Assembly: GCF_008247605.1 (NCBI RefSeq)
Contig: NZ_CP043420.1
Location: forward strand, 3,100,001 to 3,164,000
DNA length: 64,000 nt
Reading direction: 5' to 3'
From: Kushneria phosphatilytica
GTDB lineage: Bacteria > Pseudomonadota > Gammaproteobacteria > Pseudomonadales > Halomonadaceae
Shown here piece after piece: positions 1 through 64,000 of this stretch (its first letter is position 1; every line of letters starts with the position of its first letter). The notes under the pieces are model-generated. The model saw nothing but the letters and a program-made list of their open reading frames with translations. It had not been told where the DNA came from and searched no databases. The position numbers were made by a program, and so were the translations under genes.

Positions 1-47
1 AGCAACACTGCCGCGATGATCAACCAGAGAATCAGGTTCTTCGCCAT
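1..47 (-). CDS. ftsH: FtsH AAA+ zinc protease, N-terminal fragment
   Basis: Only the first 15 codons are in the window. They read MAKNLILWLIIAAVL on the minus strand from an ATG at 45-47, which matches the conserved FtsH start with its first membrane segment. FtsH is the inner-membrane ATP-dependent metalloprotease. Its position just downstream of rlmE on the same strand is the usual proteobacterial rlmE-ftsH order. The rest lies left of the window. Confidence 0.85.
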   Translation of the reverse strand, partial: MAKNLILWLIIAAVL

Positions 48-153
48 GTCGTTCAAGGGAACACCCTCACTGCGTGAATCTGCCTGCCGAACAGGCCATA
101 TACAGCCTGCATGGGGGCAGGGCCCGGCAAATGCAAATCAAAATCCGTACTAC

Positions 154-807
154 TCATCCCCTGAATCCCCGTCCCAGCAGATAAACTTCCCTTGAACGGG
201 CGCGGGAGGCTTCGGGCTTGCGCGTCATGACCCGGTCAAAGCGCCGGCGCATGTCCCCAAGGTAGTCGTCGAACCCCTCACCCTGAAAGACCTTGACCAG
301 AAAATCGCCGCCGGGCCGGAGAATCCGACCGGTCAGATCAAGCGCCAGCTCTACCAGATACATGGCACCGGGCTGGTCGATAGCGGCCTGACCGCTCATA
401 TTGGGGGCCATGTCGGATACGATAAGATCCACGGCGCGTCCCTCCAGTGCTGCCAGCATATCCTCCAGCACCGACTCCTCGGTAAAGTCACCCTTAAGAA
501 AGGTGACGCCCGGCACAGGATCCATTTCAAGAATATCGGATGCGATAATCATCCCTTGATCGCCGATACGTTCGGCCAGCACCTGGGTCCAGCCGCCTGG
601 CGCCGCGCCGAGATCAACCGCCGTCATGCCCGGCTTGAGCAGCCGGTCACGTCGATCGATTTCGAGCAGCTTGTAGCTGGCTCGTGAGCGGTAGCCATCA
701 GCCCAGCTGCGCTGGACATGCTCATCGCTGAAATGTTCCCTCATCCAGCTGTTGCGCTGGCGACCGGAACCTGAAGAGTGGCCTTTACGGGGCGTCGAGC
801 GAGTCAC
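154..807 (-). CDS. rlmE: 23S rRNA 2'-O-ribose methyltransferase RlmE (FtsJ/RrmJ)
   Basis: RlmE methylates U2552 of 23S rRNA with SAM. The SAM loop [10 protein letters not shown] is present, with the K-D-K-E catalytic set in [25 protein letters not shown] and SREVYLL. The frame is open up to 903, but the GTG at 805-807 preceded by an AGGTG-like site gives 217 aa, close to the family length, and begins with the basic tail typical of the family. It is divergent from yhbY and upstream of ftsH. Confidence 0.93.
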
Positions 808-923
808 GAAAACACCTGCGGAGATTCTGGATCGGACGCACCGGTCACCGGATTGGCGGGCAGGACATGAACTGAAGTAGACTGGAGGTTTGACATCCAG
901 CAATTTCGAGTTTGTAACATATC

Positions 924-1235
924 ATGAGCCTGTCAGCGGCACAAAGAAAAAGCCTTCGCAGTATCGGGCACCAACTCCATCCGATTGTTCAGATCGCCGG
1001 TAACGGCCTCTCTGAAGGCGTTATCGGCGAACTGGAGCGCGCCCTGAACGATCACGAACTGGTCAAGATCAGCCTGGCCGTGGAGGATCGCGATGAGCGA
1101 GCACTGGCCATCGCCTCTCTGGCCGAACAGACGCGTTCGGAAGTCGTGCAAAGCATTGGCAAGACAGCCCTGCTCTATCGACGCAATCCGCGCGCCAACC
1201 CAAGGCTCTCCAACGTGGCACGTTACTCCGAATAA
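924..1235 (+). CDS. yhbY: YhbY-family (CRM domain) ribosome assembly RNA-binding protein
   Basis: A 103-aa single CRM domain protein. The start (LSAAQRKSLRSIGHQLHPIVQIAGNG) and the C-terminal IGKTALLYRRNP are characteristic of YhbY, which binds pre-50S particles. It is divergently transcribed from rlmE, the arrangement common in gammaproteobacteria, and convergent with greA. Confidence 0.93.
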   Translation: MSLSAAQRKSLRSIGHQLHPIVQIAGNGLSEGVIGELERALNDHELVKISLAVEDRDERALAIASLAEQTRSEVVQSIGKTALLYRRNPRANPRLSNVARYSE

Positions 1236-1306
1236 TCCTCGGTCGCGCCTGAGCGGTAGAGACCTGCACGGCTGATCCATATCGTTGCATCAGGCTGCCA
1301 CCATCG

Positions 1307-1328
1307 GCCCGGGCATTTCTCGCCCGGG
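1307..1328. terminator. Hairpin between convergent yhbY and greA
   Basis: CCCGGGC (1308-1314) pairs with GCCCGGG (1322-1328) across a 7-nt loop in the 105-bp convergent gap. There is no clear T-run on either side, so terminator activity is uncertain. Confidence 0.4.
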
Positions 1329-1340
1329 TCGATGACATGA

Positions 1341-1817
1341 TCAGAGATGCTCGACCAGACTGATCTCGTACTCGACCTCGCCACCCGGCGTGGAGACAGT
1401 GACGACATCACCTTCTTCCTTGCCGATCAGTGCCCGAGCGATGGGAGAAGTCACCGATATCTTGCCTTCCTTGATATCGGCTTCATCCTCGCCGACGATC
1501 CGGTAGCGGACTTCTTCGTCGGTATCGAGATTCATCAGCGTAACGGTCGTACCGAAGATCACCTTGCCGGTCTTGTCGATTTTTGTGACATCGATCACCT
1601 GGGCCGAGGCGAGCTTGGATTCGATTTCCTGAATACGCCCCTCGATGAAGCCCTGCTGTTCGCGAGCCGCATGATATTCGGCATTCTCCTTGAGATCGCC
1701 GTGCTCGCGCGCTTCCGCGATAGCCGCGATCACCTGCGGACGATCTTCGGTCTTGAGCCGATTCAGCTCTTCCCTGAGCGCCTGTTCACCGTAGACGGTC
1801 ATCGGGACCTTGTTCAT
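1341..1817 (-). CDS. greA: Transcription elongation factor GreA
   Basis: 158 aa, the usual GreA length. The N-terminal coiled coil carries the conserved [16 protein letters not shown] segment with acidic tip residues that reach the RNA polymerase secondary channel. The C-terminal FKBP-like domain includes the [18 protein letters not shown] segment. It stimulates cleavage of backtracked RNA. Its ATG overlaps the carB stop (ATGA), so it is the last gene of a carA-carB-greA transcription unit. Confidence 0.96.
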
Positions 1818-4800
1818 GATGTGCTTGCTCCTGCGTGCAGCTCCTGAAGCCTGCGCACTGTAATCTCGTTGCCATATTCAAGCGCCATGCATACCGCTCG
1901 GGCCCCGGCCAGCGTAGTGGCATAGGGTACCTTGCGTGCCAGTGCAGTGCGCCGAATCAGGGATGAATCGCTGATCGCCTGGCGGCCTTCGGTGGTATTG
2001 ACAATATAAGCCACCTCATCGTTCTTGAGCTTGTCGACGATGTGCGGGCGGCCTTCAAATACCTTGTTAACCGGTTCCACCGGCAACCCGGCGGCGCTCA
2101 GGGCCCGGGCTGTTCCCCGGGTCGCAATCAGCGTGAAGCCCAATGTTAGCAGAGAGCGAGCCACCTCGATAACGGCCTTCTTGTCAGGATCACGCACCGA
2201 CAGAAAGGCACAACGATCCCCCTCAAGCCGTGGGATCGCCTCACCGGCTCCAAGCTGTGCCTTGTAGAAGGCCTCGGCAAAGGTTTCACCGCTACCCATT
2301 ACCTCTCCGGTCGACTTCATTTCCGGCGTCAGGATGGGATCCACACCCGGGAACTTGTTGAACGGGAACACGGCTTCCTTGACGCTGTAGTATCCCGGAA
2401 TGAGTTCGCGGGTAAAATCCTGCTCGGCGAGCGTTTTACCGGCCATGCAGCGCGCAGCCACCTGGGCCAGCGAGCGGCCGATGCACTTGGAGACGAAGGG
2501 CACGGTACGCGAGGCACGCGGGTTGACCTCGATCACATGGATTTCGCCATTCTGCCAGGCGAGCTGCACGTTCATCAGCCCCACCACGTTGAGCTCCAGC
2601 GCCATGAGCCGAACCTGCTCGCGCATGCGATCCTGTACTTCGGCAGGCAGCGAATAGGGCGGCAGCGAACAGGCACTGTCTCCCGAATGCACCCCGGCCT
2701 GCTCGATATGCTGCATGATGCCGCCAATCACGACCTCGTGACCGTCACTGACCGCATCGATATCCACTTCGATGGCGGCATCGAGAAAGTGATCAAGCAG
2801 CACCGGGCTGTCGTTGGACACCCGCACTGCGTGAATCATGTAGTTCTCGAGCTCATCGGCACTATAAACGATCTCCATCGCTCGGCCCCCCAGCACATAA
2901 CTGGGCCGAACCACCAGCGGATAGCCGATCTTCTCGGCCTTGACGAAGGCATCCTCGAAGCTGCGCGCAGTAGCATTCTCGGGCTGTTTCAGCGCCAGCT
3001 TCTGAATCATCTGCTGAAAACGCTCGCGATCCTCGGCACGGTCAATGGCATCCGGAGTAGTCCCAATGATCGGTACACCGGCCGCTTCCAGATCGCGCGC
3101 CAGCTTGAGCGGTGTCTGGCCGCCGAACTGGACGATCACCCCGGTCGGCTGCTCCTTCGCCACAATCTCCAGCACATCTTCCAGCGTAACCGGCTCGAAG
3201 TAGAGCCGATCAGAGGTGTCGTAATCCGTAGAGACCGTTTCCGGGTTACAGTTGACCATGATGGTCTCGTAACCATCCTCACGCATCGCCAGTGCCGCAT
3301 GCACGCAGCAGTAATCGAATTCGATGCCCTGACCGATGCGATTGGGCCCACCGCCAAGCACCATGATCTTCTTACGATCAGTCGGATTGGCCTCGCACTC
3401 CTCCTCGTAGGTGGAATACATGTAGGCCGTTGAAGTGGGAAACTCGGCAGCGCAGGTGTCTACCCGCTTGTAGACGGGATGGATGCCAAGTGCATGGCGA
3501 TGACCGCGCAGATCATGCTCGGAAACATCCAGCAGCTGCGCCATGCGTGCATCACTGAAACCACGCCGCTTGTAGTAGAACATCCGCCGCGCATCGAGAT
3601 CGGCCAGATTGCCGCGGGCAATTTCGGCCTCCATTTCGACCAGCTCCTGGACCTGGATCAGAAACCAGCGATCGATATTGGTATAGGCAAAGACATCATC
3701 AAGCGACAGCCCTGCGCGGAAGGCATCACCGATATAGAAGATTCGATCGGCGCCGGGTCGCTGCAACTCGCCCTGCAGATGGGCCATGGCCTCGCCATCG
3801 AAGTGCGTCAGCTTCGGATTGAAGCCGTCGGCACCGATTTCCAGACCACGCAGCGCCTTTTGCATCGACTCCTGAAAGGTACGACCGATCGCCATGACCT
3901 CACCCACCGATTTCATCTGGGTGGTCAGCCGATCGTTGGCCTGCGGGAATTTCTCGAAGGTGAAACGCGGAATCTTGGTGACTACATAATCCAGTGCCGG
4001 CTCGAATGAGGCCGGCGTGGCGCCACCGGTAATATCGTTTTGCAACTCATCGAGGGTATAGCCCACCGCCAGCTTGGCAGCGACCTTGGCAATCGGGAAG
4101 CCGGTCGCCTTGGAGGCCAGCGCCGAGGAACGCGACACCCTGGGGTTCATCTCGATCACCACCATGCGCCCGGTGTCGGGATGGATGCCGAACTGAACGT
4201 TGGAGCCGCCGGTCTCGACGCCAATCTCGCGCAACACCGCCAATGAGGCGTCGCGCATGATCTGGTACTCCTTATCGGTCAGCGTCTGCGCCGGCGCTAC
4301 CGTAATCGAGTCTCCGGTATGCACCCCCATCGGATCGAAGTTCTCGATGGCACAGATAATGATGCAATTGTCGTTTTTATCCCGCACCACCTCCATTTCG
4401 TACTCTTTCCAGCCCAGCAGCGACTCGTCGATCAGCAACTCATGGTTACTGGAAAGATCGAATCCGCGCTCACAGATCTCCTGGAACTCTTCCTTGTTAT
4501 AGGCCACCCCACCGCCGGAGCCCCCCATCGTGTAGGAAGGACGAATAATGGTAGGAAATCCCAGCTCCGCCTGAATCTCCCAGGCTTCATCCATGGCGTG
4601 CGCCACCCGCGCCCGGGGGCACTCCAGACCGATGTTCTTCATCGCCTTGTCGAACAGGTCGCGATCCTCGGCCTTCTCGATGGTCTGCGCGTTGGCGCCG
4701 ATCATCTCCACCCCGAAGCGCTCGAGTACGCCGTGTCGCTCCAGTTCGAGTGCGCAGTTCAATGCGGTCTGGCCGCCCATGGTGGGTAGCAGGGCATCCG

Positions 4801-5047
4801 GACGCTCGCGCTCGATGATGCGCGTGACCGCCTCGCGGGTAATCGGCTCGATATAGGTGGCATCTGCCATTACCGGATCGGTCATGATAGTGGCCGGGTT
4901 GGAGTTCACCAGGATGACCCGGTAACCCTCCTCACGCAGGGCCTTGCAGGCCTGGGCGCCGGAGTAATCGAATTCACAGGCCTGGCCAATGACAATGGGG
5001 CCGGCGCCGATGATCAGGATGCTGTGCAGGTCGGTACGTTTTGGCAT
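1814..5047 (-). CDS. carB: Carbamoyl-phosphate synthase large subunit
   Basis: CarB makes carbamoyl phosphate from bicarbonate, ATP and ammonia delivered by CarA, for arginine and pyrimidine synthesis. Two homologous ATP-grasp halves are visible, starting at [20 protein letters not shown] and at [22 protein letters not shown]-terminal MGS-like allosteric domain follows ([16 protein letters not shown]). The ATG at 5045-5047 gives 1077 aa, close to E. coli CarB; an upstream extension to 5125 is not family-like. It follows carA by 77 bp. Confidence 0.97.
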
Positions 5048-5124
5048 GACGGATATCGCAGCGTTGGGAATTCGGAAACGGGGTATCGACTCATGAGCTC
5101 CGGCCACCAGGCCGGAGCTCGACA

Positions 5125-6279
5125 TCAGGCAGCCTGGCGACGGGCCGCCATCATCGACACGAAACGATCGAACAGCAGCGCCATATCATGCGGCCCGGGG
5201 CTCGCCTCGGGATGGCCCTGAAAGCTGAAGGCCGGGCAGTCGGTCCGCTCGATACCCTGCAGGGTGCCATCGAACAGCGAGCGGTGAGTCGCACGTACAT
5301 TGGCAGGCAGAGTCGCCTCATCGGCGGCAAAACCATGGTTCTGACTGGTAATCATCACATGACCGGTCGCCAGGTCGAGTACCGGGTGATTGGCGCCGTG
5401 ATGACCCTGTCTCATCTTCACCGTGCGTGCACCGGAGGCCAGCGCCAGCAGCTGATGGCCCAGGCAGATACCGAATACAGGGGTTCCGGTTTCGAGAATC
5501 TCGCGAATCGCTTCGATGGCGTAATCACAGGGTTCCGGATCGCCGGGACCATTGGCCAGGAACACGCCATCGGGCTGCAGCTCCATGACCCGGCTGGCCG
5601 GCGTGCGAGCTGGCACGATCGTCAGACGGCAGCCACGACTGGTCAGCATGCGAAAGATATTGTGCTTGGTGCCGTAGTCATAGGCCACCACATGCCAGGG
5701 GCGCTCACGCCCGACGAAGTCGGCATGACCGGCGCCCAGCGTCCACTCCCCGGCATGCCAGTCAGCGATATCGGTCACACTGGCCTGATCGGCAAGATCC
5801 ATGCCCTTGAGCCCGGGGAACTCCCTGGCCGCCGCCAACGCTCGTTCCTCGGCTTCGTCGCCCTCGGCCTCGGCGCCTGCGAGAATGGCCCCATTCTGCG
5901 CCCCCTTGTCGCGCAGCAGCCGGGTCAGCCGACGGGTATCGATATCAGCGATGCCAACCACATTCTGGGCGCGCAGATATTCATCAAGCGAACGCACGCT
6001 GCGGAAGTTGCTGACCAGACGTGGCAGATCGCGAATGACCAGTCCGGACGCCTGAATGCGCGTGGATTCGATATCCTCGTCATTGATGCCGGTATTACCG
6101 ATATGCGGATAAGTCAGGGTGACAATCTGGCGAGAATAGGAGGGGTCGGTGAGGATTTCCTGATAACCGGTCATGGCGGTATTGAACACCACCTCGCCAC
6201 TGGTCAGTCCGTCAGCCCCGATGGACTGACCATGAAACACGCTGCCATCCTCGAGCGCCAGTATCGCAGGTTTGATCAA
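5125..6279 (-). CDS. carA: Carbamoyl-phosphate synthase small (glutaminase) subunit
   Basis: The class I glutamine amidotransferase subunit that feeds ammonia to CarB. The catalytic cysteine lies in GICLGHQLL and the His/Glu pair in GHPEASPGP; the N-terminal [20 protein letters not shown] is conserved. I choose a TTG start (6277-6279), preceded by GGGGAGG at 8-nt spacing, giving [12 protein letters not shown] like other CarA starts and 384 aa. A non-ATG start may limit expression relative to carB. Confidence 0.95.
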
Positions 6280-6424
6280 CGCAACATCCTCCCCGGGGCA
6301 AGTTGATCGCCAGCGGCCGCAAGCCGTCACAGGACACCTCTCGATGGGCCCTGTTATCAGGGTTACGGCCGGGCGTGAAAGAGCGAACCGAAACTGCCCG
6401 GGAGTCCACCGAGGCCGATATCAG

Positions 6425-6467
6425 GTTGCAAAAAAGCGGGAAGAAATCCCGAAGAATTTCATCCCGC
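6425..6467 (-). terminator. Intrinsic terminator or carA leader hairpin
   Basis: On the minus strand, AAGCGGGA-GAAAT pairs with ATTTC-TCCCGCTT and is followed by a run of six T. It lies between the MBL-fold gene and carA. It most simply ends the upstream dapB/GNAT/MBL unit. A pyrimidine attenuator for carAB is a less likely alternative. Confidence 0.7.
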
Positions 6468-6514
6468 TTGTGATCTGACAGGGCCTCGGGTTTTACCCGG
6501 CCAAATTGGGTCGA

Positions 6515-7606
6515 TCATACCCGATCCTGATCGGTCACGCTATCCTGCGCCAGGCTAACCTGCCTCTCCGGCCCGATATCGATGACCCTTCCCGGTTGGG
6601 GAACCTGAAACGCCTCATCCGCCAGCCCGGCCGCCGCGCGCGCCTCGGCAAGCAACTGCTGTGCTTCATCCTGGCCTTCATCGGCCAACGCAAAACAGCC
6701 GAAATGGCAGGCGATACTGACTCTGCTATCCACCAGCCGATGCACTTCGACCGCTTCCTCCGGCCCCATGTGTACCGGCGCCATGAACCATTCTGGTCTG
6801 AAGGCACCAATTGGCAGCAGCGCACAGCGAGGCGCCCCCAGCCGCTCGGCCACAACCGCGAACAAACCCTCGTTGAAGCCGCTATCACCGGCAAAGTAAA
6901 GCGCCCCGGCGCGCGTTTCCAGCCACAGGCCACCCCACAGGGTGCAACGTGCATCATGGCGGGTGCGCGCACTCCAGTGCTGGGCGGGTGTAAAAATCAG
7001 ATGTTCGCCGCTTGCCAGAGAATGCGTCTGCCACCAATCCAGCGCCACCACATGGGCAAAGCCCAGTTCACGCATCAGCGTCTCGTTCCCCAGGCCGGTG
7101 ACCAACACGGCCTGCGGGTGACGATGCGCCAGTTGCCGCAGTGAATGGATATCGCAGTGATCATAATGGCTGTGGCTGACGAAGATGACATCCAGCGGCG
7201 GCAATTGTTCAAGCGCCAACCCCGGCGGGTGAAATCGCGCCGGCCCGACAAAGCTGAGCGGGCTGACGCGCTTCGACCAGACCGGATCAGTGAGCACGTT
7301 GAGGCCTCCCGCCTGGACCAGGAAGGTCGCATGATTGATCAGCGTGACCTGCAGCGCGCTTTGATCGACTCTCTCAGGCGGAGTGACCCCCTGTTCGATA
7401 TCACGCCATTGCCAAACCGGTCGCTCCCGCCGCTCCTCGCGCCACTGGCGGAATGCACCCGGTGCCCGGGGCGGCAGGGGCGGTACATTGTGAAAGCGCT
7501 TACCATCGAAGTGATCGCTGACAGGCCCCCTGTAGCGATAGCCTCCGGCCAACCCCTTCAGCGACACCCACCAGAGCGGTGGCCACCCGCGCGCCAGACG
7601 GCTCAT
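6515..7606 (-). CDS. MBL-fold metallo-hydrolase (NAPE-PLD/UlaG-like)
   Basis: Predicted metallo-beta-lactamase-fold hydrolase with the zinc motif SHSHYDHCD, an upstream LINHATFLVQ beta strand and a later YFAGDSGFN metal ligand. The layout resembles bacterial NAPE-hydrolysing phospholipase D-like proteins, but the substrate is unknown. An ATG at 7604-7606 with AAGGA upstream gives 363 aa; an earlier ATG at 7624 would overlap the GNAT stop. It is translationally close to the GNAT gene and ends before a strong terminator. Confidence 0.8.
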   Translation of the reverse strand: MSRLARGWPPLWWVSLKGLAGGYRYRGPVSDHFDGKRFHNVPPLPPRAPGAFRQWREERRERPVWQWRDIEQGVTPPERVDQSALQVTLINHATFLVQAGGLNVLTDPVWSKRVSPLSFVGPARFHPPGLALEQLPPLDVIFVSHSHYDHCDIHSLRQLAHRHPQAVLVTGLGNETLMRELGFAHVVALDWWQTHSLASGEHLIFTPAQHWSARTRHDARCTLWGGLWLETRAGALYFAGDSGFNEGLFAVVAERLGAPRCALLPIGAFRPEWFMAPVHMGPEEAVEVHRLVDSRVSIACHFGCFALADEGQDEAQQLLAEARAAAGLADEAFQVPQPGRVIDIGPERQVSLAQDSVTDQDRV

Positions 7607-7613
7607 GCCCCTG

Positions 7614-8180
7614 TCATCCTTCATCCCCTCTCAGGCGCGCATAACAGCAGGTATTGCGCAGCTCTCCAAAATGATCGCGGCAGTCATGACGCCGGATACC
7701 TTCCAGACGATAACCGGACCGCTCGGCGACGCGACGGCTGGCAAGATTGCGTTCATCACAGGTTAGCGCCAGTCGCTGGAAACCATATTCGACCAGTAAT
7801 GCATGACTCAACGCCTGCAGCGCCTCGGTGATCAACCCCTGCCCCTGAAAAGCCCTATGACACCAGTAACCCAGCGTGCCTGCCGGCACCTGCCAGTCGA
7901 TGTCCCGCATCTCCATGACGCCCGCCAGCCTGGTGGGCACCTGCTCTACCGCAGGCCACAGTGCGTACGTGACTCCCGTTCTATCGTGCAGCGCACACTC
8001 AGCCTGCCTGCAGAAATCACGCCGCTCCTGCAGTGTCGAGTCGGGGCTCGCCCATGCCAGCCACGGCATCAGTACTGTCATGGACTCAAACAGGGCAGCG
8101 TGCAGCGCCTCGGCATCATCGACACTGATCGGCAGCAATGTCAGACGGTCGGTCACGAGACAGGCGGGTAGAGCGGTCAT
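7614..8180 (-). CDS. GNAT-family N-acetyltransferase (RimJ/RimL-like)
   Basis: 188 aa with the RimJ/RimL arrangement: an N-terminal TDRLTLLPISVDDAEALHAALF, a central GTLGYWCHRAFQGQGLITEALQALSHALL acetyl-CoA loop, and a terminal ASRRVAERSGYRLEGIRR. The family acetylates N-termini of ribosomal proteins or small molecules; the substrate is not predictable here. It sits 47 bp downstream of dapB and overlaps the MBL-fold gene region. Confidence 0.85.
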   Translation of the reverse strand: MTALPACLVTDRLTLLPISVDDAEALHAALFESMTVLMPWLAWASPDSTLQERRDFCRQAECALHDRTGVTYALWPAVEQVPTRLAGVMEMRDIDWQVPAGTLGYWCHRAFQGQGLITEALQALSHALLVEYGFQRLALTCDERNLASRRVAERSGYRLEGIRRHDCRDHFGELRNTCCYARLRGDEG

Positions 8181-8227
8181 GACGATTCATCCTGAAACAG
8201 ATGGCGGCGGTAGCCCTTCGGGTAGAG

Positions 8228-9037
8228 TCAGCCTTTCAGCCCCAGTACGTCCTGCATGTCATAACGGCCGGGCGTCTGGTCCATCAGCCACTGGGCCGCC
8301 CGCACTGCACCGTTGCCAAAGGTCAGCCGGCTTGACGCCTTGTGGGTGATCTCGATGCGTTCGCCATCTCCGGCAAACATCACTGTATGCTCACCGACGA
8401 TATCCCCGCCACGAATGGTGGAAAAACCGATCTCGCGGTCGCTGCGCGCACCGATCTGACCATATCGTTCGAATACCCCATCCCGTTTCAGATCGCGCCC
8501 CAGCGATTCGGCCATGGCTTGTCCCAGCATCAGTGCTGTCCCGGAGGGTGCATCCACCTTGTGACGATGATGGGCCTCGATGATCTCGATATCAAAGCCG
8601 GCATCACCCAATGCGCGTGCCGCGGTCTTCAACAGGTTGGTAGCAAGATTGATACCGGTGCTCATGTTGGCGGCAAACACGAACGGGAGTTGGTCCGCAT
8701 AGCCATCGAGTTCGGCAAGCTGCTCTTCATTGAACCCGGTCGTTCCGATCACCATGCGCTTGCCATGCCGGGCACAGAGCGCCAGATTGTTCATCGTGAC
8801 ATCAGGTGTGGTGAAGTCGATCAGAACATCGAAATCATCGATGATCGCTTCAACCGAGGTGCTCAGCGCAACGCTTGCACGGCCCAGCCCAATGACCTCC
8901 CCGATATCGGCGCCTGCCAGTGAACTCTCCGGGCGCACCACGCCACCGCTCAGCTCAGCCTGTTCACTGCGTTGCGCCGCCTCGACCAGAATGCGTCCCA
9001 TGCGTCCTGTGGCGCCCATCACGGCAATGCGCGTCAT
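8228..9037 (-). CDS. dapB: 4-hydroxy-tetrahydrodipicolinate reductase
   Basis: DapB reduces HTPA to tetrahydrodipicolinate with NAD(P)H in lysine and meso-DAP synthesis. Visible are the dinucleotide loop [10 protein letters not shown], the catalytic region [17 protein letters not shown] and the C-terminal [13 protein letters not shown]. The ATG at 9035-9037 has AGGAG six bases upstream and gives 269 aa, the family length. In many relatives dapB lies next to carA and dnaJ; here extra genes separate them. Confidence 0.96.
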
Positions 9038-9138
9038 GCCTGCTCCTGTCATGTTCGAAGATGTCCTCGGCACTATACCATTGCCACTGCACAACCATTG
9101 CCACTACGCACGGCTGATCGATTCCAGGAGTCCTACGA

Positions 9139-10113
9139 ATGCCTCGCGCCCTTCGCGCTCGTCTGCCAGTACTGCTTATCACCTTGCATCTGTCGGGATG
9201 CACATTCGCCGGACCTGTCGATATGGGCAACAACAATGCCGACCCTTCCGCCCGGGTCAGCTGGTGTGGCGCGTTACGGCTGCCCGACCACACCCCCCAG
9301 GACGCTTCACTGGGAGGTCTCTCCGATCTTGCCTGGCAGGCCGACAACAATACGCTTTATCTGCTTTCCGACCGGGGATGGCTGTTTCAGGCGCAACCTC
9401 GTTTCGAGCGTGACACGCTGAGCGAGCTGACCATTACGGCGGCTCATCAACTGCGCAATCGTCACGGCCAGGTGCTGGAAATGCCACATGCCGATGCCGA
9501 ATCCATGACCCTGGACGCAACTCACACACCGGCAACGCTATTGATCGGCTTTGAGCGCGACCACCGTATTCAACGCTTTTCGTTAACCGGGCAGGCCATC
9601 AGTGCCGCCGACAGGCCAAAAGCGCTTGAAGGCGTGCACTATAACGGCGGGATCGAAGCCATGACGCTGACGACACGATATGGACTGATGGCTGGGCTGG
9701 AAGTGCCACCGCGAGGCAATCCTGCCAGGACCACTCGCCTGTTCAACGATCGCGGACAGCAGTGGCAATACGTACTGGCGGACGAGCCGGCCAGCGCCCT
9801 GACCTCAATGGCGCCACTATCAATACCGAACCAGCCGGAGAAAGAGGCGCTGCTGACACTGGAGCGCGCCTTCGACCCGCCCCATCCGCTGGTTATCACC
9901 CTGCGCCGCACTCGTCTCAATGACGATGGAAGCACCAGCGTGACTACGCTGGCCAGGCTCTCCAGCGCCGATGGCTGGCGGCTGGATAACTTCGAGGGAC
10001 TTACCCGTATCGGCGCGCACCGCTACCTGATGGTCAGTGACGACAACTACAGCCTGCTGCAGTCATCCCTGCTGAGCTGCATCGATGTCGATACCGATCA
10101 GCATCAGGACTAG
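9139..10113 (+). CDS. Esterase-like activity of phytase family lipoprotein
   Basis: 324 aa. The signal peptide ends in a lipobox (LSGC, Cys about 21), so it is probably a lipoprotein. The body has phytase-like beta-propeller signatures: GGLSDLAWQADNNTLYLLSDRG, DAESMTLD, NGGIEAMTL and a terminal LDNFEGLTRIGAHRYLMVSDDN. This fits the esterase-like-activity-of-phytase domain. The substrate is unknown. It is flanked by the divergent dapB and the convergent RlpA-like gene, 4 bp away. Confidence 0.78.
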   Translation: MPRALRARLPVLLITLHLSGCTFAGPVDMGNNNADPSARVSWCGALRLPDHTPQDASLGGLSDLAWQADNNTLYLLSDRGWLFQAQPRFERDTLSELTITAAHQLRNRHGQVLEMPHADAESMTLDATHTPATLLIGFERDHRIQRFSLTGQAISAADRPKALEGVHYNGGIEAMTLTTRYGLMAGLEVPPRGNPARTTRLFNDRGQQWQYVLADEPASALTSMAPLSIPNQPEKEALLTLERAFDPPHPLVITLRRTRLNDDGSTSVTTLARLSSADGWRLDNFEGLTRIGAHRYLMVSDDNYSLLQSSLLSCIDVDTDQHQD

Positions 10114-10117
10114 CATG

Positions 10118-10525
10118 CTAGCGTGACAGCACTTCAAGGCGAACCGGTGCGGTGCCCGAGCGCAGCATGCCCAGGCGCCTTGCCGCCAGCGGCGAGAGGT
10201 CGATGATTCGACCGCGGGTAAAGGGCCCCCGATCATTGATGCGCACGATGACATGCCGATCATTATCGAGATTGGTCACCCGCACTCGGGTACCAAAGGG
10301 TAGGGAACGATGAGCCGCTGTCAGTTGCTGCGCACTCAGGCGCTCGCCACTGGCAGTCTGCTGGCCGACATAACGACTGGCATAATAGGAAGCTTCGCCT
10401 CGCTGTATGCTGCCCGGCGTCGAATCAACCGATGGGCCGGCACAGCCTGCCAGTAACAGCAACAGGCTGACAAGCGCCGCAATGATGGGCAGACGACAGG
10501 GCGGCAACAATACCCGGGCACTCAT
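10118..10525 (-). CDS. RlpA-like septal ring lipoprotein (DPBB domain)
   Basis: 135 aa. An N-terminal membrane segment ends in the lipobox LAGC, followed by a double-psi beta-barrel of the RlpA type: EASYYASRYVGQQTASGE, AHRSLPFGTRVRVTNL and VRINDRGPF. RlpA acts on naked glycan at division sites or rare lipoprotein locations. No SPOR domain is present, unlike full-length RlpA, so this is a short paralogue rather than the main rlpA. Confidence 0.85.
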   Translation of the reverse strand: MSARVLLPPCRLPIIAALVSLLLLLAGCAGPSVDSTPGSIQRGEASYYASRYVGQQTASGERLSAQQLTAAHRSLPFGTRVRVTNLDNDRHVIVRINDRGPFTRGRIIDLSPLAARRLGMLRSGTAPVRLEVLSR

Positions 10526-10604
10526 GATGACAGCCTGTTTTCAGAGAATGACGACCCCATCCGGCAGGCGCTGTTACCAGACCTGCCAGCAGTAGCAAGG
10601 GAAA

Positions 10605-11012
10605 TTACTGGCCTCGAACCTCGAGTTCAACAGCGAGATTGCCGCGTGTTGCCTTCGAGTACGGGCACATCTCATGAGCCTGATGAATCAGTGTTTCAGC
10701 CTCCGATTGAGGCAGAGCCACTTCAGCAATCAGCTTCACACTCAGCGAATAGTCGTGATTTTCCGAATGTAGTGCGACTTCAGCAGTAACAGGAATATCA
10801 CTCAGTTCATGGCCCTGTTTTTTTGCCAGTGCTGTGGCCGCGCTTGCAAAACAGGCGGCATAACCGGCGGCAAAAAGCTGTTCAGGATTGGTGGCCGACT
10901 CGCCGCTGCCCGGCATCGCCAGATCAACATCGAGAATGCCATCATCACTGCGCGCATGTCCGTTACGGCCACCACCGGAAACTGCAACGGATGTCTGATA
11001 CATGACCGACAT
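10605..11012 (-). CDS. ohr: Organic hydroperoxide resistance protein (OsmC/Ohr)
   Basis: Thiol peroxidase that reduces organic hydroperoxides with its two conserved cysteines, here in YAACFASAAT and HEMCPYSKATRGN. The start MSVMYQTSVAVSGGGRNGHA is typical of Ohr. The ATG at 11010-11012 is preceded by AGGAGG at 7-nt spacing, giving 135 aa; an upstream in-frame extension is rejected. No OhrR regulator lies next to it. Confidence 0.92.
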   Translation of the reverse strand: MSVMYQTSVAVSGGGRNGHARSDDGILDVDLAMPGSGESATNPEQLFAAGYAACFASAATALAKKQGHELSDIPVTAEVALHSENHDYSLSVKLIAEVALPQSEAETLIHQAHEMCPYSKATRGNLAVELEVRGQ

Positions 11013-11127
11013 GATAAACCTCCTCTGAAGCAATGAAGCGGATCGAAGCTCGCGATCCGTTAATCGCTGACAGCGTAGTTCGCACATGGAGAATGTGAAA
11101 CCGTCGCACCTGACCGGATACATCCAA

Positions 11128-11163
11128 CAAAAACGGCCCCATCCGCCAACGCGGACAGGGCCG
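11128..11163 (-). terminator. Intrinsic terminator after dnaJ
   Basis: CGGCCC-TCCGC pairs with GCGGA-GGGCCG (11134-11163), followed on the minus strand by a T-run at 11128-11133. It lies 24 bp after the dnaJ stop and ends the grpE-dnaK-dnaJ unit. Confidence 0.88.
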
Positions 11164-11186
11164 ATAGGCATCTCGCCATGGGCTGA

Positions 11187-12341
<1,155 letters not shown>

Positions 12342-12371
12342 TCACTGCGCCCTCCGAAGTCACTTGCCCGC

Positions 12372-12402
12372 AAAAACAACGCGGGAGCCAGGCCCCCGCG
12401 TT
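12372..12402 (-). terminator. Hairpin with T-run between dnaK and dnaJ
   Basis: AACGCGGG (12378-12385) pairs with CCCGCGTT (12395-12402). On the minus strand it is followed by GTTTTTG. It probably attenuates transcription from dnaK into dnaJ, allowing more DnaK than DnaJ. Confidence 0.8.
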
Positions 12403-12424
12403 GTGCATCAGGCAGGTGCCTGCC

Positions 12425-14350
12425 TTACTGCTTTTTCTGGTCGTCGTTGACTTCTTCGTAGTCCGCGTCGACCACATCGTCGTCAGCCTTGCCGGTGCTG
12501 CCCTGAGTCTGTGCGCCGTCCTGGTTTTCACCCTGTTCGGCGTACATCTTCTGGGCCAGATTGCCGGAAGCCTCGGTCAGCGCATCCAGTTTCGACTGGA
12601 TGTGTTCCTGGTCGTCGCCCTTGGTCGCTTCCTCAAGCTCGCTGATGGCGGTCTCGATCTGCTGACGCTCTTCGTCGCTGGCCTTGTCACCGGCTTCATC
12701 AAGCGTCTTGCGAGCAGCGTGAATCATGCCGTCGGCCTGGTTACGCAGCTGCACAAGCTCTTCGAACTTCTTGTCCTCGGCCTCGTGCGCCTCGGCATCC
12801 TGGACCATCTGGTCGATCTCTTCCTCGGTCAGACCACCGGAAGCCTTGATCTCGATCGACTGTTCCTTGCCGGTTGCCTTGTCCTTCGCAGAGACGTTGA
12901 GAATGCCGTTGGCATCAAGGTCGAACGCCACTTCGATCTGCGGAACACCGCGTGGTGCCGGCGGAATATCCGAGAGGTCGAAACGACCCAGCGACTTGTT
13001 CTGACCCGACTGCTTGCGCTCACCCTGCAGCACGTGAATGGTCACGGCTGTCTGGTTGTCCTCGGCAGTGGAGAAGGTCTGAGTCTTCTTGGTCGGGATC
13101 GTGGTGTTCTTCTCGATCAGCGGCGTCATCACGCCACCCAGGGTTTCGATCCCCAGCGTCAGCGGCGTCACATCAAGCAGCAGCACGTCCTTGACGTCAC
13201 CACCAAGCACGCCGCCCTGCAGAGCCGCACCTACCGCCACGGCTTCGTCCGGGTTGACGTCCTTGCGCGCATCCTTGCCAAAGAACTCGGCGACCTTCTT
13301 CTGCACCAGCGGCATACGGGTCTGACCGCCGACCAGAATCACATCATGAATTTCGCTGCTGGACAGGCCAGCGTCTTCCATGGCGGTCTTGCAGGGTTCC
13401 AGCGAACGCTGCACCAGATCCTCGACCAGCGACTCCAGCTTGGCCCGCGTGACCTTGACGGCCATGTGCTTGGGACCATTCTGATCCGCAGTGATATAAG
13501 GCAGATTGACTTCGGTCTGCTGTGCGGCAGAAAGCTCGATCTTGGCCTTTTCGGCTGCTTCCTTGAGACGCTGCATGGCCAGCGAATCACCGGAGAGATC
13601 GATGCCCGAATCATTCTTGAACTGCTGAACCAGATAATCGATCAGCTTGAGATCAAAGTCTTCGCCACCCAGGAAGGTGTCACCATTGGTGGCCAGCACT
13701 TCAAACTGCTTCTCGCCATCGACGTCAGCGACTTCAATGATCGAGATGTCAAAGGTACCGCCGCCCAGGTCATAGACCGCGATGGTTCGGTCGCCACCAC
13801 TGCGGTCCATGCCATAGGCCAGTGCAGCGGCGGTCGGCTCGTTGATGATGCGCTTGACTTCAAGACCGGCAATACGGCCGGCATCCTTGGTGGCCTGACG
13901 CTGCGAGTCATTGAAGTAGGCCGGCACGGTAATGACCGCTTCGGTCACTTCTTCGCCGAGATAGTCCTCGGCAGTTTTCTTCATCTTCTTGAGTACTTCC
14001 GCGCTGACCTGCGGCGGTGCCATCTTCTGATCGTTGACCTGTACCCAGGCATCGCCATTGTCGGCTTCGACGATCTTGAAGGGCACCATCTTGATGTCCT
14101 TCTGTACCACATCGTCGCTGAACTTGCGGCCGATCAGACGCTTGATGGCATACAGTGTATTGGACGGGTTGGTGACGGCCTGGCGCTTGGCCGCCTGACC
14201 CACCAGTGTCTCGCCGTCATCGGTATAACCGACGATGGAGGGCGTCGTGCGGGCACCTTCCGCGTTTTCGATTACCCGCGTCTTGTCACCATCGAGAACG
14301 GCCACGCAGGAGTTGGTCGTTCCCAGGTCGATACCGATAATGCGTCCCAT
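12425..14350 (-). CDS. dnaK: Molecular chaperone DnaK (Hsp70)
   Basis: 641 aa. The ATPase domain begins [18 protein letters not shown] and has the [13 protein letters not shown] phosphate loop. The substrate domain includes [17 protein letters not shown], and the C-terminal tail is acidic ([14 protein letters not shown]). The ATG at 14348-14350 has AGGTG upstream; an in-frame extension to 14395 is not used. It is the middle gene of grpE-dnaK-dnaJ under the heat-shock promoter upstream of grpE. Confidence 0.98.
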
Positions 14351-14474
14351 GGTGTCACCTCGAAAAAAATCGTCTGACTCAATCATCTGCGGCAAGTGCC
14401 GCGTCGCTGTCTGCTTATGTGGGGTATGCCTGGGCCGCTTTCAAGGCCCGGGCAACACCTTCCGAATTCAGCAG

Positions 14475-15128
14475 TTATGAACCCTGCCCATCCGGGGCCT
14501 TGCTGACGACCACCATCGCCGGACGAACCAATCGACCGTTGAGGGTGTATCCCTTTTGCATCACATCCATCACGGTGTTGGGCTCCATCTCCGGGTTGGG
14601 CACCATCGACATGGCCTCGTGATACTGCGGATCAAAGGGCTCGCCCTGCGGCTCAACCTGCTCAACACCAAACTTGCCCAGCACATCGAGCTGCATCTTC
14701 AGGGTCATCGATACCCCTTCACGATGGGTCTCGGTGGCCTCATCACCCATGTTTTCCAGGGCCTTCTCGAGACTGTCGACGACCGGCAGCAGCTCCTTGA
14801 CGAACTTCTCCAGCGCGAACTTGCGCGCTTTTTCGACATCCTGTTCGGCCCGCCGACGAGCATTCTGGGCTTCCGCGGAAGCTCGTAATTGCTGCTCCTT
14901 CGCCTGCTCGAGCTCTGTTTCCAGCTCGGCAACACGAGAAGCCAGCACATCGGCTTCGGGATCTCCGCCTTCGAACGTTTCCCCTTCTGCGTGAAGGGCG
15001 TCGCTCTCTTCCAGCGTCTCGCCAATGTTCTCGGACGCAACCTGTTCGTCTTCCAGCGGCTGAGGCTCGGCATCACGCTCCGCGCGCTCGAGCTCTTCAT
15101 CCCTGGGCTGCTGTGGATCTCTGGCCAT
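14475..15128 (-). CDS. grpE: Nucleotide exchange factor GrpE
   Basis: 217 aa. A long acidic N-terminal region and coiled coil ([28 protein letters not shown]) are followed by the conserved [16 protein letters not shown] and the C-terminal [18 protein letters not shown] beta domain. It releases ADP from DnaK. It is the first gene of the heat-shock operon; the ATG at 15126-15128 is preceded by AGGAGG. Confidence 0.96.
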
Positions 15129-15227
15129 ACGAGAAGCCTCCTGTTGAAAACCGTTGCCTCTCCGAACTCGTCATGTTCCTGACGATCGGACAATGCCGGC
15201 CGCGATAGCGGCGCTGTCTGCGCCCTG

Positions 15228-15255
15228 TAATGGGGATGATCACCGCAATCTCAAG
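15228..15255 (-). promoter_or_regulatory. Sigma-32 heat-shock promoter of grpE-dnaK-dnaJ
   Basis: On the minus strand CTTGAGA (15249-15255), a 13-bp spacer and CCCCATTA (15228-15235) match the sigma-32 consensus CTTGAAA/CCCCATnT with one change in the -35. It lies about 100 bp upstream of the grpE start and inside the recN divergent region. Confidence 0.85.
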
Positions 15256-15317
15256 TCTGTCGTTAAAGGAAAGGTCAATCAGAGAGGCAGGCAGGGATTG
15301 AAGGGCAAACCCGATCA

Positions 15318-15351
15318 CTGTATAAAAAACCAGACCCGTACTTTTATACAG
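15318..15351 (+). promoter_or_regulatory. Two LexA boxes upstream of recN
   Basis: Box 1, CTGTATAAAAAACCAG (15318-15333), fits CTG-N10-CAG exactly. Box 2, CCGTACTTTTATACAG (15336-15351), keeps the right half. They are 2 bp apart and end 9 bp before the recN ATG. Tandem boxes are typical of tightly repressed recN genes. Confidence 0.85.
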
Positions 15352-15360
15352 GGAGCGACC

Positions 15361-17034
15361 ATGCTGGCACAGCTCACCATTCGTGATTACGCCATCGTCG
15401 AAGATCTGGAACTGGACTTTCGCAGCGGCATGACGGCCATTACCGGGGAAACCGGGGCCGGCAAATCCATTCTGCTGGGCGCTCTGTCGCTCTGTCTGGG
15501 TGAGCGTGCCGATGCCGGTAGCGTACGTCACGGCGCGCGCCGGGCTGAGCTCTCGGCCCGGTTTGATATCAGCCACCTTCCGGAAGCCAGGGCGTGGTTG
15601 CAAGAGCGTGAACTCGACGACGACGAGTGTCTGTTGCGTCGCACCATTGCCAGCGAAGGTCGCTCGAAGGCGTGGATCAACGGCACCCCCTGCACCATTG
15701 CCGACCTCCGGGCACTTGGTGAACAACTGATCCACATCCATGGCCAGCATGCTCATCAGGCACTGTTACGTGAAGACACCCACCTGCGGATGCTGGATGA
15801 ATTCGCTGGCCTGCAAACACAGACTGAAACCCTGGCAAGCCATTATCGGCACTGGCAACAGATCCGCCGGCGGCTCAAGCAGGCGCGTGAAGCAGATGAT
15901 GAAACCAGGGCACGACGTCAGTTGCTGCGCTACCAGGTCGAAGAGCTTGATCACCTCGCCCTGGAGGAGGATGAACTGACAGTACTGGAGCAGCAGCAGA
16001 CCGAACTGGCCAATGCCGAGCAGATCGTTGGCGATGCCCAGTTCGCCGCAGACTGCTGCGATCATGATGAGGATGGAGCCCTGTCACGCCTCTCCAGAGC
16101 CATGCAACGCCTGGACCAGCTACCCGGTGCCGATCATGGCAGATTGGCCGAGGTGCGAGAAATGCTCGACAGCGCGCGGATTCAGCTTGAAGAGGCCGGA
16201 CGCGAGTTGCACTACCATGTCGAAACTACCGAACTTGATCCCGAACGACTGGAGCGCATAGAAGAACGTCTGGCAGAAGTACATCGCATCGCCCGCAAGC
16301 ATCATGTCATGCCGGAAGAAGTCACGACGCTGCATCGCCGGCTGCGCGATGAACTGAATCAGCTCGATGATGATGAACAGGATATCGATACCCTGGCCCG
16401 TGAGAGCGAGACGGCGCGAGAGAGCTGGCGGGAGCTGGCGCGTACCGTTTCGGAGCGGCGCCATCAGGCAGCCTCCGAGCTGGGTGAGTCGGTTCAACAG
16501 CAACTGACCTTTCTCGGCATGGAAAAGGCCCGCTTCGAGGTGGCAGTCGAGAAACGGGAGACCGCCCAGCCCGATGGCTTTGACCATGTTCGCTTTCTGA
16601 TCAGCGCCAATCCGGGACAGCCGGCCCGACCTCTCACCCGGGTCGCCTCCGGGGGTGAACTGTCACGCATCAGTCTGGCCATTCAGGTCGTAGCAGCGCG
16701 TCACAGCGCCATGTCCCCACTGGTCTTCGATGAAGTCGATGTTGGTATATCCGGCGCCACTGCCGAAATTGTGGGTCAGTTGCTGCGCCAGCTTGGCACC
16801 CACGGTCAGGTACTCTGCGTCACTCACTTGCCTCAGGTGGCAGCTCAGGGCCATCAGCATTTGCACATCGAAAAACAGGCCGGCGACGACAGCACCCATA
16901 CCTCCATGGCACTGCTGGATGAAAGCGGCCGGATTCGCGAGCTGGCCCGCATGCTCGGTGGTGTCAATCTCTCCGATCATACCCTGGCCCATGCCCGTGA
17001 AATGCTGACCAGCAGTCAGCACTCGGCACACTGA
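15361..17034 (+). CDS. recN: DNA repair protein RecN
   Basis: 557-aa SMC-like ATPase of recombinational double-strand break repair. It has Walker A in ITGETGAGKSILLGAL, a central coiled coil, an ABC signature region in TRVASGGELSRISLA, and Walker B in SPLVFDEVDVGISG. The ATG at 15361 gives the family length and the standard MLAQLTIRDYAIVEDL start. It is SOS-controlled, judging from the tandem LexA boxes just upstream. Confidence 0.97.
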   Translation: MLAQLTIRDYAIVEDLELDFRSGMTAITGETGAGKSILLGALSLCLGERADAGSVRHGARRAELSARFDISHLPEARAWLQERELDDDECLLRRTIASEGRSKAWINGTPCTIADLRALGEQLIHIHGQHAHQALLREDTHLRMLDEFAGLQTQTETLASHYRHWQQIRRRLKQAREADDETRARRQLLRYQVEELDHLALEEDELTVLEQQQTELANAEQIVGDAQFAADCCDHDEDGALSRLSRAMQRLDQLPGADHGRLAEVREMLDSARIQLEEAGRELHYHVETTELDPERLERIEERLAEVHRIARKHHVMPEEVTTLHRRLRDELNQLDDDEQDIDTLARESETARESWRELARTVSERRHQAASELGESVQQQLTFLGMEKARFEVAVEKRETAQPDGFDHVRFLISANPGQPARPLTRVASGGELSRISLAIQVVAARHSAMSPLVFDEVDVGISGATAEIVGQLLRQLGTHGQVLCVTHLPQVAAQGHQHLHIEKQAGDDSTHTSMALLDESGRIRELARMLGGVNLSDHTLAHAREMLTSSQHSAH

Positions 17035-17076
17035 ACCTGTTTCGTCCAGGCACTGGCCTGGCCGCAGACATCAGAG

Positions 17077-17119
17077 AAAAAAGGGGGCGCTGCAGCCAGA
17101 CTGCAGCGCCCCCCTTTTT
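17077..17119. terminator. Bidirectional terminator between recN and fur
   Basis: A long perfect GC stem (GGGGGCGCTGCAG / CTGCAGCGCCCCC, 17083-17114) is flanked by an A-run on the left and a T-run on the right, so it serves both convergent genes. Confidence 0.92.
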
Positions 17120-17156
17120 CATGCGTTTACAGGCTACTCGGCGCCACTAGCCGTAA

Positions 17157-17612
17157 TCAGCGTCGATTACCACCACCATCCTGCCGTGTCGCCGTTGATC
17201 CTTTCGGACGCACATACAGTACCAGGGCATGGTCCACCAGCTCATAACCACGCTGCTCAGCCAGCTCACGCTGGCGGCGTTCGATGTCCTGATCGAAGAA
17301 TTCAATGATTTCGCCGCTTTCCAGACAGAGCATATGATCATGATGCTCTTCCTGTGACATTTCGAAGACCGCATGACCGCCGTCAAAGTTATGACGTACC
17401 ACCAGACCAGCAGCCTCGAACTGAGTCAGAACGCGATACACCGTAGCCAGTCCCACGTCTTCACCGGAGTCGAGCAGCGCCTTATAGACGTCTTCGGCGC
17501 TCATGTGGAGCTCCTCTGCCTCCCGGGTGGCTTCCAGGATCTGCAGGATCTTCACACGGGGAAGGGTGACCTTCAGCCCCGCCTTGCGCAGTTCCTGATT
17601 TCTATCGGACAT
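17157..17612 (-). CDS. fur: Ferric uptake regulator Fur
   Basis: 151-aa iron-responsive repressor. It has the N-terminal winged helix (AGLKVTLPRVKILQIL, VGLATVYRVLTQFEAAGLV) and a C-terminal metal and dimer domain with the HHDHMLC ligand cluster. The CxxC partner cysteine of E. coli Fur is replaced (CLES), as in pseudomonad-type Fur proteins. It is divergent from bamE, the usual gammaproteobacterial pairing. Confidence 0.95.
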   Translation of the reverse strand: MSDRNQELRKAGLKVTLPRVKILQILEATREAEELHMSAEDVYKALLDSGEDVGLATVYRVLTQFEAAGLVVRHNFDGGHAVFEMSQEEHHDHMLCLESGEIIEFFDQDIERRQRELAEQRGYELVDHALVLYVRPKGSTATRQDGGGNRR

Positions 17613-17685
17613 GGCATCTCTTCGCAGTCACTTGATGTATCGGGTATGATCGGCTAAGGCAAACGATAGGGAAAGTCAGGGGCAA

Positions 17686-18096
17686 ATGCAAAACACGTTC
17701 AGACTCGTCGCTTTTTGCTGCTTTATCAGTATTCTGACAGCAGGATGCGTCTACAAGAGAGATCTCCCGCAGGGCAATCTGATCACTGCCGATATGGTCT
17801 CTCAGCTACACCCCGGAATGAGTAGACAGCATGTCCAGCAGATCATGGGCAGTCCGCTGCTGGATGATCCCTTCGATGCGTCGGTATGGGATTATGTCTA
17901 CCGCCTGAAAACCGCTGATGGAGAAATCATTCGCAAGCGAGTCACGCTGAGCTTCAATGACGGCCAGTTGACCAACATCGAGAAAACAGGCGATATCAAT
18001 GCCAGTGAGCGGGCCACGAATGAAGGAGCGCCTGCCTCCGGTGCGGCGATCCAGCCCGGTGAAGTCGTCTCGCCCGATCAGACCGGCGGCTACTGA
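17686..18096 (+). CDS. bamE: Outer membrane assembly lipoprotein BamE (SmpA/OmlA)
   Basis: 136 aa. The signal peptide ends in lipobox LTAGC, followed by the BamE core (YKRDLPQGNLI, LHPGMSRQHVQQIMGSPLL, WDYVYRLK). It is a component of the BAM complex that inserts beta-barrel proteins. An extra 30-residue, low-complexity C-terminal tail is present. It lies between fur and rnfH, a conserved neighbourhood. Confidence 0.94.
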   Translation: MQNTFRLVAFCCFISILTAGCVYKRDLPQGNLITADMVSQLHPGMSRQHVQQIMGSPLLDDPFDASVWDYVYRLKTADGEIIRKRVTLSFNDGQLTNIEKTGDINASERATNEGAPASGAAIQPGEVVSPDQTGGY

Positions 18097-18116
18097 TCTC
18101 ATCTTGCGATCCGGCA

Positions 18117-18419
18117 TCAGCGCTGATGCCGGGCTCGCGCCCGGCGCGCCTGCTTCGGATCGCGCCTGAGCGGGCGATAAATCTCGATACGATCGCCCGG
18201 TTGCACCACTCGGGAGGCTGGGTCGGGCACAGGTTCTCCGAAGATGCCAAAGTCGAGCTCCACCGCTGGCGTTTCAGCGAGGGTAGCAAAACGAATCCGC
18301 AACCCGGAGGACTCGAATGCCTCAAGTACCGTTGTGCCCGGGATCACCTCCAGCGCCATGACCTGCTGATCGGCCGGTTCAGCATAAGCAAGCTCGATGG
18401 TTATACGCTCAGCGTCCAT
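18117..18419 (-). CDS. rnfH: RnfH/RatB-family ubiquitin-like protein
   Basis: About 100 aa of the RnfH family. ITIELAYAEPADQQVMALEVIPGTTV and the end GDRIEIYRPLRRDPKQARRAR match this beta-grasp family. Starts further up (18428, 18449) are possible, but the ATG at 18417-18419 best fits the family length. It overlaps the 3' end of ratA by 11 bp, the classic ratA-rnfH pair. The function in the cell remains poorly defined. Confidence 0.85.
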   Translation of the reverse strand: MDAERITIELAYAEPADQQVMALEVIPGTTVLEAFESSGLRIRFATLAETPAVELDFGIFGEPVPDPASRVVQPGDRIEIYRPLRRDPKQARRARARHQR

Positions 18420-18843
18420 AAACTTCATCGGCGCGTTTGACGAAGGCATCTACCAGCTGTCCCGCAATCTGGCCGAACAGACGCCCAAAGGCCATACCGA
18501 TCAGACGGCTGGAAAACTCGAACTCCAGATTCAACGATACACGACACGCCTCATCGCCCATCGAGGTAAACAGCCACTGCCCTTCAAAGCGCTTGAAAGG
18601 GCCTTCATTGAGCCTCATCTCAATGCGCTGAGGAGGGTGCAACTCATTGCGGGTGCTGAAGGTCTGCTCGATGCCGCCCCGCCCTAGCGTCAGTTCACCG
18701 ATCAAAAGATTCTCACGCTCTTCGATAACACGTGCATGGCGGCAACCGGGCAGAAATTCTGGATAGCTGGAAAAATCGTTGACGAGGTCGAACATCTGTC
18801 GGTCAGTATGTCGCACCAGCGCCGAGCGATTGACTTTAGGCAT
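18409..18843 (-). CDS. ratA: RatA/COQ10-type START-domain protein
   Basis: 144 aa. MPKVNRSALVRHTDRQMFDLVNDFSSYPEFLPGCR and the C-terminal FEFSSRLIGMAFGRLFGQIAGQLVDAF are diagnostic of the RatA/Coq10 family, described either as an inhibitor of 70S association or as a ubiquinone-binding protein. It is the first gene of the ratA-rnfH pair and is divergent from smpB. Confidence 0.92.
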   Translation of the reverse strand: MPKVNRSALVRHTDRQMFDLVNDFSSYPEFLPGCRHARVIEERENLLIGELTLGRGGIEQTFSTRNELHPPQRIEMRLNEGPFKRFEGQWLFTSMGDEACRVSLNLEFEFSSRLIGMAFGRLFGQIAGQLVDAFVKRADEVYGR

Positions 18844-19009
18844 TCACCTCTCCGCTGACGGCCATGGCTTCACAGGCGTATCATGACCGATTTGAATCCA
18901 ATGAAAACTTATTTTAACACAGCATGGCCGGTGGTCTGCCGGCCCCGACTCATCGCGTGAATAATAGCTTACACTGCTCATTTCATCCGAGACATCACAC
19001 AGGACACCC

Positions 19010-19489
19010 ATGGGCAAGAAGAAAGACAAGGCACAAGGTGGCAATCTGATTGCCCAGAATCGCAAGGCTCGGCATGAGTATTTCATCGAGGAAACCTTCG
19101 AAGCCGGTGTGGCCCTGAGCGGCTGGGAAGTCAAGAGCCTGCGTGCCGGACGCTGTCAGCTGGTGGATACATATATTCTGGTGCGTCGCGGCGAAGCCTG
19201 GCTACTGGGCACTCATATCACGCCGCTGAGTACTGCCAGTACACATACGGCGGTGGAGCCGGATCGCACTCGCAAACTGCTGCTGCACAAGAAGGAGATC
19301 GCACGAATCTTCTCTCGCACCCAGGACAAGGGCCATACCTGCGTACCGCTGCGACTCTACTGGAAGGGCCCGCTGGTCAAGTGCGAACTGGCACTGGTGG
19401 TAGGCAAGCAGCAGCATGACAAGCGTGATACCGAGAAAAAGCGTGACTGGGAGCGCCAGAAGGCACGCATCATGCGTAGCCCACGCTAA
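19010..19489 (+). CDS. smpB: SsrA-binding protein SmpB
   Basis: 159 aa, the tmRNA partner in trans-translation. Conserved motifs: [34 protein letters not shown], an OB-fold core, and the basic tail [19 protein letters not shown] that enters the decoding centre. It sits directly upstream of ssrA, a common arrangement. Confidence 0.97.
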
Positions 19490-19501
19490 CAGCTATACGG
19501 C

Positions 19502-19531
19502 TGTACATGACCCGCATTCATGACATACACT
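19502..19531 (+). promoter_or_regulatory. Possible ssrA promoter
   Basis: TGTACA (19502-19507) and TACACT (19526-19531) with an 18-bp spacer end 12 bp before the predicted 5' end of tmRNA. Both hexamers are imperfect sigma-70 matches. Confidence 0.35.
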
Positions 19532-19543
19532 GAGAAACGTATC

Positions 19544-19925
19544 GGGGGCGTTCCGGATTCGACGCCGGTAGTGATCCCTGAGGTGCATGCCGAGAGCGTA
19601 GCGTATCTCGTAAATCCAACGTTACTTTTAAAATAGTCGCAAACGACGAAACCTATGCTCAGGAAGGTGCACTCGCAGCATAAACCCTGCGGGTAATCTT
19701 TCTACCCTGAAGCGATGTGCCTGTTCATCGTGGATGGGCGTGAGCCAAAGCTGACAGGATCGCGAATGACGGCGTCTTCACGTCATTCGTTAAAACTCCG
19801 GAGACTCGCTGTATCGGATCCTGATCGTCGGAGCCGATGCGGCTAAACCAAAAGACGGAACTAAGCATGTAGATCCGAAGGGCTAGCACCGGCGGACGCG
19901 GGTTCAACTCCCGCCGCCTCCACCA
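19544..19925 (+). ncRNA. ssrA: tmRNA (SsrA), tag ANDETYAQEGALAA
   Basis: 382 nt. The 5' end GGGGGCG pairs with CGCCTCC before the terminal ACCA, forming the acceptor stem. GTTCAACTC in the T-loop region and the GGATTCGAC of the 5' domain are tmRNA hallmarks. The tag frame runs from GCA at 19639 to TAA at 19681-19683 and encodes ANDETYAQEGALAA. The last 30 nt (19896-19925) lie in the prophage attachment repeat, so the present 3' end was supplied by the phage. Confidence 0.95.
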
Positions 19926-19963
19926 AACAGCAAAAGGGCCGCTGAGCAATCAGCGGCCCTTTT
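19896..19963 (+). repeat. attL, 68-bp attachment repeat
   Basis: This stretch is identical over 68 bp to 59169-59236. It comprises the last 30 nt of ssrA (ACGCGGGTTCAACTC...CCACCA), a short spacer and the ssrA terminator hairpin. It marks the left junction of the prophage. Confidence 0.93.
19932..19963 (+). terminator. ssrA terminator within attL
   Basis: AAAAGGGCCGCTGA and TCAGCGGCCCTTTT form a perfect stem around a GCAA loop with a T-rich tail. The same hairpin is present in attR, so both the restored tmRNA and the displaced chromosomal end retain a terminator. Confidence 0.9.
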
Positions 19964-20026
19964 CTTTGCTTAAACAGTGACTTATGGCACTTTTACTTAG
20001 CGACACCCATGGACAAAAATTGATCA

Positions 20027-20084
20027 GATGGGCATGAAATGGGCTGTGATGGGCATAGCCAAGGCAACATTTAAGGCAACATTT
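20027..20084 (+). repeat. Short direct repeats beside attL
   Basis: GATGGGCAT occurs at 20027-20035 and 20048-20056. AAGGCAACATTT is then perfectly tandem at 20061-20072 and 20073-20084. They lie 64-121 bp inside the left prophage end and may be arm-type integrase sites. The rest of the gap 19964-20348 shows no credible gene. Confidence 0.5.
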
Positions 20085-20348
20085 TTAGCCCTTCCAGAAG
20101 GGTTTATCTCCCATTCCTGAGTCTTCCATCATCACCTCGCCCACGTCTCTCTTTCCGTATGGTCAAAACGCAACAAATCGCAACGTTTTCCCCTGCTCCA
20201 GTCTTCCACGCAGCCCGTGCTGCGGCTGGCGTTGTAGAATCTGCGGCACTGCATCAAAACCGACCCATTTAGCGCGCAGGCGGGGCGGGGAGTCGACGGC
20301 GCGCCGGCGGCTTAGGATGCAGCCAACCAGCTGTGGATAAGGTGAAGC

Positions 20349-21179
20349 ATGGTAGAGCGGGTGATCGGTAATGCGGGACAAGAACTGAACGCTCAGTACA
20401 GTCTCGAAATCATTCAGGGCTTGGAGGGATTGGTACTTGCCTCTCGTAGTGGCAACCATCGAAACAGCGATTACGGTACCGCTCTGACAATACTACTCCA
20501 ACGATGCCAAGCTATCGGGCTCGACTCGCTTTACATCTATGTCGTCTCACAGCTCATGCTGAAAGCACGCTCTTCTATTGAAGAGCTAAGCATCGCGATC
20601 GATGGGCGCAGGGATATCCCTCTGCAATCCTTCGACTGCATACGGCTTCATCATCTCATTGGTAGAGAGCAGGAGAAAATCAGAGCGGATTCTGACTCAC
20701 CAGCCAAAGGCGGGAACCGCACCAAGCGAATCCTCCTGCACCATCCAAACGCTGATAGAGCATTCTGGAATGATATAGCGAACGCTTCACACCTTGGGCA
20801 GCAAATACATGCAGGCACCAAACCTTCCGAAGCACCGAGCGACGACAGTCACACATTACTTGGCACGACTATGCCAAAAGCTGCCGCTCGAACAGTAGTC
20901 ACCTATGCCCGGGATCCGAAGGTGGTGGTTTGGGTAATAGCTCAGGCACAAGGTATATGTGAATTTTGCGGTTCGAGCGCTCCCTTTCACCGCAGTGATG
21001 GAACTCCCTATCTCGAAGTACATCATGTCCGACCGCTTGCTGCAGGTGGCAGTGACACCACCACGAACACAGTTGCCGTTTGCCCAAACTGCCATCGACG
21101 CTTCCACCATGCCGCCAATCCAGATGAGCTGATTACGGAGGCCATCCAGCAAGTCGATCGGCTCATAGATGAACGATAA
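20349..21179 (+). CDS. HNH endonuclease-domain protein (prophage cargo)
   Basis: 276 aa. The C-terminal domain (about residues 195-260) is a McrA-like HNH nuclease with paired zinc cysteines: CEFCG, YLEVHHVRPLAAGGSDTTTNTVAVCPNCHRRFHH. The N-terminal 180 residues (LEIIQGLEGLVLASRSGNHR...) are not recognised; they could bind modified DNA, by analogy with McrA-type restriction enzymes. The ATG has AAGGTG upstream. As the first gene inside attL it is cargo rather than a P2 function. Defence against modified DNA is an inference. Confidence 0.78.
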   Translation: MVERVIGNAGQELNAQYSLEIIQGLEGLVLASRSGNHRNSDYGTALTILLQRCQAIGLDSLYIYVVSQLMLKARSSIEELSIAIDGRRDIPLQSFDCIRLHHLIGREQEKIRADSDSPAKGGNRTKRILLHHPNADRAFWNDIANASHLGQQIHAGTKPSEAPSDDSHTLLGTTMPKAAARTVVTYARDPKVVVWVIAQAQGICEFCGSSAPFHRSDGTPYLEVHHVRPLAAGGSDTTTNTVAVCPNCHRRFHHAANPDELITEAIQQVDRLIDER

Positions 21180-21199
21180 AAGCCGCCCATTTGGGCGGC
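21178..21199 (-). terminator. Terminator after the Dam-like gene
   Basis: GCCGCCCA (21182-21189) and TGGGCGGC (21192-21199) form a perfect stem followed on the minus strand by TTTT. It sits in the 37-bp convergent gap between the HNH and methylase genes and may work in both directions. Confidence 0.75.
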
Positions 21200-21216
21200 C
21201 CTTCGAGACTCCGTTC

Positions 21217-21984
21217 CTATCGATTCGAGATGATCAGCTCTCCTCGAGGCTCGGTGGCCTGCTTCCCGTTTTGATAGCGCAAGGTCGTGCGTCGGATACT
21301 CAGTCCCTCGAAAGCCGCGTGCATTTCGGGGATATCGTTCACGCTGATCACTACCTGCCCTTTGGCATCATGAGCCAGCTGCGCCATACGATCGTACTGC
21401 TCGAGTCCAAAGTCGACACCGTAGCCGGCTGTCCCCCAATAGGGCGGATCCAAATAGAAAAGCGTGCCTGGCCGATCGTACCGACTGATGCACTCCGCCC
21501 AGTCCAGGTGTTCGATGAGCGTGCGTGACAATCGAAGATGAGCCGCGCTGAGATCTTCTTCGATGCGCAATAGATTGAGCCGGGGCGGACTGACTGCAGA
21601 GGTGCCAAAGGTCTGCCCCTCTACCCTTCCCCCGAAAGCCAGCTTCTGCAGGTAGAAAAATCGCGCGGCCCGTTGGATATCAGTAAGGTGACGCGGCTCT
21701 ATCTCACGCTGAGTCAGATATTCCTCGCGACTTACCAATCCCCAGCGAAACTGTTTCACCAGCTCTTCAAGATGATGCTTCACGATGCGATAGAGGTTGA
21801 TCAGCTCGCCATGGGCATCATTGATCACTTCCACAGGACTGGGCTCCTTCATGAAGAAAAGGGCAGCCCCGCCACAGAACGGTTCTACGTAAGCCTGGTG
21901 CGGCTGGAAAATCGGCAGGATCTGTTTGGCCAGACGGCGCTTGCCGCCCATCCACGGAAGAATCGGTTTGGCGTGTAAGGTCAT
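21217..21984 (-). CDS. dam: Phage DNA adenine methylase (Dam, D12 class)
   Basis: 255 aa N6-adenine methyltransferase. The SAM motif is split as PILPWMGGKRRLAKQILP and AYVEPFCGGAALFF, and the catalytic DPPY is in LFYLDPPYWG. The upstream in-frame start at 22023 is TTG; the ATG at 21982-21984 fits the family start. It probably methylates GATC-like sites to protect phage DNA or time packaging. It lies between the HNH gene and the portal gene, near the position where P2 has its cos end. Confidence 0.9.
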   Translation of the reverse strand: MTLHAKPILPWMGGKRRLAKQILPIFQPHQAYVEPFCGGAALFFMKEPSPVEVINDAHGELINLYRIVKHHLEELVKQFRWGLVSREEYLTQREIEPRHLTDIQRAARFFYLQKLAFGGRVEGQTFGTSAVSPPRLNLLRIEEDLSAAHLRLSRTLIEHLDWAECISRYDRPGTLFYLDPPYWGTAGYGVDFGLEQYDRMAQLAHDAKGQVVISVNDIPEMHAAFEGLSIRRTTLRYQNGKQATEPRGELIISNR

Positions 21985-22070
21985 ACTGCGACACCCTGAG
22001 TCAGGCCCGTCAGAAACGGGCAACTAATAGAATCGTGGTGTCAGTGGCTTGCCTGTCTCGCATCCCTGAC

Positions 22071-22095
22071 GCGCCCGGCCAGCCCCGCCGGGCGC
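22071..22095 (-). terminator. GC-rich hairpin after the portal gene (terminator or cos element)
   Basis: GCGCCCGGC (22071-22079) pairs perfectly with GCCGGGCGC (22087-22095) five bases after the portal stop. There is no T-run. In P2 the leftward Q gene reads toward the cohesive end, so this GC-rich patch may belong to cos instead. Confidence 0.5.
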
Positions 22096-22099
22096 ACCT

Positions 22100-23167
22100 T
22101 CACTCCATTGGTAGACGTTCATCCGCAGTGCCGCTCAGATCATACGGCCGAAACCGCACCACCCTTTCCCCCACGATGTCGTTGATCTCTTCGAACACCG
22201 CCTGCAGCGGTTCGAGCTCGTTGGTCACGAACACCCGTGCCGCCTTTTCGATGTCGCCAAATCCGCCGGTATTGTTCGGGATGATCCCCATCAACTGCGG
22301 CGGTACCCGGTGACCGGCCAGGGTGTCATCGCGGGTCGTGTTTTTGATGTTCGCGAACTCGTCCTTCGCGGCAACCTCGCTGATCGGGATGATCTGCACC
22401 CCGTCCTTTTTGCCATTCGGTGAATGCAGGAACAGGTTCCGGAAGTTGCCCACGCCCTTCGAGTTCTTCAGCGCCTCGCGCATCGCATCGATGTCTTCCT
22501 GATTCTGCGCGGCATCGCTGACGTACATCACGAAACCGGCGTGGCTACCATTCAGGTAATACTTGCGGCGGAACAGCGTGGCGTTCTCGTTAAGCAGGAT
22601 CGACTGCATCGCGCCGAGGTAATCCGGCACGCCATAGATCTCCTGATTGATGTCCGGTTCCAGCAGATGGATCACCGAATCGCGCTCGAACTCATTGGGC
22701 AGTTGCCAATTTGTAACCCACCAGAACTGCCCCACCTCGGTCCCGCGTCGCACGTACTTCGCCCGCGCCGGGCGCAGGTCGAGCAACCGACCCAGCTGAC
22801 CCCGCACCTGCTCTAGATACGCATTGCCGAACACCAGATAATCGGTTACCAGCTCCCGGAATGCCCGGCGCCCGAGTAGCGGATGTGGAATAAACGACCG
22901 GCTCAGAATGTTGCGCTTCACTTGCAGCCCGCTGCCGTGGTGCGCTGTCGCCCGATACATTTTGGCCAGTGCGGGCAGATCGATCGGCGGCTCATACCAG
23001 CGCGCATTCATCATCCAGCAGCCGGTATAGAGAAAATCAGCCAGGTCGGTGACCGGTACCGGCTCGCCGAACGTGAACGCCTCCGCCCGCGCCGGTGCCG
23101 GCGCTGCGGGCTGCTGCTCGAACTGCGCATACATGCGCTGACGCGGCTTATCTGCCGTGGCGGTCAT
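22100..23167 (-). CDS. Q: Portal protein (P2 gpQ-like)
   Basis: 355 aa. PBSX/P2-type portal with FTFGEPVPVTDLADFLYTGCW, PPQLMGIIPNNTGGFGDIEKAARVF and the terminal VRFRPYDL. It forms the dodecameric DNA gate at the capsid vertex. Its ATG overlaps the terminase stop (ATGA), so gpP and gpQ form a leftward late unit as in P2. Confidence 0.95.
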   Translation of the reverse strand: MTATADKPRQRMYAQFEQQPAAPAPARAEAFTFGEPVPVTDLADFLYTGCWMMNARWYEPPIDLPALAKMYRATAHHGSGLQVKRNILSRSFIPHPLLGRRAFRELVTDYLVFGNAYLEQVRGQLGRLLDLRPARAKYVRRGTEVGQFWWVTNWQLPNEFERDSVIHLLEPDINQEIYGVPDYLGAMQSILLNENATLFRRKYYLNGSHAGFVMYVSDAAQNQEDIDAMREALKNSKGVGNFRNLFLHSPNGKKDGVQIIPISEVAAKDEFANIKNTTRDDTLAGHRVPPQLMGIIPNNTGGFGDIEKAARVFVTNELEPLQAVFEEINDIVGERVVRFRPYDLSGTADERLPME

Positions 23168-24960
23168 TCAGACATCTCCATAATCGAGCCGCCGCGCTCA
23201 CCCTCGGCGAGTACGTCGATCGGCTCATTGTTGAGGGCATGCATCGTCGCCCACGCGAGATCCGCGTGGCCGGTCTGGGCGTTGCGCCCGGCGGAATAGG
23301 TGAACTGCCGGCCGCTCGCGGTGAGCTCGCGGCGGATGGCAGTGAAACTTTGGGCGATGATCACGTCCCGGCTGTCGAACTCCAGCCGGCCACGTTCGAT
23401 GATGTGCTGTGCCTGTCGCACCAGTGCCGCTTTCGAATCCGGCGTGTAGCGATAGCGCGTCACGCGTGGGAACCATTTGGCGACCAGCTGGGCAACGGCC
23501 TCGCCCATGCCATTGGTATCGATACCGATGAACTGGACGTTATACCGGCGGCTGACTTCGTGGATAAACTCGGCCTGGGCTTCGTAGTCATGGCCCTTGA
23601 TCCGATGCTTTTCGAGTATCCGGTGCCGGTCATTGCGATTCTTCGCCGGGGCCAGCACGACCAGCCCGGCACCGTCGCTGCCCTCGCCGTCGCCCGCCGG
23701 GTCATAACCCAGCCACACCGGGGCATTCCCGAACGGCCGCGCGGCAAATGGCTTCCAGTCGCGCCAGAGATCCCACGAATCGACCATGCAGCGCTGCATG
23801 GTCATCATCGGGAATGCCGACTGCGAATCGTCGACGAACTCGCACATCAGCAGGTTCGCGAACTCGTCATCCGAGTACTCCAAGCGCAGCTGATCGAGGT
23901 CGAAGAGATCACAGCCCCCGGCAGTGGCATCCTCGATGGTCACGATCTGGCGCCACTGGCCGTCGCCGCAATGTGCCCCACCGGCCAGCGCCGCGTGGCT
24001 CACATCGATTTCGATCCGATCCGCCTTGGCCCGGCGCTTGTTGAACCGCTCGCCAGTCCAGAACGGATAGGCCTCGTGGGCCACGGACGACGGCGTGCTG
24101 AAGTAGGTCTGCTTCCACTTCTTATGCATCGCCATACCGCTGGTGACCTTCCGGAACTGCTCGAAGCCGTTGATCCAGAAGTATTCGTCGAGGTAGGTAT
24201 CGCCGTGGTAGCCCTGCGCCGTTTTCGCGTTCGTGCCGAGGAAATGCAGCTCGGCGCCGTTGGCCAGCACAATGGGGTCGCCCTTGAGCTCGACGCCGGT
24301 CGTCTCTTTGACGAACTGAACGATGTAGTTGCGGAAGATGTGCGCCTGCGCCTTGCTCGCGCTCATGAAAATCTTGTTCTTGCCGGTCTCCACCGCATCG
24401 GCAATGGCCTCGCGGGCGAAATACCAGGTCGCGCCGATCTGGCGCGATTTGAGCAGGTTGCGGATGCGCTCATGTTGCCCGGCCCGGTACCAGTGGCGCT
24501 GATAATCAAACAGTGACGCCTCGAACGCCTCGACGATCTGGATCACGCCCTCATCGCCGACATCGTTGCGCGCGGGCTTCTTCTTCTCGCCGGTGTTGCG
24601 CCGCTCGATGTTCGGGTTGAGATCCGCTTCGCGCCCGGTTTCCTCGTACCGATGCACCCGAGCCAGCCGCTCGATCTGCCGGCCCAGCAGATCGATTTCC
24701 TTGAAGTCTCTCCCCTCTTTCGCATCCTTCGCGATCAGCTGGACCATCCGCGCTTCGAGCGCCCCCTCGACCCGTTGCGAAGGTGAGGCGTCATCCCACT
24801 TACCACGCTGCTTCCAGCTCGCGATGGTGCCGCGCGGCACGTCCAGAAACTCGGCAATGCGCGACATGCGCCACCCCATCCAATACAGGTGGCGCGCGCT
24901 CAGCCGGGTGGCGTCGGCCTGGTCCATCGTGAGTTCGGGCGATTCTACTGTGTCGGTCAT
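23164..24960 (-). CDS. P: Terminase large (ATPase) subunit, P2 gpP-like
   Basis: 598 aa packaging motor. An N-terminal HTH (YWMGWRMSRIAEFLDVPRGTIASW) is followed by the Walker-A-like KSRQIGATWYFARE, Walker B around TYLDEYFW, and a nuclease domain with VWLGYDPAGDG and FIGIDTNGMG acidic residues. The ATG at 24958-24960 with GAAGG upstream is preferred over one at 24981. It is transcribed divergently from gpO. Confidence 0.95.
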   Translation of the reverse strand: MTDTVESPELTMDQADATRLSARHLYWMGWRMSRIAEFLDVPRGTIASWKQRGKWDDASPSQRVEGALEARMVQLIAKDAKEGRDFKEIDLLGRQIERLARVHRYEETGREADLNPNIERRNTGEKKKPARNDVGDEGVIQIVEAFEASLFDYQRHWYRAGQHERIRNLLKSRQIGATWYFAREAIADAVETGKNKIFMSASKAQAHIFRNYIVQFVKETTGVELKGDPIVLANGAELHFLGTNAKTAQGYHGDTYLDEYFWINGFEQFRKVTSGMAMHKKWKQTYFSTPSSVAHEAYPFWTGERFNKRRAKADRIEIDVSHAALAGGAHCGDGQWRQIVTIEDATAGGCDLFDLDQLRLEYSDDEFANLLMCEFVDDSQSAFPMMTMQRCMVDSWDLWRDWKPFAARPFGNAPVWLGYDPAGDGEGSDGAGLVVLAPAKNRNDRHRILEKHRIKGHDYEAQAEFIHEVSRRYNVQFIGIDTNGMGEAVAQLVAKWFPRVTRYRYTPDSKAALVRQAQHIIERGRLEFDSRDVIIAQSFTAIRRELTASGRQFTYSAGRNAQTGHADLAWATMHALNNEPIDVLAEGERGGSIMEMSE

Positions 24961-25027
24961 CGCGGGGCCTTCGGTCGTCATGCGGCCAGCGTACCGACCT
25001 GCCGCCTACCGATATTGGCCCCCGGCT

Positions 25028-25050
25028 TGTAACCCTCGGTTCTACAACGC
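25028..25050. promoter_or_regulatory. Late-promoter activator site 1 (between P and O)
   Basis: TGTAA...GTTCTACAACGC, a TGT-N13-ACA dyad at the middle of the 164-bp divergent P/O region. It is nearly equidistant from both start codons. It shares GTTCTACAACGC exactly with the sites at 30807 and 35835. The likely ligand is the Ogr-like protein encoded at 52225. Confidence 0.78.
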
Positions 25051-25124
25051 GGAAGCGTTGAGGGATGTCAGCGGAGCGCGGAACCTGACGCCCATACAGC
25101 ACCGCACCGCCCCGAGGACACTCA

Positions 25125-25943
25125 ATGAAATGGTTCCGCATCGCCACCGAAGGCGCGACAACAGACGGCCGGAAGATCACGAGCCAGTGGCTCGAACAGA
25201 TGGCCAAGAACTTCGATCCGGAGAAATACGGGTGCCGGGTCAATCTCGAACACATTCGGGGTGTGCTGCCGGATAGTCCGTTCAAGGCCTACGGCGATGT
25301 GACCGCGCTGAAGACCGAAAAGAACAGCGACGGCAAGGTTCAGCTGCTAGCGCAGATCAACCCGACCGATGAGCTGAAGGCGCTCAATGACAAGCGCCAG
25401 AAGATCTACACCTCGATGGAAGTGGATCCGGAATTTGCCGACACCGGTGAAGCCTACTTGGTCGGCCTGGCCGTGACCGATTCGCCCGCGTCACTCGGTA
25501 CCCAGATGCTGCAATTCAGTGCCGGGGCCGGTGATGCCTCCCCGCTGGCCGGTCGCAAGCAACGCGCCGAAAACCTGTTCTCCGCCGCCGTGGAAACCGA
25601 ACTCGATTTCTCCGAGGGCGATCCCGAGCCCGACAAACGACCCTCGCTGCTCGACAGCGTCAAGGCGCTGTTTAAAAAGCACGACGCCAAAACGCGTGAA
25701 GGGTTTGCCGCTTTCAAGGGCGATCTGGAGCAGACCCTCGGCGTTATCGTCGAGCGCTATGGCGCCCTCGAAACCGAGCTGGAAAAGCGCCCCACCATCG
25801 AGGAGCACAGCGAACTGAAGCAGGCGCACGACCAGCTCAAGGCCCGCTTCGATGAGCTGTATGCCCAGCTCGACAACAGCCCACGCCATCACTCGCGCAC
25901 GCCGGCTACCGGCAGCGACGGCACTATCGAAACCGACTGCTGA
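25125..25943 (+). CDS. O: Capsid scaffolding protein/protease (P2 gpO-like)
   Basis: 272 aa. The N-terminal serine protease has the start MKWFRIATEGATTDGR, His in NLEHIRG and Ser in VTDSPASLGT, matching the P2 gpO Asp-His-Ser set. The C-terminal coiled coil (HSELKQAHDQLKARFDELYAQL) is the scaffold. It is the first gene of the rightward head operon. Confidence 0.94.
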   Translation: MKWFRIATEGATTDGRKITSQWLEQMAKNFDPEKYGCRVNLEHIRGVLPDSPFKAYGDVTALKTEKNSDGKVQLLAQINPTDELKALNDKRQKIYTSMEVDPEFADTGEAYLVGLAVTDSPASLGTQMLQFSAGAGDASPLAGRKQRAENLFSAAVETELDFSEGDPEPDKRPSLLDSVKALFKKHDAKTREGFAAFKGDLEQTLGVIVERYGALETELEKRPTIEEHSELKQAHDQLKARFDELYAQLDNSPRHHSRTPATGSDGTIETDC

Positions 25944-25957
25944 GAGACCACCGCCTC

Positions 25958-27016
25958 ATGCGTAACGAAACCCGCATCCTGTTCAACAAGTTTGCCTCGC
26001 AAGTGGCGACGCTCAATGGCGTGCCTGACGCCACTCAAAAATTCGCTGTCGAGCCCACTATTCAGCAGCGTCTGGAAAAACGGATTCAGGAATCCAGTGA
26101 CTTTCTGAGCCGCATCAACATGATCGGCGTCGACGAGTTGAAAGGTGAAAAACTGGCTCTGGGTATCTCGGGCCCTATCGCCGCCCGTACCGACGTTTCC
26201 AAACAGGACCGCAAGACTCGCGACCTGTCTACGTTGGATGCTCAGGGATACGAGTGCCGGATGACCGAGTTCGATACTCATGTTGGCTACTCCAAGCTCG
26301 ATGCCTGGGCCAAGTTCCCCAATTTCCAAGCGCTGATCCGCGACGCGATCGTTCAACAGCAGGCGTTGGATCGATTGATGATTGGGTTCAATGGCAAATC
26401 GGCAGCGGTACAGACCGACCCCGCGGCCAACCCCATGCTTCAGGACGTCAACATCGGATGGCTCCAGCATTACCGTACTCAAGCGCAGAAAAGGGTTCTC
26501 CAGAAAGGCAAAAACGGCGCCGGAGTAGTGATCGACCCCACGAAAGCCAAGGATGCCGACGGCAATACCAGCGGTATTGTTGGTGACTACGCCACGCTCG
26601 ACGCTTTGGTCTATGACGTCGTGAACAACCTGATTGAGCCTTGGTATCGCCGCGCTCCCGGGCTTGTGGTGATCGTTGGGCGCAGCCTCATGGCGGACAA
26701 GTATTTCCCCCTGCTTAATCAGAGCCTACCCAGCGAACAAATGGCTGCCGACATGGTAATCAGCCAGAAACGTATCGGCGGACTGCAGGGAATAGACGTC
26801 CCCTATTTCCCCGATAACGCGCTCATGGTTACCACGCTCGATAACCTATCGCTCTACTGGCAAAACGGTGCTCGGCGCCGCTACGTCTCCGAGAATCCCA
26901 AGCGTAATCGGATCGAGAACTACGAAAGCTCCAACGATGCCTATGTCGTCGAAGACTTTGGTGCCGGCTGCCTGGTCGAGAATATCGAGCTCTCTCCTAC
27001 CGCACTCAACGGTTAA
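25958..27016 (+). CDS. N: Major capsid protein (P2 gpN-like)
   Basis: 352 aa. P2-family capsid: FNKFASQVATLNGVPDATQKFAVEPTIQQ near the start, then IGVDELKGEKLALGISGPIAARTDVS, and QGIDVPYFPDNALMVTTLDNLSLYWQ. In P2 the N-terminus is cleaved by gpO. It is 14 bp downstream of gpO in the same operon. Confidence 0.95.
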   Translation: MRNETRILFNKFASQVATLNGVPDATQKFAVEPTIQQRLEKRIQESSDFLSRINMIGVDELKGEKLALGISGPIAARTDVSKQDRKTRDLSTLDAQGYECRMTEFDTHVGYSKLDAWAKFPNFQALIRDAIVQQQALDRLMIGFNGKSAAVQTDPAANPMLQDVNIGWLQHYRTQAQKRVLQKGKNGAGVVIDPTKAKDADGNTSGIVGDYATLDALVYDVVNNLIEPWYRRAPGLVVIVGRSLMADKYFPLLNQSLPSEQMAADMVISQKRIGGLQGIDVPYFPDNALMVTTLDNLSLYWQNGARRRYVSENPKRNRIENYESSNDAYVVEDFGAGCLVENIELSPTALNG

Positions 27017-27028
27017 GGAAGGGCAGTA

Positions 27029-27709
27029 ATGACAAGCCTCGCTCGACGCCACTTCCAACGTGTCTCGGCCGCACAGGCGGCCGAAGACGCTGGCAACCAG
27101 CCGATGCACGGCGATGCCTTCGAGCTCATGCAGGCACAGCTGTTCGAGGATTATCGCCGGCTGAAATCCATCCATTCGGTCGAGCGCAAGATCGAGGTCA
27201 AGCGCGAGCTGCTGCCGAACTACGCCGAGTACGTCGATGGCGTGCTCGATGCCGGTCAGGGTGCGCAGGATGAGGTGCTGATGCGCGTCATGCTCTGGCG
27301 CATCGATGTCGGCGATATCGACGGCGCCCTGCCGATTGCCCGCTACGCCATGCGCTATCAGCTCGATCCCGGCGAGCAGTTCCAGCGCTCCACCGCCGCG
27401 ATCCTCGTTGAAGAGTCCGCCGATCAGGCACTCGCACTGCCCGACGATGACGACTCCTTGCTCGATGCTTTGATCGAGATCGACGCCCTCACTCATGAGG
27501 CCGACATGCACGACCCCATCCGGGCCAAATTGCACAAGGCACTGGGCAACGGCCATCGCGCACGTGGCGAGCTCTCCGACGCCCTCACGCACTACCAGCG
27601 CGCGCTGGAGCTCAATGACCGAGTGGGCGTGAAGAAAGACATCGAGAAGATCGAGCGCGATATCGCCAAACAGCAGGACCCGCAACCAGACACCAGCCCC
27701 GAGGGCTGA
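27029..27709 (+). CDS. M: Terminase small subunit/endonuclease (P2 gpM-like)
   Basis: 226 aa. SLARRHFQRVSAAQAAE, YRRLKSIHSVERKIEVKRELLPNYAEYVDGVL and VLMRVMLWRIDVGDIDGAL match P2 gpM, the cos-recognising terminase partner of gpP. The acidic, Gln-rich C-terminus is typical. Confidence 0.93.
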   Translation: MTSLARRHFQRVSAAQAAEDAGNQPMHGDAFELMQAQLFEDYRRLKSIHSVERKIEVKRELLPNYAEYVDGVLDAGQGAQDEVLMRVMLWRIDVGDIDGALPIARYAMRYQLDPGEQFQRSTAAILVEESADQALALPDDDDSLLDALIEIDALTHEADMHDPIRAKLHKALGNGHRARGELSDALTHYQRALELNDRVGVKKDIEKIERDIAKQQDPQPDTSPEG

Positions 27710-27810
27710 ACCCGAGTCGACCGCCGACGCCAGGGGGCACGACGGCGACGGAAAGCACCACGCTCTCCCGAAGCCGTCGTCCACCCCCTGATTAATCCCG
27801 AGGCCCTGCA

Positions 27811-28281
27811 ATGAGCAGCTTCATCGCCACCGGCAACACCAGCGCCCGCGCCGCCGAGCCGATTGAGAACAACGGATTCTGGCCCGAGATCGACCCCGCC
27901 GATTTTCGCGCCACGCATCGCATCGACGGCACCGTCACCCCGGTGCGCGTGCAGGACGTGCTGCTGACCGCAATGGCAACGACCAATCGCATCCTGCGGC
28001 ATTGGCAAGCCCAGCAGATCGAGGCCGGCTACCTCACTGCCGAGGCAGTACCTGCCCCGGACTGGCAGCCGCCCAACATCTACCCAGCGCTCTATCAGCG
28101 CGCCGTGTTTGCCGAGGCACACGCGCAGCTCCTTGAGCGTTACCGCGACTACGACGCCACAGCCAGCACACGGGATCGCGGCGATCTCAATGAGTACACC
28201 GGCGACAGCTACCGGCGCGACGCCCGCTATGCCGTGAGCGAGATCACCGGCCGCAGCCACGTCACCGTGGAGCTGATCTGA
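27811..28281 (+). CDS. L: Head completion/stabilisation protein (P2 gpL-like)
   Basis: 156 aa. NGFWPEIDPADFRATHRIDGTVTPVRVQDVLLTAM and the terminal YRRDARYAVSEITGRSHVTVELI match gpL, which closes the filled head. A 101-bp gap with no gene precedes it. Confidence 0.92.
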   Translation: MSSFIATGNTSARAAEPIENNGFWPEIDPADFRATHRIDGTVTPVRVQDVLLTAMATTNRILRHWQAQQIEAGYLTAEAVPAPDWQPPNIYPALYQRAVFAEAHAQLLERYRDYDATASTRDRGDLNEYTGDSYRRDARYAVSEITGRSHVTVELI

Positions 28282-28282
28282 G

Positions 28283-28492
28283 ATGGCCCGCACGGTGCGC
28301 AGCCAGCAGGGCGATACTCTCGACCGGCTCTGCCAGCGCTATTACGGCCGTACCGACGTGACCGAACGCGTCTATGCCGCGAACCCCGGGCTCTGCGAGC
28401 TTGGGCCGATCCTGCCGATGGCCACGGCCATCACCCTCCCCGACATCACAACGCCTGCGCCGAAGGCGCGGACCGTGCAGCTGTGGGACTGA
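28283..28492 (+). CDS. X: Tail protein X (LysM-like)
   Basis: 69 aa. RSQQGDTLDRLCQRYYGRTDVTERVYAANPGL is the LysM-like fold of P2 gpX, ending in the usual PxxVQLWD. It starts 1 bp after gpL stops. Confidence 0.93.
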   Translation: MARTVRSQQGDTLDRLCQRYYGRTDVTERVYAANPGLCELGPILPMATAITLPDITTPAPKARTVQLWD

Positions 28493-28496
28493 CGCC

Positions 28497-28796
28497 ATGA
28501 CCACACGCACCCGAAACCACCGACAACACCAGCCCGATCCAATCGGCGTGCTGATCACGCTGCTCATAGCCTACGCAGGAACACTTATGGCCAGCCCGCT
28601 CCAAATCACTACCGAGGTCGGCCGGAACACGCCGCCGCTACTTGTCACCATCCTGCACGCCGGTGGCATGACACCGGCGGACTGGGTCAGTGTGCTGACG
28701 CTGCTTTATCTGCTGCTGCAGCTGGGACTGGTTGGCCAGAAGTATCTCGAAAAGATTCGCGACTGGTGGCGCGGCCGCCATGGCGGAGGCAGATGA
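28497..28796 (+). CDS. Phage holin
   Basis: 99 aa with two hydrophobic segments (IGVLITLLIAYAGTLM and VSVLTLLYLLLQLGLV) and a basic C-terminal tail (RDWWRGRHGGGR). It occupies the P2 gene Y slot between gpX and the endolysin. An internal ATG at 28587 (MASPLQITTEV) could give a shorter form lacking the first segment, as dual-start holins do; that is inference. Its stop overlaps the endolysin start. Confidence 0.82.
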   Translation: MTTRTRNHRQHQPDPIGVLITLLIAYAGTLMASPLQITTEVGRNTPPLLVTILHAGGMTPADWVSVLTLLYLLLQLGLVGQKYLEKIRDWWRGRHGGGR

Positions 28797-29296
28797 GAAA
28801 CATCGGACGCTGGGCGGGTGGTGGCGCCATTGGGGTCGTCGCCGGTGGCGCCCTGTCGCTCGCAATCGGCGTGGTCAAACACTACGAGGGCACCAGCCTC
28901 GAATCCTACGCCGACCCGGTCGGCATCCCGACAATCTGCACCGGCCACACCGGCCCGACCGTCAAATTGCATCAGACCAAGACGCAGCAGGAGTGCGACG
29001 ACCTGCTCGCCGGCGATCTCGGCCGGGCATTCGATGCGATCAACCGCTACGTCGATCCCGGCATCAACCAGAACATGCCGACACCCCGCCGGGCGGCGCT
29101 GGCCAGTTTTATTTTCAACGTCGGGCCGGGCGCGTTTCGGGACTCGACACTGCTGAAGCGACTCAACGCTGGAAAGCCTCGTGCGGCGTGCAATCAGCTG
29201 ATGCGCTGGGTCTACGCCGACGGCCGCAAACTAGCCGGGCTGGTCAATCGCCGCGCGGCCGAACGCAAGCTCTGCATGCAGGGGCTCGACCAATGA
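28793..29296 (+). CDS. Endolysin, GH24 lysozyme with N-terminal membrane anchor
   Basis: 167 aa T4/P22-type lysozyme (muramidase). The catalytic triad spacing E-x8-D-x5-T is intact in YEGTSLESYADPVGIPT. The first 30 residues hold a weakly hydrophobic Gly/Ala-rich helix (AIGVVAGGALSLAIGVV), typical of a SAR signal-anchor that lets export run through Sec before holin triggering. Starts and stops overlap its neighbours by 4 bp. Confidence 0.93.
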   Translation: MRNIGRWAGGGAIGVVAGGALSLAIGVVKHYEGTSLESYADPVGIPTICTGHTGPTVKLHQTKTQQECDDLLAGDLGRAFDAINRYVDPGINQNMPTPRRAALASFIFNVGPGAFRDSTLLKRLNAGKPRAACNQLMRWVYADGRKLAGLVNRRAAERKLCMQGLDQ

Positions 29297-29769
29297 GCGG
29301 GCTGCTGGGACGCGTGCTCGGCGCGATACCGATCAGGGTCTGGCTGATCATCGCCGGTACCGGGCTCGCCGGCGCCGGTGGCTGGTATGCCTGGCATGAA
29401 TACCGCACTGCCCTCACGGACGCTGCAACGGCTCGGCAGGCTCGCGATACCGCACTCGCGGAATCCGCGCAACGCCAGCTGGTGATCGATGCCCTCTGGG
29501 ATAACGCCCAGCGTCTCGAAACCCAGCGACGGGCGCTGGCCAACACGAAAGCCGCCCTCGAGCGCGTCGCCTCCGACCGACTGGAGCAGATCAGGAGCCT
29601 GCAGCATGACAACGAACAGATTCGCCAGTGGGCTGACACTCGCCTGCCTGATCGGGTTATCCGGCTGCGCAACCGCCCCGCCGTCACCGGCGCCGCCAAT
29701 TATCGTCAAGCGCTGCGCGACGCCGAGCCCCTGCACCCTGCCGGCGAGCCATCCCATGACCAACGGTGA
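29293..29769 (+). CDS. i-spanin Rz-like (LysB)
   Basis: 158 aa. An N-terminal inner-membrane segment (PIRVWLIIAGTGLAGAGGWYAW) is followed by a long periplasmic coiled coil (LDAATARQ to RIRQWADTRLPD-like). The type II topology is that of Rz/LysB, which fuses inner and outer membranes at lysis. It starts within the endolysin stop, and the o-spanin gene starts inside it in another frame. Confidence 0.85.
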   Translation: MSGLLGRVLGAIPIRVWLIIAGTGLAGAGGWYAWHEYRTALTDAATARQARDTALAESAQRQLVIDALWDNAQRLETQRRALANTKAALERVASDRLEQIRSLQHDNEQIRQWADTRLPDRVIRLRNRPAVTGAANYRQALRDAEPLHPAGEPSHDQR

Positions 29770-29869
29770 ACTGCACCTGCAATTGGAGAAGACGGAAGCC
29801 GCCTGGGCGAGCTGTGCCGCCGAGGTGGACGCCATCATCGCCTGCCATACAGCGGAGCCCGGGGAATGA
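29606..29869 (+). CDS. o-spanin Rz1-like lipoprotein (LysC)
   Basis: 87 aa. It begins within the Rz frame (+1 register) at 29606 and runs 100 bp past it. The signal peptide has lipobox LSGC followed by a Pro-rich stretch (ATAPPSPAPP), diagnostic of Rz1 outer-membrane spanins. Cysteines downstream resemble LysC of P2. It overlaps the start of gpR by 4 bp. Confidence 0.85.
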   Translation: MTTNRFASGLTLACLIGLSGCATAPPSPAPPIIVKRCATPSPCTLPASHPMTNGELHLQLEKTEAAWASCAAEVDAIIACHTAEPGE

Positions 29870-30366
29870 AAAAGCTCACAGCGCTACGCCAATACCTGAT
29901 CGACGCCGTACCGCACCTGCAGCGCGACCCGGATAGCCTGCTGACCTTCGTCGAGGACGGCACCATCGAGTTCGCGCGCGGCCCCAATCTCTCCCACGGC
30001 TACACCTTCACCGCCCAGTTGGTGCTGACCGATTTCGCCGATGAGGTGGATACCATCATGATCCCGCTGCTCGACTGGCTCTCGGTCTATCAGCCCGATC
30101 TCGACCCGCAGCAGGCCGTGTCATTCGAGGCGGAGATCCTCAATAACAGCGCTGTCGATCTCGCCCTGCGCGTGCAGCTGACCGAGCGGGTGGTCGCCAA
30201 ACGCGACTGCGATACCGGGCAGATCCGGGTCGATCACCGCATGCCGCGATTCGAGCGCGAGGAATGCCCCGCTCCGCACTGGCAGATGATGATTCGCGCC
30301 CCCGGCGACGAGGACTACACCCCGGTAGCGGAGTGGGATACCCCGGGAGGCAGCGATGGCATCTGA
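29866..30366 (+). CDS. R: Tail completion protein (P2 gpR-like)
   Basis: 166 aa. MKKLTALRQYLIDAVPHLQRDPDSLLTFVEDG and YTFTAQLVLTDFADEVDTIMIPLLDWL are clear P2 gpR motifs. gpR joins the tail to the head connector. It overlaps gpS by 11 bp. Confidence 0.93.
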   Translation: MKKLTALRQYLIDAVPHLQRDPDSLLTFVEDGTIEFARGPNLSHGYTFTAQLVLTDFADEVDTIMIPLLDWLSVYQPDLDPQQAVSFEAEILNNSAVDLALRVQLTERVVAKRDCDTGQIRVDHRMPRFEREECPAPHWQMMIRAPGDEDYTPVAEWDTPGGSDGI

Positions 30367-30811
30367 CGACATGCAGCAGCTCGACGACTGGCTCGCACCG
30401 CTGATCGCTCGGCTCGATGCGCACGAACGCCGCCGCCTCGCCCGGGTGGTCGCCACTGACCTGCGCCGCGCCCAGCGCGAGCGCATCAAACGCCAGCAGA
30501 ACCCGGATGGCTCGGATTTCGCTCCGCGCAAAAGCCGCGACCGGCAGGGTGCGATTCGGCGCGGCGTCATGTTCAGCAAACTACGCACCGCCAAATACCT
30601 GCGCACCCGAACATCGCCCGACGGCGCGACAGTGGGATTTTTCGGCCGCGTGGCCAGCATCGCCCGCACACACCAGTACGGCCTGCGCGACCGCGTTACC
30701 GAGAATGGACCGCGAGTGAAATACGCCCAGCGTGAATTGCTGGGGTTTTCAGAGGCCGACCGCGAGCACGTCCGCGATCTGATCCTCGATCACCTCGGCG
30801 GCGCGCTGTAA
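30356..30811 (+). CDS. S: Tail completion protein (P2 gpS-like, virion morphogenesis)
   Basis: 151 aa. LDDWLAPLIARLDAHERRRLARVVATDLRRAQRERIKRQQNPDGSDFAPRK and the terminal LLGFSEADREHVRDLILDHL are typical of the phage virion morphogenesis family. It is the last gene of the O-to-S operon; its stop overlaps the next late-promoter site. Confidence 0.93.
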   Translation: MASDDMQQLDDWLAPLIARLDAHERRRLARVVATDLRRAQRERIKRQQNPDGSDFAPRKSRDRQGAIRRGVMFSKLRTAKYLRTRTSPDGATVGFFGRVASIARTHQYGLRDRVTENGPRVKYAQRELLGFSEADREHVRDLILDHLGGAL

Positions 30812-30829
30812 CGCCCGGTTCTACAACGC
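30807..30829 (+). promoter_or_regulatory. Late-promoter activator site 2 (upstream of gpV)
   Basis: TGTAA...GTTCTACAACGC with TGT-N13-ACA spacing, 90 bp before the gpV ATG. The copy is followed by nCAGCGCTCGCCAT, also seen after site 3. It lies where P2 has its V-operon late promoter. Confidence 0.78.
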
Positions 30830-30896
30830 ACAGCGCTCGCCATCGGTGCCAACGCTGCCGACGATAGCCCCATACCCATCAGCACCCGGTACGCCC

Positions 30897-31442
30897 ATGA
30901 ATCCTGTCGAGCTCGCCCGACTGCTGCACAACCTGATCCGCCTCGGCACCGTGGCCGAGATCGATCACGCTGCCGTGCGTGTGCGAGTGCAGTGCGGCGA
31001 CCTGCTGACCGACTGGCTGCCGTGGCAGGTCGACCGCGCCGGCGCGACCCGCAGCTGGAACCCGCCGACCGTTGGCGAGCAGGTCGTGCTGCTGGCCCCG
31101 GGCGGCGAGTTGCGTGCGGCTATAGTGCTGCCGTCGGTCAACTCCGACGCGTACCCCGTGCCTGTCCATGACCCGAACCTGACCCACTGGCTGATGCCCG
31201 ACGGCGCCGTGATCGAGTACGACCACAAGGCCCATCATCTGCGTGCTGATCTGCCCGGCTCGGCATCCGTCGCTGCGCCCAAGGGCGTGAAGATCACCGG
31301 CCCGGTCACCATCGACGGCACCCTCCACACCACCGGCAAAACGACCTGCGATGCCGACGTGGTCGCCTCGGGTATCAGCCTGGTCCACCACGTCACCACC
31401 GGCGTCGAGTCCGGTTCGAGCAAATCGGGGCCACCGGAATGA
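30897..31442 (+). CDS. V: Baseplate spike protein (P2 gpV-like)
   Basis: 181 aa. An N-terminal OB-fold (LLHNLIRLGTVAEIDHAAVRVRVQCGDLLTDWLPW) precedes a beta-helical spike ending in VHHVTTGVESGSSKSGPPE, the metal-tip region of gpV spikes. The ATG at 30897 is chosen over an upstream GTG. It begins the V-W-J-I-H-G operon. Confidence 0.93.
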   Translation: MNPVELARLLHNLIRLGTVAEIDHAAVRVRVQCGDLLTDWLPWQVDRAGATRSWNPPTVGEQVVLLAPGGELRAAIVLPSVNSDAYPVPVHDPNLTHWLMPDGAVIEYDHKAHHLRADLPGSASVAAPKGVKITGPVTIDGTLHTTGKTTCDADVVASGISLVHHVTTGVESGSSKSGPPE

Positions 31443-31789
31443 GCGGCATGAATCGCACCACCGGCACCGCCCTGACCGGCATCGACCATATCCGCCAAAG
31501 CGTGGCCGATATCCTGACGACTCCCATCGGCTCGCGCGTCATGCGTCGCGATTACGGCTCGCTGCTGCCCGAGCTGATCGACCAGCCCCTCAATGGCGCC
31601 ACGGCCCTGCGCGCCTATTCGGCGACCGTCGTCGCGCTGATGCGCTGGGAGCCCCGCATCCGCGTGCAGCAGATTCAGCGTCTGGTCAGCACTGACCGCC
31701 CCGGCCGGCTGACGCTGGTCATGACTGCCCGGCTGGTTGACTCCGGCGAGGATATCGATATGACGGTACCGCTCGGGGGTGCGCAGTGA
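31439..31789 (+). CDS. W: Baseplate wedge protein (P2 gpW-like, gp25 fold)
   Basis: 116 aa. GIDHIRQSVADILTTPIGSRVMRRDYGSLLPELIDQPLN is the gp25/gpW lysozyme-like fold core. The ATGA overlap with gpV sets the start, though a second ATG lies at 31448. Confidence 0.93.
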   Translation: MSGMNRTTGTALTGIDHIRQSVADILTTPIGSRVMRRDYGSLLPELIDQPLNGATALRAYSATVVALMRWEPRIRVQQIQRLVSTDRPGRLTLVMTARLVDSGEDIDMTVPLGGAQ

Positions 31790-32697
31790 GCAGCCCGATT
31801 GATCTCTCCCAGCTCCCGGCCCCGGCCATCGTCGAAACGCTCGACTATGAGTCGATCCTCGCCGAGCGCAAACAGCGGCTGGTTTCGCTCTACGATGCCG
31901 ACGAGCAGGCCGACATCGCCGCGAAACTCGAACTCGAATCCGAGCCGATCACCAAGCTGCTGGAAGAGAATGCCTATCGCGAGGTCGTACTACGTCAGCG
32001 CGTCAACGAGGCCGCCCGGGCGGTGATGCTGGCCTACGCCGGCGGCGATGATCTGACCCAGCTCGCGGCCAATTACAACGTCACCAAACTGACCGTCGAT
32101 CCCGGCGATCCGGATGCCGTGCCACCGGTACCGCCCACGCTGGAGAGCGATACCGATCTGCGCCTGCGTGCCCAGCGGGCGTTCGACGGCCTGAGCGTCG
32201 CGGGACCGCGGGCGGCCTACGTGTTTCATGCGCTCAGCGCCGATGGCCGGGTGGCCGACGCCACCGCGATCAGCCCCTCGCCCTGTGTCGCCATCGTCAC
32301 CGTGCTGGCACAGGCCGGTACCGGCGAGGCGAATGCCGAGCTGCTCGACATCGTCGAGAAAGCGCTCTCGGCGGAAGACATCCGCCCGGTCGGTGACCGG
32401 CTGACGGTGCAATCGGCCCGCATTGTCGATTACGCCATCGATGCCACGCTCTATCTCTACCCCGGCCCCGAGCAGGAGCCAATCATCGCCGCTGCGCAGG
32501 CCAAGGCTGAGACGTATGTTAGCGAGCAACGCCGGCTGGGACGCGATATTCGCCTCTCCGCGATCTATGCCGCGCTACACGTCGAGGGCGTGCAGCGTGT
32601 CGAGCTGACCAGCCCGAGTGACGATCTGGTGATCGACGAAACCCAGGCCTCGCACTGCACCGGTATTACCATCGCGAACGGTGGCACCGATGAGTAG
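31786..32697 (+). CDS. J: Baseplate assembly protein J (P2 gpJ-like)
   Basis: 303 aa. IDLSQLPAPAIVETLDYESILAERKQRLVSLYD and the SDTDLRLRAQRAFDGLSVAGPRAAYVFHALSADGRVADA segment identify gpJ. It has a GTG start at 31786 overlapping the gpW stop. Confidence 0.94.
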   Translation: MSSPIDLSQLPAPAIVETLDYESILAERKQRLVSLYDADEQADIAAKLELESEPITKLLEENAYREVVLRQRVNEAARAVMLAYAGGDDLTQLAANYNVTKLTVDPGDPDAVPPVPPTLESDTDLRLRAQRAFDGLSVAGPRAAYVFHALSADGRVADATAISPSPCVAIVTVLAQAGTGEANAELLDIVEKALSAEDIRPVGDRLTVQSARIVDYAIDATLYLYPGPEQEPIIAAAQAKAETYVSEQRRLGRDIRLSAIYAALHVEGVQRVELTSPSDDLVIDETQASHCTGITIANGGTDE

Positions 32698-33319
32698 CCC
32701 GATCCTGCCCCCGAACGCTACCGCGCTTGAGCGTGCCGCCGCCGAGGCGCTGGCCGAACTCGAACGCGTCCCGGTACCGCTGCGCACGCTCTGGAATCCC
32801 GACACCTGCCCGGCCCCGTTGCTGCCTTATCTCGCCTGGGCGTTTTCAGTCGACCGCTGGGATCCGACGTGGTCCGAGAGCGCGAAACGCAGCGTGGTGA
32901 AAGCCGCGTTCTACGTTCATCAGCACAAGGGCACGATCTCCGCGCTCAGGCGCGTGGTCGAGCCGCTCGGTTATCTGCTTGAGGTTGAAGAGTGGTGGCA
33001 GCAATCGCCCGAGGGTGAGCCCGGCACGTTCGCCCTGCGCATCGGCGTCACCGATACCGGCATCACCGAGGGTACCTATACCGAGATGACGCGGCTGGTC
33101 GAAGACGCCAAGCCGCTGACCCGGCATATCGTCGGACTCGACCTGCTCGGCGAGACGCGCGGCCCTTTCTACATCGGTACCGGCACCCAGGACGGTGACA
33201 TCACCACCGTCTACCCCTTCATCGCTCCCGAAACCGACTCGACCGGCACCACTTGGCTGGGCGCCGGCCTCGATCTCATCGACTCCACTACCGTTTACCC
33301 GCAGGAGAGCGCGGCATGA
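32690..33319 (+). CDS. I: Tail protein I (P2 gpI-like)
   Basis: 209 aa. LPPNATALERAAAEALAEL, WNPDTCPAPLLPYLAWAFSVDRWD and HKGTISALRRVVEPLGYL are the standard gpI motifs. The ATG at 32690 overlaps the gpJ end by 8 bp. Confidence 0.94.
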   Translation: MSSPILPPNATALERAAAEALAELERVPVPLRTLWNPDTCPAPLLPYLAWAFSVDRWDPTWSESAKRSVVKAAFYVHQHKGTISALRRVVEPLGYLLEVEEWWQQSPEGEPGTFALRIGVTDTGITEGTYTEMTRLVEDAKPLTRHIVGLDLLGETRGPFYIGTGTQDGDITTVYPFIAPETDSTGTTWLGAGLDLIDSTTVYPQESAA

Positions 33320-34506
33320 GCCAGTTCTATACCCTGCTCACCGACATCGGTCAGGCCAAACTGGCCAATGCCATGGCGGTGGGCGAACCCTTCTCGATCA
33401 GCGAACTCGCCGTCGGCGACGGGGGCGGCAGCGTCCCGGCCATCGATGCCAGCGCCACGGCACTGGTTAACGAGGTGCGCCGGGCGCAGGTCAATCGCGT
33501 CGAGACCGACGCCGACAATCCCAACTGGCTGGTTGTCGAACAGGTGCTCCCGCCGAGTGTGGGCGGCTGGTATATCCGCGAGGTTGGCGTATTCGATGAA
33601 GATGGCGATCTGATCGCCATCGGCAACTATCCCGAGACCTACAAGCCCCAGCTCAGCGAGGGCAGTTCACGCACCCAGACGGTGCGATTCGTGATGATGG
33701 TCTCGGACACCAGCGCCGTGACCCTCAAGGTCGATCCCGGCGTGGTACTGGCCACGCGAGAGTATGTCGATGACTCAATCAGGGACCACGCAGAGAGCCG
33801 CAATCATCCGGAGGCCACGACCACTGCGCTGGGTTTCGTCGAGCTGGCCAATGGCACCGAAGCGAAGAATCGGTCGGATAAAAAGCGGGTGCTGACGCCG
33901 GATACTGGCGGCCAGATGCTTGCCGGACACGAGAAAGCCACGGAGGCACACAAGGCAGATCAGATCGGGCTCACGTCAACGCTATCTGTGTTCGGCAGCG
34001 CTGTCACCACTGTGCACGGTGTTCTGGCTGCATTGGGCAATTCATCCAAGGCCGGTATCGCAACTCAGCAGGAGGTCAACGACGGCAGCGGGGATAATGT
34101 CGTGACTGCATCAAAGCTCGGCGCCTGGGCGCGACTCGGATTCGAGTCGTCATTCGGTGAGACCGGCTATCTGGCACTGCCGACATGGCTGGGCGGTTTC
34201 ATTTTTCAGTGGGGGCAGGTCAGCTTATCAGGACCTACCAGCGATGGTTCGGCGAATTCAGAGTATGACCACAAACACACTTATACATCATGGTCGATCA
34301 ACTGGCCGATTTCTTTTCCAAAGGCTTGTTATTTTGGTCTACCCATTCCCCGGGATATAACTGACGGCCCGTCAGAAGGCGCTGAGCTGGTCGGGACGGT
34401 TGCAGAACTTGGCAAGACCGCGATGTCAGGCAAATCGGTACGTGTATCAGGAACCAATCAAGGGACAGAGCACTACATGCTGACGTATTTCGGAGTCGGG
34501 AGATAA
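33316..34506 (+). CDS. H: Tail fibre protein (P2 gpH-like)
   Basis: 396 aa. The N-terminal domain (FYTLLTDIGQAKLANAMAVGEPFSISELAVGDGGG) is the conserved P2 tail-collar/DUF3751 module that docks to the baseplate. The distal part (from about residue 170) is variable, ends in a compact GFIFQWGQVSLSG receptor-binding-type domain, and has lower GC than the conserved part. That fits modular exchange of host range. The ATGA overlap with gpI fixes the start. Confidence 0.92.
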   Translation: MSQFYTLLTDIGQAKLANAMAVGEPFSISELAVGDGGGSVPAIDASATALVNEVRRAQVNRVETDADNPNWLVVEQVLPPSVGGWYIREVGVFDEDGDLIAIGNYPETYKPQLSEGSSRTQTVRFVMMVSDTSAVTLKVDPGVVLATREYVDDSIRDHAESRNHPEATTTALGFVELANGTEAKNRSDKKRVLTPDTGGQMLAGHEKATEAHKADQIGLTSTLSVFGSAVTTVHGVLAALGNSSKAGIATQQEVNDGSGDNVVTASKLGAWARLGFESSFGETGYLALPTWLGGFIFQWGQVSLSGPTSDGSANSEYDHKHTYTSWSINWPISFPKACYFGLPIPRDITDGPSEGAELVGTVAELGKTAMSGKSVRVSGTNQGTEHYMLTYFGVGR

Positions 34507-34508
34507 CC

Positions 34509-35123
34509 ATGCCGCACCGTTTCAGCCCCTCGGAAAAAGCCTTTTACTCGGTCGCGCTCGAAGCACGTTATCGCGCGGAAAAGTCATGGCCGAATGATCT
34601 AGTTGACGTGACCGACGCCCAGTATCGCGAATACGCATTGAGTAGCCCGCCGGTCGGCAAGATGCTCTCAGCCGATGCTGCTGGCACCCCGACATGGATC
34701 GACGTGCCACCACCTGAGCCCGAGCCCGCCGAAACCCGCCGCGCCCGCGCCATCGCTCGCATCGACCGCGCTGCCGATCAGGCCCGCGCCGCTGACCGCT
34801 CGATCGGTCAGTATCTCGATGCCGAATACCGCGTGGTAAACGACGCGCTTGCCGAATGGCGCGCTCGGGAGTCCGATGATGCGCCGGTACCACCGGCCAT
34901 CGAGGCATGGGCCGATGCCGAGGGCATCAGTGCTATTGAGGCTGCCGAGCAGATTGCCGAAGCCGCCGGCCGTGCTGAAGATCTGCTGCTGGCTGTCCGG
35001 CACGTTCGGCTGGCCGGGAAGGGAGCTATCAGAGATGCCGGCGATGATGCCGATTTCGACGCACTCGTGCAGACGTATATCGAGCAGTTTGAGCAGATCG
35101 AAGCGTCCGTGCCCGGGGCTTGA
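34509..35123 (+). CDS. G: Tail fibre assembly protein (P2 gpG position)
   Basis: 204 aa, directly behind the fibre gene. MPHRFSPSEKAFYSVALEARY and a central TPTWIDVPPPEPE linker followed by an Ala/Arg-rich helical tail resemble tail-fibre assembly chaperones. The assignment rests partly on position. Confidence 0.82.
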   Translation: MPHRFSPSEKAFYSVALEARYRAEKSWPNDLVDVTDAQYREYALSSPPVGKMLSADAAGTPTWIDVPPPEPEPAETRRARAIARIDRAADQARAADRSIGQYLDAEYRVVNDALAEWRARESDDAPVPPAIEAWADAEGISAIEAAEQIAEAAGRAEDLLLAVRHVRLAGKGAIRDAGDDADFDALVQTYIEQFEQIEASVPGA

Positions 35124-35186
35124 CGTTGCCAAAAACCAAGTCGTGATGGCCTTCTGGCCACTCCTGCAGCCACTCGAGTAGCCACG

Positions 35187-35354
35187 ATGTACGAAGACCA
35201 AACGATAAACAGCCTCATCCGGGACATGAATCTTGAAGACAATACTTCCCGGGGAGGTGAATCAAGAGCGCTGTTGCAAACAATCATAAGCAGTCGTCGA
35301 GATGAATTAACCGATGAGCAGATTCGCAACATTGAGAAAGCACTCGAAAGCTAG
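35187..35354 (+). CDS. Small hypothetical protein, 55 aa
   Basis: An ATG at 35187 opens a 55-residue frame starting MYEDQTINSLIRDMNLED and ending ELTDEQIRNIEKALES. The composition is helix-forming and plausible for a real protein. It lies just before a terminator hairpin. The ribosome binding site is weak, and I do not recognise a family. Confidence 0.5.
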   Translation: MYEDQTINSLIRDMNLEDNTSRGGESRALLQTIISSRRDELTDEQIRNIEKALES

Positions 35355-35359
35355 TCGCT

Positions 35360-35385
35360 AAAGCCCGCCAATCGGCGGGCTTTAT
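35360..35385. terminator. Bidirectional terminator after the fibre operon
   Basis: AAAGCCCGCC pairs with GGCGGGCTTT around AATC, with A/T flanks on both sides. It separates the rightward fibre genes from the convergent YegP-like gene. Confidence 0.88.
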
Positions 35386-35388
35386 TAC

Positions 35389-35718
35389 TCAAGTCTTATC
35401 GCGAATATCCTTGGTAGGACCGTTTGTCTTACATGAAGCAATCCCATTCTCACGCGCTTGAGTCGAAGAATACATTTCACTCGTGCCAATCACCTGACCA
35501 TTACGAGCCTTCAGATTGAAATACGGGCTCCCGTCTCTAGCGGTGAGTCGATCATATCGATCATCGTGAGGGCTATTTTCTTGGCATGATCCGATGCCAT
35601 TGAGAGCTCCGGCCCTCGACTCGTAAGTTTCGCTGCTCAAAATAACTTGGTTATTGTCGGCCTTGAGATTGAAGTGGTAGTGGCCACCTCGTCGTGTTAA
35701 CTCGTAATAACCTGCCAT
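35389..35718 (-). CDS. YegP-family (DUF1508) protein, prophage cargo
   Basis: 109 aa made of two about 48-residue DUF1508 repeats: YHFNLKADNNQVILSSETY and PYFNLKARNGQVIGTSEMY, each followed by an NGI segment. This matches the YegP family of E. coli in length and layout; its function is unknown. It has its own minus-strand orientation between the fibre and sheath operons, the slot where P2 carries the Z/fun cargo gene. It is AT-richer than the flanking late genes. Confidence 0.85.
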   Translation of the reverse strand: MAGYYELTRRGGHYHFNLKADNNQVILSSETYESRAGALNGIGSCQENSPHDDRYDRLTARDGSPYFNLKARNGQVIGTSEMYSSTQARENGIASCKTNGPTKDIRDKT

Positions 35719-35834
35719 GGTTTCTTCCTGTTAATTCATCTGAGTTAGAGAGAGCGTCCCTTTCGGGCATTAAAGCTTGAACACTCTTCAAGAAGTAACG
35801 AATATATTTACACTTCGCAACATAAAGCAAATAA

Positions 35835-35857
35835 TGTAAACCAAAGTTCTACAACGC
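35835..35857 (+). promoter_or_regulatory. Late-promoter activator site 3 (upstream of gpFI)
   Basis: TGTAA...GTTCTACAACGC, TGT-N13-ACA, 106 bp before the sheath gene. The downstream nCAGCGCTCGCCAT also matches site 2. It corresponds to the P2 F-operon late promoter. Confidence 0.78.
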
Positions 35858-35940
35858 CCAGCGCTCGCCATGCCCTACGCCCCGCCACACCATGAAGCCC
35901 TGACACCGATTCTGCCCCGTTTCCCTGATCAGGACTCACC

Positions 35941-37134
35941 ATGGCACTCTCGCAATATCATCACGGTGTGCGCGTTGAAGAGATCAACGAAGGCACCCGC
36001 ACCATTCGCACCATCGCCACCGCGATCATCGGCATCGTCGCGACCGCATCGGACGCCGACGCGTCGACATTCCCCCTCAACCAGCCCGCGCTGATCACCA
36101 ATGTCTCGACGGCCATCGGCCAGGCCGGCACCCAGGGCACCCTGCGTCGCACGCTGGATGCCATCGGCGATCAGTGCTCGCCGGTCATCGTCGTGGTCCG
36201 CGTCGAAGAAGGCATCGATGCCGACGAAACCACCTCGAACGTCATCGGCACCACCACCGAGCTGGGTCAGCGTACCGGCCTGCAGGCGCTGCTGACGGCG
36301 AAGCAGAAAATCGGCGTGACGCCGCGCATCCTCGGCGTGCCCGAGCTCGATACCCAGCCGGTCGCCACCGAGCTGGTCAGCATCGCGCAGAAATTGAGGG
36401 CATTCGCCTATGTCCACGCAGATGGCGCCGAGGCCATCACCGACGCTACCGCCTACCGCGACAATTTCGGCGCCCGCGAACTGATGGTGATCTGGCCCGG
36501 GTTTCTCGCGTTCGACACTGCCGACTCGACGACCAAGGCCGTCAGCAGCGTGGCCCGGGCGCTCGGCCTGCGCGCCAAACTCGACAAGACCACCGGCTGG
36601 CACAAGACGCTTTCCAACGTCACAGTTAACGGCGTCACCGGCATCAGCCGGGATGTGTTCTGGGATCTGCAAAGCCCGGACACCGATGCCGGCATCCTCA
36701 ACGCCGCCGACGTCACCACGCTGATCAATCAGAGCGGCTACCGCTTCTGGGGCTCGCGCACCTGCGCCGGGCCGGAATCGCTGTTCCCGTTCGAGAACTA
36801 CACCCGCACCGCGCAGATTCTCGCGGACACGATTGCCGAGGCGCATCTCTGGGCTGTCGACAAACCGCTTCATGCTTCGCTCGCGAAGGACATCATCGAA
36901 GGCGTCAACGCCAAGTTCGCAGAATTGCGCGCCTTGGGCCTGATCATCGACGGCACCGCCTGGCTGAACACCGAGCTCAACACCGCGACCAGCCTCAAGG
37001 CCGGCAAACTGCGCATCGATTACGACTACACCCCGGTACCGCCGCTGGAAGATCTGGGATTTCAGCAGCGCATCACCGATACCTACCTCGCTGATTTCGC
37101 CGAGCGCGTCGGCGGCAACACGGCTTCGAGCTGA
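35941..37134 (+). CDS. FI: Tail sheath protein (P2 gpFI-like)
   Basis: 397 aa contractile sheath subunit. YHHGVRVEEINEGTRTIRTIATAIIGIVATA at the start, GARELMVIWPGFLAF in the middle and IDYDYTPVPPLEDLGFQQRITDTYLADF at the end are diagnostic. It is the first gene of the FI-to-D operon. Confidence 0.96.
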   Translation: MALSQYHHGVRVEEINEGTRTIRTIATAIIGIVATASDADASTFPLNQPALITNVSTAIGQAGTQGTLRRTLDAIGDQCSPVIVVVRVEEGIDADETTSNVIGTTTELGQRTGLQALLTAKQKIGVTPRILGVPELDTQPVATELVSIAQKLRAFAYVHADGAEAITDATAYRDNFGARELMVIWPGFLAFDTADSTTKAVSSVARALGLRAKLDKTTGWHKTLSNVTVNGVTGISRDVFWDLQSPDTDAGILNAADVTTLINQSGYRFWGSRTCAGPESLFPFENYTRTAQILADTIAEAHLWAVDKPLHASLAKDIIEGVNAKFAELRALGLIIDGTAWLNTELNTATSLKAGKLRIDYDYTPVPPLEDLGFQQRITDTYLADFAERVGGNTASS

Positions 37135-37151
37135 GCAGGAGACCCTGAGCA

Positions 37152-37664
37152 ATGGCACTCCCGAAGAAACTGAAAGACCTCAACCTGTTCGGCAATGGCG
37201 ACAGCTATCAGGGGCAGGTGCAGTCCGTCACCCTGCCGACCCTCTCGCGCAACGTTGAGGAATGGCGCGGGGGTGGGATGGATGGTCCGGTCGGCATCGA
37301 CATGGGTATGGATGGGCTCATCACCTGTCAGTGGACCGTTGGCGGCCTGATCGAGTCGATTTTCGACAATTTCGGTACCAGCCGCATCGACGCCGACATC
37401 CTGCGTATGACAGGCAGCTATGAACGCGACGATGTCGACGAAGTCACCGCCGTCGAAGTGGTGATGCGTGGCCGGCACACCGAGATCGACATGGGCGACG
37501 CGCAAAGCGGCGAGAACACCGAGCACCAGATCACCAGCACGCTCAGCTACTACCGCCTCGACATCGACGGCTCGACCAAGATCGAGATCGATCTGCCGAA
37601 CTACGTGTTCAAGGTCAACGGCGAAGATCGGTTGGCTGCCCGCCGGCGAGCGCTGGGCATCTGA
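37152..37664 (+). CDS. FII: Major tail tube protein (P2 gpFII-like)
   Basis: 170 aa. MALPKKLKDLNLFGNGDSYQGQVQSVTLPTL, EEWRGGGMDGPVGIDMGMDGL and YYRLDIDGSTKIEIDLPNYVFKVNGEDRL are typical of gpFII. Confidence 0.95.
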   Translation: MALPKKLKDLNLFGNGDSYQGQVQSVTLPTLSRNVEEWRGGGMDGPVGIDMGMDGLITCQWTVGGLIESIFDNFGTSRIDADILRMTGSYERDDVDEVTAVEVVMRGRHTEIDMGDAQSGENTEHQITSTLSYYRLDIDGSTKIEIDLPNYVFKVNGEDRLAARRRALGI

Positions 37665-37714
37665 TCGCGAACCACTGACACTCCGAACCTGAATCAGCAC
37701 TGGAGAACAGCACC

Positions 37715-38029
37715 ATGGCCCAGGCCAAAGAAAACACTACCGCACACGTCAGCGAGCCGATCGAGCTCGACACGCCCATCCAGCGCGGCGATACGACCAT
37801 CGAGCAGATCACCCTGCGCAAGCCGGCCAGTGGCGAGCTGCGCGGCGTCAATCTCGCCGACGTGCTGCAGATGCAGACCGACGCGCTGATCAAGCTGATC
37901 CCGCGCCTCTCGAACCCGTCGCTCACCGAGCACGAGGTGCGCCAGATGGACCCCGCCGATCTGGTCCAGTGCGGTGGAGAAATCGCCGGTTTTTTGCTGA
38001 CGAAGCGGGCACGGGGCGAAGCCGCATAA
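37715..38029 (+). CDS. E: Tail assembly chaperone (P2 gpE-like)
   Basis: 104 aa. IELDTPIQRGDTTIEQITLRKPASGELRGVNL and MDPADLVQCGGEIAGFLLTK match gpE. The 3' part holds the slippery heptamer TTTTTTG (37990-37996) in register T-TTT-TTG, so a fraction of ribosomes shift to make gpE+E'. Confidence 0.93.
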   Translation: MAQAKENTTAHVSEPIELDTPIQRGDTTIEQITLRKPASGELRGVNLADVLQMQTDALIKLIPRLSNPSLTEHEVRQMDPADLVQCGGEIAGFLLTKRARGEAA

Positions 38030-38223
38030 ACCTCCCCGGCAACGTCGAGGACGCGATGGCCGATCTGGCCATCGTGTTTCACTGGACGCCCGCCGACTGC
38101 GCGGAATTCACCCTGCGCGAACTGATGGAATGGCGCGAGCGCGCCCGCAAACGCAGCAATCCTGACGAGGGCAATCGTGGCCAATCCGCTAAAGCTTCAG
38201 GTCGTTCTCGACGCCATCGATAA
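37715..38223 (+). CDS. Tail chaperone frameshift product gpE+E'
   Basis: A -1 shift at TTTTTTG (37990-37996) joins the first 94 codons of gpE to 75 codons in the -1 frame (from 37996), giving about 169 aa. The E' part contains LPGNVEDAMADLAIVFHWTPADCAEFTLRELMEWRERA, the expected P2 E' sequence, which has no start site of its own. The same T6G signal is known in P2. The product overlaps the tape measure start. Confidence 0.88.
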
Positions 38224-40948
38224 AGCCACCGCCCCACTGAAGAAGATCACCCGGGGCAGCAGCAAGACGGCCGACGCTCTGAAGGCCAGCAAGCAGGCGC
38301 TGCGAGATCTCGAACGCCAACAGCGCGACCTCGGCTCATTCCGCAAACTCAAGGAAGCCACCCGCGAGAACGGCGAAGCACTGGCCGCCGCGCAGGAACG
38401 GCTGCGCAACATGCGTGCCGAGCTCAAGCAGACCGACGCCCCCACCGAGAAATTCCAGCGCCAGTTCAAACAGGCCAGCGATGAAGTCGACCGCCTGACC
38501 GGCAAGATGGGCGACCAGCGCCGCCGCCTGGGCGAGCTCCGATCCAGCCTCAAACAGGGCGGCGTCAGCACCGACAACCTCGGTCAGAGCGAGAACCGAC
38601 TGGCCGAACAGATCCGCGAAGCGAATCAGCAGTTCGACGCGCAAAAGCGGAAGATGGGCGAGGTGGCCCGAGCGCAGAAAAAAGCTCAGCAGGCCGCCGA
38701 TCAGTATCATCGCGGCGTCGGCCGGGCCAATGCCATGCGCGGCTCAGGGTTCACCGGGCTGGCCACCGGTGGCGCGGCACTCTATGGTGCCGGCCGGCTA
38801 CTCGCGCCGGGGGTGGAATACGGCGAGCAGATGAGCGCCGTACAGGCGGTCGGCCGCTTCAATGCCAAGGATGAGCAGTTCAAGGCACTGAAACAGCAAT
38901 CCCGCGATCTCGGTTCCAGCACCCAGTTCAGTGCCAGCCAGGTCGGCGCCGGGCAGGAATTCCTGCTGCGGGCCGGCATGAGTGCCAAGGCGATTCAGTC
39001 ATCCATGAAGGACGTGCTGAACCTCGCCATCGCCAACAACACCGAACTCGGCCGCACCGCCGATATCGCCTCCAACATTGCCGGCACCTTCAAGATCGAT
39101 CTGGAGAAGGAAGGTGCCATGGGGCATGTAGCCGATGTGCTTTCGGCCACAGCCAGTCGCGCCAATGTCGATCTGGAAAAGCTGGGCGAGACGGTAAAGT
39201 ATCTCGGCGGTGCCGAGGATCTCGACCTGACCCTGGAACAGGCCAGCGCCATGGCCGGCCTGCTGGGCAATATCGGCATTCAGGGCAGTCAGGCAGGCAC
39301 CACGCTGCGCGGCATGATGAACCGCCTCACCGATCCGTCGAAGGAGGCTGCCGAGGTCATCAAAAATCTCGGTGTGCAGGTCTCCAATGCCGACGGCGAA
39401 ATGCGCTCCATGCCGGAGATTCTGCGCGACATCAACAATGCCACGAAGGATCTCGGCAACGCCGACCGGAAGCAGGCGCTACAGCAGATTTTCGGCGCCG
39501 AAGCCGGCTCGGGCATGGCGGAGCTGGTCAGCCAGATGAGCACCGGCGCACTGGATGAGCTGATCGAAAAGCTCAGGGTCGCCAGTGGTGAGAACGACCG
39601 CATGGCCAAAACCATGGCCGACAACATCGGCGGCGACCTCAAGAATCTGCGCTCGGCCTGGGAAGAGGTCGGCATCTCGATCACCGATACCAATGAAGGC
39701 CCCTTGCGCGATCTGATCCAGCAGGTCACCGGCATCACCCGGGGCATCGGAAACTGGATCAAGGCCAATCCGGAACTGGCCGGCGGTATCGCGAAAGCCG
39801 CTGCCGGGCTCGCTACGCTCGTTGCAGTGGGCGGCGCGTTTACCATCATGCTGGCCTCGATTCTCGGCCCGATAGTCACCGTGCGCTATGGCATGGCAAT
39901 GCTGGGCCTGCGCACCGAGGGCCTCGGCGGCAAGATCTATTCACTGACCAGCCGCATCCTGCCGGCACTGGGTAGAGGCATCCTGCTGATCGGCCGCAGT
40001 CTGGCAATGGCCGGTCGGCTACTGCTCACCAATCCAATCGGCATCGCCATCACCCTGCTGGCGACGGCAGCCTATATGATTTATCAGAACTGGGCGCCCA
40101 TCAGTCAGTTCTTCAGGGATCGCTGGGAAGACATCAAGACGGCATTCAACGGTGGCGTCGGCAGCGTGATGAAACTGCTGATGAACTGGAACCCCATCGC
40201 GCTGATCTATCGCGGCATCACCGCCGGGCTGGCAAAGCTCGGCATCGAGATCCCGGAGAAGTTCACCAGCCTGGGCGGCTTCATCGTCGATGGCCTGATC
40301 GGCGGCGTGACCAGCAAGATCGGCGCGCTGAAAGACCGGATCACCGGCATGGCCAGCAGCGTTAAAAGCTGGTTCGCGGACGTGCTCGGGATCAATTCAC
40401 CGTCGCGGGTCTTCATGGAGTTCGGTGGCTGGACGATTGAGGGCCTGATCAGCGGTCTGACGAGCAAGTTGGCCGCGCTCAAGGATCGGGTAACCGGCAT
40501 CGCCGGCAGCGTCGCCGGATGGTTCAAAGAGAAATTGGGGATCCATTCACCAAGCCGCGTGTTCACTCAGCTCGGCGGCTACACCGTGGATGGTCTGAAT
40601 GTCGGCCTCGATGCCCAGCGCCACGAACCCGCTCGGCGGGTCGCCGAGATCGCCCGCAACGTGCAGCGCGCCGGGGCCGGTATGGCGCTCGGCGCCCTCG
40701 CCCTGCCTGCCGTGGCCGCACCCGGCATCGATCAGGGCGAGCCGATCCGGTTCGACTCGCGGCCGCCGCTTTCCCAGCAGGCAGCACCGAGCTACACGGA
40801 TAATTCGACCAGCCACTACACCATCACGATCACCGCCCCACCCGGGAGCGACGAGCATGCGATCGCGAAAGCCGTAAGTCGCGAGCTAGATCGGAGGGAA
40901 CAGGAGCGGGCTGCGCGCCAGCGGTCTTCGATGTGGGATCGGGAGTAA
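38177..40948 (+). CDS. T: Tail tape measure protein (P2 gpT-like)
   Basis: 923 aa with a GTG start inside E'. An N-terminal coiled coil (about residues 15-170) is followed by the TP901/gpT core (GEQMSAVQAVGRFNAKDEQF, SSTQFSASQVGAGQEFLLRAGM), a hydrophobic region (about 530-630), and three tandem C-terminal repeats with INSPSRVFMEFG / IHSPSRVFTQLGGYTVDGL. It sets tail length. Its last 119 bp are overlapped antisense by a cargo gene. Confidence 0.94.
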   Translation: MANPLKLQVVLDAIDKATAPLKKITRGSSKTADALKASKQALRDLERQQRDLGSFRKLKEATRENGEALAAAQERLRNMRAELKQTDAPTEKFQRQFKQASDEVDRLTGKMGDQRRRLGELRSSLKQGGVSTDNLGQSENRLAEQIREANQQFDAQKRKMGEVARAQKKAQQAADQYHRGVGRANAMRGSGFTGLATGGAALYGAGRLLAPGVEYGEQMSAVQAVGRFNAKDEQFKALKQQSRDLGSSTQFSASQVGAGQEFLLRAGMSAKAIQSSMKDVLNLAIANNTELGRTADIASNIAGTFKIDLEKEGAMGHVADVLSATASRANVDLEKLGETVKYLGGAEDLDLTLEQASAMAGLLGNIGIQGSQAGTTLRGMMNRLTDPSKEAAEVIKNLGVQVSNADGEMRSMPEILRDINNATKDLGNADRKQALQQIFGAEAGSGMAELVSQMSTGALDELIEKLRVASGENDRMAKTMADNIGGDLKNLRSAWEEVGISITDTNEGPLRDLIQQVTGITRGIGNWIKANPELAGGIAKAAAGLATLVAVGGAFTIMLASILGPIVTVRYGMAMLGLRTEGLGGKIYSLTSRILPALGRGILLIGRSLAMAGRLLLTNPIGIAITLLATAAYMIYQNWAPISQFFRDRWEDIKTAFNGGVGSVMKLLMNWNPIALIYRGITAGLAKLGIEIPEKFTSLGGFIVDGLIGGVTSKIGALKDRITGMASSVKSWFADVLGINSPSRVFMEFGGWTIEGLISGLTSKLAALKDRVTGIAGSVAGWFKEKLGIHSPSRVFTQLGGYTVDGLNVGLDAQRHEPARRVAEIARNVQRAGAGMALGALALPAVAAPGIDQGEPIRFDSRPPLSQQAAPSYTDNSTSHYTITITAPPGSDEHAIAKAVSRELDRREQERAARQRSSMWDRE

Positions 40949-41414
40949 CTTCCTTGCTCTTCGGTGTGGGATCAGAACCAACTTCCTTCTTCCCTTCACG
41001 GATATGTTCCCTAAAGGTCAGAACACATGCTACGAACATTGCAAACAGTCCACCAAAGAAAAAGGTCGGAAATCCCACAATGGCAAGATTTTTAGGATGT
41101 CCATTCCATAAAAGAAGGCCTGATGGTTGGGCAGGCATCATTGATGCAAGCAATTGTGCTAAAGCCATTATGAACCCGAAGGAGAAAATCACCCCTTTAT
41201 ACCTTCGACTTCCTGCTGAGTTCACACCCAAAGCAATTGCAACACCTGAAAAAGTAAGCAAGCCAGAGGTGTCTATATTTCTAAGAGAGTTGAAAAGCTG
41301 GCTCCACCCCAAAGAGTAACCAAAACCAATTGTTGCGGTAAAACCAAGAAAATACGCAGACAAGCACCCAAATAAGAACTCCTTTTCCTGTTTAGTTAAT
41401 TTCTTTTTCCCCAC
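40830..41414 (-). CDS. Multi-pass membrane protein inserted between T and U
   Basis: 194 aa. About four hydrophobic segments (FLFGCLSAYFLGFTATIGFGYSLG, LLTFSGVAIALGV, GVIFSFGFIMALAQLLASMM, FPTFFFGGLFAMFVACVLTF) are followed by a charged Pro-rich tail. It is AT-rich and opposite to the tail operon. Its last 40 or so codons are read antisense through the end of gpT, as if its original stop was lost on insertion. Not recognised; a lysogen-expressed membrane exclusion factor is one possibility. Confidence 0.65.
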   Translation of the reverse strand: MGKKKLTKQEKEFLFGCLSAYFLGFTATIGFGYSLGWSQLFNSLRNIDTSGLLTFSGVAIALGVNSAGSRRYKGVIFSFGFIMALAQLLASMMPAQPSGLLLWNGHPKNLAIVGFPTFFFGGLFAMFVACVLTFREHIREGKKEVGSDPTPKSKEVTPDPTSKTAGAQPAPVPSDLARDLRLSRSHARRSRVGR

Positions 41415-41425
41415 TGGTGACTCCT

Positions 41426-41869
41426 ATGCTCATGGCCCTTGGAATGTTCGTATTTGAGACAAGTACGGTCCCCTACCAGCAACTCCAGCGCCGCACCGAG
41501 TGGCGCCATGCCTCGCAGTCGCGTGTGGGAGACCGTCCCGCATATCAGTTTATCGGCCAGGGCGCCGATACCATTACCCTTTCGGGCACGCTCTATCCGG
41601 AGCTGACCGGCGGCCGCGTGGATCTCGACCAGATTCGGGACATGGCCGACCAGGGCAAGGCATGGCCGCTGGTCGAGGGCAGCGGCCGGCAGTACGGCTT
41701 GTGGGTCGTTACGGGTGTCGATGAGACATCGAGCACGCTGTTTCGCGATGGCGCGGCGGCAAAAATCGAGTTTTCTCTGACGCTCGAGCATGTCGACGAC
41801 AATCAGACCGACCGCCTCGGCGATCTCACACTCTACAGCGCCGCGCTGCTGCAGGGAGCCTATGCCTGA
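41426..41869 (+). CDS. U: Tail protein U (P2 gpU-like)
   Basis: 147 aa. MLMALGMFVFETSTVPYQQLQRRTEWRHASQSRVGDRPAYQF aligns with the gpU start, so the ATG at 41426 is preferred over the GTG at 41417. gpU ends the tail tube. The last base is shared with the gpD ATG. Confidence 0.94.
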   Translation: MLMALGMFVFETSTVPYQQLQRRTEWRHASQSRVGDRPAYQFIGQGADTITLSGTLYPELTGGRVDLDQIRDMADQGKAWPLVEGSGRQYGLWVVTGVDETSSTLFRDGAAAKIEFSLTLEHVDDNQTDRLGDLTLYSAALLQGAYA

Positions 41870-42885
41870 TGGCCGCGAATCAGCAGCGCCCCTACCGGCG
41901 CCCCGGCTACCGCATCACACTCGCCGGGCAGGACATCACCCCGCGTATTAACGGCCGGCTGATCAATCTGCGCATCCGCTCCCAGCGCGGGCAGGAGGCG
42001 GATCAGCTCGATATCAGTCTGACCGATCACGATGGCCTGCTCGATATTCCGCCCAGCGGCGCAACGCTCTCGGTCGCGATCGGCTGGCTGGATGAGGGCC
42101 TGATCGACCGGGGCGTGTTCACCGTCGACGAGATCACCCATTCGGGCAGCCCGGACCAGCTCACCATCCGCGCACGCGCCGCCGACATGGGCAGCCTGCT
42201 GCCCGGCAAGCGCTCGCAGTCATGGCACGACATCACCCTGGGCGAGATCGTCGACACCATCGCTGGCCGGCATGAACTCTCCCCGGTGGTAGGCGACACG
42301 CTCTCCGGTATCCGCATCGATCACATCGACCAGACCGACGAATCGGACCTCAATTTCCTGACTCGGCTGGGCAAGCGCTATGACGCCATCGCCGCAATCA
42401 AGTCCGAGCGCATGCTGTTCACGCTCGTCGGCGAGGCACTCACAGCCAGCGGGCTCGCTTTGCCAGCCGCCACCCTCACCCGCCGCGATGGCGACCAGCA
42501 CCGGTTCAGCCGTACCGACCGCGACGCTGACAGCTACACCGGTGTAAAGGCGTACTGGAACGACACGAAAGGTGCCGAGAGAAAGGAAGTCATTGCCGGC
42601 GCGAAGGATAAATCCAAGGAGCTGCGCGAAACCTACGCCAGCGAGGCCGACGCAATGGAAGCCGCGAAATCGGAATGGCGCCGCATCCAGCGTGGCGCGG
42701 CCACGTTCGATCTCACCCTCGCCCACGGCCACCCGGACCTGATACCAGAAACGCCGCTCACGCTCAGCGGCTGGAAATCGCAGATCGACGGCACGGACTG
42801 GCTGATCACCGAGGTCGAAGACTCGCTCGATGACAGTGGGTATGGGACACGGATCAAGTGCGAGATACAGAATTCTTCAGAGTAA
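41869..42885 (+). CDS. D: Late control/baseplate hub protein D (P2 gpD-like)
   Basis: 338 aa. YRITLAGQDITPRINGRLINLRIRSQRGQEADQLDISLTDHDG and DQTDESDLNFLTRLGKRYDA are typical of gpD, the baseplate hub. This is the last conserved structural gene; cargo starts immediately after it. Confidence 0.95.
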   Translation: MAANQQRPYRRPGYRITLAGQDITPRINGRLINLRIRSQRGQEADQLDISLTDHDGLLDIPPSGATLSVAIGWLDEGLIDRGVFTVDEITHSGSPDQLTIRARAADMGSLLPGKRSQSWHDITLGEIVDTIAGRHELSPVVGDTLSGIRIDHIDQTDESDLNFLTRLGKRYDAIAAIKSERMLFTLVGEALTASGLALPAATLTRRDGDQHRFSRTDRDADSYTGVKAYWNDTKGAERKEVIAGAKDKSKELRETYASEADAMEAAKSEWRRIQRGAATFDLTLAHGHPDLIPETPLTLSGWKSQIDGTDWLITEVEDSLDDSGYGTRIKCEIQNSSE

Positions 42886-42951
42886 ACCATCTTCGCCGAT
42901 AGACCTTTCAAAGACACGGGCATGCCTCAAGGCCATCGGAGAATTATTCAA

Positions 42952-43449
42952 ATGAAGAAACGGGCTTTTTTGCTATTAAGCACTATTTTTCTGTCCCCCC
43001 TCGCATACTCTCAACCCCAGGATATAACGCAGCTCAACCCAAATGTCGTAGCAGCGGCGAATTGCCAAGGGCAGATTACCGGAATAGCAATCAGCAACTA
43101 CAGCTCTGGCATCCTGAATGAGCAGCGCACGAAAGCGATGATGTATGGCGCCACACTTTACGAATTTTTCGTCCTGTTCCAGGAAGAAAGCCTCAGCCAT
43201 CTTCAGAAGTATCAGCAGCAATACGCTCAGTTCGAACAATCTGCTCGAACACAAGTGCTCGAATCCATCGATAATGGCAACTTCACCTGGGACTCGCAGG
43301 GCGATATTGATGTTTGTACAGCCCGCATGACCGAAGCGCTTACTTCTCCATACCCCTCTGAGATGACCCAGACGTTTCGAGATCACATCAAACAAAATCT
43401 CGACCAGCGCTTCGAAGCCATGAAAAACATCATGGGTGCAATGCAATAA
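42952..43449 (+). CDS. Secreted periplasmic protein of unknown function
   Basis: 165 aa. A clear Sec signal peptide (KKRAFLLLSTIFLSPLAYS|QPQ) is followed by an alpha-helical, Gln-rich mature protein with two cysteines (ANCQGQ, DVCTAR) that could form a disulfide. It lies 66 bp after gpD on the same strand, so late read-through is possible. No family recognised; a prophage cargo protein acting in the envelope is inferred. Confidence 0.7.
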   Translation: MKKRAFLLLSTIFLSPLAYSQPQDITQLNPNVVAAANCQGQITGIAISNYSSGILNEQRTKAMMYGATLYEFFVLFQEESLSHLQKYQQQYAQFEQSARTQVLESIDNGNFTWDSQGDIDVCTARMTEALTSPYPSEMTQTFRDHIKQNLDQRFEAMKNIMGAMQ

Positions 43450-43471
43450 GTGCCTGACACCGGCCTACAAC

Positions 43472-43503
43472 AAAAAAGCCCCGGCCAAGGGGATGGCTGG
43501 GGC
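43472..43503 (-). terminator. GC hairpin with T-run on the minus strand
   Basis: GCCCCGGCC (43478-43486) pairs with GGCTGGGGC (43495-43503) with one wobble. The A-run at 43472-43477 makes it a minus-strand terminator by shape, although no minus gene lies close upstream. It may block antisense read-through into the tail operon. Confidence 0.5.
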
Positions 43504-43658
43504 AACAAGCGAGGAAGGTGGAGTGCCTTACATTCATGATCCATATCGGCCGACGCTGATATAGCTTGAGTCTGATCCACCCCCTACCTACCCGTACCAT
43601 TCCCCTCATCGATTGGTCTTGAATCAGCGATTGCAGATAGCCTGTTGGCTTGCCGATA

Positions 43659-43674
43659 CTGTATAAAGATACAG
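43659..43674 (+). promoter_or_regulatory. LexA box of the prophage umuDC operon
   Basis: CTGTATAAAGATACAG fits CTG-N10-CAG and is close to the canonical CTGTATATATATACAG. It lies 30 bp before the 63-aa gene that leads the umuDC operon. Confidence 0.9.
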
Positions 43675-43703
43675 TTTGGTTACATTCGTCAGGACATCCA
43701 CTC

Positions 43704-43895
43704 ATGCAACCCGCTCTGGAACTACTCACCCTCGATGCCACGCCCCTGCACTCCATGACCGTGCATCGGCCCTCGTGGATCTCGATTGACCGCTGGACCA
43801 ACACGCTCGAAGAACTGACCCTCTACCCCTCCACCCTGGTCGACTGGCTCGATGAAGACACCGCCACGCTGACATGGCCGAGCGAAGTGATGTGA
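43704..43895 (+). CDS. Small protein leading the SOS operon, 63 aa
   Basis: An ATG at 43704 gives 63 aa: MQPALELLTLDATPLHSMTV then TVHRPSWISIDRWTNTLEEL, ending DWLDEDTATLTWPSEVM. It is acidic and Leu/Thr-rich and not recognised. It lies between the LexA box and umuD, and its stop shares an A with the umuD ATG, implying translational coupling. An earlier in-frame ATG at 43650 lies before the LexA box and would not be on the SOS transcript. Confidence 0.68.
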   Translation: MQPALELLTLDATPLHSMTVHRPSWISIDRWTNTLEELTLYPSTLVDWLDEDTATLTWPSEVM

Positions 43896-44344
43896 TGCGC
43901 CTTATCGACCAACACCCCATGACCGTCGACCCGCCACGGCGCTCCATCCCCTGGGCGATCTTTCACGTTCGCGCCGGGCTCGCCGGCTTCCCCAGCCCGG
44001 CACAGGATTACGATGGCGGCTCCATCGATCTTAATGAGCAGCTGATCCCGCACCCCACCGCCACGTTCATGTTCACCGCCCAGGGCGATTCGATGTCCCG
44101 CGCGGATGGCTCGGGCATCTGTAATGGCGACCGCCTGCTGGTCGATCGCTCCCTCGACGCTACACACGGCGATATCGTGGTTGCCGTGGTCGATGGCGAA
44201 CTGGTCGTGAAGGAGCTACGCACCAAAGGCGGCAGGCCAGCGCTGCACAGCGCCAATACCTGCTATGCCCCGATTCCCCTGCTCGACCGTGATGTACAGA
44301 TCTGGGGCGTCGTCACCAACGTGCTGCGCACGCTACGGCGATGA
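43895..44344 (+). CDS. umuD: UmuD-like translesion polymerase subunit (S24 peptidase)
   Basis: 149 aa. The self-cleavage site A30-G31 lies in GLAGFPSPAQDY, as in UmuD. Catalytic Ser66 is in TAQGDSMSRAD and Lys106 in GELVVKELR. After RecA-stimulated cleavage it should form Pol V with UmuC. It overlaps umuC by 4 bp and is under the LexA box at 43659. Confidence 0.93.
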   Translation: MRLIDQHPMTVDPPRRSIPWAIFHVRAGLAGFPSPAQDYDGGSIDLNEQLIPHPTATFMFTAQGDSMSRADGSGICNGDRLLVDRSLDATHGDIVVAVVDGELVVKELRTKGGRPALHSANTCYAPIPLLDRDVQIWGVVTNVLRTLRR

Positions 44345-45630
44345 AAGGCCCGATTGCCCTCGTCGACTGCAACAACTTTTACGCCTCCTGCGAGCGCGTG
44401 TTCGAACCGCGCCTGCAAGGCGCGCCGGTCGCCGTGCTCTCCAACAATGACGGCTGCGTGATTGCCCGTTCGCAGGAAGTGAAGGCCCTCGGCATCGAGA
44501 TGGGCACACCGATTCACCACATCCCGCACGAGGCGTTCCGCGCCGGCTTGGTACTGCGCTCATCAAACTACGAGCTCTACGGCGATCTCAGCGCCCGGGT
44601 GCTGGCCACCCTGCGCGAACACACACCGGACGTGGAACCCTACAGCATCGACGAGAGCTGGCTCGGCTTCGGCGGCTTCGATCCGGCCGGGCTGACTGAC
44701 TACTGCCGTAAGATGCGCCGCACCGTCCACCGCTGGACCGGCATTCCCGTATCGGTCGGCATCGCCCCTACCCGCACGCTCGCCAAACTCGCCAATCACT
44801 ATGCCAAACGCCACGCAGCCACAGGCGGTGTTCATCAGCTGGGCGGACTGGACGACCCCGCGACTCGCGCCCTGCTCGAGCGCACGCCAGTGGGTGATAT
44901 CTGGGGGATCGCCGGACGCATCGAAGCACGCCTGGCACAACTGAAAATCCACAGCGCGCTGGATCTCGCCCGCGCCAATCCCAAATGGATCCGGAGCCAC
45001 TTCTCCGTGGTGATCGAACGCACCGCGCTTGAGCTCGCTGGCACGCCCTGTATCGAAATGCTCGACGAGCACGAATCTAAAAAGATGATCATGACCTCAC
45101 GCAGCTTCGGCCGAATGACCGGCGACTACCATGAGATTCAGGAAGCACTGCGCGCTCACGCCTCACGCGGCGCCGAAAAGCTCCGCGCTCAGCGCAGTCT
45201 CACCAGTGCCGTGATGGTGATGCTCAAGACCAACAAGCACGCCCTGCATCTGCGCCAACACCAGGACGCGATCACCATCGCCCTCCCCCGGCCAACAGAT
45301 AGCTCATTCGAGATCGTGCGCGCTGCCCAGCAGGGGCTGGAACGCATCTGGCGCAAGGGCTATCGATACCAAAAGTGCGGCGCCCAGCTGATGGATTTGA
45401 TCGGCCGCGGTAACCAGCAGCTCGGTATCTTCGAATCATCACAATCCGACGCCGAACGGCAACGCAGCGACAAGCTAATGGCCACGCTCGATCAGCTCAA
45501 TCGCAACTATGGCCGTGGTACGGTAACCGTAGGCATGCAGCGACAGGAAGCGGCGTGGCAGCTGCGCAGTAACTACCGCTCGAATCGATGGACGACAAGG
45601 TGGGAAGAACTGCCTACAGTCAAACTATGA
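44341..45630 (+). CDS. umuC: DNA polymerase V catalytic subunit UmuC (Y family)
   Basis: 429 aa. The Y-family motifs ALVDCNNFYASCERVFEP, VLSNNDGCVIARSQEVKALGI, VEPYSIDESWLGFGG (catalytic acidic pair) and the terminal ELPTVKL tail are present, and the length is full. It carries out error-prone lesion bypass. On a prophage it would raise SOS mutagenesis in the lysogen. Confidence 0.95.
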   Translation: MKGPIALVDCNNFYASCERVFEPRLQGAPVAVLSNNDGCVIARSQEVKALGIEMGTPIHHIPHEAFRAGLVLRSSNYELYGDLSARVLATLREHTPDVEPYSIDESWLGFGGFDPAGLTDYCRKMRRTVHRWTGIPVSVGIAPTRTLAKLANHYAKRHAATGGVHQLGGLDDPATRALLERTPVGDIWGIAGRIEARLAQLKIHSALDLARANPKWIRSHFSVVIERTALELAGTPCIEMLDEHESKKMIMTSRSFGRMTGDYHEIQEALRAHASRGAEKLRAQRSLTSAVMVMLKTNKHALHLRQHQDAITIALPRPTDSSFEIVRAAQQGLERIWRKGYRYQKCGAQLMDLIGRGNQQLGIFESSQSDAERQRSDKLMATLDQLNRNYGRGTVTVGMQRQEAAWQLRSNYRSNRWTTRWEELPTVKL

Positions 45631-45680
45631 CAAGAGCACTTTAACCAGTGCTGATACACATCTTTGTCCAAGCATTACCC

Positions 45681-46121
45681 ATGCGCTACCTGATCCTCCT
45701 GATACTGACCACTCTTCCCCTCATTGCCCAGGCTGACGACTACGGCTCGGCCACCGTCCAGCAGGTCACCAGCATCTACGATGGCGATACCTTCCGCGCC
45801 GATCTCGCAGGCCCCAACGGTGAACCATGGCCGGACATCATTGGACACCGTGCCCCGATCCGGGTCGCCGGTGTCGATACTCCCGAGATTCGGGCCGAAT
45901 GCGACGCCGAAAAGCAGGCCGCACGGCAAGCCAAGCAATTTACCGTCGCCCACCTCCGTGACGCTGAAAGGATCCGTTTGGAGCATCTTGATCGCGGCAA
46001 ATACTTCCGCTTGGTGGCCAATGTCATGATCGACGGTCGAGATCTGGGCCAGATGCTGATCGATGCCGGCCTGGGCGTACCGTACGGCGGCGGGCATAAA
46101 ACCAACCCGTGGTGCGAGTAG
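45681..46121 (+). CDS. Secreted thermonuclease-like (SNase) protein
   Basis: 146 aa. Signal peptide MRYLILLILTTLPLIAQA|DDYG, then an SNase/OB-fold nuclease with YDGDTFRADL, PIRVAGVDTPEIRAEC and DRGKYFRLVANVMIDGRDLGQMLID, keeping the Asp, Arg, Glu and second Arg of staphylococcal nuclease. It is probably a periplasmic or secreted nuclease. The start is uncertain (GTG at 45648 is the alternative). It lies 50 bp after umuC and could be SOS co-transcribed. Confidence 0.85.
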   Translation: MRYLILLILTTLPLIAQADDYGSATVQQVTSIYDGDTFRADLAGPNGEPWPDIIGHRAPIRVAGVDTPEIRAECDAEKQAARQAKQFTVAHLRDAERIRLEHLDRGKYFRLVANVMIDGRDLGQMLIDAGLGVPYGGGHKTNPWCE

Positions 46122-46211
46122 ATCCCAGCTAACAAGTACCAGCGAAGCAGGGCCGCTCATGCTATCCCGGTCTCTGCCGATATATCAGGCATCACGCATC
46201 ATCAAGGAGCG

Positions 46212-46538
46212 ATGACCATGTGCTCGGTAAGTGCAGTACGCCCCCTAACCCCAGACGCTAGTAACGATGGACATGACCGCGCAGCGGAAGTCATGAAGGC
46301 TTGTGGCAGTTCGGTCAGGCTGAGGATGCTAAAAATTATCGCTTCCGAAGACGAGATCATGGTGAGCGAGCTGAATAAACGGATCGACCTGACCCAGTCA
46401 GCACTATCACAGCATCTGAAGGTATTACGGGATGCGGATCTGGTACAGACCCGGCGGGATTCACAGCGGATCTACTACTCGATCAAGGGCGACGAGGTGC
46501 TCACCCTGCTGCGGTCGCTGAAAAGCCTATTTGGTTAA
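46212..46538 (+). CDS. ArsR/SmtB-family winged-helix regulator
   Basis: 108 aa. The core ACGSSVRLRMLKIIASEDEIMVSELNKRIDLTQSALSQHLKVLRDADLVQTRRDSQRIYYSI is ArsR-type. AAGGAG precedes the ATG. No metal-resistance gene is adjacent, and the classic CVC metal motif is absent, so its signal and targets are unknown. It could control nearby prophage cargo. Confidence 0.88.
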   Translation: MTMCSVSAVRPLTPDASNDGHDRAAEVMKACGSSVRLRMLKIIASEDEIMVSELNKRIDLTQSALSQHLKVLRDADLVQTRRDSQRIYYSIKGDEVLTLLRSLKSLFG

Positions 46539-46745
46539 CCCTTTTATTGCCGAGCATTAAAATCAACTAGCGTTTGACTTAGATGATAAATTGCAGCATT
46601 AAATGAGGGCATCCCGCCTTCAGTCTTTTCGTAACATCCAAAGATCCTGAGGAAAACAGAGCTGGCAGACCCGGCGAGACTTTCAACAGATAAATATTCT
46701 CCTCAATATTGGTAACACAACCAAGATTTATTCAGACCAAAGGAG

Positions 46746-46768
46746 TTAAAAACTCAGTTCAACAACGC
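46746..46768 (+). promoter_or_regulatory. Degenerate fourth late-activator-like site
   Basis: CTCAGTTCAACAACGC resembles the right half of the three late sites (GTTC-ACAACGC conserved), but the left TGT is TTA. It lies 67 bp before the 90-aa gene, so that gene may be weakly late-controlled. The flanking gap 46539-46812 is AT-rich and otherwise empty. Confidence 0.4.
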
Positions 46769-46812
46769 ACCCAAGCGAGAAAACATCTAGTCAAAAATCA
46801 AACGAGGATAAA

Positions 46813-47085
46813 ATGAGCGACACTGAAGAAATTAAAAAATATATAACAGAAATCCAAAAAATAATAAAAACGATGGAGGCGCAGAGCGAATCTGAAGAAA
46901 CAATAAAAGAGGAAATAGAAAAATATCTAAGAGGGAAGCATTCTGAACGTAAAGGTGTTTGCCATAAGCTTTCCCCGAAGCAGAAAAGATGCCTAAGGAA
47001 AGAGATAGATGCTATCTCGGCCAACCATCGCGCTATTAAACCCACTTACTACCGCATATACAAACACATATCACTTATCATATAA
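46813..47085 (+). CDS. Small charged coiled-coil protein, 90 aa
   Basis: 90 aa, very AT-rich codon use unlike the late genes. The first half is a Lys/Glu/Ile-rich helix (EEIKKYITEIQKIIKTMEAQ), the second basic with two cysteines (GVCHKL, RCLRKEIDAIS). It is preceded by GAGGATAAA. Not recognised; recently acquired cargo is likely. Its end overlaps the convergent gene by 15 bp. Confidence 0.6.
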   Translation: MSDTEEIKKYITEIQKIIKTMEAQSESEETIKEEIEKYLRGKHSERKGVCHKLSPKQKRCLRKEIDAISANHRAIKPTYYRIYKHISLII

Positions 47086-47559
47086 ACAAGCGCTCCTGAT
47101 ATAATCCCCTAAAGGGACAAGAGACCGCTGAAAAGCTTTAGAACTATGAAGGATTTTAGTAACAGAAACTCTCAAGCTTTCGACTTGCTCGTTCAAAGCC
47201 AACAATTTTTCAACATCCACCGAATCTCTTATCTCTTTATAACCCTCTTTAGTTTTCTGCAACCTTCCATTAGAAACAGTTGACTCATATAACCGCCTAA
47301 ACCTTTTTAACCACAAACCAACCATCTCTCTTTGCTCATCCTTACAAGCCATTTCTCTATAACCAAGGAGCTTTGACTCTATCTGTTCTCGAACATCAAC
47401 AAGATCGCTATTCTTTATTTCTATCTCGCTTTGCTTAATCCCAATATTCTGATAAAACTCCAGCCTTTGAAAGTAATTATTTTGTCTCGATTGGTATATC
47501 GATACGACTAAAGCTAATATAGCTATTGATAGTGCAAGAATATCAATGAAACGTGACAT
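47071..47559 (-). CDS. Membrane-anchored coiled-coil protein of unknown function
   Basis: 162 aa. One N-terminal membrane segment (FIDILALSIAILALVVSIYQ) is followed by a cytoplasmic alpha-helical region. AT-rich. Its start is 24 bp after the stop of the S24-like gene, so the two probably form one minus-strand unit. The layout (single TM plus coiled coil) resembles many small phage exclusion proteins, but there is no family match. Confidence 0.62.
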   Translation of the reverse strand: MSRFIDILALSIAILALVVSIYQSRQNNYFQRLEFYQNIGIKQSEIEIKNSDLVDVREQIESKLLGYREMACKDEQREMVGLWLKRFRRLYESTVSNGRLQKTKEGYKEIRDSVDVEKLLALNEQVESLRVSVTKILHSSKAFQRSLVPLGDYIRSACLYDK

Positions 47560-47583
47560 CAGTTCAACCTGAATTGTTTAGTT

Positions 47584-47931
47584 TTAAAAAACATACCGCC
47601 TCGTCTGACTGATCACTACCCCCCGCAACCGTTCTGCGCATGCCGGCAATGATTCACCTTGGCGGCAATACGGTCGCACTCGCCAGCCAGGACGCCAAAC
47701 CTGTACTAAGCGCTGTTCTCCCTCAATGTCGACGATCACAAGATCTCCGTGACCAGGGGAGCGTGCTTCATCGACAATCAGCATATCCCCCTCAATCAAC
47801 GGACCAGTCACACCCGCGCCTTCGTGCACTGAGACCAGGTAGCAAGTCTCAGGGAATGCTTTGATGTTGAAACAGCTCATCTCCGGATGATTAACGCCCT
47901 CACTCAGCGGACCGACATACTCCACACGCAT
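47584..47931 (-). CDS. Stand-alone S24-like (UmuD/LexA fold) protein, catalytically degenerate
   Basis: 115 aa from the ATG at 47931 (a GTG at 47943 is possible). The core VSVHEGAGVTGPLIEGDMLIVDEARSPGHGDLVIVDIEGEQRLVQVW aligns along UmuD from its GDSM to its VKKL, ending GVVISQTRRYVF. The Ser position is Gly and the Lys position is Val, so it should not cleave itself. No DNA-binding domain is present. It is paralogous to the gene at 48851, and a LexA-like palindrome lies just upstream. Confidence 0.72.
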   Translation of the reverse strand: MRVEYVGPLSEGVNHPEMSCFNIKAFPETCYLVSVHEGAGVTGPLIEGDMLIVDEARSPGHGDLVIVDIEGEQRLVQVWRPGWRVRPYCRQGESLPACAERLRGVVISQTRRYVF

Positions 47932-47950
47932 CACAATCGTCACCCAAATA

Positions 47951-47966
47951 CTGTACGTATATACAT
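47951..47966 (-). promoter_or_regulatory. LexA-like box upstream of the S24-like gene
   Basis: CTGTACGTATATACAT differs from the consensus CTGTATATATATACAG at three positions, including the last base (CTG-N10-CAT). It is 20-35 bp upstream of the ATG at 47931, where an SOS operator would sit. It overlaps a second near-palindrome, CGTATATACATATACG. Confidence 0.55.
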
Positions 47967-48004
47967 ATACGATAATTCAGGTTGTCTGATCAAACTTCAG
48001 GAGC

Positions 48005-48031
48005 AAGAAAGCCGCTCCTATGGGAGCGGCT
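48005..48031 (-). terminator. Terminator after the Cys-repeat protein gene
   Basis: AGCCGCTCC (48010-48018) and GGAGCGGCT (48023-48031) form a perfect 9-bp stem with a 4-nt loop. On the minus strand TTTCTTG follows. It lies 15 bp after the stop. Confidence 0.65.
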
Positions 48032-48045
48032 GAAGCCTACCAGGA

Positions 48046-48372
48046 TCAATTGAATTGAAAGGACTTCCTGTTGCTGGCCGCGTCGGTTTCCATTTCGATA
48101 CAGCTTTTCAGGATCGAATAGCTGGACCCACCAACACTGGCCACCTGCTGACAGTAGTCCTGTGTTTTTGCAGGCACATCTGCCCAGCTGCTTTTCAAAA
48201 CATCGTAAGCGTCCTGCTGCATATCGATGCAGCTGTTGTAGATCGCATTGCTGGAGCCGCCCACGCTGGAAACCTGCTTACAGTAGGCCTCCACATCAAA
48301 ATGCGGCAGGTCCTCGGCATGGACAGCACCCGAAACCAGCATCAGTAGTGAAACACTGATGATACGTCGCAT
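48046..48372 (-). CDS. Periplasmic protein with two Cys-framed repeats
   Basis: 108 aa. Signal peptide MRRIISVSLLMLVSGAVHA|ED, then two tandem modules: YCKQVSSVGGSSNAIYNSC and YCQQVASVGGSSYSILKSC, each followed by an acidic helix (IDMQQDAYD, IEMETDAAS). The C-x16-C spacing repeats, suggesting one disulfide per module. A strong GAGGAGG precedes the ATG. Function unknown. It is 9 bp downstream of a membrane protein gene, forming a two-gene envelope unit. Confidence 0.78.
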   Translation of the reverse strand: MRRIISVSLLMLVSGAVHAEDLPHFDVEAYCKQVSSVGGSSNAIYNSCIDMQQDAYDVLKSSWADVPAKTQDYCQQVASVGGSSYSILKSCIEMETDAASNRKSFQFN

Positions 48373-48381
48373 ATCGCCTCC

Positions 48382-48717
48382 TCAATCGATAGCGTGCTGC
48401 AACATGGGCAACACCATGCCGACTTGGGTACCTGAATGATGCGGACTGGCAACCATGGCGCTGAAAATGGCGAGTCCAATGAAATAGATGGCAGGGGAGA
48501 CGATCAGGGTACAGACGATCTGTGTGATCCCGGCACCAGTACGACCACGGGTGATCACCACGATCGCGGTAATGAACGCGACCAGATTGAGCGGCCAACC
48601 GACAAACATGCCCAGACCGGGGACAGGCACAAGAAAGCAGATCCACGCGACCAGCATTACAATCCAGGTCGCTTTGACCGGGGCGCGGGAGGCAAGAGAA
48701 GCAGTGGCTTCAGACAT
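48382..48717 (-). CDS. Small membrane protein, three predicted helices
   Basis: 111 aa. Hydrophobic segments ATWIVMLVAWICFLVPVPGL, PLNLVAFITAIVVITRG and TQIVCTLIVSPAIYFIGLAIFSAMV. AGGGAAC precedes the ATG. No family recognised. It is paired with the Cys-repeat periplasmic protein, so an envelope-altering role in the lysogen is a reasonable inference. Confidence 0.72.
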   Translation of the reverse strand: MSEATASLASRAPVKATWIVMLVAWICFLVPVPGLGMFVGWPLNLVAFITAIVVITRGRTGAGITQIVCTLIVSPAIYFIGLAIFSAMVASPHHSGTQVGMVLPMLQHAID

Positions 48718-48850
48718 GATGGGTTCCCTTGAGTGTTATGACATTAGTAAAAAACGGCCGCTTTGTACCGTTCTTGAGGGCTTCTGCCAGAAACACTGAT
48801 AAAGGGAAGGCTTAACGAAAAAGTTTGACGATAGCGAAGAAAATACCCGT

Positions 48851-49120
48851 CTACCCCGGTAGCAGCCGCCACCGGGCACTAGGGCGCCACAGGCGATAAA
48901 GCTGCTGGAAGCCCTCCACCTCAGCCACGACCAGATCGCCGTGCCCGGGCGTGAGGGATTCATTCACTACCAAAATATCGCCTTCTATTATAGGACCTTT
49001 AATACCTGCGCTTTCATGGAGATAGACGGCAAAGCAACTTGGTGAAGACTGAGGCATACTCAGCTTTTCAAACTCGGGAATACCAAGAAGCGGACACAAA
49101 TATTTAACCAGTATAATCAA
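48851..49120 (-). CDS. Second stand-alone S24-like protein, truncated and catalytically degenerate
   Basis: 89 aa. The core VYLHESAGIKGPIIEGDILVVNESLTPGHGDLVVAEVEGFQQLYRLW is paralogous to the protein at 47584 and follows the UmuD fold. A Ser survives in HESAG, but the catalytic Lys is replaced (QLYRLW). The final beta strand of S24 proteins is missing. Its ATG overlaps the DUF4238 stop by 4 bp, so the two are translationally coupled, downstream of cI. Confidence 0.72.
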   Translation of the reverse strand: MIILVKYLCPLLGIPEFEKLSMPQSSPSCFAVYLHESAGIKGPIIEGDILVVNESLTPGHGDLVVAEVEGFQQLYRLWRPSARWRLLPG

Positions 49121-50223
49121 TCGTGCATCATTCTATGAAAATCATCTCTTAATTCTCTATCCAACCTCTCCAACTCTTTACTTCTATAAAGAACTGGCAA
49201 TCTCGAAACCTTCCTTCGATTAACCTCAACCCAATTTACTGCTTCCTTTCTAACCTTTAAGAAATTCAACCTCAAACCGATTTCAATGTCATTTCGAGAT
49301 GTAATTACTAAACGCGCTCGCTTATCGGACGCTTCCATCTCATTTTTCCTAGTAAGATTTTCTCTTCTTAGGGACGACACATCAGATGGAAAATCAGCAT
49401 CTGGAGCTTCTTCAGCACGAAAATAAATATTTTCTAGCGCAGACGCCCATTGCAGTTTATTCACACATCTCACATCAGCCGCACCGAGCGGCACACTACC
49501 ATTTTTCTTGAATCTGCTTTCATAAGTACTAGAATCATAAAAGAGGATGACCATCCTAGGCGAAATCGGAATAAATATTTGAAGCCCTTTTTGTCCAAGA
49601 GCAGTTTTGGGAAACCCACCAACACCCTCAAAAAGCTGGTTGTACAAAACAACTGGATTATCGCTCGTTATGAATTTTTCTTCTGTAACACTTTTCAAGA
49701 GGCATATCTTGAGATCTTGCAACATTAAATAATTATTGAACGCCAGCGCAACGGCAAGAATTGAGACATGGTCTATCTTAGCCGAGACATTATCCAAATC
49801 TTCCGGATTCAAGTCCGAGTCATTAAATCTTTCAAGATGTAATTTTGCAACTGTTCTAGCTAGTCCCGACGTCACTTCATTTAACGAACTTACCATATGC
49901 TCTGTTCTAAAATGCTGAGTCAACGCGAATAGGCAAAGCCGAAAATGTAACTTAGGCGTCGCAGCAGGAAACCCACTAGGGAATTTTTCTACAGACAAAA
50001 CCTTTCTGAAAATAGAAGAAATTGCCGACTCAAATTCAGACAAAACATTCTCAATTGTGGGATCTCTCCCGTAAAAATATTTTTTATAGCATTGACTTTT
50101 TAAAGGGGCAGACCTCACCTTCTTCCTCTGCGAGATATTAAATAACCCTATAGTAGACCCATCTTTAGAAAAATTTTTTAAATAAAACTGCGGAACAAAA
50201 TGTTGTTTTTTTTTGCTTGGCAT
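49117..50223 (-). CDS. DUF4238 protein in the repressor operon
   Basis: 368 aa. The start KKKQHFVPQFYLKNFSKDG and the EKFITSDNPVVLYN motif are typical of DUF4238, a family without an assigned biochemical role. Coding is strongly AT-rich against its GC-rich surroundings, implying recent transfer. It starts 9 bp after the cI stop with no visible promoter, so it should be expressed with the repressor in the lysogen. Prophage-borne immunity against other phages is an inference from this context. Confidence 0.82.
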   Translation of the reverse strand: MPSKKKQHFVPQFYLKNFSKDGSTIGLFNISQRKKVRSAPLKSQCYKKYFYGRDPTIENVLSEFESAISSIFRKVLSVEKFPSGFPAATPKLHFRLCLFALTQHFRTEHMVSSLNEVTSGLARTVAKLHLERFNDSDLNPEDLDNVSAKIDHVSILAVALAFNNYLMLQDLKICLLKSVTEEKFITSDNPVVLYNQLFEGVGGFPKTALGQKGLQIFIPISPRMVILFYDSSTYESRFKKNGSVPLGAADVRCVNKLQWASALENIYFRAEEAPDADFPSDVSSLRRENLTRKNEMEASDKRARLVITSRNDIEIGLRLNFLKVRKEAVNWVEVNRRKVSRLPVLYRSKELERLDRELRDDFHRMMHD

Positions 50224-50232
50224 TTAACAGTC

Positions 50233-50916
50233 TCAACTAATCCGTCCAATCCTTACCCGGCACTCCCCGATGATCTCCAATCCACCCATCTCCTCGGGCT
50301 TGATCATCTCAGGTTGATACCGGCTGTTGTCGCTGATCAGCATGTATGCCCCACCGGCCACACGCTGCACGCGTTTGATCCGCAAGCCATCGTCCATTCG
50401 TAGCAGGAACACGCCGTCCGGTTTCTTGCTGCTGCAATCGACCAGCACCCGATCACCATCCTGCAACGTGGTATCCATCGAATCACCGCGCACACGGACC
50501 CCTACCAGCTTTATCGGATCGAGGCCGTCATGCTTGAGCTGTTCGGTATCGAAGTAGAGCGAAGTCTCGATGTTCTCGACCTCGAATAACCGGCCGTCGC
50601 CAGCGGCGGCTTCGATATCGTAGATCGGTACCGGGGTATATCCCTCGACAGGAGAAGTGAGCGATTCGAATTCTGAGCTCACCCTGTCTCCCAAAATGAG
50701 CCAATCCAGGCTCACACCTTTCTCTTTTGCGATACGGATACATTGCTTGATAGGGATATTGCCTCGGGATCGCCAATTGCTGACGGTACTCGTAGGCACT
50801 CCCAGCTCAATGGCGAGATCCCGGTCCTGCTCCACACCACACACAGACATCAATCTGTTCAGGAAATTAGGCTCAAATTGGGCGTCGCTCATCAGGAATG
50901 GGCTCTCTATAGCCAT
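50233..50916 (-). CDS. cI: Phage CI repressor (HTH plus S24 protease)
   Basis: 227 aa. N-terminal CI-type HTH (DLAIELGVPTSTVSNWRSRGNIPIKQCI), linker, cleavage site A105-G106 (IEAAAGDGR), and an S24 domain with Ser146 (VRGDSMDTT) and Lys181 (LRIKRVQ). RecA-stimulated autocleavage would make the prophage SOS-inducible. It is divergent from a small RHH gene, and cI leads the minus-strand operon with DUF4238. Confidence 0.94.
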   Translation of the reverse strand: MAIESPFLMSDAQFEPNFLNRLMSVCGVEQDRDLAIELGVPTSTVSNWRSRGNIPIKQCIRIAKEKGVSLDWLILGDRVSSEFESLTSPVEGYTPVPIYDIEAAAGDGRLFEVENIETSLYFDTEQLKHDGLDPIKLVGVRVRGDSMDTTLQDGDRVLVDCSSKKPDGVFLLRMDDGLRIKRVQRVAGGAYMLISDNSRYQPEMIKPEEMGGLEIIGECRVRIGRIS

Positions 50917-50923
50917 TTCCTAT

Positions 50924-50954
50924 CCCAAAATGATTTACATAAATCAAAATTGGG
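50924..50954. promoter_or_regulatory. Candidate CI operator in the divergent control region
   Basis: A 31-bp nested dyad: CCCAA at 50924-50928 and TTGGG at 50950-50954 enclose the palindrome GATTTACATAAATC (50932-50945). It starts 7 bp upstream of the cI ATG in the 83-bp space shared with the rightward early gene. Confidence 0.6.
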
Positions 50955-50999
50955 CTTAGGCTTTAGGGTGTCAATCAAATCTTGAAGGAATCATACACG

Positions 51000-51209
51000 A
51001 TGAGTGTTCAGGCCCCCACCACTCCCGGGCGTGTCTCCAACTCCCCACGCGGTTGCAACGCCCCCGTGATCGGCCTCGCGCTGAAACCCGATGAGCGCGA
51101 AGAGGTAAAGGCCATCGCCGGTCTCGAAATGAGATCTCTCTCCGCTACCGCGCGCGTGCTGTTGCTCAAGGGCATGGCCGCGTATCGGGCTGAACAAACC
51201 GACGCCTGA
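51000..51209 (+). CDS. Small RHH-like DNA-binding protein (Cro/Cox position)
   Basis: 69 aa. VIGLALKPDEREEVKAIAGLEMRSLSATARVLLLKGMAAY fits a ribbon-helix-helix fold. AAGGA precedes the ATG. As the first rightward early gene opposite cI it stands where P2 has cox and lambdoid phages cro, so a role in the lytic switch is inferred. Confidence 0.68.
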   Translation: MSVQAPTTPGRVSNSPRGCNAPVIGLALKPDEREEVKAIAGLEMRSLSATARVLLLKGMAAYRAEQTDA

Positions 51210-51689
51210 TCAGTAAATCTCGACCGTCATCCGGGGCGGTTGGTCATAGGGGATTGAGAGATTACAGAGATGGCACATGAAGACCTTGCGTGGCTGCGAC
51301 TTCGCCTCCGGCTGGAGTATCGAGCGCTTTCTCCGCTCAAAACAGGCTTGGCAAAAGTATTTCGGTTGGAGAACCGAATCGCCGGCGCTGCGCATTCGCT
51401 GGGCAATCGGCTTTTCGATAACCACCCAGGCCCCGGAAGGAAAGGCGTGGTCTTCGTAATCCGCCTGCTCGAGATCAAAGCGTTCGTACTCTCTGAGCTG
51501 ATCTTCAAGCTCCATGACCTTGTGTTCCAGCGCCTGTCTTTCCTGCTGCAGGTCGAGGCTCTTGTCCTTGACATCGAGCAGCGCCTCCCGGAGTTCGGCA
51601 ACTCGCGCAGCCGGGCTGCCGGTTTTACAGAGCTCCATGAGCGTATTCGCGATGTTGAGCGCGCTCTGAACGCTTTCCAGCGTGGCCAT
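51210..51689 (-). CDS. Coiled-coil protein with C-terminal zinc ribbon
   Basis: 159 aa. A helical/coiled-coil N-terminal half (LREALLDVKDKSLDLQQERQALEHKVMELEDQLREYERF) and a C-terminal CQAC...CHLC pair that should bind zinc (FCQACFERRKRS, VFMCHLCNLSIP). It is on the minus strand within the rightward early region and abuts the preceding gene's stop. Similar proteins occur in prophages, but no function is assigned. Confidence 0.72.
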   Translation of the reverse strand: MATLESVQSALNIANTLMELCKTGSPAARVAELREALLDVKDKSLDLQQERQALEHKVMELEDQLREYERFDLEQADYEDHAFPSGAWVVIEKPIAQRMRSAGDSVLQPKYFCQACFERRKRSILQPEAKSQPRKVFMCHLCNLSIPYDQPPRMTVEIY

Positions 51690-51771
51690 AACACTGACTC
51701 CCGGTCTTTTTCATCCGCTCGTCAGCATACCGCTGATCAAAAGAACCAAAAGCCTGAATAAGGACATTTCC

Positions 51772-51999
51772 ATGTATCAGGACACTCGCCGCCTCAAGGC
51801 GCATCGCACCGGCATCAACCTCGATGAGTTCGAGGACAACCTGATCGAGGCACTGGCCGCTTACACCGGCGTCGAGAAGGCAACGCTGATGCGGGAAATG
51901 GTGATGCGTGGGGCCATGGACATGCTCGGTGTTTCCAGCGTTCAGGAGTTCGATGCCGTCAGCATGATCGAAGTGCAGCCGATCGCGAAGCTCCATTGA
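51772..51999 (+). CDS. Small RHH/CopG-like protein
   Basis: 75 aa from the ATG at 51772 with AAGGA upstream: LDEFEDNLIEALAAYTGVEKATLMREMVMRGAMDMLGV fits a ribbon-helix-helix regulator. Early phage operon; target unknown. Confidence 0.68.
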   Translation: MYQDTRRLKAHRTGINLDEFEDNLIEALAAYTGVEKATLMREMVMRGAMDMLGVSSVQEFDAVSMIEVQPIAKLH

Positions 52000-52039
52000 G
52001 GCACGCCGGGAAGCCATTTCAGGACCTCCAGAGGTGCCC

Positions 52040-52225
52040 ATGACCGTTCGATATTCCGAGATTTTCACGACCGAGGAAGACCGCCGAATGCTGGAAGCCG
52101 TACGCCAACAGCAGGGGCTGGAAAACCTCGATCAGGCTGCAGAAGTGGCATTGCGGGGATGGATTCGCAAGGGCACGGGGCGCATTGCCCTGCCACGCGG
52201 CCCGCGAGCCATCGGGAGACGCTGA
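52040..52225 (+). CDS. Small early phage protein, 61 aa
   Basis: From the ATG at 52040 with GAGGTG upstream (in-frame GTG at 52034 also possible). Sequence: VRYSEIFTTEEDRRMLEAVRQQQGLENLDQAAEVALRGW, a helical RHH-like pattern with a basic C-terminus. Its stop overlaps the next ATG by one base. Confidence 0.6.
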   Translation: MTVRYSEIFTTEEDRRMLEAVRQQQGLENLDQAAEVALRGWIRKGTGRIALPRGPRAIGRR

Positions 52226-52515
52226 TGCCAGTACAGGAGCCATTGATGCCAATGCGATGGGAATGCCCGCACTGCCTTGGCCCTTGTCGGGTACGTACCT
52301 CGAAAACGCTGCACGCCGATTATCGGGTCGCGTACCTGCAATGCCAGAACCCGCTGTGCGGGTGGTGTGGCAAGGGCGAGTACGTCGTCACCGAGACCAC
52401 CGTACCCAGCGGCATGCCGAACCCGGCGTATCAGGGGCAGCTTGCCAAGCATGTGCCCTGGACTTTCAAACAACCCAAACCACCTGAAGACATGTTTCGG
52501 AGGGACGAATCATGA
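52225..52515 (+). CDS. ogr: Ogr/Delta-family zinc-finger late activator
   Basis: 96 aa. MRWECPHCLGPCRVRTSKTLHADYRVAYLQCQNPLCGWCGKGEYVVTETTVPSGMPNP carries the CxxC...CxxxxC zinc site of P2 Ogr and P4 Delta. It should activate the late promoters, most likely through the dyads at 25028, 30807 and 35835. Unlike P2, where ogr follows gene D, it is inside the early operon. A start at 52246 is possible. Confidence 0.87.
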   Translation: MPVQEPLMPMRWECPHCLGPCRVRTSKTLHADYRVAYLQCQNPLCGWCGKGEYVVTETTVPSGMPNPAYQGQLAKHVPWTFKQPKPPEDMFRRDES

Positions 52516-52742
52516 TCGACCCGAACTACCAGATCGACCCGAACGACAGCGCACAGGAAGAAGCGGAGAAGTACATCCGCGCCAATCCGAACCGGCGCAT
52601 GCCGCACCAGCTGGTCGAGGAATGCGGCCAGCATCTCGCCATCGGCTATCACCTGCGCGAAGACGAAGCACTGGCCCATGCCGGTTATGCCTTCGACCGT
52701 ATCAACGCCGAGCGTCTTGGAGGTGCCACATGGGCGTTCTGA
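52512..52742 (+). CDS. Hypothetical early phage protein, 76 aa
   Basis: MIDPNYQIDPNDSAQEEAEKYIRANPNRRMPHQLVEECGQHL then YHLREDEALAHAGYAFDRINAERLGG. Acidic, helical, with GGAGGG upstream and a 4-bp overlap with the ogr-like gene. Family not recognised; tight packing supports it being real. Confidence 0.72.
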   Translation: MIDPNYQIDPNDSAQEEAEKYIRANPNRRMPHQLVEECGQHLAIGYHLREDEALAHAGYAFDRINAERLGGATWAF

Positions 52743-53065
52743 GTCAGGACAACGCGGCCACCGCTTACCTGCTGCGCCTGCCGCGCCAGATCCAGCGCCG
52801 TGATGCGATCAATCGCTGCACCTCGCACCTGATGCATGAACACGACATGAGCCGTGAAGCGGCCGGCCTGCTCGCCGTGCAGGCCATGGCGGAGCTGGAA
52901 GGACTCAATCGCCCGGCGTGGGTCGATGTCGATTCGACCACATCTCATGTCGTGGTCATCCGTCGCCCGGGCCGCGACCCCATCGCCATGACGGTCGGCG
53001 ATCTGCTGCGCTTCGCGGAGAGCGAGTCGGCAGTGCGTCGCGCCGTTGAACCGGCTGCGCAGTGA
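52730..53065 (+). CDS. Hypothetical early phage protein, 111 aa
   Basis: From the ATG at 52730 with GGAGGTG upstream. MGVLSQDNAATAYLLRLPRQIQRRDAINRC, then MTVGDLLRFAESESAVRRAVEPAAQ. Family not recognised. It overlaps both neighbours, consistent with a translationally coupled early operon leading to gpA. Confidence 0.72.
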   Translation: MGVLSQDNAATAYLLRLPRQIQRRDAINRCTSHLMHEHDMSREAAGLLAVQAMAELEGLNRPAWVDVDSTTSHVVVIRRPGRDPIAMTVGDLLRFAESESAVRRAVEPAAQ

Positions 53066-53532
53066 GCACGATGGCCATGGCCACGGTTCACGCGATCCAT
53101 CAGCAGCACGATCCTCGCGACGAGTTTCTCGCCGTGCGTGCCGAGCTGCATCGCCGCACCGAGGATCTGGATCTGATCGAGCTGTGGGACGAGCTGCAGC
53201 CTGCCGAACGTCAGCTGGTATTACGTTCGGCGGCTCAGCATCTGGTGCCGCTGCGCCCGCTCAATGAGATCGACCCGGACGAGCGCACGGCGGATCGCAT
53301 CGTGGCCGATCTCACCCACTGCCCGATGGAGTGGATGAGACCGCAGGCACGCGAGGCCATTCGCGCCGCAATCCACCGCATGAGCACTTACGCCAATCGC
53401 CTGCGCGACCGGATGGAGCCGGAAGGCCCCCACCCGTCTCAGACGCTTGCCGCCAGTGCTCGGCACGCCCTCGCCCAGGGCGATACCGCCGCCGCAATGC
53501 ACTATCTGCAACTGATCGAGCAGACCCGATGA
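53062..53532 (+). CDS. Hypothetical early phage protein, 156 aa
   Basis: GTG start at 53062 overlapping the previous stop (ATG at 53071 is possible). Helical sequence with LDLIELWDELQPAERQLVLRSAAQHL and ARHALAQGDTAAAMHYLQLIEQTR. It overlaps gpA by 4 bp. It occupies the place of the P2 orf80-83/B region, but I see no clear gpB similarity. Confidence 0.7.
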   Translation: MSTMAMATVHAIHQQHDPRDEFLAVRAELHRRTEDLDLIELWDELQPAERQLVLRSAAQHLVPLRPLNEIDPDERTADRIVADLTHCPMEWMRPQAREAIRAAIHRMSTYANRLRDRMEPEGPHPSQTLAASARHALAQGDTAAAMHYLQLIEQTR

Positions 53533-55481
53533 ACGCAATCGAGCAATCCCGCGCCTATGGTGCGCCGGGTGACCATCGTCACCTGAGCTGCCAACAGTGG
53601 CGCCAGAAATATGTGTTCGACCGCTACCCGCATTATGCCGAGCGACTGGCAGAGGGCTTTCTGGCCATCGCCCGTCGTGATGGCAACGCCGCCGGCAACC
53701 GCTGGTTGCGCAAGACCTGCAAGCAGTTGCACGTCGGCCCGTTTCGGGTCACCCATGACGACGAGGGCATCCGCAACCACGCCGAGGCGCAGTCGCTGGC
53801 CATCAAGCGTTCGCATGATGAACTGATCGCCAAGGCCACCCGTTCCGGGGGTAGTGAGCTGGATGCGGCAGAAGAAGCGCTGCGCCTCGGGCTGGAGCGC
53901 GTCGAGATCCACGAAATCGATCCGCCCGATAACAAGTCGACCATCCGCGCCCAGCTGGCGCGACTTGAGGATGCCAAGTGGTGGCGCCGCAAGCTGCGCG
54001 TGCTGGCCGGTCGCCGGCTGGAGCAGCTGGAGCGCGAGATCGGCAACGTCCATCGCCGGGCCGGCATCTACTGCTCGAATACCACGGTGGAGCGTCGCAA
54101 GGCGCAGAAAGCACGCAATCATGCCCTGCTGGAGGCCATCGAGGCGATCAACCAGCACGGCCAGTACTACACGCTGGCCGAACTCTCCGAATTGGGGCTG
54201 GCAAACCCGGATCACCGCCGTGCCGAGCTGATGCTCCGCATTCGCGAGACCGAAACCGAGGCGCGCCGGCTGGGTCACATCGGCGTGTTCTATACCCTCA
54301 CCTGCCCGTCGCGGTTTCACCCGGTGCGGGCCAAGAGCTGCACGCGTAATCCGGTTTATGACGGGTACTCGCCACGCGATGCCCAGCGCTATCTGACCAA
54401 TCTCTGGGCGCGTATCCGCTCCGCTCTCGCCCGCGAGGACATCGGCATCTACGGCGTGCGCGTGGCCGAGCCACACCACGACGGCACCCCGCACTGGCAC
54501 CTGCTGATGTGGATGCAGCCCGACCATGTCGATCAGGTCGAGACCGTCATGCGTGACTACGCCCTGCAGGATTCGCCGGACGAGCCCGGCGCCGAGGCCA
54601 ATCGCTTCCAGGCCAAGCTGATCGACTACTCGAAAGGCACCGCCGCGGGCTACGTCGCCAAGTACATCTCGAAAAACGTCAACGGCCAGCAGTTTGTCGA
54701 GGCCGACGAGTATGGCCGCGACATGAAAAGCAGTGCGCCGCGCGTCGAGGCATGGGCTGCAGTGTGGGGCATCCGGCAGTTCCAGTTCGTCGGGCTGCCG
54801 AGCGTGACTGTGTGGCGCGAGGTTCGCCGCCTGACCGAGCAGCAGGCCCAGCAGCTGGCCGCGTGGGAGGACGCCACCAACCCCGGCCGCAAGATCCGCG
54901 AGTTCATGGCTCAGGTGCGCACCGCGTGCAACGCCGGGGCGTGGGATCAGTTCCTGCGACTGATGGGTGGGCCGCTGACGCCGCGTGCCGATCAGCCCGT
55001 GCGGCCGTGGCGCGAGTGGCGCATGGCCACCGGCACGGATGCTGAGCGCTGCGATCAGGAAATCCCGTTCGCCCGAGGCAGCTATGGGGATCGGGTCGAG
55101 GTGACCTATGGCCTGTTGGTGAAAGGTGCCGAGTACCTGACCCGGTTTTACAGCTGGACCATGCGGCCGAAGGCGCGCAACAGCGCGTATGACTTCAGCC
55201 AGCGGGGTTCATATGGAGGCGGCGCAGCCGCCGACCCTTGGACTCGTGTGAATAACTGTACGGGGATCGACATCACCCCCCGACAGCCCGACCCGCAGAC
55301 CGCCGAACAGCAGAAAAAGCACTATCAGGAATGGCGATCCCGCCCCGAGGTTCGAGCGGAGATCGAAGCGGAGCAGGAAGAAATCGACCGGGTCCGCGAT
55401 GCGCTGGCCCGATTGCTCGCTCCACCGCCGAGCGAGGCGGTATTGCTGCCCGATGAATACATGCCGCCCGAGCTGGCATGA
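53529..55481 (+). CDS. A: Rolling-circle replication initiator (P2 gpA-like)
   Basis: 650 aa HUH endonuclease. The metal motif is HWH at about residues 322-324 (DGTPHWHLLMW), and the paired catalytic tyrosines are Y375 and Y379 in AGYVAKYISKNVNG, as in P2 gpA. It nicks the phage origin, which in P2 lies within gene A itself. It is the largest early gene; small coupled genes flank it on both sides. Confidence 0.94.
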   Translation: MNAIEQSRAYGAPGDHRHLSCQQWRQKYVFDRYPHYAERLAEGFLAIARRDGNAAGNRWLRKTCKQLHVGPFRVTHDDEGIRNHAEAQSLAIKRSHDELIAKATRSGGSELDAAEEALRLGLERVEIHEIDPPDNKSTIRAQLARLEDAKWWRRKLRVLAGRRLEQLEREIGNVHRRAGIYCSNTTVERRKAQKARNHALLEAIEAINQHGQYYTLAELSELGLANPDHRRAELMLRIRETETEARRLGHIGVFYTLTCPSRFHPVRAKSCTRNPVYDGYSPRDAQRYLTNLWARIRSALAREDIGIYGVRVAEPHHDGTPHWHLLMWMQPDHVDQVETVMRDYALQDSPDEPGAEANRFQAKLIDYSKGTAAGYVAKYISKNVNGQQFVEADEYGRDMKSSAPRVEAWAAVWGIRQFQFVGLPSVTVWREVRRLTEQQAQQLAAWEDATNPGRKIREFMAQVRTACNAGAWDQFLRLMGGPLTPRADQPVRPWREWRMATGTDAERCDQEIPFARGSYGDRVEVTYGLLVKGAEYLTRFYSWTMRPKARNSAYDFSQRGSYGGGAAADPWTRVNNCTGIDITPRQPDPQTAEQQKKHYQEWRSRPEVRAEIEAEQEEIDRVRDALARLLAPPPSEAVLLPDEYMPPELA

Positions 55482-55516
55482 CCCATAACCATTGCCCAAC
55501 GCAGGGAGATAGCACC

Positions 55517-55732
55517 ATGGCAGACGCTGCCGATTTCGCGACCGAGGCTACGGCCCGGCAACTGGAAGGCATTCTGGCCAGCCGCCCAAAAGTGGCGCCG
55601 GTCAGTTTCGATACCGAGTGCGAAGACTGTGGGCAGGAAATCGCACCGGCGCGTCGTCAGGCGGCACCGCATGCGACCACCTGCATCGAGTGCCAATCGA
55701 TCCGGGAACATCGAGCACGGGGGATGCGGTAA
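55517..55732 (+). CDS. TraR/DksA-type zinc-finger protein
   Basis: 71 aa. MADAADFATEATARQLEGIL and the C4 finger CEDCGQEIAPARR...CIECQSIRE identify a TraR/DksA-like protein (compare P2 Orf82). It may bind the RNA polymerase secondary channel. The ATG at 55517 has GGGAG at good spacing; an earlier ATG at 55478 overlaps the gpA stop. Confidence 0.87.
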   Translation: MADAADFATEATARQLEGILASRPKVAPVSFDTECEDCGQEIAPARRQAAPHATTCIECQSIREHRARGMR

Positions 55733-55896
55733 TGGAGAAGACACGCGAAGAGCTCTGCGACGAGATCGTGATGCTGCGGGATGAGATCGCCGGGATGGAA
55801 GAACAGATCGACGATCTGGCCCAGCGCAATGCGCGGCTACTGGCCGAGCGGGATCAGGCGCGGCTGAAATTACGCTGCACTCGGGAGGCCTCGTGA
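55732..55896 (+). CDS. Small coiled-coil protein, 54 aa
   Basis: MEKTREELCDEIVMLRDEIAGMEEQIDDLAQRNARLLAE is a continuous leucine-heptad helix. Its ATG overlaps the TraR-like stop and its end overlaps the next gene. Function unknown. Confidence 0.65.
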   Translation: MEKTREELCDEIVMLRDEIAGMEEQIDDLAQRNARLLAERDQARLKLRCTREAS

Positions 55897-56069
55897 ATCA
55901 GCAAAATCCTCCCATGCCGGAGAGCGTCCGCATTGTCTGCCTGGAGCTGGTAACCGATCGGCTGCTCCAGCTGCGCCAGGCACCGAAAACCGAGTTCAAT
56001 GCCAGCGAGCAGATCCGGCTAACCCCGGTCGCGCGGTGGCTGGTTGAGCAGGGGGAATGGAAGGAATGA
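55893..56069 (+). CDS. Small hypothetical protein, 58 aa
   Basis: GTG start at 55893 preceded by GGGAGG: NQQNPPMPESVRIVCLELVTDRLLQLRQAP to TPVARWLVEQGEWKE. It overlaps the previous stop by 4 bp. Tight coupling and a good ribosome site support it. No family recognised. Confidence 0.62.
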   Translation: MNQQNPPMPESVRIVCLELVTDRLLQLRQAPKTEFNASEQIRLTPVARWLVEQGEWKE

Positions 56070-56142
56070 GGGAGCTGGCTCTATTTCGGGCCTTTCGAGG
56101 ACCTCGGAATACCTGACTGATAGAGGATAATGAGGTAACAGA

Positions 56143-56430
56143 ATGCTGGCGATAGGTTTCGTGACCATCGATCGATTCGCATCCGAATCGGGATATAGCA
56201 AGGCTGCGGTGATATCGAAGATCAAGCGCGGCCAGTGGCGCAAGGATAGGGAATGGATCAAGGCACAGGATGGCCGGGTACTGATTTCGATAGAAGGATA
56301 TAACGAGTGGGTTCTCAGCAGTTCGAAGGAGTCAAACCGGGCTCGGCCAGCTCCATCCAGATCGACTTCGTCTACCAGGGAATCCGCTGTCGGGAACGCC
56401 TCAAGCTCAAGCCCACCCCCGCTAATCTGA
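56143..56430 (+). CDS. xis: Excisionase-like protein
   Basis: 95 aa. FVTIDRFASESGYSKAAVISKIKRGQWRKDREWIKAQDGRVLISIEGYNEWV is the compact winged-helix pattern of phage excisionases (DUF1233 type). The remaining Ser/Pro-rich tail is read in the same DNA as the integrase start and may be unstructured. It lies immediately before and overlapping int. Confidence 0.75.
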   Translation: MLAIGFVTIDRFASESGYSKAAVISKIKRGQWRKDREWIKAQDGRVLISIEGYNEWVLSSSKESNRARPAPSRSTSSTRESAVGNASSSSPPPLI

Positions 56431-57464
56431 AGCGTGCGGCGCGTCATCGCGCCGCGGTTATCGATGCCATCGAGGCCGGCACCTTCGATTACTCGGTGAC
56501 TTTCCCCAATAGCAAAAATGCCCGCCGCTTCATCCGTCAGGATCGCCTCGACAACTATTTGCGCCAGTGGCTCGAGGCGAAGCGGCCGACTCTGAAGGCC
56601 AGCACGCACCATGACTATTACAAGATCATCGAGGGCCAGCTGATCCCGCAGTTCGGCCATTTGATGCTTTCCGAGATCAAACGTCAGCATGCGAGAGAAT
56701 GGGCAGCCACCCTCACCTGCTCGAACAAGCGACTGGCCAACATCCTGAGTCCCTTACGTGCAGCACTGACCGATGCAGTCCACGATGAGCTGATTGCCAT
56801 CAATCCGCTGGCCGGCTGGCACTATCGGCGCCAGGAAACTGAAGTGCGACGGATGCAAGATGAGCCTGATCCATTCACTGCCGAGGAACAGGCGGCAATA
56901 CTGGCCAGCTTGCCGGATGAAGGCCGGCCGCTGATCCAATTCGCGTTCTGGACGGGGCTGCGTACATCGGAGCTGGTCGCCCTTGAATGGGGCGATATCG
57001 ACTGGCACCGCAATCGGGTACGTGTCTCGAAGGTCATCACCCAAGCCGGCAGGTGTAAGGCCGAGCAGCCCAAGACCGCGGCGGGGATACGCGATGTGGA
57101 TCTATTGCCGGCAGCGATCGAGGCACTCAAACAGCAGAAATCATTCAGCTATCTGCACCCGAGTGGTCGGATCTTTCTGAATCCTCGCACCGGCGAGCCA
57201 TGGACTGGCGATCAGGCTATCCGGAAGACGCTATGGGCCCATGCACTGAAGCGCGCAGGGGTTCGATACCGACGTCAGTACCAGACCCGGCATACCTATG
57301 CATCGATGATGGTTTCTGCCGGCGAACCACTGGCGTGGGTATCGAATCAGATGGGCCATACGGACGTGATCATCACCGCCCGGATCTATGCGAACTGGAT
57401 CCCGGTGAGCAGTCAGCAGGCAGGTCTAATGGCTGTGGCAAAGTATGGAGGTTCAATTTCCTGA
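56307..57464 (+). CDS. int: Phage tyrosine integrase
   Basis: 385 aa with a GTG start. It has an N-terminal arm-binding domain (about 1-70, DUF3596 type), a core-binding SAM-like domain (about 80-170), and a catalytic domain with Arg219 (TGLRTSEL), Tyr325-x-x-Arg328 (QTRHTYASM), His351 (GHTD) and Tyr361 (ARIYANW). It catalyses recombination at the ssrA 3' end. It sits at the distal end of the early operon, 1.7 kb from attR. Confidence 0.95.
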   Translation: MGSQQFEGVKPGSASSIQIDFVYQGIRCRERLKLKPTPANLKRAARHRAAVIDAIEAGTFDYSVTFPNSKNARRFIRQDRLDNYLRQWLEAKRPTLKASTHHDYYKIIEGQLIPQFGHLMLSEIKRQHAREWAATLTCSNKRLANILSPLRAALTDAVHDELIAINPLAGWHYRRQETEVRRMQDEPDPFTAEEQAAILASLPDEGRPLIQFAFWTGLRTSELVALEWGDIDWHRNRVRVSKVITQAGRCKAEQPKTAAGIRDVDLLPAAIEALKQQKSFSYLHPSGRIFLNPRTGEPWTGDQAIRKTLWAHALKRAGVRYRRQYQTRHTYASMMVSAGEPLAWVSNQMGHTDVIITARIYANWIPVSSQQAGLMAVAKYGGSIS

Positions 57465-57956
57465 AACATCAGAATTAGAGGGCAGTTTGGCAACTCTGGT
57501 TTGTCTAATATTTCTCCTTTCTCTTGCCTTTTGGCGTTCGCTGACTTCATGTGCAGCATGAGGCATTAAATACTCAACCAAGGGGGTAAGGTCATATTCA
57601 TTGGTAAGATTACGATCTGCTTCTTGACGACGATACCTCCTTTCCAAGAAGCCTATCGCTTCCATTACACGGATCCGTCTCTGTACCGTCGACGTGCTAA
57701 CGCCTATTGACTCTGCAATTTTTTTCTTCGAAGGGTATGGATGCTTCCCATCCTGCCACCAGTACATGAGCAGTTGCAGGAGTATATTGAGATCCGTAGG
57801 AGTAAGACCTAGGGTCTGTTGCCTCTGAAGTAATATATTAGGAACTGCCGTCCAGCCGGCAGCCACAATATCTTTACCCCACTTTGCTTCTAGTGCACCC
57901 GCACTTTCCCTACTAGCCGCAGCTTCAGCTGGGGACGCCGTTTTTAAGTCTGACAT
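57453..57956 (-). CDS. Winged-helix DNA-binding protein (HTH_36-like)
   Basis: 167 aa. LTPTDLNILLQLLMYWWQDGKHPYPSKKKIAESIGVSTSTVQRRIRVMEAIGFLERRYRRQ is a helix-turn-helix with wing, as in replication-type or plasmid regulators. It is convergent with int, overlapping by 12 bp. Its role in the prophage is unclear. Confidence 0.78.
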   Translation of the reverse strand: MSDLKTASPAEAAASRESAGALEAKWGKDIVAAGWTAVPNILLQRQQTLGLTPTDLNILLQLLMYWWQDGKHPYPSKKKIAESIGVSTSTVQRRIRVMEAIGFLERRYRRQEADRNLTNEYDLTPLVEYLMPHAAHEVSERQKARERRNIRQTRVAKLPSNSDVSGN

Positions 57957-58136
57957 CGATTAATATCCCTTAAATTGTTCCCGGAAAAGCAAGTTACCCC
58001 AAGATCAGGTTCATGCAGAAGCCTTAGAAAGCAGGGGGTGGGGTTCACGAGATCCTACCAGGCGAATTGAATATGTGTCCTTGTATCACGGTTGCGTAGA
58101 GTTTCTAAGTTGCAGTGTTATTTGGTAGGAGTGCAC

Positions 58137-58178
58137 GCACCCCACCTGGGAGGCAAGTGGACATACCAGGTGGGGTGC
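58137..58178. repeat. Perfect 13-bp inverted repeat
   Basis: GCACCCCACCTGG (58137-58149) and CCAGGTGGGGTGC (58166-58178) separated by 16 bp, in the 300-bp gap between the HTH gene and the Abi gene. There is no T-run. It could be a protein-binding site or a structured leader RNA. Nothing else is seen in 57957-58254. Confidence 0.6.
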
Positions 58179-58307
58179 AATAAGGCTGCCCAATTGCTAT
58201 GGAAGCCTGCTTCTAATCCACAACCTCTTACTTCACTATCGAGGCATTGAATACTTGGGAAAGGGGCTAGACATGAAGGGGGGCGGTGAGAGCTACACTA
58301 CAAAAGA

Positions 58308-58337
58308 AAACGGCCTACCCGATAAGGTAGACCGTTT
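58308..58337. other. Hairpin upstream of the Abi-like gene
   Basis: AAACGG-CTACC pairs with GGTAG-CCGTTT with one mismatch pair. T-rich sequence follows only on the minus strand. Placed in the probable leader of the gene at 58447, it may terminate antisense transcription or shape the mRNA leader. Confidence 0.5.
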
Positions 58338-58446
58338 CCCAGTCTTATGTCCTCAGGTGGAGGCCGCAGCCCGCGAATCCCGAGGCGATTCAGGGTCAGA
58401 ATACAACCAGAGTCATACAGAAAGCAAACCGAAAGTGGATTGTGGA

Positions 58447-59130
58447 ATGCAGCAAGAACGTTTAGAGGCGCTTGTGAGGACACTATCTCCTGCAAGATTA
58501 GGCCCTTACGGAGCTCATAGAGAGAATCCTGAGCAATTAGCTGGTATGAATTTGTACGCTTGGAATGCCCAGCTATCTAGCTGCATGCTCCTGCCACTGC
58601 ACTTCTGCGAAGTCACTCTCAGAAACGCAGTCTCGGAAGCTATAGGTAGAGTATACGGGCCGGACTGGCCATGGCATTCAGGCTTCGAAGGCAGCCTTCC
58701 GTCAAAGTTCGGCGGAAGGTATAAACCCTGCTTAGATCTTAGGAATGCAAGAGAAAGTATTGGTGCCGAAAGGCTCACAGGCAAAGTAATACCAGAACTG
58801 AAGCCAGTATTCTGGCTTCAGATGCTCAGAGCCAAAAATTTGGGCAGAATATGGCTGCCCAGCATTAAAACTGTATTTCCGCATGCGCCGTCAGATCAGC
58901 CTGCTGACGAGATTCGAGAATCTCTTTATGACGATTGGAAGCATGTAAAAGATGTAAGAAATCGGATAGCCCATCATGAACCCATACTGAAGCGCAATCA
59001 TGTAGAAGATTTTGACCGAATGTGTCGCATAGTTGGGTGGCGCTGTGATCATACGCTTCAATGGATGCTTCAGCTCGAAAGGTTCCAAGAAATTTTAGCT
59101 AACCATCCTTTCCCTCAAGTCAACGGTTAG
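58447..59130 (+). CDS. Abi-like HEPN-domain protein (prophage cargo)
   Basis: 227 aa from the ATG at 58447 (the frame is open back to 58255, but that part crosses a hairpin and looks non-coding). LPLHFCEVTLRNAVSEAI and the HEPN ribonuclease motif R-N-x3-H in VRNRIAHHEPIL place it in the Abi_2/Abi-like group. Such proteins cause abortive infection by RNA cleavage. It is the last gene before attR. A defence role is inferred from family and position. Confidence 0.8.
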   Translation: MQQERLEALVRTLSPARLGPYGAHRENPEQLAGMNLYAWNAQLSSCMLLPLHFCEVTLRNAVSEAIGRVYGPDWPWHSGFEGSLPSKFGGRYKPCLDLRNARESIGAERLTGKVIPELKPVFWLQMLRAKNLGRIWLPSIKTVFPHAPSDQPADEIRESLYDDWKHVKDVRNRIAHHEPILKRNHVEDFDRMCRIVGWRCDHTLQWMLQLERFQEILANHPFPQVNG

Positions 59131-59168
59131 GCAACTTTCTTCGTAAAGCACTGAATTCAAAAGCTATT

Positions 59169-59236
59169 ACGCGGGTTCAACTCCCGCCGCCTCCACCAAA
59201 CAGCAAAAGGGCCGCTGAGCAATCAGCGGCCCTTTT
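59169..59236 (+). repeat. attR, 68-bp attachment repeat
   Basis: An identical copy of 19896-19963: the 30-nt ssrA 3' end plus its terminator. This copy is the original chromosomal end left behind by integration. The space 59237-59510 beyond it holds no gene I can support. Confidence 0.93.
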
Positions 59237-59510
59237 TCTTGTTCGGGTATGGGCTTAATGATGGGAACTGGCCAGTAGGCCATACCCAAGGCACAGCCAG
59301 GTCTGACATATTTCATACTTCCCTGCGGCTTCCGGCCCCGGGATACCGAGCATGAAGCTGCAACTGATCAAACTTGCTGGATCCCACCGGCAGGAGCATC
59401 AAGCCAATCCTGCGTAAATACGAGTCGGAAAGGCACTGTTTTTCCTGAATGGATCAGGCATCCAGCAGATCAGGCTGACAGTGAACCGTTCGCCTGAAAC
59501 AGGAGCCATC

Positions 59511-60479
59511 ATGATACTCCCTCTTCTTGCTGTAGCTTGTGGCCTGGCGCTGCTGGTCTGGAGCGCGGATCGCTTCGTGGATGGCGCTGCCTCCACTGCC
59601 AGATACTTCGGTATGCCCCCTCTTCTGATCGGCATGGTCATCATCGGCTTTGGCACGTCCGCGCCGGAAATGGTGGTTTCGGCACTGGCTGCCAGCCAGG
59701 GTAACCCGGGACTGGCGCTCGGTAACGCCTATGGATCGAATATCACCAACATCGCACTGATTCTGGGTGTTACCGCGTTGATCAGCCCCATTGCCGTGCA
59801 ATCCAATGTCCTACGCCGGGAACTACCTCTTCTCATTGCCGCAACGTTACTGGCCGCCTGGCAGTTATGGGACGGTGTGCTCTCCCGCCTCGACGCCGTG
59901 ATCCTGTTATGCCTTTTTGGCGTGCTGATGGCCTGGACCCTTTATCAGGGGCTGCATCAAAAGGACGATGTTCTGGGTCATGAAATGGATCAGACATTAC
60001 CCACGTCCGGCAACTCGCTTCGCAACTCCATATTCCGACTGATCATTGGCCTGTTATTGCTGATCGTAAGCTCAAGGGTACTGGTCTGGGGAGCCGTCGA
60101 CATTGCCCACAGCCTTGGTGTCAGCGATCTGATTGTCGGCCTGACCATCGTGGCAATCGGCACTTCGTTGCCGGAACTGGCCTCTTCGATCATTGCCGCC
60201 CGCAAGGGCGAGCATGATATTGCCCTGGGTAATGTACTGGGCTCCAACCTGTTCAATACGCTGGCAGTTGTAGGCATCGCAGGAGTGATTCAGCCGATTC
60301 AGCCTGAACCGGAAGTGTTGTCCCGAGACGTGGCGATCATGATGGTACTGACTTTGTCACTTTTTGTTCTGGGGTATGCAAGAGGCAGGCAGGGGCGTAT
60401 CAATCGGTTCGAAGGGGCAGTGCTACTGGTTTGTTTCGGGGGGTACAATGCCTATCTGATCGGCAGCGTCGTTACCTGA
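59511..60479 (+). CDS. Calcium/sodium antiporter (CaCA family, YrbG-like)
   Basis: 322 aa with about ten hydrophobic segments in two inverted halves. The paired CaCA alpha repeats are GFGTSAPEMVVSALAASQG and AIGTSLPELASSIIAARKG, each followed by GNxxGSNxxN motifs. It exchanges Ca2+ for Na+ or K+ across the inner membrane. The ATG at 59511 with AGGAG upstream is chosen over a GTG at 59481. Confidence 0.94.
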   Translation: MILPLLAVACGLALLVWSADRFVDGAASTARYFGMPPLLIGMVIIGFGTSAPEMVVSALAASQGNPGLALGNAYGSNITNIALILGVTALISPIAVQSNVLRRELPLLIAATLLAAWQLWDGVLSRLDAVILLCLFGVLMAWTLYQGLHQKDDVLGHEMDQTLPTSGNSLRNSIFRLIIGLLLLIVSSRVLVWGAVDIAHSLGVSDLIVGLTIVAIGTSLPELASSIIAARKGEHDIALGNVLGSNLFNTLAVVGIAGVIQPIQPEPEVLSRDVAIMMVLTLSLFVLGYARGRQGRINRFEGAVLLVCFGGYNAYLIGSVVT

Positions 60480-60613
60480 AAAGACCGGGCCGGTACCAGT
60501 TCTCACCCAGGCAGACGAACGACGCTTGCAAGGGGCCCAGACCCGGACTCGCCATGCTCCGAAAAGATAGCTCTCGATCCTGACGCTTTACAGCGCGCTG
60601 ACCCGTCACCTGA

Positions 60614-60808
60614 TCAGTCAGACTTGCTTTTGGGCATCTGCATCGCCCAACTCATCTTGCGATGGGCATTAACATCAATGGATGTCTGAAGCTCCTGCAG
60701 ACTACACAGTCGCGCCCCACAATGGGCGCATAACACCGGGGAATCGGGCGTTCGCTCTCCCTGAAACTTGATCTGCCTGCTTCCGCAGCTGCGACACTTG
60801 CTAAGCAT
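60614..60808 (-). CDS. Small zinc-ribbon protein, 64 aa
   Basis: MLSKCRSCGSRQIKFQGERT and LCAHCGARLCSLQEL show two CxxC knuckles, followed by a helix and a basic tail. CGGAGAGGAT precedes the ATG. Function unknown; no operon partner. The 135-bp gap after the antiporter is empty. Confidence 0.62.
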   Translation of the reverse strand: MLSKCRSCGSRQIKFQGERTPDSPVLCAHCGARLCSLQELQTSIDVNAHRKMSWAMQMPKSKSD

Positions 60809-61025
60809 ATCCTCTCCGGGATTCCTGATGCTTTCACCTGGACTGACGAGAAGGCCCGAAAAGCCCTATTTTCAGGCGTTAAAAGTTAAATTGAAACTGC
60901 TTTTAAAAGTCAAGGGAGCCTGGCATCCGGCTCACGGAATCTCTCCTGTTCCGCCTCGGCAAGCAGTGCATCCAATCCAGGCTTCTGGCAAGCGCGGCAG
61001 GCACTGCTACCGCGCCCAAAGTGCT

Positions 61026-61241
61026 CTAGCGCACGGCGCCTGATTGCAATGTCCGATAGTACGTCAAAAGCTCCCGATGAGCGGCCGTGATCGCCTTGCC
61101 CAGAGCCCCGCCATCGCCTTCATTACGAGCAACATTTTCGCCTCCGCTCCCGAATGCCCCATTGCGAGCCAGTTCGAGAATGACCTCATGGGCAGCATGT
61201 GTTGGATCATGACGAGGATTCACGGGTTTCCGATCAGGCAT
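61026..61241 (-). CDS. Hypothetical protein, 71 aa
   Basis: MPDRKPVNPRHDPTHAAHEVILELARNGAFG and GGALGKAITAAHRELLTYYRTLQ give a soluble helical protein with a plausible ribosome site (GGAG). Family not recognised. The flanking stretches 60809-61025 and 61242-61786 show no credible gene. Confidence 0.58.
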   Translation of the reverse strand: MPDRKPVNPRHDPTHAAHEVILELARNGAFGSGGENVARNEGDGGALGKAITAAHRELLTYYRTLQSGAVR

Positions 61242-61786
61242 GGCACATTACTCCGGCAGATGAATGGATATTACCTTCAGAGTATCGGCAGCCTCTCATC
61301 ATTTATTGAGCAATAACTGTTGCAAGAGAAGTTCCAGCCTCACAGTGGGTGCTCCCGACGAGAAGGCCTGCCGGCAAGCCCGGGTATACATGCGAAAACA
61401 GTGTAACCAGGCTACTGCCAGCTGTTGTTGCGAGCGCACCCGTGTATTAAAGAGCAAAGCGCCTACAATACAACCATTTCAGCACATCGCTGATTCCGTC
61501 AACGTGCCACCCTTGTCATCATATGGTGACACCTGCCGGCACGTGCGTTGCTCCTTCCCCGATGTCATTGCGCCGAAGAATGGCAGGCATGCTCCAGGGA
61601 CCCACAGGACAGCGTTGATTCACGTCAGCACGATGACCTTTGTGACTGTTGGACCGTTACAATTCGCTCGGTTCATCACTCTGCTGTAAAACGCACGCAT
61701 TGCCAGGGACAAGGGCGTCTGTATGCATGGTGAGCCACGATGCCCCATGCGCTGCGTCAGGCAAGTATCAGAGTTAAGGAGAACCA

Positions 61787-62755
61787 ATGCCCCGGGCCAT
61801 CAGAAACGCCATGCAAGGCTCGTTATCCATTGGCACAGGATCCGGTATGAAAGCGCGTGGCCCATCAGATAAACCGCATCTCGGCCGTCGCTTCGGGAAT
61901 GCCATGGGCAGCCTGCGACACCGCATCATGCAATCACTGCCTGACCGGCTTCACATTGCCTTGCGCTATCGTCGGGTGTTCGGCAGGTTTCCAAATCTCC
62001 GGCATCCGCAAACCTTCAATGAGAAGATTTGCTATCGAAAGCTGCACCCCGAACCCAGCTATTCGATCCTGAGCGACAAGGTTGCTGCCAGGGATCATGT
62101 CGCCGGCGTGATCGGCAGTGAACATCTGGTGCCATGCCACGCTGTCTGTAGCGAACTGACACCGGATATCTATCATGGCCTCCCGGACAGCTTCGTCATG
62201 AAGGCCAATCACGGCTTTGGCTATAATCTGCTGGTGCGTAACAAGCAGGACTACCCCTACCCCATGCTCTATAACCTCAGTCAGGCATGGCTTCGGGAAG
62301 ATTTCTCGAAAATCTCACGGGAAGCGCATTATCACGACATCAAGCCACGTCTGATCATCGAGCAACTACTGCTGGATGAAAGCGGTAATGTGCCAAAGGA
62401 CTTCAAGTTTCACTGTTTCCGACGAACCGGTGAATCGCCGGTAGTGTTCGTCGAAGTGACTCATGATCGCTTTTCCGATTATCGAGTCGATTTCTACGAT
62501 CAGGATTGGAACATGATTGAAGTACGTGAGGATCGTTTCAGCAGTGGCAAGCCAATGGCCAGGCCGGCATTGCTTGATGAAGCACAGGCGCTTGCCCTCA
62601 AGCTATCGGAAGGCTTTTCGTATGTAAGAGTCGATTTCTACCTGGTCAACGGTCAGATCTATTTTGGCGAGCTGACCTTCACACCAACCGCCGGCCTGAT
62701 GAAGTTCAAGCATCATCAGACCGACGTGGAATGGGGTCGGCTTTTCGAACTCTGA
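61787..62755 (+). CDS. TupA-like ATP-grasp protein
   Basis: 322 aa. HPQTFNEKICYRKLHPEPSYSILSDKVAARDHV, FVMKANHGFGYNLLV and DFKFHCFRRTGESPVVFVEV match the TupA-like ATP-grasp group, often linked to polysaccharide or teichuronopeptide synthesis. The terminal FGELTFTPTAGLMKF supplies the metal-binding acidic residues. AAGGAG precedes the ATG. No glycan genes lie beside it, so its substrate is open. Confidence 0.87.
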   Translation: MPRAIRNAMQGSLSIGTGSGMKARGPSDKPHLGRRFGNAMGSLRHRIMQSLPDRLHIALRYRRVFGRFPNLRHPQTFNEKICYRKLHPEPSYSILSDKVAARDHVAGVIGSEHLVPCHAVCSELTPDIYHGLPDSFVMKANHGFGYNLLVRNKQDYPYPMLYNLSQAWLREDFSKISREAHYHDIKPRLIIEQLLLDESGNVPKDFKFHCFRRTGESPVVFVEVTHDRFSDYRVDFYDQDWNMIEVREDRFSSGKPMARPALLDEAQALALKLSEGFSYVRVDFYLVNGQIYFGELTFTPTAGLMKFKHHQTDVEWGRLFEL

Positions 62756-62790
62756 AGTGGTCTGCAAATGGCTCCCGGGCCCGGCTGCCA

Positions 62791-63006
62791 TCATGACTGG
62801 CTGTTTTCACGCTGAAACTGCCAGGCACAATGTCGTGAGGCCAGTGCCTCCTGCAGCTGTTCCACCTCTTCGAAGGTCAGCAGCATGGCCCGCTCGTAGC
62901 GATGAACTTCACCATCGCGAATGACTGTCAAAGCCCCGGTTTCGCATAGCGTTCCCCGGGGCTGCTCATCCTCCAGGATTCGCTCCATGGTCGTGTGATA
63001 CTCCAT
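62791..63006 (-). CDS. Small hypothetical protein beside the ogr-like gene, 71 aa
   Basis: TMERILEDEQPRGTLCETGALTVIRDGEVHRYERAMLLTFEEVEQLQEALASRHCAWQF. It starts 8 bp after the ogr-like stop on the same strand, so the two probably form one unit. Family not recognised. Confidence 0.62.
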   Translation of the reverse strand: MEYHTTMERILEDEQPRGTLCETGALTVIRDGEVHRYERAMLLTFEEVEQLQEALASRHCAWQFQRENSQS

Positions 63007-63014
63007 AGCTCGCT

Positions 63015-63272
63015 TTACTGCACCATTAACTGATCGCGAATACTGTCACGCAGCCGGGGCGACATCGGTAACCGAATCTCTGGATTGGGCTGCTGACTGA
63101 AAGTCAGGGTCTGCGTCATTTCCAGTGCCATTTTACCTCGCCAGCCACAATCCGGGTTCTGGCATTCAACCGTTGCCTCCCGATAGACCGGGGTCAGCTG
63201 TTGGCTCTTGCGAATTCGCGCAAACTCACCGCAATGGGGGCAACTCAACCGCATATTGTTACGTCGTTCCAT
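63015..63272 (-). CDS. Second Ogr/Delta-family zinc-finger protein
   Basis: 85 aa. MRLSCPHCGEFARIRKSQQLTPVYREATVECQNPDCGWRGKMALEMTQTL retains CxxC...CxxxxC and the CPHC/CQN signature seen in the prophage Ogr at 52225. The ATG at 63270-63272 has GAGGAGGG upstream. It is divergent from a CI-like gene outside the prophage, so it belongs to a separate phage-derived locus. Confidence 0.83.
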   Translation of the reverse strand: MERRNNMRLSCPHCGEFARIRKSQQLTPVYREATVECQNPDCGWRGKMALEMTQTLTFSQQPNPEIRLPMSPRLRDSIRDQLMVQ

Positions 63273-63459
63273 GAAACTCCCTCCTCTATTGTGTTGCGAA
63301 GCCCGGTTCACCGATGCCACAGAGGATCGAATCGGCATAATCCGATATTCAAAGCGGCGGACAACAACGGCAACCTGTAGTAAGCTCCTATAAGTTCATC
63401 ACCTACGGCTCACAATCTATGCCCTATAAGGGGATTGGTCAACTTTAAGGCGATCAATT

Positions 63460-64000
63460 ATGACTATGTCGCCCGCCCGGGACAGTGAAAGTCTGGCTAT
63501 GACCAGTGCCATCATGGGTCGCATGAAACAGCTGCTTAACGTTTCATCGGACTATCAGTTGGCTCAGCGCTTCGGTAAATCGACCAGCGCTATCCACAAC
63601 TGGAAGAAGCGTGGCACTGTCCCAATCGATGAATGTATTGAACTTTCAGTGGAATATGGTGCCAGCCTGGACTGGCTGATCATGGGAAAGGGTTCACCAC
63701 CATGGGAAAAGCCGGCCATACCGGCCTGGAGCGAGCCAGACAACGACCAGCCTTCGCATTTCACCCTGCGAGACTTCGTGGGGGTGCCTCTTTATGACAT
63801 CGAGGCCGCCGCCGGCCCGGGCCAGCTGTTCGATAGTGAGCAGGTTGAGACCTTTCTCAGCTTCCGCCATGACTGGATCCTCAAGGAGGGCCTGCATCTC
63901 AAGGATCTGGTAGCCGTGCGCGTCCGCGGGGATTCCATGGATGGCACGCTCAAGGACGGAGACACGGTGCTGATCAACCGCTCCATTATTCGCCCCGACG
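63460..64000 (+). CDS. CI-like phage repressor, cut by the window edge
   Basis: The first 180 codons only; no stop before the end. N-terminal CI-type HTH (DYQLAQRFGKSTSAIHNWKKRGTVPIDECI), cleavage site A118-G119 (IEAAAGPGQ) and the S24 nucleophile Ser159 (VRGDSMDGT). It is clearly homologous to the prophage cI at 50233 but different in sequence, so a different immunity type. Two CCTATAAG elements lie in the 187-bp divergent gap. Confidence 0.88.
   Translation, partial: MTMSPARDSESLAMTSAIMGRMKQLLNVSSDYQLAQRFGKSTSAIHNWKKRGTVPIDECIELSVEYGASLDWLIMGKGSPPWEKPAIPAWSEPDNDQPSHFTLRDFVGVPLYDIEAAAGPGQLFDSEQVETFLSFRHDWILKEGLHLKDLVAVRVRGDSMDGTLKDGDTVLINRSIIRPD

Follow-up and report, generated by a model that had tools for sequence, protein, structure and literature searches.

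We consider it likely that P2-like prophages of Halomonadaceae hold a cargo slot behind the cI-type repressor gene, and that the DUF4238 gene occupying this slot in the prophage analyzed here is a single-gene defence expressed from the cI transcript that needs no S24 partner. The near border of the slot appears to be the repressor, and its far landmark a conserved UmuD'-like protein without the Ser-Lys dyad (hereafter dead UmuD'). Sequence comparison establishes the anatomy of the locus, its recurrence, the turnover of its cargo, the loss of the dyad and the occurrence of LexA-like boxes. Defence cargo in P2-like phages and a defence role for DUF4238 were already known; what appears to be new is the repressor-linked slot together with a conserved, LexA-linked dead UmuD' landmark, for which no earlier description was found in the open-access literature.

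The prophage and its repressor locus

The window (the whole analyzed stretch of 64,000 nucleotides from Kushneria phosphatilytica) contains a 39-kb P2-like prophage inserted in ssrA. P2-type terminase, scaffold, capsid, sheath, tape-measure, gpD and gpA proteins are present together with a tyrosine integrase and att repeats, which places the element among the P2-like phages. Its setting is described by the following features:

19896..19963, plus strand: attL-like 68-bp repeat, overlapping the 3' end of ssrA (tmRNA 19544-19925)
41869..42885, plus strand: P2 gpD-like tail protein, the other border of the variable region (PF05954, E 2.9e-17)
43659..43674, no strand assigned: perfect LexA-box core upstream of umuDC
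43874..44341, plus strand: UmuD with catalytic Ser and Lys (PF00717, E 4.4e-25)
44341..45630, plus strand: UmuC-type polymerase (PF00817, PF11799, PF13438)
53532..55481, plus strand: P2 gpA-like replication protein (PF05840, E 2.2e-83)
56307..57464, plus strand: tyrosine integrase (PF00589, PF12167)
59169..59236, plus strand: attR-like copy of the perfect 68-bp repeat

The genes of the repressor locus lie on the minus strand throughout, in the order cI, DUF4238 and S24-like open reading frame (ORF). The DUF4238 gene starts after a 9-bp gap behind the cI stop and overlaps the S24-like ORF by 4 bp, in agreement with the positions and spacing given in the preliminary description of this DNA. In the order in which the minus strand is read, the features are:

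50233..50916, minus strand: cI-type repressor with a helix-turn-helix (HTH) and an S24 domain bearing a Ser, Lys and Ala-Gly site (PF07022, E 7.5e-20; PF00717, E 8.7e-16)
49117..50223, minus strand: DUF4238 protein of 368 aa, probably antiphage cargo consisting of one gene (PF14022, and the family role reported in the available part of PMC9122126)
48851..49120, minus strand: apparently truncated copy of a dead UmuD'-like gene, 89 aa, TTG start (paralogue identity, missing block, long branch, no LexA-like box)
48382..48717, minus strand: small membrane-protein-like ORF, 111 aa (BLAST relatives in 6/72 and 2/74 loci of other such prophages)
48046..48372, minus strand: small secreted-looking, Cys-containing ORF, 108 aa (BLAST relatives in 10/72 and 10/74 loci of other such prophages)
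48010..48031, minus strand: terminator-like hairpin, presumed end of the cI transcript (9-pair stem with 7 G-C pairs, T-rich tail)
47951..47966, no strand assigned: LexA-like box with one core mismatch, directly upstream of the longer dead UmuD' gene
47584..47943, minus strand: full-length, catalytically dead UmuD'-like gene, starting at GTG 47943 or ATG 47931 (family of 146 loci, dyad absent, S24-fold model)
47071..47559, minus strand: 162-aa ORF of AT-rich composition whose N-terminus is hydrophobic, following the dead UmuD' gene at a distance of 24 bp and possibly a second cargo

For the 162-aa ORF, profile scans returned no family at useful E-values, and BLAST found no relative in the 146 loci. 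A consensus scan of the minus strand detected no promoter-like site between cI and DUF4238, and none before cI either, while two weak promoter-like sites (9 of 12) were located at 49159-49110, near the 3' end of DUF4238. Terminator-like sites were a weak 5-pair one at 48625-48609 and the strong one at 48031-48010; neither kind of site, promoter-like or terminator-like, was more numerous than in shuffled sequence. Co-transcription of cI and DUF4238 is plausible.

A dead UmuD'-like family as probable landmark of the cargo slot

A UmuD'-like protein without the Ser-Lys dyad was recognized in 146 related loci, in P2-like prophages and typically behind cI. With the 119-aa protein encoded at 47584-47943 as query, matches at E<=1e-3, weak UmuD matches included, were obtained in 93 of the 201 genomes of the window's family; the genomic set of 72 loci comprises 70 of the 71 non-window matches down to E 1.3e-14 (genome G105 was left out) and two phage records, and partly overlaps with the set of 74 loci from viral contigs. 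Of the 72 genomic loci, 67 are accompanied either by P2-like tail genes in opposite orientation or by a cI gene that lies upstream in the same orientation, and the other 5 show no P2 marker. The repressor gene itself was found upstream in 49 of the 72, where the misses include contig ends and longer distances. Among 75 viral-contig loci, 74 match the model, all of which have a P2 or cI marker and 57 of which have cI upstream. Matches at E<=1e-12 were obtained in 6 of 293 sampled genomes of the order, all six within the window's family, and the genus-named proteins among the best 120 of 145 matches in a protein search are all from genera that we take to be members of Halomonadaceae.

The dyad is retained in none of 140 relatives: the lysine column never contains Lys (0/140) and the serine column contains Ala in 136, a count for which 7 short rows had been left out beforehand and at whose serine column two alignments disagree. 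The catalytic lysine is also missing from both copies in the window (47584-47943 and 48851-49120), consistent with what had been noted for the shorter one. A structure model of the full-length copy predicts the S24 beta fold. The closest solved sequences are those of UmuD and UmuD', and profile residues 25-112 align on UmuD' 22-112, indicating that the cleavable arm is missing. In the available part of a paper on a phage carrying this gene (PMC11448403), the product is named only an SOS response protein, and neither a dead UmuD of Halomonas phages nor a repressor-linked P2 hotspot was found in the titles and abstracts of the open-access literature.

A LexA-like box within 160 bp upstream was detected in 102 of the 146 dead UmuD' loci (51/72 genomic and 51/74 viral). 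A box was accepted if its core had no more than one mismatch and if 14 or more of 20 positions agreed with an assumed LexA consensus. The background, scored at a core mismatch of at most one and without the 14-of-20 filter, was 115 of 4000 for 160-bp pieces taken at random from these loci and 102 of 1950 for shuffled upstream regions. The box is not just that of a neighboring umuDC, since it occurs in 24 of the 43 genomic loci in which umuC and umuD are both missing. Where the position of cI is known, box-bearing copies lie at least 2 kb from it in 31/37 genomic and 38/40 viral loci, and box-free copies lie less than 2 kb from it in 11/12 and 15/17, respectively (Fisher p 4e-6 and 8e-10), and the gene thus seems to occur in two settings, either as an SOS unit of its own or as the tail of the repressor operon. 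In the window, the full-length copy has a predicted box with one core mismatch at 47951-47966 and is probably under LexA control. No box was found within 160 bp upstream of the 89-aa ORF. An SOS link, as suggested in the preliminary description, does exist for the S24 family, but within the window the box goes with the 47584-47943 copy and not with that ORF.

Between cI and dead UmuD', varying genes were observed in 37 of the first 40 loci. On the same strand, the slots contain 76 unlabelled ORFs with a length of 130 aa or more; these were selected mechanically by length and composition, fall into 50 clusters and have a median GC3 of 0.42 (50 of the 76 below 0.5). A Pfam scan of 30 of these ORFs gave a match at E<=1e-3 for 15, and Pfam and PADLOC together recognized KwaA/KwaB, Old (a homologue in locus L140), GmrSD and NsnA-like proteins, FRG, AAA_15 ATPases, KAP, PIN, HNH, a HipA-like kinase and a type II methyltransferase. 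PADLOC matched 9 of 20 picked cargo proteins at E<=1e-5, whereas one was matched among 10 ORFs drawn at random from outside the slot; 11 of the 20 had no match. This contrast is a small one, and the 20 proteins were hand-picked by taking a single main ORF per locus in 20 of the 37 cI-bearing loci, with locus L112 left out because its first ORF was already known to match. The same plan is seen in Halomonas phage vB_HboP_4908, in which a cytosine methyltransferase and an Eco29kI-family restriction enzyme are annotated between dead UmuD' and gpD. The repressor-linked slot is thus a general place to look, beyond one odd gene pair, and, of the 20 sampled occupants, the 11 other than the nine assigned to known or candidate defence families could represent new ones. 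Occupants that PADLOC left unmatched include those of loci L115, L121, L122, L124, L127, L134, L137, L143 and L145.

DUF4238 as probable cargo and the adjacent short ORF

The assignment of the cargo gene in the window to DUF4238 is certain, with PF14022 matching at full length (E 2.7e-41, profile positions 1-279 of 281) and a start codon consistent with an alignment of 35 homologues. Its GC3 is 0.35, compared with a median of 0.81 for core phage genes of related loci (n=142), so the gene is foreign in composition, as its AT-rich coding had suggested. The preliminary description had also stated that DUF4238 has no known role, which is outdated: according to the available part of the report, a single DUF4238 gene cloned from the Escherichia coli P2 hotspot conferred strong resistance to T7 (Rousset et al., 2022; PMC9122126). 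The accessible portions of the open-access literature that name DUF4238 give no mechanism. The PADLOC DUF4238-Pers model matches the window protein only partially (E 1.9e-6, residues 4-141), and the phage-tested E. coli protein may therefore be a distant relative. An AlphaFold2 model of the window protein is confident (pLDDT 85.7, pTM 0.88), and its comparison with solved structures yielded no convincing match. By analogy with its family, DUF4238 may block infecting phages, and it is most likely one lysogen-expressed defence cargo.

The S24-like ORF behind it (48851-49120) scores below the Pfam cut-off (20.6 versus 23.3 bits) and matches a UmuD-like PHROG with E 1.2e-8. It is 42% identical to the 119-aa paralogue at 47584-47943, and a chance resemblance to S24 is ruled out, since that paralogue belongs to the family found in 146 loci. 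At the serine column, the residue is Ala in the larger of two alignments and Ser in the other. The ORF has to be read from a TTG start and stops short of the C-terminal invariant block of its relatives, so that about 25 residues, comprising the last strands with invariant positions, are missing. In a tree that retained 66 of 72 rows (those with a score <130 or a length <90 aa were left out), and in which few columns and short proteins leave many forks unresolved, it groups with the longer copy of the window (95/67), on a long branch and inside the box-bearing group. The 89-aa ORF therefore looks like a partial or decaying duplicate of the landmark gene.

The preliminary description had proposed a two-component immunity or exclusion module that senses the SOS or repressor state, and had named recurrence of the pair in other genomes as the check. 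In such a module, DUF4238 would be the effector and the short S24 protein a sensor or antitoxin. The 4-bp overlap of the two ORFs would fit such a module, as would the tight placement of full-length dead UmuD' behind cargo elsewhere, where the two are between -4 and 25 bp apart in 7 of the 17 loci of one subset (one of the seven, L146, has a LexA-like box if a later start is used). The pair, however, was absent elsewhere: no S24 relative was seen in the DNA around 80 DUF4238 genes from species genomes (the best 80 of 183 matches) or in 10 DUF4238 viral contigs, and in the reverse direction none of the 146 dead UmuD' loci carries DUF4238, either by BLAST or by a profile of 36 DUF4238 proteins, which was added because BLAST with the window protein misses distant DUF4238 genes. 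DUF4238 thus occupies the slot between cI and dead UmuD' only in the window. It is present in 12 of the 201 genomes of the family, and the 11 others show no dead UmuD' and no P2 markers (in wide stretches for 8 and in 1.5-kb flanks for the rest). A normal umuDC is present in two of these 11 stretches; in one of them, locus L167, umuC is followed after 35 bp by a divergent DUF4238 gene, the sole, weak hint in favor of a link between DUF4238 and S24 proteins. In viral contig L282, which ends before any cI, a 37%-identical DUF4238 gene lies about 1.4 kb from gpD, on the opposite strand as in the window, and no S24 relative is present; in another P2-like phage, then, DUF4238 has reached the cargo region on the gpD side with no S24 gene alongside. 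A fixed DUF4238-S24 pair was accordingly rejected (0/80, 0/10 and 0/146), and with the S24 ORF of the window truncated and the tested DUF4238 member working alone in the available account (PMC9122126), we regard the two-component module as very improbable. What stands of the earlier proposal is a repressor-linked unit with cargo that should be expressed in the lysogen to exclude other phages: one DUF4238 gene is a validated defence, and the slot is recurrent. It is also rather unlikely that the product of the 89-aa ORF is functional and naturally short, a lysogen-expressed member of the repressor-linked type without a LexA-like box. Such a protein would be in the expected place, in tight overlap with DUF4238 and close to cI like most box-free copies of other prophages, but the absence of the C-terminal invariant positions and the clustering with the box-bearing copy of the window, albeit in a tree of few columns, argue for the decaying duplicate.

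Possible roles of dead UmuD' and comparison with known systems

In the quiescent lysogen, a leftward transcript from cI would cover DUF4238, the worn S24 ORF and the two small membrane- or export-like ORFs and end at 48031-48010, and DUF4238 would guard the lysogen from other phages. The 47584-47943 copy would form a separate LexA-controlled unit: DNA damage would release LexA from the box at 47951, and expression of full-length dead UmuD' and of the 162-aa ORF would follow. The non-cleavable protein of UmuD' fold could then compete on RecA filaments or pair with the S24 domains of cI or UmuD, and this competition or pairing might brake cI cleavage or tune mutagenesis during the SOS response. 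Dead UmuD' probably serves a separate SOS-linked phage function, either as a brake on RecA-driven cleavage, which we favor, or as a subunit of Pol V. That P2-like Halomonadaceae prophages at large place a naturally inactivated, dominant-negative S24 protein of UmuD' shape, run by LexA or by the cI operon, on the RecA/cI/UmuD cleavage circuit to time the loss of the lysogen and its cargo, with the slot as a repressor-gated arsenal of undiscovered defence systems, is a possible but doubtful generalization. Because it is naturally non-cleavable, belongs to the S24 proteins and has a LexA-like box, dead UmuD' lends itself to direct tests of its effect on repressor cleavage and mutagenesis.

P1 HumD is a short, LexA-controlled, UmuD'-like polymerase subunit that needs no cleavage, and we tentatively entertain that dead UmuD' is likewise a ready-made subunit for translesion synthesis. 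The similarity to UmuD and UmuD' and the missing arm would agree with this, as would an umuC match nearby, on the opposite strand, in 26 of the 72 genomic loci (19 about full length and 7 fragments); in six of the 19 (L152, L153, L170, L171, L176 and L178) no UmuD was found. On the other hand, 13 of the 72 loci have UmuD besides umuC, which would make a second one redundant, and the DNA examined contains neither umuC nor umuD in 43/72 genomic and 50/74 viral-contig loci, so that a umuC partnership was rejected as the general role. Phage 186 Tum represents another kind of SOS gene, a LexA-controlled antirepressor. Dead UmuD' could similarly act as an antirepressor, made in the SOS response, whose binding to cI sets off induction: it has LexA-like boxes and cI upstream in 49/72 and 57/74 loci, and the modelled S24 fold might pair with the C-terminal domain of cI. 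LexA-controlled antirepressors are indeed known, but the Gifsy repressors stay uncleaved in induction (both from the available part of PMC3121763), while all 50 aligned cI sequences retain the cleavage residues Ser, Lys and Ala-Gly. An antirepressor is not needed because cI looks cleavable, and copies near cI that have no LexA-like box would be co-expressed with the repressor in the lysogen, which would be odd for an inducer; we consider this role improbable. The favored brake on cleavage finds a model in 434 Hex, a small protein that a prophage produces alongside its repressor in the lysogenic state and that is described as such a brake in the available text of PMC3564112, but it too has to be reconciled with a cI that keeps its own cleavage residues.

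The slot resembles the cos-proximal old/tin locus of P2 in holding exchangeable defence cargo, down to an Old homologue, but differs in its place in the genome, in its link to the repressor and in being bordered by dead UmuD' and gpD. Dead UmuD' shares with UmuD' and P1 HumD its length, its fold, the lack of a cleavable arm and, for the full-length copy, a LexA-like box, but differs in the prevalent Ala of its serine column and the consistent absence of Lys from its lysine column, in its linkage to P2-like prophages and in its nearly exclusive occurrence in Halomonadaceae among the searched samples. With 186 Tum and, as far as the available description goes, with the Gifsy antirepressors, it would have in common that a prophage gene is controlled by LexA, but the cI of the present prophages looks cleavable. 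In contrast to 434 Hex, whose gene overlaps that of the repressor in the available account (PMC3564112), most dead UmuD' genes have a LexA-like box of their own. The DUF4238 gene of the E. coli P2 hotspot, as far as the accessible part of the report shows (Rousset et al., 2022; PMC9122126), agrees with that of the window in a full-length Pfam domain, in being cargo of a P2-like phage and in consisting of one gene; the window gene differs in its partial PADLOC match, its position behind cI and its origin from Halomonadaceae. The E. coli hotspot is next to cos, between gpA and gpQ, in the same account, whereas the DUF4238 gene of the window lies between cI and gpD.

Small ORFs in the repressor-proximal region

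Several additional ORFs accompany the UmuD'-like gene whose product lacks the Ser-Lys dyad (dead UmuD') on the side towards cI and behind its full-length copy:

Window 48046-48717: two small ORFs, one of 111 aa (membrane-protein-like) and one of 108 aa (secreted-looking)
Window 47071-47559 and 46813-47085: ORFs of high AT content that follow the full-length dead UmuD' gene

The two small ORFs are a candidate superinfection-exclusion pair. The two halves of the 108-aa ORF are alike and both contain Cys, and relatives of these small ORFs are present in other such prophages, several of them adjoining cI. ORF 47071-47559 found no relatives by BLAST among the 146 dead-UmuD' loci, and might be SOS-induced together with the full-length dead UmuD' gene.

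An orphan repressor beyond attR

Window 63514-64000, extending to 64176 on the same chromosome (4461-5183 of the fetched stretch L299): orphan cI-like repressor, outside the attR repeat

This repressor, which shares 46% identity with the prophage cI, was probably left behind by a further phage of the same kind; of the 21 window proteins searched against the 40 kb examined at this place, none of the others found a match.

umuC, DUF4238 and slot cargo in related loci

In six of the compared stretches (L152, L153, L170, L171, L176 and L178) a umuC gene, aligned over 420 residues, is encoded on the other strand from dead UmuD', and no UmuD was found in these stretches as fetched. L153 is Bacillus phage vB_BpuM-ZY1 (OR820920; recorded host Bacillus pumilus), whose fetched stretch closely resembles Halomonas phage vB_HboP_4908 in gene order; its lysozyme clusters with a Halomonas one, according to the published account (PMC11448403), and its host assignment deserves a check. 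In another Halomonadaceae genome (L167), a divergent DUF4238 gene (1489-2535) lies 35 bp behind umuC. One related cargo family is repeated in the slot, the variable region between cI and dead UmuD', of L130, L132, L147 and L148. The two members scanned, those of L147 and L148, gave a BRCT match, with WYL just under the cut-off, an unusual pairing of domains.
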